This document shows positions 1-22,120 of a DNA stretch of 22,120 nucleotides, piece after piece; position 1 is the first letter of the stretch, and the number at the start of each line of letters is the position of its first letter. The stretch is from IMG/VR virus record IMGVR_UViG_3300048593_000294, positions 1 to 22,120 of that record; one strand, given 5' to 3'. This stretch comes from a virus. The notes beneath the pieces were generated by a model. That model had not been told where the DNA came from, ran no database searches, and was given only the letters and a program-made list of their open reading frames with translations. The translations under genes and the position numbers were made by a program.

Positions 1-2478
1 CCTTTCAGAGGCGAACTGCTCAGACTTTCTAGAAGAAATGTAGACCCGAGTCGCCACCATGCCGATCTTTAGGTGGGCTTGCTCATACCCCATCGATCGT
101 AAAATGTTCGATGTTCTTTTCGCTCCAGGCTGTTTATACCCGTACTTTTTAAGCGCCTCGTTTAGTCTGGAGATAACCACCAGGTCCTCGGATACCAGGC
201 TTTCCTCGATCGAGAGAACCTCCCGAATGTTCGATTCGTCGTCCGATACGGACTCCTCGATCATGTTCAGTTTTGCCTGGTTCGTCTCCGGCGCTGCGTT
301 CGGATTGAACTCCGACAGGTCAATATTCAATAACCAGGAACGGATCTCGCCGTCGTCGTTATCAATCGCCGAATAGAGCGCCTTCCAGTAGTCCTCGCCG
401 CGCTCCTCGAGGAGTGCTGCGCGACTCTCGAACCTGGTGGCGAATACGCCCCATCGCCTGTCGCCATGGTCCAGGACCAGGGCGTCGGCATGGTTCGTAC
501 AAGCGAGATAGTTCTGCGTATTGAGGACGTCGATCCCGTCCTGGCCCTTACGAACGACCTCGACGGTCTGGTTCGATATGAAAGGCTTTAGCTTGTTCAT
601 CACGTCGTGGCGGCTATGGCCGATTACCCGGATCTCCTCCAGGACGCCGACGCACGCGCCAGTCGCCCATCCGGTGAACGCGGAGAACAGGCTGTCGAGG
701 CTGATATTGCGGACGTGACGCTGTCCCATGGCCGCCGCCAGGACTCGGGCGATCGTGGTCTTTCCGTCGCCCTGGACGCCGAACAGGACCGGCGACCAGA
801 GGATCTTCTCGCCTGGGCGTTGTACGTTGTGGGCCATCCATTGAATGAGGATATCGGCGTCGTGATCCGAGAACGTGGTGCGGATATGCCGCTCGACTGT
901 TCGCCAGTTCTGGCCGGCGTGCCAGTCGGCGCGCTCGGCGACCGCATCCTGGCGATAGCTGTTCACGAACTGGAGACCCTTGTACTCGAAAAACGGGTCC
1001 GGAATACTTCCCTGCTTTGGCCAGTACATCTCGGCGTAGACGCATCGCCCGCCGTACTCGGCGAACATCTTGGTCGGTGCTTTCCTGTTGCCGTTCTGGT
1101 CGGCCGGCATATCGGCCGCGTACTTAATGTCGATCGACTTGGCCGGTGCGATTGCTCCGGTCTCGATCGAGTAAAACTCGGCCGACTTCTCGAGAAAGAC
1201 CCATTCGGACGTGAGGCCGGTCTCGCGGAGCGAATGCGAGAGGATCTCCCGCATTTCATCGGTCATTATGATTTTGCCGATATCGCCGACCGTCAGGTCA
1301 TACCCGAGTTTTTTCGCTCGACGCTTGAAGTCGTGCGACAGGCTTTTCGTGATCGCCGAACTGATCCCCCTTAATTTGCGGATCTCGGCCGCGCTCGAGT
1401 TCATCAAGTCGTCGATCGTGTTCGACGCCTCAATTAAAGCGCGCGCTCGATCGACCGAGGTCTGGTCGTGCTTAAACGGCCTGGGGGCGGCCTTACCCTG
1501 TCCCAGGCCGGTCTTAAAAAACTCCGCGGCCGGATGTTCACCCTGCGAGGCGCGAAACGCGCGCTCGGCGTCCTCGAGCGATCCGTCGAAATTTAACTGT
1601 ACGTTGGCCACCCAGGCGTCGAATGATCCCTGGAGTGGATCGCTTGCGTGGTCGGAGTGCCAGAGGCCCTCGCGGCCTGGGATCTCTCGCACGCATGGCT
1701 CGCCGGTCGCCGAGGGAGGAGCGTATCGCTTAGTCGCGCGGTCCTGCGTGTACCCATGCTCGGCCAGGATCTCGGGGACCGTATGCGCGCGATTGAATGG
1801 TGCGCGACAGTCGGACGTGTAGGCGAGTTTCCGGCCCGAGCGGCCTCCGCTGATCGCCAGGTGGGGCTTGGCGGGCTTGGCCAGGTGTTCGGATATGGCC
1901 GCGAAGAATTTCGCCTGGACGACGCGCAGATACTCCAGGTCGGTCGTGCATCGTTGCCAGAACTCCAGGAACGCATCAGGTAGCGCAGGACGGTCGTCCA
2001 GGCGTTTCCCGTTGGCGTATTGCTGCGTGCATAGCGTCCCGTCCTTGGTGCGGTACAGGAGGCCAGGGACGCAGTCCTGGAGGTTCGGACTGTCGGCGCG
2101 CAGTTCGAGGACGGTCCCGGTCTCTTTCGAGGAGAACTTGATCCAGGATAGATCGGGTTCCTCGGCGAACGCAGAGCGCCCACCTGAACCTGGTCGCGTG
2201 GAATTGCTGCGAGCGCCTGCGGCCATGATGGCCTGGAGGTCGAACCCGAGCGCGCGCATCCCGACGACAGATAGTTCCCAGTTGTCCGGGTCGATACTGC
2301 ATAGGCGATTAGGCGCAAGCGGTACACCGTACCCGGTGGCGTTGTCCTCGATCTCCCAGGCTCGGCCTTCGGGCGAGTTCCACCCCAGGCCGATCGGGCG
2401 CTTTTCGTAGTCGTGCAGTCTGACCAGGTTAAAACCCGCGTCTAATAATCGTCTTGCTTCGCTCAGGTCAGGCTGCAT
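1..2478 (-). CDS. Bifunctional primase-polymerase / SF3-type helicase, replication protein (3' end cut by window)
   Basis: This frame is open from the ATG at 2478 to the left edge (826 codons, no stop), so the C-terminus lies outside. The N-terminus resembles the bifunctional primase/polymerase (AEP, Prim-Pol) fold: KRPIGLGW near residue 26, GYGVPLAP near 49, then SIDPD with D63 and D65 as candidate metal ligands. A middle segment beginning CRAPFNRAHTVPEIL resembles linkers seen in phage primases. The C-terminal half has a Walker A, GVQGDGKTT with K573, an acidic Walker B-like GVLEEIR, then NYLACTNHADAL and GDRRWGVF, as in the P4/D5 primase-helicases (DUF5906-like). The likely role is phage replication initiation, priming and unwinding. 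It is the last gene of the leftward early operon. The ATG at 2478 lies 10 nt after GGAG; an in-frame ATG at 2487 is possible but only 1 nt from GGAG. It overlaps the upstream gene by 11 nt. The fold assignment is from motifs only. Confidence 0.88.
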   Translation of the reverse strand, partial: MQPDLSEARRLLDAGFNLVRLHDYEKRPIGLGWNSPEGRAWEIEDNATGYGVPLAPNRLCSIDPDNWELSVVGMRALGFDLQAIMAAGARSNSTRPGSGGRSAFAEEPDLSWIKFSSKETGTVLELRADSPNLQDCVPGLLYRTKDGTLCTQQYANGKRLDDRPALPDAFLEFWQRCTTDLEYLRVVQAKFFAAISEHLAKPAKPHLAISGGRSGRKLAYTSDCRAPFNRAHTVPEILAEHGYTQDRATKRYAPPSATGEPCVREIPGREGLWHSDHASDPLQGSFDAWVANVQLNFDGSLEDAERAFRASQGEHPAAEFFKTGLGQGKAAPRPFKHDQTSVDRARALIEASNTIDDLMNSSAAEIRKLRGISSAITKSLSHDFKRRAKKLGYDLTVGDIGKIIMTDEMREILSHSLRETGLTSEWVFLEKSAEFYSIETGAIAPAKSIDIKYAADMPADQNGNRKAPTKMFAEYGGRCVYAEMYWPKQGSIPDPFFEYKGLQFVNSYRQDAVAERADWHAGQNWRTVERHIRTTFSDHDADILIQWMAHNVQRPGEKILWSPVLFGVQGDGKTTIARVLAAAMGQRHVRNISLDSLFSAFTGWATGACVGVLEEIRVIGHSRHDVMNKLKPFISNQTVEVVRKGQDGIDVLNTQNYLACTNHADALVLDHGDRRWGVFATRFESRAALLEERGEDYWKALYSAIDNDDGEIRSWLLNIDLSEFNPNAAPETNQAKLNMIEESVSDDESNIREVLSIEESLVSEDLVVISRLNEALKKYGYKQPGAKRTSNILRSMGYEQAHLKIGMVATRVYISSRKSEQFASER

Positions 2479-3298
2479 ATTGCTCATTCTCCAGAATCTC
2501 TATTTGTTTTAGTACATCCTCCTCACGCCGCCCAAAATAGCGCGCAAGATAGTCCAGGTTCGCGTGATAAACCGCGGGCAGGCCGCGCGCCGCATGAACC
2601 CATCGCGCGCAGCACGTCAAACACGTTTTAAACCGATACCCCGCACCTGGCCCATGATCGCAGGCGAATAACTGGCGGGTATTGGTCGGCGCAGGGCCGA
2701 CCTCATTCTTTTTTATATGCACCGGCCGCACTCCCTCGAGCGCCACACCGTAGGCCGCGCCTTCAACGGGGCCGACCTGGCGCTCTCGAATGGTGAACGG
2801 CTTTCGCCTGGCGAGTTCGTTTATCAGGCGCGGGTAGCTGTTGAGTAGATCCGCCTGGTGTTGTGCGTCGTCTGATCTGAGGTCGTACATCCAGACCGTC
2901 TCGATCGCTCCCGAGTAGAGCATTTCGCGAATTGCTCGGCGCTTTTCGTCACTTGGCGGGTTCGTCACGATTATTTCGTGGAATACTTTTTTGCTCCCGA
3001 CGTCGGAGATATGGATCCCGTTCGGGTATCTCGCGCACAATTCACCGCCATAAATCGCCTTGACCGCTGCGGAGGCGATTCTATGTAGAACGCCCTCGCC
3101 ACCGAACCCGGAGAGATCATCGCCTCCGTGTTTATGCCCTGGGTAGTGGGCGAAATGCTTGGCGATCTTGCTGTGCGGGTGGCCGCTCTTGAGCATGACG
3201 TCGCACCCTTTCTCACACCGATATTTTGTTTTCCAGGTTGCCCTGTTAACGCTTATTGCCTGTCCGCTCTCATCGAATACTAGGCTCCTTGCATACAT
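2468..3298 (-). CDS. CoiA-like protein with N-terminal Cys/His cluster
   Basis: 276 aa. The ATG at 3298 follows AGGGAG with 8-nt spacing. The N-terminus has YRCEKGCDVML, then KHFAHYPG, resembling the Cys/His N-terminal module of CoiA-family competence proteins, followed by HRIASAAVKAIYGG. The middle, SDVGSKKVFHEIIVTN followed by an EKRRAIREML helix, could be a degenerate restriction-endonuclease-like core with D and E ligands. The C-terminal third has more Cys/His (ACDHGPG, KTCLTCCARW), suggesting a second metal site. CoiA proteins act in recombination or processing of incoming DNA during transformation. Here the gene sits between small early genes and the primase-helicase, so a role in phage DNA replication or processing is inferred. 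It overlaps the primase start. It could instead be a structural zinc protein without nuclease activity. Confidence 0.6.
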   Translation of the reverse strand: MYARSLVFDESGQAISVNRATWKTKYRCEKGCDVMLKSGHPHSKIAKHFAHYPGHKHGGDDLSGFGGEGVLHRIASAAVKAIYGGELCARYPNGIHISDVGSKKVFHEIIVTNPPSDEKRRAIREMLYSGAIETVWMYDLRSDDAQHQADLLNSYPRLINELARRKPFTIRERQVGPVEGAAYGVALEGVRPVHIKKNEVGPAPTNTRQLFACDHGPGAGYRFKTCLTCCARWVHAARGLPAVYHANLDYLARYFGRREEDVLKQIEILENEQYAA

Positions 3299-3331
3299 AG
3301 ATTTTTCTCCCTAAACCGAATCTAAACATCT

Positions 3332-3484
3332 TTATAAAACGTCAATGGCCCAAGCGATAAAAAACATCGTCGCGACCAGGAGACCCAGGGCGACGAGGAT
3401 CTCGACCCAAACCGCGTCGCGTTTTTGTACTGGCCGGCTTGCATCGAGGAACGCCTGGCGATTGTCTTTTCCGAAGTCTTGCAT
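3332..3484 (-). CDS. Small single-span membrane protein (50 aa)
   Basis: A short gene of 50 codons plus TAA. It starts at ATG 3484, two bases after the TGA of the gene upstream (TGAGATG) and close behind a GGGG stretch that can act as ribosome binding site. The protein begins MQDFGKDNRQ, is charged over about 28 residues, then has one hydrophobic segment (VEILVALGLLVATMFFIAWA) near the C-terminus. This gives a tail-anchored or N-in membrane topology. It fills what would otherwise be a 187-bp hole in a tightly packed operon, which supports it being real. Function is unknown. Confidence 0.6.
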   Translation of the reverse strand: MQDFGKDNRQAFLDASRPVQKRDAVWVEILVALGLLVATMFFIAWAIDVL

Positions 3485-3485
3485 C

Positions 3486-3710
3486 TCATACCCCTAGTTT
3501 GTCGAAAATAGCGTTCTGAATGGCGCGCGCGTAGGAATAAGGCATTCCGTCATGCGCCGCGTGTAGTGCCTTGACCAGGTCGGCGTCGAGCATGAGATCG
3601 CGCCGGCCGTTGGCCAGGCTCTCGGCGATCACGTCGGCCGCCGCGTCGACGTTCTGGTTCGGACCGACCAGGAGGCGGAGCGCCTGGACGAGGGTTTCGC
3701 GGTAGTTCAT
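3486..3710 (-). CDS. Hypothetical early protein (74 aa)
   Basis: 74 aa, starting at ATG 3710 and overlapping the stop of the DUF3310 gene by four bases (ATGA). The sequence (MNYRETLVQALRLL at the start, then alternating amphipathic stretches) looks fully helical and soluble with no Cys. I recognise no family. The position in the leftward early operon between the DUF3310 gene and the small membrane protein suggests an early accessory role. Codon use, with GCC/GAC/CTG and CCWGG-rich DNA, matches its neighbours. Confidence 0.7.
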   Translation of the reverse strand: MNYRETLVQALRLLVGPNQNVDAAADVIAESLANGRRDLMLDADLVKALHAAHDGMPYSYARAIQNAIFDKLGV

Positions 3711-4006
3711 TTCGCGGCCCCCAGGACTTCGCGGATCGATCCCGAGTATTGAGAGGCGGCCACCTGGACGCGCGCCTGGTCGGCCGCGTGAGTCTCAATC
3801 TCGATCAGCTTGTCCAGGTAGTGCCTGGCCTTTTTCAGGTCGTCCAGGCCGCCCTTGTCTTTCCACCGCGCCAGGTACTTGATCGCGTTCCCCTGGAGGA
3901 ATCCCGCGAAGGCCTCGGTCGTCATCCAGGACTGCATGGCGTCCCAGGGCTGTATCGATTTACTGGTGTAGTGCGTGCCTTGAACTTGATAGTCATTCGC
4001 CGACAT
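3707..4006 (-). CDS. DUF3310 family phage protein
   Basis: 99 aa. The start ATG 4006 follows AAGGAG with about 5-nt spacing. The core pattern GTHYTSKSIQPWDAM, then GFLQGNAIKYLARWKDKGG, then DDLKKARHYLDKLIE is the DUF3310 (SaV-like) signature of small phage proteins, found alone or fused to nucleotide kinases. Its biochemical role is not established. Here it is the second gene of the leftward operon leading to the primase-helicase, so a link to nucleotide or replication metabolism is plausible but inferred. About 25 C-terminal residues after the conserved core are variable. Confidence 0.85.
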   Translation of the reverse strand: MSANDYQVQGTHYTSKSIQPWDAMQSWMTTEAFAGFLQGNAIKYLARWKDKGGLDDLKKARHYLDKLIEIETHAADQARVQVAASQYSGSIREVLGAAK

Positions 4007-4016
4007 AGTGGCTCCT

Positions 4017-4220
4017 TTAAATGAATGCGAGGGACGCGCCCAGGAGGAACGCGAGGATCAGGGCGGCCGTGACCTCGCCCGAGAACTGGAAACGGTTGTC
4101 CGACTTATACGGCCCTTGGATCGGGATAAAGTATTCCGGCTCGCGCAGGGCCTCGGCGCGCGTGCGATAAACCTTCTCGGACCGAAGGCGGGTCATTAAC
4201 TCCTGGAAATGGTCGGGCAT
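4017..4220 (-). CDS. Small membrane protein, first gene of leftward operon (67 aa)
   Basis: I chose ATG 4220 (protein begins MPDHFQELMTRL) because it follows AAGGAG with 8-nt spacing. An in-frame upstream ATG at 4259 has no such site and would begin close to the -10 region of the promoter. The protein has a charged N-terminal part and one C-terminal hydrophobic helix (VTAALILAFLLGASLAFI), ending right after it. It is the first gene after the promoter at 4250-4278, so it is probably strongly expressed early. No family is recognised. A membrane role such as exclusion or host takeover is only a guess. Confidence 0.7.
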   Translation of the reverse strand: MPDHFQELMTRLRSEKVYRTRAEALREPEYFIPIQGPYKSDNRFQFSGEVTAALILAFLLGASLAFI

Positions 4221-4249
4221 TTTTAACTCTCCTTGTTTAGCGAAATGCT

Positions 4250-4278
4250 TTTGTAACACGTTATTTAGATTATCTCAA
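4250..4278 (-). promoter_or_regulatory. Leftward early promoter, TTGAGA-17-TACAAA
   Basis: On the minus strand TTGAGA (4278-4273) and TACAAA (4255-4250) are separated by 17 bp in an AT-rich island of otherwise GC-rich DNA. The predicted start site is about 23 nt before the AAGGAG-led ATG at 4220. The -35 hexamer is identical to that of the rightward promoter at 5590. This is a hand match to sigma-70 consensus (5/6 and 4/6). Confidence 0.55.
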
Positions 4279-4296
4279 CATAACAGACAAAAAGGT

Positions 4297-4366
4297 GGGC
4301 GACGACCTGAGCGTGGGACCGCGTGAAGGAGTGGCACGCATTAAACGCATTTAACAGGCGTCGCCC
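4297..4366. repeat. Inverted repeat GGGCGACG/CGTCGCCC with internal direct repeat
   Basis: GGGCGACG (4297-4304) is perfectly complementary to CGTCGCCC (4359-4366). One unpaired A next to the arm allows ACCT/AGG to extend it. Between the arms is an AT-rich direct repeat, ACGCATTAA then ACGCATTTAA, around 4337-4354. The element fills the gap between the end of the lipoprotein gene and the leftward early promoter. It lacks a T-run, so it does not look like a simple terminator. A regulatory or replication-origin role is conceivable but unsupported. Confidence 0.35.
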
Positions 4367-4377
4367 ATAAGGGGAGA

Positions 4378-4578
4378 CTATTTTTTCATCGGTGGCTTGT
4401 CGGCCGGCTTCGGATCACCAGGCATCAGTTCGAACGCCTCGGGCGAGTCGCCGATCACCTGGTGATAGATATCGCATTTCGAGAACGCGCAAGTAATCGC
4501 GAAGTAGCGCCTGGCGTCTGGCGACTGGTGAGGCGCGCACCCCGCCAGGAGTGCCAGGACCACCAGGGCGGCCCTCAT
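4378..4578 (-). CDS. Small lipoprotein, co-transcribed with Cro-like gene (66 aa)
   Basis: 66 aa, starting at ATG 4578 and overlapping the stop of the Cro-like gene by ATGA. A longer reading of this frame upstream is just open sequence behind the regulator genes. The N-terminus MRAALVVLALLAGCA is a short type II signal peptide with lipobox LAGC, predicting lipidation at Cys14. The mature part has two more Cys (CAFSKC) and a Pro/Lys-rich tail (DPKPADKPPMKK). It probably sits in the outer or inner membrane facing the periplasm. Small early or lysogenic phage lipoproteins are often superinfection-exclusion factors; that role here is inferred only from position and type. Confidence 0.72.
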   Translation of the reverse strand: MRAALVVLALLAGCAPHQSPDARRYFAITCAFSKCDIYHQVIGDSPEAFELMPGDPKPADKPPMKK

Positions 4579-4844
4579 GCGTTCGCTCTCACGTTGAGCG
4601 CGGTCAGGAACTCGCCAGGGATCAGGTCGGCCGGCGTGAGAGTGATCCCTCTCTCGCGTGCGGCCCGAATGATCGGCCGCCATTGGCGCATGGGGATCGC
4701 GCCGCCGGTCCCGCCGTCGTCGCGTGAGCGGAACCATAGCGTCACGGTCGCCCGGTGGATACCGGCCGCCTCGGCGAGTGCCGACCGGGTCCCGAACAGG
4801 GCGACCAGGCGTTCGGCCGGTAATTGAGACGTTGAAGTTCGCAA
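4575..4844 (-). CDS. Cro-like HTH regulator with carph-isopro-type domain, TTG start
   Basis: 89 aa. No ATG is suitably placed; TTG at 4844 follows AGGAG with 6-nt spacing, so it is the supported start. The protein contains a helix-turn-helix, RSALAEAAGIHRATVTLWF, followed by GGTGGAIPMRQWRPIIRAAR, the pattern of the carph-isopro HTH proteins seen in proteobacterial phages and islands. It is divergent from the CI-like gene, separated by about 90 bp, and is therefore the likely Cro-type or lytic-switch regulator. The TTG start may keep its level low. A lipoprotein gene is coupled downstream by ATGA overlap. Confidence 0.78.
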   Translation of the reverse strand: MRTSTSQLPAERLVALFGTRSALAEAAGIHRATVTLWFRSRDDGGTGGAIPMRQWRPIIRAARERGITLTPADLIPGEFLTALNVRANA

Positions 4845-4869
4845 AGTGGTCTCCTGGATTCGGGTAGTG

Positions 4870-4917
4870 TTGCGTTTCTCTTGCCGGTAGTTTAGGCTTT
4901 CTCCTCGCGTTGTACAA
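4870..4917. promoter_or_regulatory. Divergent immunity promoters with GTTGTACAAC palindrome
   Basis: Leftward: TTGTAC (4917-4912) and TAAACT (4894-4889) spaced 17 bp, about 38 nt upstream of the Cro-like TTG. Rightward: TTGCGT (4870-4875) and TAGGCT (4893-4898), also 17 bp, a weak match. The two overlap, so firing one should interfere with the other. The perfect 10-bp palindrome GTTGTACAAC (4909-4918) covers the leftward -35 and is a candidate operator. All calls are consensus matches by eye. Confidence 0.35.
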
Positions 4918-4936
4918 CCATAAACGAACCGAACGA

Positions 4937-5533
4937 ATGACGAACGAAGTCGATACGGCCGCCCTCCAGGGGCGGATCCGGGACCTGAAACTCACGCAGC
5001 GCGCCCTCGCCGACCACCTGGGGGCGGACGCGGCCACCGTCTCGATGCTCCTGCGAGGCAAGCGCCGGATCACGCCGGCCGAGGCCAAACAGATCGCCGG
5101 GTTCCTGAAGTTGCCGATCGGCGAGGTCCTGCGCCTCTTTGGCGTGGACGTCTCCGAGGATCCGAAGGTCCCGATCATCGGCCATTGCACGACCGAGGGA
5201 CTGGTCACGCTCCTGGCTCCTGGCGCGCAGGACCGCGCGGCCGGTCCGGCCGACCTCCCGCGCGACGCTCGAGCGATCCAGGTACGCGCCCCCTTCGCAC
5301 CAGGCGACGGATGGATCCTGTTCTGCGAAGGGACTCAGAGCGACCCGAGCGAGAACCTGGGGCGCTTGTGCCTGGCGGCCACCGCCACCGGCGAACTGAC
5401 CATCGGCGTGATCGCCCGCGGGTATCAGTCCGGCCGGTTCAACATTACGACGCGTTTCTTCACCCTGGGCGCGCCCCTCGAGAATCTCTCCCTGGTCTGG
5501 GCGTCGCGCGTGCTTTGGATCCGCCCCAGTTAA
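4937..5533 (+). CDS. CI-like repressor: XRE HTH plus degenerate S24-like C-terminal domain
   Basis: 198 aa from ATG 4937. An in-frame TTG at 4910 would lengthen it by nine codons, but it lies in the palindrome and has no ribosome binding site; neither start has a clear Shine-Dalgarno. Residues about 10-65 form an XRE-type HTH (LTQRALADHLGADAATVSML, then KRRITPAEAKQIAGFL). After a linker, VPIIGHCTTEG and the DGWILFCEG and LCLAATATGEL stretches follow the layout of LexA/CI S24 domains. However, the GxSM serine region reads APFAPGD, and the usual Lys region reads TIGVIARG, so the Ser-Lys dyad seems absent. It probably represses the lytic promoters and dimerises through the C-domain, but autocleavage on DNA damage is doubtful. 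Confidence 0.82.
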   Translation: MTNEVDTAALQGRIRDLKLTQRALADHLGADAATVSMLLRGKRRITPAEAKQIAGFLKLPIGEVLRLFGVDVSEDPKVPIIGHCTTEGLVTLLAPGAQDRAAGPADLPRDARAIQVRAPFAPGDGWILFCEGTQSDPSENLGRLCLAATATGELTIGVIARGYQSGRFNITTRFFTLGAPLENLSLVWASRVLWIRPS

Positions 5534-5567
5534 TAGCTTTACGCTATCAATATAATCGGTTTCGATT
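5533..5567. repeat. Two short dyads after the repressor gene, with a TATAAT box
   Basis: ATAGC-tttac-GCTAT (5533-5547) begins at the stop codon of the repressor. AATCG-gttt-CGATT (5554-5567) follows. A perfect TATAAT (5551-5556) lies between them but lacks a good -35 at 16-18 bp. The arms differ in sequence, so they are not copies of one operator. They could be weak terminator hairpins or operators in the AT-rich leader. Confidence 0.3.
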
Positions 5568-5589
5568 AGTATTTATTTTGTTCGATACG

Positions 5590-5618
5590 TTGAGAATCCC
5601 TCAATTCCATGATCTAAT
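5590..5618 (+). promoter_or_regulatory. Rightward early promoter TTGAGA-17-TCTAAT with overlapping dyad
   Basis: TTGAGA (5590-5595) and TCTAAT (5613-5618) with exactly 17 bp between match sigma-70 consensus at 5/6 in each box. This is the best promoter seen in the window. The perfect dyad TTGAG-aatcc-CTCAA (5590-5604) covers the -35 and is a candidate repressor operator. It would drive the operon from 5666 to 10128. Confidence 0.65.
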
Positions 5619-5665
5619 CTTTTTAACGGGAATTAACCCGCAAACCAAAACTAAGGAACGAAAAA

Positions 5666-5881
5666 ATGAAAGGGATCGTAATCGGAATAGCGTTTCTCCT
5701 CGGCGTGTCTTACCTGGCCACATCAGACTGGGCCGACGCCGCCGTCACGGAAATGACGAAACCCGCTCCGACCTCGGCCGCCGAACGGGACTACACCGTT
5801 TGCAAATTGCAGTTAGACCTGGCCGACCCGTTCGTGACCCGCGGGAAAGTTTTGGCCGTTTGCGGCTCGGCCCCTAAGTAA
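5666..5881 (+). CDS. Small exported protein with two cysteines (71 aa)
   Basis: 71 aa. The ATG 5666 follows AAGGAA closely. The N-terminus MKGIVIGIAFLLGVSYLA is a signal peptide or uncleaved membrane anchor. The remainder is hydrophilic with two Cys (near residues 46 and 66) that could form a disulphide in the periplasm. It is the first gene behind the rightward promoter, so it is probably made early. No known family is recognised. With the lipoprotein that follows, it forms a small envelope-directed pair upstream of the recombination genes; an exclusion or anti-host role is possible but unproven. Confidence 0.65.
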   Translation: MKGIVIGIAFLLGVSYLATSDWADAAVTEMTKPAPTSAAERDYTVCKLQLDLADPFVTRGKVLAVCGSAPK

Positions 5882-5889
5882 TCGCCGCT

Positions 5890-6075
5890 ATGAAAATCGC
5901 CGCCCTCCTCGCCGTGTTGCTCTTGTCTGGATGCGCCGGTATGCCGCGCGCCTATACGGACCACATTCCGGCGTTCAATCCCCCAAGCGATCCCTATCAG
6001 CGATATCTGCTCGAGAGCGAGCGCCGTCGCATCATTTACCGGGCGTTTCACCCGGTCCGTCGTCATCGTCATTAA
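5890..6075 (+). CDS. Small lipoprotein (61 aa)
   Basis: 61 aa from ATG 5890, eight bases after the previous stop. MKIAALLAVLLLSGCAG is a textbook lipoprotein signal with lipobox LSGC and lipidation predicted at Cys15. The mature part is rich in Tyr, Arg and His and ends in a basic tail (FHPVRRHRH), which could contact membrane phosphates or LPS. It lies between the exported 71-aa protein and the Sak4-like ATPase gene. I recognise no family. It may act in superinfection exclusion, by analogy with other small phage lipoproteins. Confidence 0.65.
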   Translation: MKIAALLAVLLLSGCAGMPRAYTDHIPAFNPPSDPYQRYLLESERRRIIYRAFHPVRRHRH

Positions 6076-6099
6076 CCACCACAACCAAGAGAGAAAGAA

Positions 6100-6837
6100 A
6101 TGGCCTTTAACCTTGCCAGTATCAGTAAAACGAAACAAATGCGCGCCCCCCGGATCCTCCTGGCCGGCGTCCCCAAGGTCGGGAAATCGACCTTCGCGGC
6201 CGGCGCGCCGAACCCGATCGTCATCCGCACCGAGGACGGCCTGGACGGTGTCGACGTGAGCGCGTTTCCCCTCGCCGAGACTTACGAGGACGTCCTCTCC
6301 GCGATCGATACCCTCACGAACGAGGATCACGACTTCGAGACCGTGGTACTGGACTCGACCGACTGGCTCGAACCGCTCTTGTGGGCTTACGTCTGCAAGA
6401 AAAACAAATGGGACAACATCGAGGCCGCCGGCTACGGGAAGGGATACGTCGCGGCCGCCGACGAGTGGCGAAACTTGATCGAGCGCCTGGAGATCCTGCG
6501 CGCCAAACGAAATATGGCCGTGATCCTAATCTCTCACGTCTCGATCAAACGCATCGAGGACCCAATGACTGAGGGATACGATTCCTACGTCTTAAAGACG
6601 AACGCCAAGGCCTCCGCGATCCTCGAGGAGTACGCCGACGTCGTCGGATTCGCCGCCCACCGCGTCGCCGTAAGAAAGACGGACGCCGGGTTCGGCCAGA
6701 AACAAAATAAGGCCCTGAAAACGGGCGACCGAGTTCTCCACCTGGAACCTAGTCCGGCCTATCCCTCCGGGACTCGGTTCGGGTTCGAGGACTGCGACCT
6801 TACCTGGGAGGCCCTGGCCAACCAGTTCCCCGCGTGA
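6100..6837 (+). CDS. Sak4-like RecA-core ATPase, recombination (single-strand annealing type)
   Basis: 245 aa; ATG 6100 lies just behind the AGAGAAAGAAA leader. The fold is a RecA-like P-loop ATPase of the phage AAA/Sak4 type: Walker A GVPKVGKST at residues 23-31 (K29), Walker B TVVLDSTDWL near residue 80, and a later strand VILISHVSIKRIED with the conserved His used as a sensor in this family. Sak4 proteins promote annealing or strand exchange of ssDNA and are usually found with a phage SSB. Here the next gene is a DUF669 SSB-like protein, and a nuclease and a resolvase follow, giving a complete recombination module. Alternative family names for similar proteins are 'ATP-binding protein' or AAA_24. 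Confidence 0.83.
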   Translation: MAFNLASISKTKQMRAPRILLAGVPKVGKSTFAAGAPNPIVIRTEDGLDGVDVSAFPLAETYEDVLSAIDTLTNEDHDFETVVLDSTDWLEPLLWAYVCKKNKWDNIEAAGYGKGYVAAADEWRNLIERLEILRAKRNMAVILISHVSIKRIEDPMTEGYDSYVLKTNAKASAILEEYADVVGFAAHRVAVRKTDAGFGQKQNKALKTGDRVLHLEPSPAYPSGTRFGFEDCDLTWEALANQFPA

Positions 6838-6878
6838 CCCAGTAGTTAACTAAACCACAACCCATAGGAATTAACCCA

Positions 6879-7340
6879 ATGAAAACCTCTTTCGAGTTCG
6901 ACCCCTCAACCATTGAACCCGCCGAACAGTTCGAGCGCGGACCGATCCCTCCTGGGACGTATGCCGCGAGCATTCTCGACGCCGAACTTAAGGACACGAA
7001 GTCGGGATCCGGCCAGTACATAAACGTCACGCTCGAGATCACGACCGGCGACTTCTCAGGCCGGCGCGTCTGGCACGTCCTGAACGTGGTCAACCAGTCG
7101 GCCCAGGCCGAGTCGATCGGTCGCCAGGAACTCGCGGGACTTTGCTCCGCGATTGGCCTGGACAAAATGAAACACATCGAGGACTTGATCGGCCATGACG
7201 TCCAGGTCGAGATCGGGATCGATAAAAAGGACGCGACCAGGAACCGGGTCTATGGATACAAGGCCGGCGCGAAGGCCGCCCCCGTGCGGGTCGAACAACC
7301 CGCCCAGGCGTCCGCGGCTCCTCGTAAGGCGTGGAAATGA
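6879..7340 (+). CDS. DUF669 SSB-like protein
   Basis: 153 aa from ATG 6879 behind AGGAA. The sequence (GPIPPGTYAASILDAELKD, then YINVTLEITTGDFSGRRVW) follows the DUF669 pattern, an OB-fold-like family regarded as phage single-stranded DNA-binding proteins. The C-terminus is Ala/Pro-rich and basic (APRKAWK) rather than the acidic tip of bacterial SSB. It is directly downstream of the Sak4-like ATPase, a known pairing. It overlaps the start of the methyltransferase-like gene by ATGA. Its likely job is to coat ssDNA during recombination and replication. Confidence 0.82.
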   Translation: MKTSFEFDPSTIEPAEQFERGPIPPGTYAASILDAELKDTKSGSGQYINVTLEITTGDFSGRRVWHVLNVVNQSAQAESIGRQELAGLCSAIGLDKMKHIEDLIGHDVQVEIGIDKKDATRNRVYGYKAGAKAAPVRVEQPAQASAAPRKAWK

Positions 7341-8083
7341 AGATATTGATCGCCTGCGAATATAGCGGGGCGGTCAGGGATTCATTTTTGGCATCGGGTC
7401 ACGACGCTATGAGTTGTGACCTGCTTCCTACCGATTCCCCAGGTCCTCATTATCAGGGAGACATTCGAGACGTTTTAGATTTCCCCTGGGATTTGATGAT
7501 CGCCCACCCACCCTGTACGGACCTGGCCGTCTCTGGCGCGGCTTGGTTTAAAAATAAACGAATGATCGGCGCGCAACAAACGAGCGTCTCCTTTTTTATG
7601 ATGCTTGCGAAGGCCGATATCCCGAGGATTTGTATAGAAAACCCTGTTTGTATTATGTCGACCCTCTGGCGCAAGCCGGATCAGATCATTCAACCCTATA
7701 TGTTCGGCCATAGGGAAACGAAGGCGACCTGTTTATGGCTTAAAGGTCTCCCGCCTCTCACGCCCACCGATAACGTGAAAGAGGAAACGATGGCACTCCC
7801 CGAGCGGGAAAGGATGCGGCTCCATTACCTTCCGCCGTCCGCCGATCGTTGGAAGATTAGAAGCGAGACATTTTCGGGTATCGCGAAAGCAATGGCCGAG
7901 CAATGGGGAAATATTGAGGATACACAAAACAATGGAAGACAGAATCCTATGCTCGGCGTGCCAGTCCCGCCGACTATTAAAAAACATGACCAAGATTCAG
8001 CGCGGAAAGATCCGCCGGTGGATCTGCAACGAGTGCCAGGACAAGATCAGCGTATCAATCTATCAAAGGAAACCAAAAAATGA
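7337..8083 (+). CDS. Cytosine-C5 methyltransferase-like protein
   Basis: 248 aa. I chose ATG 7337, which overlaps the previous stop (ATGA); an in-frame GTG at 7331 adds two codons. MKILIACEYSGAVRDSF is an AdoMet motif I equivalent, CDLLP a motif II acidic residue, HPPC (residues 57-60) matches the PC catalytic motif IV, and ENP (101-103) stands for the ENV of motif VI. The family-like part ends near residue 194 at AEQWGN. The last ~54 residues are Pro/Lys/Gln-rich and coincide with another gene in a different frame, so they are probably read-through extension. No long target-recognition domain is visible, so the protein is shorter than standalone m5C enzymes. The DNA is less GC-rich than its neighbours, suggesting transfer. 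It may modify phage DNA against restriction. Confidence 0.7.
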   Translation: MKILIACEYSGAVRDSFLASGHDAMSCDLLPTDSPGPHYQGDIRDVLDFPWDLMIAHPPCTDLAVSGAAWFKNKRMIGAQQTSVSFFMMLAKADIPRICIENPVCIMSTLWRKPDQIIQPYMFGHRETKATCLWLKGLPPLTPTDNVKEETMALPERERMRLHYLPPSADRWKIRSETFSGIAKAMAEQWGNIEDTQNNGRQNPMLGVPVPPTIKKHDQDSARKDPPVDLQRVPGQDQRINLSKETKK

Positions 8084-8105
8084 GCGAACCAGTAAAAGCG
8101 AGTGA
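7932..8105 (+). CDS. Small zinc-ribbon protein (57 aa), overlapping the methyltransferase-like gene
   Basis: 57 aa from ATG 7932; an in-frame TTG at 7914 is an alternative. Two CxxC knuckles, CSAC (7-10) and CNEC (32-35), are separated by a basic stretch (LLKNMTKIQRGKIRRW), the layout of a zinc ribbon. The tail is Lys/Arg/Ser-rich. The first 152 bp overlap the 3' end of the methyltransferase-like gene in another frame. The general pattern recalls the Mu Com translation regulator, but I see no further similarity. It could bind nucleic acid or act with the methyltransferase. The Cys pattern is much more protein-like than the other frame here. Confidence 0.6.
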   Translation: MEDRILCSACQSRRLLKNMTKIQRGKIRRWICNECQDKISVSIYQRKPKNERTSKSE

Positions 8106-8250
8106 TATCGACAAACTGAACCGGCCGATCTGGCCAGGGTTCACCCTGAAGGACTGCGCCCGTCGGGCCGGGTCGCTCGAGATCCTGGCCTCGCCCAGTC
8201 GCATCGAGGGAACGCTGTTCTATCCCGACGGCCGCGTGGTGAAACCATGA
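8080..8250 (+). CDS. Hypothetical protein (56 aa)
   Basis: A short gene: ATG 8080 overlaps the methyltransferase stop (ATGA) and follows AAAGGAAACC. TGA at 8248-8250 overlaps the start of the nuclease gene (ATGA). The product begins MSEPVKASDIDKLNRPIW and has a compact mix of hydrophobic and charged residues, a single Cys and no membrane segment. Both overlaps and the ribosome binding site support it as real. Its function is not recognised; the context is the recombination operon. Confidence 0.65.
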   Translation: MSEPVKASDIDKLNRPIWPGFTLKDCARRAGSLEILASPSRIEGTLFYPDGRVVKP

Positions 8251-9416
8251 CGCCGATCCCTGAACGCTCAAACACCACCGCCCAGGCGATCGTGAAGTGG
8301 TGGGGAAAGAAACCCCAAGGGAACCGCCCTCACCTGGGCGCGTCGCAGATCGGGAAGTCGTGTTCGCGCGCGCTCTGGTACTCCTTCCGGTGGGCTAAGA
8401 CTCCGGCCTTCGAGGGTCGTATGCTCCGCCTGTTCGACCGCGGGAACCTCGAGGAAACCAGGTTCGTCGACGAGTTGCGCGCGATCGGCGTCGAGGTCTG
8501 GGACCTGGACCCGGATACAAACAAACAGATCCGCATCGAGGCCGTGAATGGTCACTTCGCGGGTTCGTGCGACGGAGTGGCGAAAGGCCTCCCGGAGGCC
8601 CCGAAAACGGCCGCCGTCCTGGAGTTCAAGACTCACGGAGAAAAGTCGTTCGCGACGCTCGAGTCTAAAGGCGTCCAGGTCGCGAAACCGGAGCATTACG
8701 CCCAGGTCCAGGTTTACATGAAGTTCCTCGAACTGGACCGCGCCCTGTACCTGGCGGTCAACAAAAACACGGACGCCCTTTATTCCGAGTGGATCCATGT
8801 CGACGCGGACGCGGCCGACCGCCTGGTCGCGAAGGCCGAGGCGATCATTAACGCGACGACGCCCCCGGAGCGCATGGCCGACGACCCGAATTTCTTCGAG
8901 TGCCGTTGGTGCGACTTTAAGGATCTCTGTCACGGCCAGGCCGTCGCCGAGGTGAACTGTCGGACGTGTTGCCATGCGTCGCCCGTTGAGAATGCCTCCT
9001 GGCGTTGCGAGAACCATAATCGGATCATCGCCGAAAAGGTTCAGCGCGAGGCGTGCGACTCCCACCTGTTTATCCCGCCGTTGATTCCGTTCGCCGACGC
9101 GATCGACGGAGGCGAGGCCTCGGTCACTTACCAGGTGAAAGGCGCGGACCGCACGTTCACCAATAGCGCGACGCCAGGCCATTACAAGAGTCGCGAGATC
9201 CGTCTCCTGGACCCTTCGCTCCTGGGCGACAAAATGATCGAGGACGTGAAAACGATTTTCGGCGCGGAGATCACGGCCGGGAACTCGATCGCGGAAATGC
9301 CCGACGACCTCGAGGCCGTGTACGCGGAGGATAAGTCGCCGGCCGGTAAGAAAGCGAAAAAGGAGATCGAGAAAAACAAGGCGTCGATCGCCGCATTAAA
9401 GGAAATGAAACCATGA
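8247..9416 (+). CDS. PD-(D/E)XK exonuclease of the Cas4/AddB-like Fe-S type
   Basis: 389 aa from ATG 8247. The nuclease core shows GSCDGV (D109), LEFKT (E126, K128) and QVQVY (Q153, Y157), matching the RecB-family PD-(D/E)XK arrangement with the QxxxY motif. Cys39 in GKSCSRALWY together with C219, C222 and C228 in ECRWCDFKDLC match the four-cysteine Fe-S cluster of Cas4/AddB nucleases. A second Cys/His cluster (C238, C241, C242, C254, H257) could bind zinc. The C-terminus is Lys/Glu-rich and helical. It probably resects DNA ends to feed the Sak4/SSB-like annealing system encoded upstream. A resolvase gene overlaps its stop (ATGA). The enzymatic direction is not predictable from sequence. Confidence 0.85.
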   Translation: MTPIPERSNTTAQAIVKWWGKKPQGNRPHLGASQIGKSCSRALWYSFRWAKTPAFEGRMLRLFDRGNLEETRFVDELRAIGVEVWDLDPDTNKQIRIEAVNGHFAGSCDGVAKGLPEAPKTAAVLEFKTHGEKSFATLESKGVQVAKPEHYAQVQVYMKFLELDRALYLAVNKNTDALYSEWIHVDADAADRLVAKAEAIINATTPPERMADDPNFFECRWCDFKDLCHGQAVAEVNCRTCCHASPVENASWRCENHNRIIAEKVQREACDSHLFIPPLIPFADAIDGGEASVTYQVKGADRTFTNSATPGHYKSREIRLLDPSLLGDKMIEDVKTIFGAEITAGNSIAEMPDDLEAVYAEDKSPAGKKAKKEIEKNKASIAALKEMKP

Positions 9417-9904
9417 GCGACGAAAAATATTACCTGGGCCTGGATCCAGGCTTAGACGGAGCGGTCGCCGTGGTGAACGCGCGCGGGTATCTGGTGGACG
9501 TGATCGATTTCCCGACGGTCGAGATTAAGGTCGGGAAGGCAACAAAGCGCCGAGTCGCGGCCGCCGCCCTGGTAACGGAAGTCGAACTTTATACGCGGTT
9601 CGAGTGCGAGGCGATTGTCGAGTCGGTCGCATCGCGTCCAGGCCAGGGCGTCGCGTCCGTCTTTTCGTTCGGCCAGACCTACGGGTTAATCGTCGGCGTC
9701 CTGGCCGGCCTCAAGGCTCCGACGGAGTTCGTCACGCCGAGGGTCTGGACGAAGGAAATGCGCGTCACCGAAGGCAAGGGAGGCAGCCGCGAGAGGTGTA
9801 TGCAGATCTGGCCAGACCGCGCGCATATCTTCGCCCGCGTGAAGGATCACAACCGCGCGGACGCCGCCCTCCTGGCGCGGTACTTGTGGGAGAAATCTAA
9901 ATGA
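9413..9904 (+). CDS. RuvC-like Holliday junction resolvase
   Basis: 163 aa, ATG 9413 overlapping the nuclease stop by ATGA. YYLGLDPGLDGAVAVV gives the first RNase-H-fold aspartate (D11). CEAIVESVASRPGQG supplies E70. KDHNRADAALLARY at the C-terminus carries D145 and D150, the last acidic group of RuvC/phage resolvases. Length and motif order match RuvC. The product likely resolves Holliday or branched phage DNA before packaging or during recombination. It is the fourth recognisable member of the recombination module (Sak4, SSB-like, nuclease, resolvase). Its start region carries three CCWGG sites in 18 bp (9433-9450). Confidence 0.88.
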   Translation: MSDEKYYLGLDPGLDGAVAVVNARGYLVDVIDFPTVEIKVGKATKRRVAAAALVTEVELYTRFECEAIVESVASRPGQGVASVFSFGQTYGLIVGVLAGLKAPTEFVTPRVWTKEMRVTEGKGGSRERCMQIWPDRAHIFARVKDHNRADAALLARYLWEKSK

Positions 9905-10128
9905 GTCTAATGCTTACGGCCTATCTGCTCGAGAAATACGGCCCCAGGCTCGGCATGGAGGAGGTGGCCGAGGTCCTGCGGATCTCGAAAGGGAATCTCA
10001 CGAACCGGCTGTATCGCGGAGAGATCACGCTCCCGACGTACCTGGACGGAGGTCGTCGGTTTTGTGCCGCGGAGGATCTCGCGGCTTACCTGGGTCGATT
10101 GCGTGAAACTGCTCGGGCCGAAGGTTAG
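9901..10128 (+). CDS. Excisionase/AlpA-like HTH protein
   Basis: 75 aa, ATG 9901 overlapping the resolvase stop by ATGA. KYGPRLGMEEVAEVLRISKG, then NLTNRLYRGEITLPTYLDGG and a following RRFCAAEDLAAYL, match the small winged-HTH proteins of the PrtN/AlpA/excisionase type. It sits at the end of the rightward operon, tail-to-tail with the integrase, which is a typical place for Xis. Its likely role is recombination directionality, possibly also regulation. Its last 104 bp are also read, on the other strand, as the C-terminal tail of the integrase. Confidence 0.72.
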   Translation: MSLMLTAYLLEKYGPRLGMEEVAEVLRISKGNLTNRLYRGEITLPTYLDGGRRFCAAEDLAAYLGRLRETARAEG

Positions 10129-11092
10129 TGTATCGCTTGAGCATAGACCAGGATCGGTGGCCCGAGACCAGGGCCACCTGTTCGATCGTGTACCCCATCT
10201 CGAACAACCTGGAGACCGCCTCATGGCGCAGATCGTGGAAATGAAGGTCCTCGATGCGCGCGACTTTGCACGCCAGGAGAAACTGGTCCGAGATCCATTC
10301 CGGCGAGACCGGAAAGATCGGGCCGTCGCCCTTGGCCTGGAGCATGAGGATCTCGAGCGCGTTTCCCAGGAGCGGGATTACGTCCGTATGGCCTTCGCGC
10401 TGTCGCGGGTGCTTACGGTCGCGGATCGTGAGGAGGCGTTTCTCCTGGTCGACGTCTCGCCATTCCAGGCGCACGAACTCGCCTCGCCTCATGCACGTTA
10501 GAACCGCCAGGTCGTAGATATCGCGCAGCATGGCCGGCATGACCGCACGCAGGGCCGTCTCCTCATCGCTCGAGATCCGGCGCTCGCGTGCCTTGCCAGG
10601 ACCCACCAGGGCCAGGTGATCCAGGAGTGGCCGCGCCTGGGCGACAGGATCGCCCCAGTCCTCGCCGAGTGTGATCCGCGCGTACTTGAGCGCGGTCCCC
10701 AGTTTCGAGACCTCCATCCCGATCGTGTACGGTCCCGCGCCGTCTTTCTTGCGCTTGGTGCAATACTGCGCGATTCGTTTGGGCGTGAGGTTCGCGACCC
10801 GATCGTCGCCGAGTTCGCGCTCGAGGTGTCGCAGCATATAGACCTCGTTGGACTGCGGCTCGATCGGCCGCGCCCCCATTTCCCGGAGTTCCTGGTACGC
10901 CTCGATCGCCTGGGCGACGGTCGCGCCGTTCGGGGCCGAAGGCGAGCGCCCCAGGTCGATCGCGCTCTCGGCCTGGCGCGCCCACCTGTCGGCCTCGGCG
11001 CGGGTCTTGAACGTCTTGCACGCGGTCTTTGCGCCCTTGCGACGCACCAGGACGCGGAAGGTCCCGGCTTTGGTTTCTGAGATCGTGGCCAT
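10025..11092 (-). CDS. int: Tyrosine recombinase integrase
   Basis: 355 aa from ATG 11092; the frame is open further upstream to 11407 but that part is low-complexity Arg/Ser sequence overlapping the endolysin gene. The N-terminus (MATISETKAGTFRVLVRRKG) is an arm-binding-type domain, followed by a core-binding domain (ATVAQAIEAYQEL). The catalytic set is visible: R202 in CMRRGEF, H286 and R289 in HDLRHE, H312 in SGHRSW, Y321 in LKRYTNL. A further 34 residues follow the tyrosine (HAIDPGKPRDPPRHK...), longer than in many integrases, and overlap the excisionase-like gene on the other strand. It inserts and excises the phage genome at attP/attB. Confidence 0.93.
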   Translation of the reverse strand: MATISETKAGTFRVLVRRKGAKTACKTFKTRAEADRWARQAESAIDLGRSPSAPNGATVAQAIEAYQELREMGARPIEPQSNEVYMLRHLERELGDDRVANLTPKRIAQYCTKRKKDGAGPYTIGMEVSKLGTALKYARITLGEDWGDPVAQARPLLDHLALVGPGKARERRISSDEETALRAVMPAMLRDIYDLAVLTCMRRGEFVRLEWRDVDQEKRLLTIRDRKHPRQREGHTDVIPLLGNALEILMLQAKGDGPIFPVSPEWISDQFLLACKVARIEDLHFHDLRHEAVSRLFEMGYTIEQVALVSGHRSWSMLKRYTNLRPEQFHAIDPGKPRDPPRHKTDDLRPGTSGA

Positions 11093-11095
11093 CGA

Positions 11096-11112
11096 CTGAT
11101 ACGCTGATACGC
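11096..11112. repeat. Tandem 8-bp repeat CTGATACG x2
   Basis: CTGATACG occurs twice head-to-tail (11096-11103, 11104-11111), ending four bases upstream of the integrase ATG on the minus strand. The inverted copy lies at 11299-11306. It may serve as integrase/Xis arm sites and could let the protein repress its own gene. Confidence 0.5.
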
Positions 11113-11259
11113 GAGGAGGCACAAAAGTAGCACGCGCCAGGCGAACAGAGTGGTATCGAGTTGTAGAAAGTGCTTGATTTACCGAGGTCGCCGCTCTAGG
11201 ATTGCCCCGTTGCCTCCGTAGCTCATCGCGAAGGAGAGCGAGGTTCCATGCGGGTCTCC

Positions 11260-11296
11260 GGCCGGACGTATCGCGAAAAATATCACTCGTCCGGCC
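11260..11296. repeat. 9-bp perfect inverted repeat GGCCGGACG/CGTCCGGCC
   Basis: Arms 11260-11268 and 11288-11296 with a 19-nt AT-rich loop. For leftward late transcription it lies between the endolysin gene and the integrase, but no T-run follows on that strand, so it is not a classic terminator. It may be part of attP or a roadblock/attenuator. Confidence 0.5.
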
Positions 11297-11352
11297 TGGC
11301 GTATCACTTCGCGACGCGCTCGAACCTCTACGCCGTGAGACTTTCTCAATGC

Positions 11353-11889
11353 TTAGGCCAACATTGAACCGGCCTTGACCTTCACGGCCGCGACTCGGTT
11401 CAACCATCCTTTGCCGTAAACGTCGAAAGTGGAAAGGCTTCGATAGAAGTCCTCCTTCGCCTGGCTGAACTTGTCGATCAGATCGATCGGGTCGGCCGCC
11501 TGGACCGCCGCCATCGTGATCGGACCCAGGCCACCGTCGGCGTTCAGGCCGAGCGCGGTCTGCAAGAGCTTGATCGAACGACCTGGGCCGGCGTTGACGC
11601 CCATATCAAAGATCAAATAATCGACGCCGCCAGGCAGTTCGTCGGCGCGCACCGCGTCCCAGTACTTACGCTTGTACAAAGGCTCGACGTCCGCGGGCGT
11701 GAGTTTCCGCATCTGGTCATGCGTGACCTGGTGGCCGACGTGGTTCTCCCAGTTGTGCTGCGTCACGCCGAGCATGGTCGAACCAGGCCGGCCGTCGGGT
11801 AGCTTGTTACCAGGATCGCGGACGTCGTCCGTAAAACCGCCCTCACTCGCGAGCATTTGCTCGAATGCTTGTTTCCAGTTCTCTATCAT
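11353..11889 (-). CDS. Endolysin, glycoside hydrolase family 108
   Basis: 178 aa from ATG 11889, with GGAG 8 nt upstream. The N-terminus FEQMLASEGGFTDD carries the GH108 signature with catalytic Glu16. VRDPGNKLPDGRPGSTMLGV matches the DPG...T.GVT region. The C-terminal half (GLNADGGLGPITMAAVQAAD) is the peptidoglycan-binding-3-like part typical of this family. No signal peptide is present, so release depends on the holin encoded two genes upstream. It cleaves the glycan backbone of peptidoglycan at lysis. Its start overlaps the i-spanin stop. Confidence 0.88.
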   Translation of the reverse strand: MIENWKQAFEQMLASEGGFTDDVRDPGNKLPDGRPGSTMLGVTQHNWENHVGHQVTHDQMRKLTPADVEPLYKRKYWDAVRADELPGGVDYLIFDMGVNAGPGRSIKLLQTALGLNADGGLGPITMAAVQAADPIDLIDKFSQAKEDFYRSLSTFDVYGKGWLNRVAAVKVKAGSMLA

Positions 11890-12290
11890 TTTTGATGCTC
11901 CATATTAAGATTGATCCATTTTTGTAGTGCGACTAATTTGGCTGTTTCCTCGGCGCAAAGTCCAATAATGGCAGGGTCGTCGGCGCTTCCATTAACGACT
12001 GGGGCGGCTTTGGAAATGGCGGGCAAATTGCAGCGACCGGGACCGTTGTCGCGCATCCTGCGAGCGTACTCATTGCGAATAGTGCTAATGCGAGTTTCGT
12101 ATTCATCTTTAACGCTCTCCGTAATGACCTCGGCGATTTCGATCGCGTGCTTAGTGGCGGCCTCTTGCGCTTTACCGATCGCCTCGACCTCATTCTTGAA
12201 CGCCATAAATCGCGCGTGTTCGTCGCTGTATCCCTTGTAATAGGCCAGGCCGAGCGCGACGACGATGGCCGCAATTTTCGCGTATAGCAT
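11886..12290 (-). CDS. i-spanin (Rz-like)
   Basis: 134 aa. The ATG 12290 shares its A with the stop of the holin gene (TAATG). An N-terminal membrane anchor (YAKIAAIVVALGLAYYKGY) is followed by a charged, coiled-coil-prone periplasmic segment (EVEAIGKAQEAATKHAIEIA), then a Pro/Cys-containing C-terminal part. This is the layout of lambda Rz. With the embedded o-spanin it would bridge inner and outer membranes and fuse them at the last lysis step. The placement between holin and endolysin is unusual but within one lysis cassette. Confidence 0.82.
   Translation of the reverse strand: MLYAKIAAIVVALGLAYYKGYSDEHARFMAFKNEVEAIGKAQEAATKHAIEIAEVITESVKDEYETRISTIRNEYARRMRDNGPGRCNLPAISKAAPVVNGSADDPAIIGLCAEETAKLVALQKWINLNMEHQK
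11933..12106 (-). CDS. o-spanin (Rz1-like lipoprotein), nested in the Rz-like gene
   Basis: 57 aa, wholly inside the i-spanin gene in another frame, starting at ATG 12106. MNTKLALALFAMSTLAGCA has a signal with lipobox LAGC and lipidation at Cys18. The mature part is proline-rich (AAICPPFPKPPQSLMEAP), as in Rz1. A longer reading of this frame starting at 12274 lacks a signal. This nested arrangement is the classic Rz/Rz1 architecture and shows that the host has an outer membrane. Confidence 0.82.
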   Translation of the reverse strand: MNTKLALALFAMSTLAGCATTVPVAAICPPFPKPPQSLMEAPTTLPLLDFAPRKQPN

Positions 12291-12910
12291 TACTTCACCC
12301 CCGATAACATTCTGGCCGCGATTGTGAGCATGGCTCGCGCGCGATCGAGGTCGATCGGCGCGTCCTTATAAAGGACCGTGATCTGGCCAATAAAACTGGT
12401 GTAGTCGGGCGGGACCGACGTCCTGCACGCGAACGTCGCGCCCTGTTCGATGTACCAGATCCCCGCCTCGCTCTGAGGCGTGGCGTAAAACCCGCAGGGA
12501 ACCTGGCCGGCCATGAGGTCGACGACGTCGGCGTTGTTCGCGTGGTTCGACGTAAACAGTCCGATATTCTCGCCCTCGAGGCTCTTGTTTCGCCGGCCCT
12601 CTCGATTCTCTGCGCGCACGATCACGCGCTTATTAAAAATCGTATCGACGCTCATTAGAGAGACCGCGACGACGTTCTGGTCCTTCATTAGTAGCGCGAT
12701 AGCGTCGTCGAATCGTGCCGCGTTGAGTTTCGGGAGTGCCGTTGACTTTTCGTAAACGCCGAGGAGAAAAGTTTTATTGTCGTATACGAAAAAACCGGCG
12801 TAGCCGATAAGGCCCAGGATAAGGACGACGGCCAATTTAAAAGGCGAGTCGATATAGGTCAGGATGGACATAACGCCATCCTTAACCTGGGAGGTTTGCT
12901 TGTCCTCCAT
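12290..12910 (-). CDS. T4-type holin-like protein
   Basis: 206 aa, ATG 12910 overlapping the tail-fibre stop (TAATG). A ~24-residue cytoplasmic N-terminus is followed by one membrane span (LAVVLILGLIGYAGFFV, residues 26-42) and a ~160-residue periplasmic domain with two Cys (QVPCGFY, TFACRTS). This matches the topology and length of T4 gpT holin rather than the two- or three-span lambda-like holins. In T4 the periplasmic domain receives antiholin signals. Its location directly before spanins and endolysin supports the lysis role. Assignment is by architecture and context plus general resemblance to annotated phage holins. Confidence 0.7.
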   Translation of the reverse strand: MEDKQTSQVKDGVMSILTYIDSPFKLAVVLILGLIGYAGFFVYDNKTFLLGVYEKSTALPKLNAARFDDAIALLMKDQNVVAVSLMSVDTIFNKRVIVRAENREGRRNKSLEGENIGLFTSNHANNADVVDLMAGQVPCGFYATPQSEAGIWYIEQGATFACRTSVPPDYTSFIGQITVLYKDAPIDLDRARAMLTIAARMLSGVK

Positions 12911-14385
12911 TACTTCGCCTCAAGTGCTGCGACCTTGGCCGTGAGTTCCTGGATCGCCGCGACCAAAGTCGCCACCAGGAACGACGTGTCGATCCCTTGG
13001 TAGACCGGGCGCTCGCCGGTCTTTGTCCAAGTCTCGGATTTCTGGAGTTTGTCCGGCTCGGTCACGCCTTCCTGCGTGACATTGCCCTCCGCGTCGACGA
13101 CGTTTCCGATTGCCACAACCGCGTCTTTTTCACCCGTCACGCAATCCGGGACGACCGCTTGCAATTCGTGAGCGATAAAGCCTTGCCCCGCTGAACCGTC
13201 GACCTTCCATGTGTAGGTGCATGGCTTGAGTGCTGCGACTTTCTCAAGCGCCCCGGTCATTGGTGCGACGTTTTCCTTTAGGCGGTAGTCGGACGTTGTG
13301 TTGTATGAGGTGCTTGCTCCGTTTGTCGTAATCGTGCCTGTGAGAGTTGGCCCGTAGCTGAAGGACACAAGCGGGCCAACATTCCCAAGAATGACTAAAT
13401 CTAGGGCTGTCTCGTTAATCGAGGTCATTTGTGCTTTGCCCCGATTAAACAAACGAACTCCCGACTGGCTGATCGCGGTGTTTATAGACGTAGCCCCGAC
13501 CATAAAATTGCCATCCGCGTCGAGGCGGGCGCGCTCTGCGCTGTTGGAATAAAATTTAACAGAATTCTCGCCGCCAAAAGCGATAGCGCTCTGTCCCTCC
13601 GATCCGTCAACATTGCGCCTTATAAAGACGTCTGCGTTATTCCATCCAGATACGCTTGATGTCCTAACCCAATGAACATCGAGAGAATCACCGTTCCCGG
13701 TGTTGGATTCAAGTCTAAGAGCGTTGACGCGGTTGCCGACCGTGTTCCCTAGCGTCGGCTGATTTACCTGTAATTTATAGGCGGGCGCAGTCGTGCCGAT
13801 ACCTACGTTTCCGTTCGTCATTACCCGAATCGCCTCGACGTTGTTGGCCATGACCGCGGTCGGATGATTGGATACCGTCCCTAAGAACCCGACGCCGCTA
13901 CTAAGAGACTGCATCCGCGTATCGACGCCGTTCGTCGTCGTATACGCGCGGATTGCCGTGTAATCGACACCGTGAAAGTCGCCGCGCACCGTTGGGTTAT
14001 TTGTGCCGACGCCAAAGTCGCCCGCTTGCGTAAACCGCGCGACCTCGGTCTTATTTGTCGCGATAACTGTCGGATGACTAGACGCCGACCCGAAGGCCGC
14101 GTACTGGTTGTTAAACCCTTCCATGTAGGCAATCGCACCGCCCGCGCCCGCGCCTGTCGATTGGATCGGGCCGGGTAGAGGAATGTCGTTCGTGCCGTCG
14201 TAGACGTACATTTTCCAACCGCCGGCCACCGAGTTATCGATCCAGACCGTACCGGCCACCGCATAGGATGGACGCTGCGGCCCGATATGGCCGGAGTGAA
14301 CCGCGTCGCGCCATTGGTTGATCTGCTCGGAGAGGCTTACGCCGTCGTCGACTTCGGGGATTACGTTAATGTTGAACTGGCTCAT
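12910..14385 (-). CDS. Tail fibre/spike with C-terminal S74 chaperone domain
   Basis: 491 aa, ATG 14385 behind AGAGGAAATT. The N-terminus (MSQFNINVIPEVDDGVSLSE) is probably the virion attachment part. The middle is repetitive beta-rich sequence with several copies of a 'VGTNNPTVRGDF / GIGTTAPAYKLQV' type motif common in fibres. The end is the intramolecular chaperone auto-processing domain (peptidase S74): TSDYRLKENV with S365 and K370 as the catalytic pair, GQGFIAHELQAVVPD, and a final coiled coil (AAIQELTAKVAALEAK). Self-cleavage near S365 would release about 127 residues after trimerisation. It probably binds the host surface. Base composition in 13261-13860 differs from the rest of the window (no CCWGG). 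Confidence 0.86.
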   Translation of the reverse strand: MSQFNINVIPEVDDGVSLSEQINQWRDAVHSGHIGPQRPSYAVAGTVWIDNSVAGGWKMYVYDGTNDIPLPGPIQSTGAGAGGAIAYMEGFNNQYAAFGSASSHPTVIATNKTEVARFTQAGDFGVGTNNPTVRGDFHGVDYTAIRAYTTTNGVDTRMQSLSSGVGFLGTVSNHPTAVMANNVEAIRVMTNGNVGIGTTAPAYKLQVNQPTLGNTVGNRVNALRLESNTGNGDSLDVHWVRTSSVSGWNNADVFIRRNVDGSEGQSAIAFGGENSVKFYSNSAERARLDADGNFMVGATSINTAISQSGVRLFNRGKAQMTSINETALDLVILGNVGPLVSFSYGPTLTGTITTNGASTSYNTTSDYRLKENVAPMTGALEKVAALKPCTYTWKVDGSAGQGFIAHELQAVVPDCVTGEKDAVVAIGNVVDAEGNVTQEGVTEPDKLQKSETWTKTGERPVYQGIDTSFLVATLVAAIQELTAKVAALEAK

Positions 14386-14394
14386 AATTTCCTC

Positions 14395-17300
14395 TTATCC
14401 GTTGTTGTTCAGAATTGTATTCATGTACTGCGACGCGCTCGAGCGAACTCGCGCGGTACTTGCTCGGGTCGTGCCTTGCGTAGATAACTGGTGCGGTAAG
14501 GTCTGCGCCTCCTTACCCCATCCGCGCGCGATCCAGTCGAACTGGCGCGCGACGTCGACGCCGTCCTTGTCGACGAATGCGATATTGAAACCGAATCGAT
14601 CCTTCGCGTAGACGACTGCGCGGTCGCCCTGTTGCGCGGAGTCCTGCGTAATCCCGAGCGCGGGCGTCTCAAAATATGGCGGGTCGAAGTCGACGCGCAG
14701 TCCCGCGGCCAGACATTGAACGTCGTAGTCGCCATCGACGCGGATCCTGGCGCTTGCCTGCACGCTCGCCCTGTTGATCTTGATCCCGATATTCGGATCG
14801 CGTGAGGCGACGCAGAGACGGAACTGGAAAATCTGGCCGGTGTATTCGCCGGCGTAGAACTTGCGCCAGGGACTAAATGGCGCGTTACCGAGTAGCAGGT
14901 TCGGCTCGACGTTGTCGAGCGTTGGCCAATCCTTTAACAGGAGCGTCGCTTTCGCCGCGCGCAATTCTAGCCAGGCGTCCCATTGCTCGCCCACCAGGGC
15001 CGCGTCCATCGCGACGCCGCCGACAATGGCTTCGGCCTCGATCTGGGCCGTGAAGGTGATCGGCTGAATCTGGCGGAAGTCCAGGGTCTCTTTGAAGTTG
15101 TAGATCCCGCTCGGCGCGTAGGTCCCATCGGGTAGAGTGATCGACTGGATATACCCGTGGTTTTTAAGTGTAGGTTTGACCTCGGCGAGAATCGGCCATT
15201 CGACCAGGAAACGCTTGGCTACCGCCTCCATGCCGTTGATCGTGCCGTCCCAGTAGGCGTCTTCGAGCGTGAGTAGTTCGATATCGTCTGTGAGCGTGGC
15301 CGTGGGCGTAATGGCCATAATTGAACCCTCGGAGACGTTCCCGAAGGTGTCGACTGTCTTTACGAAGTAGGTCCCCAGGCGCGCCGGGACCGTGAGCGAA
15401 GTCGAGGCGTAAGGCTGTCGACTCGCGATAATTGTCGCGCTGTGAAAGTCTGCGCCCTCGAACCTGGGCGAGTAGCGCACGACGTAATGAGAAACGTCGT
15501 TCGAGCGCGACTCGCTCCATTCGAGATAGATCGATTCCTTGCTGCGGATATCGAGGTCGAAGTATTCCGGCGCTAGAGGCTTGACCCTGTCGCCCACCGC
15601 GACGATCGTCGTCTGAGGCGCGTCGCCAGGTTGTAGTCTTTCTCCGCTGTATCCAATAGCGACGACGGCAAACGTCAACGGCCGCCCGACCATATCGATC
15701 GGCTCGCCGTTATCAGAAACCGCCTTCACGTCCTTATAGGCGAAATACGTCAGGCTTTTCGTCGTTCCGATCTGGATCCATTTGTCGCCCTGGACCTCAT
15801 ACACCGCATAACCCGAAGGCAGCACGCCCGCGGGTTGAGTCCAGGAGAGAGAAATCGATATGTAATGAAAACGCGCGATCACCGTATCGAACTCGGCCGC
15901 GGTCAGATTGATAACTGGACCGGGCCGCATATCGCCGAGTTCAGTAATGAGCGGGTTATAAGGCGGGATCGGCTCGACCTCCGCCTTATAGATTGCCGGA
16001 GCGTAGGGAACCAGTTCGAGCGTCGCCTTAAGGTCCATCGAGGGTTTAATGGACTTGACCAGGCAGTCCATGGTTATCCGCTCGAGTTGGCCGAATACGG
16101 CCAGTTGCCCGACCGTGATCTCGGCCGGGATCGACGCGAACTCGAGCGTATACTCGTCGACCACCGCGAGGATCTGGAGGTCGGTCTGCTTGCTGTTGGA
16201 GACCCTAAATCGTGCGTGCATATCGCCGGCCACCGTCACCACCAGGTCGTCGAACGTGACGCGATTCCCGGCGATTGACTTGACCCGCGCATACCCGGCT
16301 CCGATCTTGGCGACGTCATACGCCAGGCGCACCAGGTCGCCGCGCGTGGCCAGGATGTTCTCCATTCCGGTCTCGATCGTGAACGTCTCGGATCTGAGTT
16401 TCGCCTGGGCGATCGATCGGCGTCCGATCCTATACGCCTGGTGCGCGGTCGTAATCCCGACCAGTTCGAGCGTCTGATACTTCGTCGCGTTCGCTTCGCT
16501 GTAACCGTCGTCGAAGACGATTAACTCGCGCGCTTGCCATTGCTGTTGAGGGTCGACGAACTGAACGCGCAGGGCGTGAGGATGTTCGTAATAAGTGATC
16601 GAACTCGAGAACCCGCTCGAGTTCCTGGGCGTAAACAGTTGAACCGGGAAGTCGCGAAGGCGATCGACTGAGATCGAATACTTACCGGCGCGCAGGCTTG
16701 GCGTGGCGTCGCCCGTCGAGGCGATCGTCTTCAGGACGAACCAGGTCGTCGAGTCGCCAGAGATCACCATGTCACAAGTTGACTTAGGCGCGGCCGGGAA
16801 GTTGGCCGCCGGTGCATCGCAGAAACGCGCCCATTCGAGGAACGACTCGAGATCGAGGCGCGACTCCGCGGCCGGCTTAATTGACCCGGTCCCGCGTAGA
16901 ACGTCGAGGTAGGCCCAGGCGGGATTCCTGGTCGCGTACTCAGTCCAGACGCCATTCTCCCAAACCGGGAGGATCGAGGTCACGACGGCCGTAAGCGTGT
17001 CGATCATTCCGTTCAGTTGATCGGTCGCGAGGATCCTAAGTTCGAGGATCGTATGCGGAACCTCCGGCGCGATCGGTGCGACGTTGCGGATCGCACGAAT
17101 GGCAGAGAGATAAACGTCGTCGGCGACGTAGCGATCATCGCTATCTGGGTCGACGCGTGCCAGGCGAAACTCGTATTCGTACTCGGCCAGGTTGAACGTG
17201 ATCGATACATGGAGCGGGCGCTGCGTCTCGCCGCTGAGACGAATCACTTTATCGGTCGTCAGGACGTCCTGGCGCGTTATGTAGTCCGTATATTCCTCGA

Positions 17301-18849
17301 TGGTCGCGTAATACCCGCCGTCGCGCGTAACTGGCCCGCTGCGGGCCGTGGGCGCGCTGCGACCGCCTCCGGAGTTGCCTCCGCTATTCCACCCGCCGTC
17401 CCAATTATCCCCGTCCCCGCCGTCCGTACCCTCGCCACCGTTGCCCCACCACCCGCCCCCTACGTCACCATTACCACTACCACCACCAGACCACCCGTTA
17501 TCGCCACCGGCCCATCCGTTATCACCGCCGCCCGTGTTTTGACTGTTGGCGACCCATTCGGTGCGCGTGCGCTTGACCGAGATAAACGACCCAGGCGCGT
17601 AACCGTCGACAGGCGGGAGGTAATCGATCACGTTGCTATTAGGCGCGCCGCTATACCACCCGGTCGTCGCCTCCCAATACTTCGAGAACGTCATCGGGCG
17701 ATCGTAGACATACCCAGGACCCGAAATCGTGATCGGCTGTCCCGCGGCCGTAAAGTTGACCCAGGACTCATCTTTGGCCCGGTACTGGAGCATCAGGTCG
17801 ACGGTCTTGTTCGTCAGGTTGCCCGTATTTTTGTCGATTACGGCCAGGCCTTGAGGCGCAGAAATATCGAGGATGAACTCACTCCCGCGCGCGCCGCCCT
17901 CGACTGAGCGCCATCCGTTGTAAAGGAGTTTCTGCGAGTAGTCTGTCTGATAGACGTCGCGCGTATAGAACGAGAGCGCGTCGCCCTTTTTGAATCTCTG
18001 ATGAACCGCATACTCGACGCCCTGGAAACTGTCGATCGGGTTGTCGCCGATTCGGAGATCCTGGACCATGAGCGGGCCATATCCGAAATCGAAAAGCATA
18101 TAGAGCGTCTGCTTATCGCCCAGGGAGGTCACATACGGCCGCGCTGCATAGTTCGGGGCCATCTTGACCCGGCCGTATACCCGCGGAACTGCGCCGTATT
18201 GATTGCTCGAGTTTTTATTGACAGACCATCCAAACGAGTCGGCCTCTCGAGATCCGCCGCCGCTACCACCGCTACCAGGGCCGGCCGGGTCGAGGCCCAG
18301 GCTCGGGAACGCCAGGCTCGGAGGCGGGAATATCGCATTGAGCGCGAGCGATCCGGCCATCGTGATCGCGGCCGCGGTCAAGGCGGACGCCAACAGGAAC
18401 GACGTCGTCCCTGCGGTAAACCCCATCGCACCGGCCACCAATGGCCCCAGGTAAACCGAGGCCACCACCGCGATAGCGATCAGGGCGACCGTCTTTAGGA
18501 TGTTCCCGACCTTGCCGCCCTGGGGCCTTACCACCAGGACGATCGGCGCGTCTTTCTTGAGGCGAACGAGTTTCCAATGCTCGCGCGTGACCAGGCTGTC
18601 GCCGATCCGGACCTCGATGTAAGTCTCTATCCATTGGTTCCCTGCGACCGCCTGGTCGACGATCTCCTGGACCGTCGCGCCGGCCCGGTAAGGAACGACC
18701 TGGTAGTTCCCTTGGATCCCTTCGAAAGGGTTATCCCGAAATATCGCGTGGCCGGAAAACTCCGACGATTCGATGACGCCAGACTTCGGAGTCAAGTCTT
18801 TCGACCGCGCTCGACGCGCCTTCCTGGTTGTGGATAAAGTAGGTCGCAT
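14395..18849 (-). CDS. J-like tail tip / host specificity protein
   Basis: Up to 1484 aa. The only ATG is at 18849, overlapping the NlpC/P60 gene by 119 bp, and its first ~20 residues look like shadow sequence; TTG 18795 or a rare start near 18740 is possible. Conserved J-type sequence begins at FRDNPFEGIQGNYQVVPYRA. Residues 118-172 hold two hydrophobic segments seen in this family. The central part is the phage tail tip hub region. A Gly/Trp/Asp/Asn-rich low-complexity insert lies at about residues 435-499. About residues 975-1185 look like two fibronectin type III-like domains. The protein should form the tail tip, contact the receptor and control DNA ejection. The next gene, coding the fibre, is separated by 9 bp. 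Confidence 0.88.
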   Translation of the reverse strand: MRPTLSTTRKARRARSKDLTPKSGVIESSEFSGHAIFRDNPFEGIQGNYQVVPYRAGATVQEIVDQAVAGNQWIETYIEVRIGDSLVTREHWKLVRLKKDAPIVLVVRPQGGKVGNILKTVALIAIAVVASVYLGPLVAGAMGFTAGTTSFLLASALTAAAITMAGSLALNAIFPPPSLAFPSLGLDPAGPGSGGSGGGSREADSFGWSVNKNSSNQYGAVPRVYGRVKMAPNYAARPYVTSLGDKQTLYMLFDFGYGPLMVQDLRIGDNPIDSFQGVEYAVHQRFKKGDALSFYTRDVYQTDYSQKLLYNGWRSVEGGARGSEFILDISAPQGLAVIDKNTGNLTNKTVDLMLQYRAKDESWVNFTAAGQPITISGPGYVYDRPMTFSKYWEATTGWYSGAPNSNVIDYLPPVDGYAPGSFISVKRTRTEWVANSQNTGGGDNGWAGGDNGWSGGGSGNGDVGGGWWGNGGEGTDGGDGDNWDGGWNSGGNSGGGRSAPTARSGPVTRDGGYYATIEEYTDYITRQDVLTTDKVIRLSGETQRPLHVSITFNLAEYEYEFRLARVDPDSDDRYVADDVYLSAIRAIRNVAPIAPEVPHTILELRILATDQLNGMIDTLTAVVTSILPVWENGVWTEYATRNPAWAYLDVLRGTGSIKPAAESRLDLESFLEWARFCDAPAANFPAAPKSTCDMVISGDSTTWFVLKTIASTGDATPSLRAGKYSISVDRLRDFPVQLFTPRNSSGFSSSITYYEHPHALRVQFVDPQQQWQARELIVFDDGYSEANATKYQTLELVGITTAHQAYRIGRRSIAQAKLRSETFTIETGMENILATRGDLVRLAYDVAKIGAGYARVKSIAGNRVTFDDLVVTVAGDMHARFRVSNSKQTDLQILAVVDEYTLEFASIPAEITVGQLAVFGQLERITMDCLVKSIKPSMDLKATLELVPYAPAIYKAEVEPIPPYNPLITELGDMRPGPVINLTAAEFDTVIARFHYISISLSWTQPAGVLPSGYAVYEVQGDKWIQIGTTKSLTYFAYKDVKAVSDNGEPIDMVGRPLTFAVVAIGYSGERLQPGDAPQTTIVAVGDRVKPLAPEYFDLDIRSKESIYLEWSESRSNDVSHYVVRYSPRFEGADFHSATIIASRQPYASTSLTVPARLGTYFVKTVDTFGNVSEGSIMAITPTATLTDDIELLTLEDAYWDGTINGMEAVAKRFLVEWPILAEVKPTLKNHGYIQSITLPDGTYAPSGIYNFKETLDFRQIQPITFTAQIEAEAIVGGVAMDAALVGEQWDAWLELRAAKATLLLKDWPTLDNVEPNLLLGNAPFSPWRKFYAGEYTGQIFQFRLCVASRDPNIGIKINRASVQASARIRVDGDYDVQCLAAGLRVDFDPPYFETPALGITQDSAQQGDRAVVYAKDRFGFNIAFVDKDGVDVARQFDWIARGWGKEAQTLPHQLSTQGTTRASTARVRSSASQYMNTILNNNG
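17355..17545 (-). repeat. Gly/Trp-rich low-complexity coding segment in the tail tip gene
   Basis: The DNA is a string of C-rich triplets on the plus strand encoding repeated GG, GW, DNGW and NGG units (for example GGDNGWSGGGSGNGDVGGGWW) without frame interruption. It separates two well-ordered parts of the J-like protein. Repeat length should be slippage-prone. Confidence 0.7.
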
Positions 18850-19129
18850 CGATCAGGATCCCGACGTGGCAAGCAAAGCGCCCGACTCGAAACAGGACGA
18901 CGTCGCCGCCTTGCGGGTCCCGGACCCTTTCGAATTGGTGCTGTTGTTCGCTGATTGTTTTATCGGCCGCGTCGTAGTTGCGCGGATCGTTGTATAGGTC
19001 TCGGAAGTCTGGGAACTCGCGCCCCAGGATCTCCCGGTAAAAAATGCGGACCAGACCCAGGCAGTCACAACCTTCGTGAGTTTCGCCGTGGACCTGGTAG
19101 GGAATGCCGATAAGGTCGGAAACATTCAT
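18731..19129 (-). CDS. NlpC/P60 tail peptidase (gpK-like)
   Basis: 132 aa from ATG 19129. EGCDCLGLVRI gives the catalytic Cys23; RFACHVGILI gives His88, and His100 (YFIHNQ) completes the triad-like set of the NlpC/P60 (C40) family. The length equals the peptidase domain alone, without the Mov34/JAB part often fused in lambda gpK. It probably cuts peptidoglycan peptides during infection or helps assemble the tail tip. It lies between the DUF1833 gene and the J-like gene, the usual gpL-gpK-gpJ order, and its end overlaps the J-like frame. Confidence 0.88.
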   Translation of the reverse strand: MNVSDLIGIPYQVHGETHEGCDCLGLVRIFYREILGREFPDFRDLYNDPRNYDAADKTISEQQHQFERVRDPQGGDVVLFRVGRFACHVGILIDATYFIHNQEGASSAVERLDSEVWRHRIVGVFRPRDISG

Positions 19130-19139
19130 CGCGCCCCTA

Positions 19140-19610
19140 TCATTTGAACAGGCCCGCGAAATTGCTCGGGAGATAACGCTCCTTCGGGAACGCCAGGTTC
19201 AGCAAGTCGTCGACGGTCGCCGTCATGGTGATCGCGTCCTTGTCGTACTGAATGGACGCGACGCGCATATTCTCGATCGAGGCCTCGATCCAGTCGGGCG
19301 AGGAGGCCAGGATTAACTCGAGGCGTAACTCCATCGGCCCGACGACTGAGCGGATCTCGTCGACCAGTTCTAGGCTCGCATTGCTCGCCTTGATCTGAAT
19401 CGACGGAAGGGTCTCGCCGTCGTCTGGCGGGAGAGAGATCTCGAGCGGGAAGGCGATATATTCTTGGCCGCGAGAGACGATCGGCTCGACGTTGTTCACC
19501 AGGCGGATCGGCTGAAGGAATGAAGGATGGCTCACCGTAAGGAGGAACAGGAAAACCTCGCCCGTATTCGGCTCGAGCGCGGCCTGGATGAGTTTCTGGG
19601 AAAAGGCCAT
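19140..19610 (-). CDS. DUF1833 minor tail protein
   Basis: 156 aa from ATG 19610 behind GAGGTCTAAAG. The pattern PNTGEVFLFLLTVSHPSFLQ, then PIRLVNNVEPIVSRGQEYIA and PLEISLPPDDGE, is that of DUF1833, a family found next to NlpC/P60 and J-like genes in tail modules. It likely takes the structural place of lambda gpL-type tail tip proteins, but this is by position. No enzymatic motif is visible. Confidence 0.8.
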   Translation of the reverse strand: MAFSQKLIQAALEPNTGEVFLFLLTVSHPSFLQPIRLVNNVEPIVSRGQEYIAFPLEISLPPDDGETLPSIQIKASNASLELVDEIRSVVGPMELRLELILASSPDWIEASIENMRVASIQYDKDAITMTATVDDLLNLAFPKERYLPSNFAGLFK

Positions 19611-19612
19611 CT

Positions 19613-19963
19613 TTAGACCTCCTCGAGTTCACAATCGACGTTCCAGTCGAGCGGTCCGACCGGGGTAATCGATGGCGACTTCAGGAACTTAAACGTCGCT
19701 GGGGCCATGGTGATCGGCTTGATCCAATCGAACGCGAGGGATCCCTGCCTCAGGTCGATCATGTAAAACGCCATAAACGACTCATAGCCGGCCTTATCCA
19801 CCCAGAAAGATAACTGCGCCTTAATGCGCGGCTTAGTAAAGCGCGGGCGTGATTGCGTCGGACCCATATCCGGATTCGAACGGACGACGCCGTCCATAAT
19901 GGTCTCGTTATAAGTCGCGTTCGGCCGCTCTTGTAGATCCTGGGGCCATACTGGATTAGGCAT
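19613..19963 (-). CDS. Minor tail protein (gpM position)
   Basis: 116 aa from ATG 19963, which overlaps the tape measure stop (TAATG). The start MPNPVWPQDLQERPNATYNE and the pattern SRPRFTKPRIKAQLSFWVDK resemble small phage tail proteins that occupy the gpM place after the tape measure. No catalytic or metal motif is seen. It is assigned to the tail tip by gene order. Confidence 0.68.
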   Translation of the reverse strand: MPNPVWPQDLQERPNATYNETIMDGVVRSNPDMGPTQSRPRFTKPRIKAQLSFWVDKAGYESFMAFYMIDLRQGSLAFDWIKPITMAPATFKFLKSPSITPVGPLDWNVDCELEEV

Positions 19964-22056
19964 TATCTTTGTCCCTGGCGTCTGAGGCCGTAAGTGGAAG
20001 TCATCGCGCGGTCGAAGTGTCCGCCTGCGATCCCCTCCTGGACGGCCTTCATAATGTAAATATCGATCTGGCGGCCGCCGTTAGGATCCTGGCGCTCCTC
20101 GGTCTTTACTTCACCGCCGGACTGGTTGATTACGTTGACCACCGTCGAGGATCCGCCGCCCGAGGCCGAGACGCCGAGTCTCCCGTCAGATCCGCGCTTT
20201 AAAGGCATGATCGCCTCGGGACCCGCCTCGAAGGCGAGGCCTGTCTTTCCGCCGGCCATGGGGAACGTCATCGGAGTATTGAAGACGCCGCCCTTCGCGA
20301 ACGGGATCACGCTAGACGCGCCAGAGGCGATTCCGCCGCTGAATACGTTTCCATTTGCCGAGGACGTCCATCCGCCCGCGGTCGACCCGCCAGAGGGTCC
20401 AGAAGGCGCGAAAAACGAGATCCCGCTCATGGCCTGTTTAAGCGATCGAACGAGCGGCTCGATAATAAGGATCTGGAGCGCGACCGAGGCCATGCCCTTA
20501 ACGAGTTTCTGCATCGTGTCGGCGAACGAGTCGCCCGCGATCACGGCCGAGGTGATCGCCTGGCCCAGGAGTTGAGTAAACCCGGAGACCATGGGAGTCG
20601 CCTCGGCGAGTTTTGTCTTTGCTGACCCCATCGCCTCGTTGTAGGACTGAAGGCTTATCCGGCCGGCCTCATAGTGAAAGTTCAGTTTCTCGACGGTCTG
20701 CGAGTATTCCTCGGTCGGCGTGCGCGCCTGGTTTACCAGGGCGTTAGCGTCGGCCTGGAGAATATTCGCGCGCTCGAGCGCCGCGTTTTTCTTGAGGAGG
20801 GACTCGATCGCCTCCTGTTGAAACTCCGTGTAAGACGTGATCCCGTTTTTCTGTTGTTCGCGAAGTTCGATCAGTTTCTTTTCTGATTCGGTCACGCGCT
20901 CGAGAGAGATCCGCCAGTCCTCCTGTCCGGACGTAAGGCGTCGATTCGTCTCGAGGAGTTCCTCCTGTTTCGACTTGTACCCGGTGACTAGCTTTTCGAA
21001 TGCGGCCAGGTCGCGAAGGAACTCGTCGAGGCTTTTCTTTGCCTCGCGATTCGCGTCGTCGATCTCTTTCTTTTTCTCGCCGGTCGTGCGAAGTGGCCGG
21101 CCGCTGTTGACCTCGGCCAGGAACTTCTCGGTCTGCTTAACCGAGAGTTCGAGTTGTCTCTGTCCGCGGGTCGCGTCGTTGATCGACTTCACCCATTCGG
21201 TGAACTCCTTCGTCGGCTCCTTCGTGGCCGAATAGATCTTGACGACGGTCGCCAGGTAGTCGGTCGCGGAGATCTCCATCGCCGCATAGGCGTCCTTGGC
21301 CTTGACGATATCGTCGACCTGGGACTCGGTGATTTTCCACCCAGGCGCGAGGAGTTTCGGACTGTTGAGCGGGACCGCGTTCCCGGTAAGGGGACCGACT
21401 TCGCCGCGCGCGTCGGCCGCCTTGCTGTCGTCGACCGACTTCTTAAACTGTAACCAGGCGCGATTAAAGAATCCGAGTTTCTGGACGCCTTCCTCGATGC
21501 TCGCGATTAGACTGGTTCGCAGATCCACCGCGGCCACCTGGGCCAGGGTGATATTTAGCTGCATACTGGTCCGGATCAGTTTCTTTGTCTCGCCGTCCGC
21601 TTCGCGGTACTGCTCGATCAATGGATCGAACGACTTTTCCGAAACGATATCGAGCGCGCTCGCGAGGTTTTTCTGCGCTTTTTGCGCGTTGTCTGCGGCC
21701 TTCTCGAGTTCGATCGTCTCCTCAGATAGGGACTTGATCGCCTCGATCATCGGAGGCAGCAAAGCAAACGCGACGCCGATCGCCGCACCGACCGCACCGA
21801 ACCCGCCCAGGAGTTGCGGCGCTTGCTGTCCGAAGGCGCGGAGCGCGTCCTGGCCGCCTGTCACCTGGACGATAAAGTCCTGGAGTTGATAGCTTGCGTT
21901 CTGAACGCCGCGGCCCATGTTGGAGACGCCGCCGGCCGACTGCGTGGCGACTGTACCCATACCTCGCATGGCCACCGACGCGCGTTCGGCCTCTCTCACC
22001 GCCTGAGAGGCGTCGACCTGGATCCGATAGAGTAGTTCGCGGCTTTCAGTTGCCAT
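19963..22056 (-). CDS. Tail tape measure protein
   Basis: 697 aa from ATG 22056, overlapping the upstream stop (TAATG). It has a long helical, Ala/Gln/Lys/Glu-rich body, a hydrophobic patch (GFGAVGAAIGVAFALLPPMI near residue 90), and a C-terminal lambda-type region with FAKGGVFNTPMTFPMAGG and AGPEAIMPLKRGSDGRLGV. The tape measure sets tail length. At the usual ~0.15 nm per residue, 697 residues suggest a tail of about 100 nm. It is the largest evidence for siphovirus morphology here. Its size is moderate for the family. Confidence 0.92.
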   Translation of the reverse strand: MATESRELLYRIQVDASQAVREAERASVAMRGMGTVATQSAGGVSNMGRGVQNASYQLQDFIVQVTGGQDALRAFGQQAPQLLGGFGAVGAAIGVAFALLPPMIEAIKSLSEETIELEKAADNAQKAQKNLASALDIVSEKSFDPLIEQYREADGETKKLIRTSMQLNITLAQVAAVDLRTSLIASIEEGVQKLGFFNRAWLQFKKSVDDSKAADARGEVGPLTGNAVPLNSPKLLAPGWKITESQVDDIVKAKDAYAAMEISATDYLATVVKIYSATKEPTKEFTEWVKSINDATRGQRQLELSVKQTEKFLAEVNSGRPLRTTGEKKKEIDDANREAKKSLDEFLRDLAAFEKLVTGYKSKQEELLETNRRLTSGQEDWRISLERVTESEKKLIELREQQKNGITSYTEFQQEAIESLLKKNAALERANILQADANALVNQARTPTEEYSQTVEKLNFHYEAGRISLQSYNEAMGSAKTKLAEATPMVSGFTQLLGQAITSAVIAGDSFADTMQKLVKGMASVALQILIIEPLVRSLKQAMSGISFFAPSGPSGGSTAGGWTSSANGNVFSGGIASGASSVIPFAKGGVFNTPMTFPMAGGKTGLAFEAGPEAIMPLKRGSDGRLGVSASGGGSSTVVNVINQSGGEVKTEERQDPNGGRQIDIYIMKAVQEGIAGGHFDRAMTSTYGLRRQGQR

Positions 22057-22120
22057 TAGAATTTAATCCCGATTTTGATCGCCGGCCATCGTTTATTAGG
22101 GTTATTCAATGCCCGATTAT
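22056..22120 (-). CDS. End of an upstream tail gene (partial)
   Basis: The last 21 codons of a leftward gene that begins outside the window, ending NNPNKRWPAIKIGIKF then TAA. The stop shares its final base with the tape measure ATG (TAATG), the same overlap used by other late genes. By position it may be a tail assembly chaperone-region protein; too little is visible to identify it. Confidence 0.55.
   Translation of the reverse strand, partial: NRALNNPNKRWPAIKIGIKF

Follow-up and report, generated by a model that had tools for sequence, protein, structure and literature searches.

Over-representation of the word CCWGG throughout a clade of siphophages, and its possible link to a methyl mark

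Organization of the record

The window, that is, the whole stretch of DNA analysed here, comprises an entire IMG/VR record (IMGVR_UViG_3300048593_000294; 22,120 bp) from a siphophage; the phage is temperate, as indicated by the presence of a gene for a CI-like repressor. The record also carries genes for a primase, a Sak4-like protein, an SSB-like DUF669 protein, a Cas4-type exonuclease, a Holliday-junction resolvase, a tyrosine integrase, a GH108 endolysin, the tail protein J, an NlpC/P60 protein and a tape measure. Protein J is distant from those of named phages (30%, in phages of Rhizobium and Bradyrhizobium). The nearest relative of the record is IMGVR_UViG_3300044716_000419 (G001; 34,657 bp), with approximately 73-97% nucleotide identity across 17.9 kb; since the matches leave one end of G001 and re-enter at the other, inside gene J, G001 looks like a near-complete, circularly permuted genome. 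A freshwater origin is suggested by the company that these contigs keep (lake MAGs among the endolysin matches) rather than by sample records. The features that are relevant to the distribution of CCWGG, the recognition sequence of Dcm/EcoRII, are the following:

1..22120, no strand: record-wide excess of CCWGG, with 234 sites (126 CCAGG and 108 CCTGG on the plus strand), 10.6 per kb
1..2487, minus: primase/DUF5906 helicase gene that runs off the contig end; CCWGG 34, expected 14.2
4910..5533, plus: CI-like repressor gene; CCWGG 10, expected 3.8
6879-7340: SSB-like gene, with CCAGG at 7237..7241 (plus) in the register NCC-AGG, which gives Arg AGG
7331..8083, plus: phrog_757 'DNA methyltransferase'-like gene, GC 51%; CCWGG 4, expected 3.1 (no excess)
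8247-9416: Cas4-type exonuclease gene; CCWGG 16, expected 6.2
8458..8462, plus: CCAGG site within the Cas4-type exonuclease gene, register NCC-AGG (Arg AGG)
9433..9450, no strand: three CCWGG sites in 18 bp, including 9446-9450 (CCA-GG, Pro CCA before Gly)
10025..11407, minus: tyrosine integrase gene; CCWGG 23, expected 8.8
11353..11889, minus: GH108 endolysin gene; CCWGG 8, expected 3.0
12910..14385, minus: S74-chaperone tail gene; CCWGG 2, expected 4.0, a hole in the excess
14395..18849, minus: central tail protein J gene; CCWGG 43, expected 19.9; the second gene used for finding relatives
19963..22056, minus: tape measure gene; CCWGG 21, expected 9.4; the basis of the clade tree

The S74 tail gene, which is probably a recent acquisition, and the phrog_757 gene both appear to be newly gained and show no excess, so that the process raising CCWGG is a slow one. 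The phrog_757 gene was rejected as the cause of the enrichment, being itself devoid of excess and largely absent from G001, which is equally enriched; a phmmer search of its product against the PDB returned no match.

Excess over codon-preserving expectations

CCWGG occurs about once per 94 bp in the record. Zero-order and Markov expectations were considered insufficient by themselves to evaluate this density, and nulls that preserve codons were used in their place; under these, CCWGG is the most over-represented of the 512 5-mers, in all three codon phases. The 222 genic sites compare with 87 expected when shuffling keeps codon use, 96 when it keeps the codon use of each gene, and 104 when it keeps codon use together with the dinucleotide at the 3-1 codon junction, so that with protein, codon use and junction dinucleotides preserved (87-104 expected) z lies at approximately 16-18. 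Non-coding DNA contributes 13 sites in 1,138 bases. The word is palindromic, and its split of 126 to 108 indicates no bias with respect to strand or to the orientation of replication. An excess was first remarked upon in an initial annotation, whose hand counts within 3481-11100 (14, 16 and 17 sites in three segments) are exact, and whose expectations of roughly 1.7, 3.3 and 2.9 become 1.83, 3.60 and 3.58 at local composition. The individual sites that it singled out (7237-7241 and 8458-8462 with Arg AGG, 9446-9450 with Pro before Gly, and the three within 9433-9450) are all present, as is its spread over several codon phases. Confinement to that span does not hold, since the whole genome is affected: density is 12.6 per kb in 1-3480, 13.4 per kb in 3481-11100 and 8.0 per kb in 11101-22120.

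That the excess simply follows from preferences for codons or codon pairs, from GC content or from the avoidance of neighbouring words is a negligible possibility. Shuffles made to respect the avoidance of other words (CCAGC, CASTG and several palindromes) do lift the expectation slightly, from 104 to 125 at most (range 102-125), but this compensation amounts to merely 15-20 additional expected sites, while 222 are observed, in every phase, and 13 sites lie in 1138 non-coding bases; outgroup phages, moreover, show no effect under the same test. These explanations were thus refuted, and the earlier suggestion that the pattern goes beyond simple codon preference is fully borne out by the codon nulls, by coupling across three codons and by tests conditional on the amino acid. 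A comparison of 5-mer counts with a codon-shuffled null, as had been proposed for the phage genome, leaves CCWGG at the top of all 512 words. Sites in phases 0 and 1 fall within a single codon pair and stay in place under a shuffle that preserves codon pairs. Phase 2 offers a test, and there the flanking bases are coupled around a fixed middle codon, so that a shuffle of this kind would not reproduce the observed density.

A different picture is given by the Karlin/Burge ratio, which for CCWGG in the record is 0.87. When selection for CCWGG is simulated up to the observed number of sites, this ratio falls from approximately 0.97 to 0.81, because the abundant word comes to dominate its own subwords; since pure selection alone lowers it to about 0.8, a value of 0.87 is no evidence against the excess.

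The exact five-base word as the unit of change

The bases on either side of a codon behave as parts of a single word. In clade A, C precedes CTG or CAG 83% of the time if the next base is G and 47% of the time otherwise; the corresponding values are 57% and 27% in clade B, and 26% and 30% in outgroup phages. Given Gln, encoded by either codon, the coupling has an odds ratio of 3.6 (p 5e-16) in clade A, 1.6 (p 1e-4) in clade B and 1.09 outside; since the three genomes of clade A are related to one another, its p values overstate independence, and the result was repeated in clade B. Codon choice follows the same pattern: after NCC, AGG encodes Arg in 42% of cases in clade A and 55% in clade B, as opposed to 6% and 14% elsewhere, whereas outgroups use AGG in 10% of cases after NCC and 9% elsewhere; in clade A, Pro is encoded by CCA or CCT in 82% of cases before Gly versus 32%. 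The impression that CTG is favoured when it creates CCTGG is likewise confirmed, Leu in the record being encoded by CTG in 69% of cases in the context C-Leu-G and 20% elsewhere. The motif is exactly 5 bp in length, since its flanks show no preference. HIP1 (GCGATCGC) was also looked for, and is not enriched.

In comparisons of the window with G001, the divergence at synonymous third positions within CCWGG is roughly half that of matched codons outside it (OR 0.51, z -2.9), ranking second among 98 words, which provides moderate evidence of selection. One-substitution variants of CCWGG are depleted, most of these neighbours standing at 0.5-0.9, in line with selection simulated on the whole word, and simulation at fixed protein and codon use yields a neighbour profile broadly similar to that observed. 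The process acting on the exact word is apparently selection.

Very short patch (Vsr) repair, which would convert CTWGG to CCWGG, was considered in view of the tetranucleotides of the record, where CCAG and CAGG are high and CCAA, CCTA and CTAG are low; in E. coli, Vsr is the classic cause of an excess of CCAG/CAGG (Bhagwat and McClelland 1992, cited in PMC4687349). Enrichment of CCWGG-related words also belongs to the Vsr signature of this species. In clade A, CTWGG is indeed low (0.36-0.56), but only against a plain codon null, and no clear loss is seen in clade B, where CTAGG stands at 0.97-1.19 and CTTGG at 0.77-0.85. Depletion of CTWGG is thus inconsistent within the clade. In addition, Vsr predicts T:A-to-C:G transitions only, confined to positions 2 and 4, whereas the change from Arg CGN to AGG requires a transversion; the coupling at position 1 persists once the amino acid is given; and G612, which is Vsr-positive, reaches merely 1.16-1.27x without coupling. 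Neighbouring words, amino-acid-conditional tests and genomes with or without Vsr refute this process as the sole cause, and it is highly improbable as the explanation. The excess is real, clade-wide and word-specific, and neither codon use nor Vsr repair nor the avoidance of other words accounts for it.

A trait of one tape-measure clade

Every contig whose tape measure gave a full-length alignment with at least 37% identity is enriched 1.4-2.45-fold under a codon-context null (1.8-2.4 in most clade contigs), at GC contents of 43-60%. All 15 contigs used for the clade tree are enriched, and CCWGG ranks first of 512 in 12 of them. In this maximum-likelihood tree of the tape measure, the 15 enriched rows form one group with a support of 98/100 and a single change of label; several are near copies, so the number of independent lineages is approximately nine. 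Relatives detected through protein J (L427, L428 and L430) are enriched 1.8-2.0. Contigs with weaker tape-measure matches are neutral for CCWGG or avoid it (L298, 0/27; L269, 2/31), and lake phages with an endolysin 80-84% identical to that of the record show no excess or lack the word altogether (L089, 0/19).

Phages are known to experience selection against Type II recognition words, or restriction-site avoidance (PMC6286503), and the same form of selection is visible here for CASTG, GGCGCC and, in L249, GATC (0/55) and GGCC (0/46); yet L249 holds 70 CCWGG sites, and for this word the sign is reversed. Avoidance of CCWGG is found in phages outside the clade, and within it sites stand above expectation. 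These observations establish, with very high confidence, a clade-wide process that acts on the whole word CCWGG. It is long-term, operates at the level of DNA in both coding and non-coding regions, and has roughly doubled the number of CCWGG sites in this clade of freshwater siphophages.

Bacterial genomes and methyltransferases

The hypothesis that CCWGG is a functional word of the host (Chi-like, nucleoid, segregation or uptake) adopted by its phages finds some agreement in a spacing of about one site per 94 bp and in restriction to a clade, both of which suit adaptation to one host group. Surveys of bacteria, however, have uncovered no match at the level of the host: CCAGGA, at 3.07/kb in the record, reaches a maximum of 1.62/kb among 385 alphaproteobacteria and 2.24/kb among 229 Gammaproteobacteria (in the GTDB sense), and the codon-context ratio in 20-kb bacterial samples is at most 1.55, with a single 5-kb contig at 1.71 in which CCWGG is not the top-ranked word. 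The strongest genome-wide excess found in a bacterium is that of G491 (1.4-1.6x, with weak whole-word coupling), so that bacterial cases do exist, and this genome shows that a bacterium is able to carry such an excess. Known Chi, KOPS and uptake words differ from a palindrome with no strand bias (126/108). A host-wide word, as offered in the initial annotation, is thus unsupported so far, surveyed bacteria remaining below the phage level, and appears quite unlikely.

Searches with J, the endolysin and the tape measure for hosts among bacterial genomes, including 399 Burkholderiales and 385 alphaproteobacterial genomes, detected no clade member. Matches to the C5 methyltransferase family PF00145 were absent from 17 clade records, and those to the N4/N6 family PF01555 from 16, the window included, most records in both sets being fragments; any CCWGG methyltransferase would therefore probably belong to the host. 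The G491 genome, which may be incomplete, displayed no match to PF00145 or Vsr, and only weak or broken ones to PF01555.

Alternatively, a protein encoded by the phage itself, involved in condensation, packaging or transcription, could bind CCWGG preferentially. An exact 5-bp palindrome that is spread over the genome and inherited with the tail module would be compatible with such a protein, but no candidate gene was recognised, and most clade contigs hold tail genes only, which leaves this possibility very unlikely.

Possible mechanisms

A word that is recognised by Dcm/EcoRII, degenerate at W, palindromic and without strand bias is indicative of a CCWGG-specific enzyme, and among the readings offered in the initial annotation a methylation-linked signal fits best. 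The favoured mechanism is the acquisition of a self mark: hosts of the clade would encode a DNA methyltransferase specific for CCWGG, and survival would improve for phage DNA that is methylated at a large number of these sites, generating selection for the gain of sites. By acquiring the self mark CCWGG, the phage would have its genome methylated by the host, the reverse of deleting restriction sites. As the overall best explanation this reading is tentative, its probability lying just short of even, and a methyl mark as the cause is held with similarly guarded confidence.

The most concrete known setting would be a DISARM-like defence, in which methylated DNA represses DrmAB. DISARM is repressed by methylation and attacks more strongly where the motif is lacking (PMC9142583), and class 2 DISARM methylates CCWGG as a self mark (PMC12926258). 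Since a defence of this type would strike DNA without the motif harder and be silenced by methylation, gaining CCWGG would be an evasive move that benefits the phage; neither paper (PMC9142583, PMC12926258) describes a phage that evades the defence through gain of the motif. That the clade evades a methylation-sensing defence by multiplying CCWGG, so that a host methyltransferase coats the phage genome, is a possibility of modest probability, and the involvement of DISARM in particular is doubtful. It is of note that DISARM binding is sequence-independent and that class 2 systems reportedly protect against modified phage as well, which speaks against DISARM. Two observations run counter to self-mark acquisition more generally: L431-L433, whose J proteins are 44-47% identical and whose GC content is 38%, are not enriched, and G491, the most enriched bacterium, lacks PF00145 and has only the poor PF01555 matches described above.

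The main rival is a ratchet that would run in hosts with a CCWGG methyltransferase, where methylation-biased mismatch repair would both generate CCWGG through mutation and fix it, the phage itself gaining nothing. A model of this type was proposed for the HIP words of cyanobacteria (HIP1, GCGATCGC, and alternates), short palindromes that are very frequent in both genes and spacers and coincide with the targets of solitary methyltransferases (PMC4390886). Differences lie in the fact that HIP concerns bacterial chromosomes with a known methyltransferase, whereas here a 5-bp word is enriched in a phage clade and none was found on the phage. Under the ratchet, the same excess would be expected in the genome of the host; the genome-wide excess and weak coupling of G491 are in keeping with it, as is the lack of excess in foreign-looking phage genes, which slow amelioration would predict. 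However, the bacterial DNA sampled does not exceed 1.55 (1.71 in one 5-kb contig) when most clade contigs reach 1.8-2.4, G491 has no C5 methyltransferase match, and the proposed mode of repair is itself unproven. This rival is considered unlikely. A further parallel is found in Helicobacter, where the Type II site CCGG is over-represented instead of avoided, a fact that is unexplained (PMC4687349); that case concerns bacterial genomes with a Karlin value of approximately 1.4-1.5, as opposed to a phage clade with about a twofold excess on codon nulls.

Implications

A whole phage clade has gained a Dcm/EcoRII-type word while purging other sites. This clade would escape surveys that rely on the Karlin/Burge ratio, and the blindness of a standard ratio of compositional bias to abundant words is useful knowledge in its own right. 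If methylation is the cause, self-mark acquisition would represent a form of counter-defence that requires no phage gene and for which any collection of phages could be screened with tests of codon coupling. It would also provide a comparative handle both on genomes that accumulate methyltransferase targets, such as those with HIP1 or Helicobacter CCGG, and on the manner in which phages cope with DISARM-type systems.

Detection of abundant words

The Karlin/Burge compositional-bias ratio drops as a short word grows very abundant (from 0.97 to 0.81 in a simulation on the window coding sequence), and published over-representation screens built on this ratio can therefore miss strong cases.

Other over- and under-represented words

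In subclade A, which includes the window (1-22120) and its nearest relative, G001, the words CGGCCG (2.0x), CTCGAG (1.9x), GGCC and GATC (both 1.3x) also exceed the codon-context null; these excesses, which were not found in clade B, are possibly additional motif gains. In the 11.5 kb clade B contig L249, two tetramers have been wholly purged, GATC (0/55) and GGCC (0/46), and CCWGG is enriched 2.2x in the very contig that lacks them.

The most under-represented 5-mer in the window, G001 and contig L246 is the non-palindromic word CCAGC/GCTGG, which is nearly lacking where tens are expected (one occurrence in the window, at 19698, none in the 34.7 kb of G001 and none in the L246 genes), a depletion confined to this subclade. 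CASTG (CACTG/CAGTG) is absent from both the window and G001, against approximately 17 and 27 expected sites, respectively, and from these counts its loss looks as if a TspRI-like specificity were being avoided. GGCGCC, CCCGGG, CGTACG and GAGCTC are also at or close to zero in both genomes.

Individual genes

Window 7331-8083: phrog_757, labelled 'DNA methyltransferase'; GC 51%, versus 59% for the genome
Window 12290-12910 and L017:15913-16527: phrog_31287, small family of unknown function, adjoining lysis genes in both

The phrog_757 gene, most of which is missing from G001, had no Pfam or NCBIfam match; its product and the gp12 protein from Prochlorococcus podoviruses share 61-63% identity. 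The position of phrog_31287 beside lysis genes is common to both subclades.

CCWGG in bacteria and in other phages

The bacterial genome G491 (L231, L379-L390; ~1.7 Mb) carries CCWGG at 1.4-1.6x throughout, and neither PF00145 nor Vsr was matched in it; its relatives G612, G1036 and G1037 encode C5 methyltransferases and display a small CCWGG excess or none. Among phage contigs outside the clade (L024-L063, L077-L127, L259-L298), many have zero or almost zero CCWGG sites versus 10-40 expected, a depletion from which restriction specific for CCWGG seems to be widespread.
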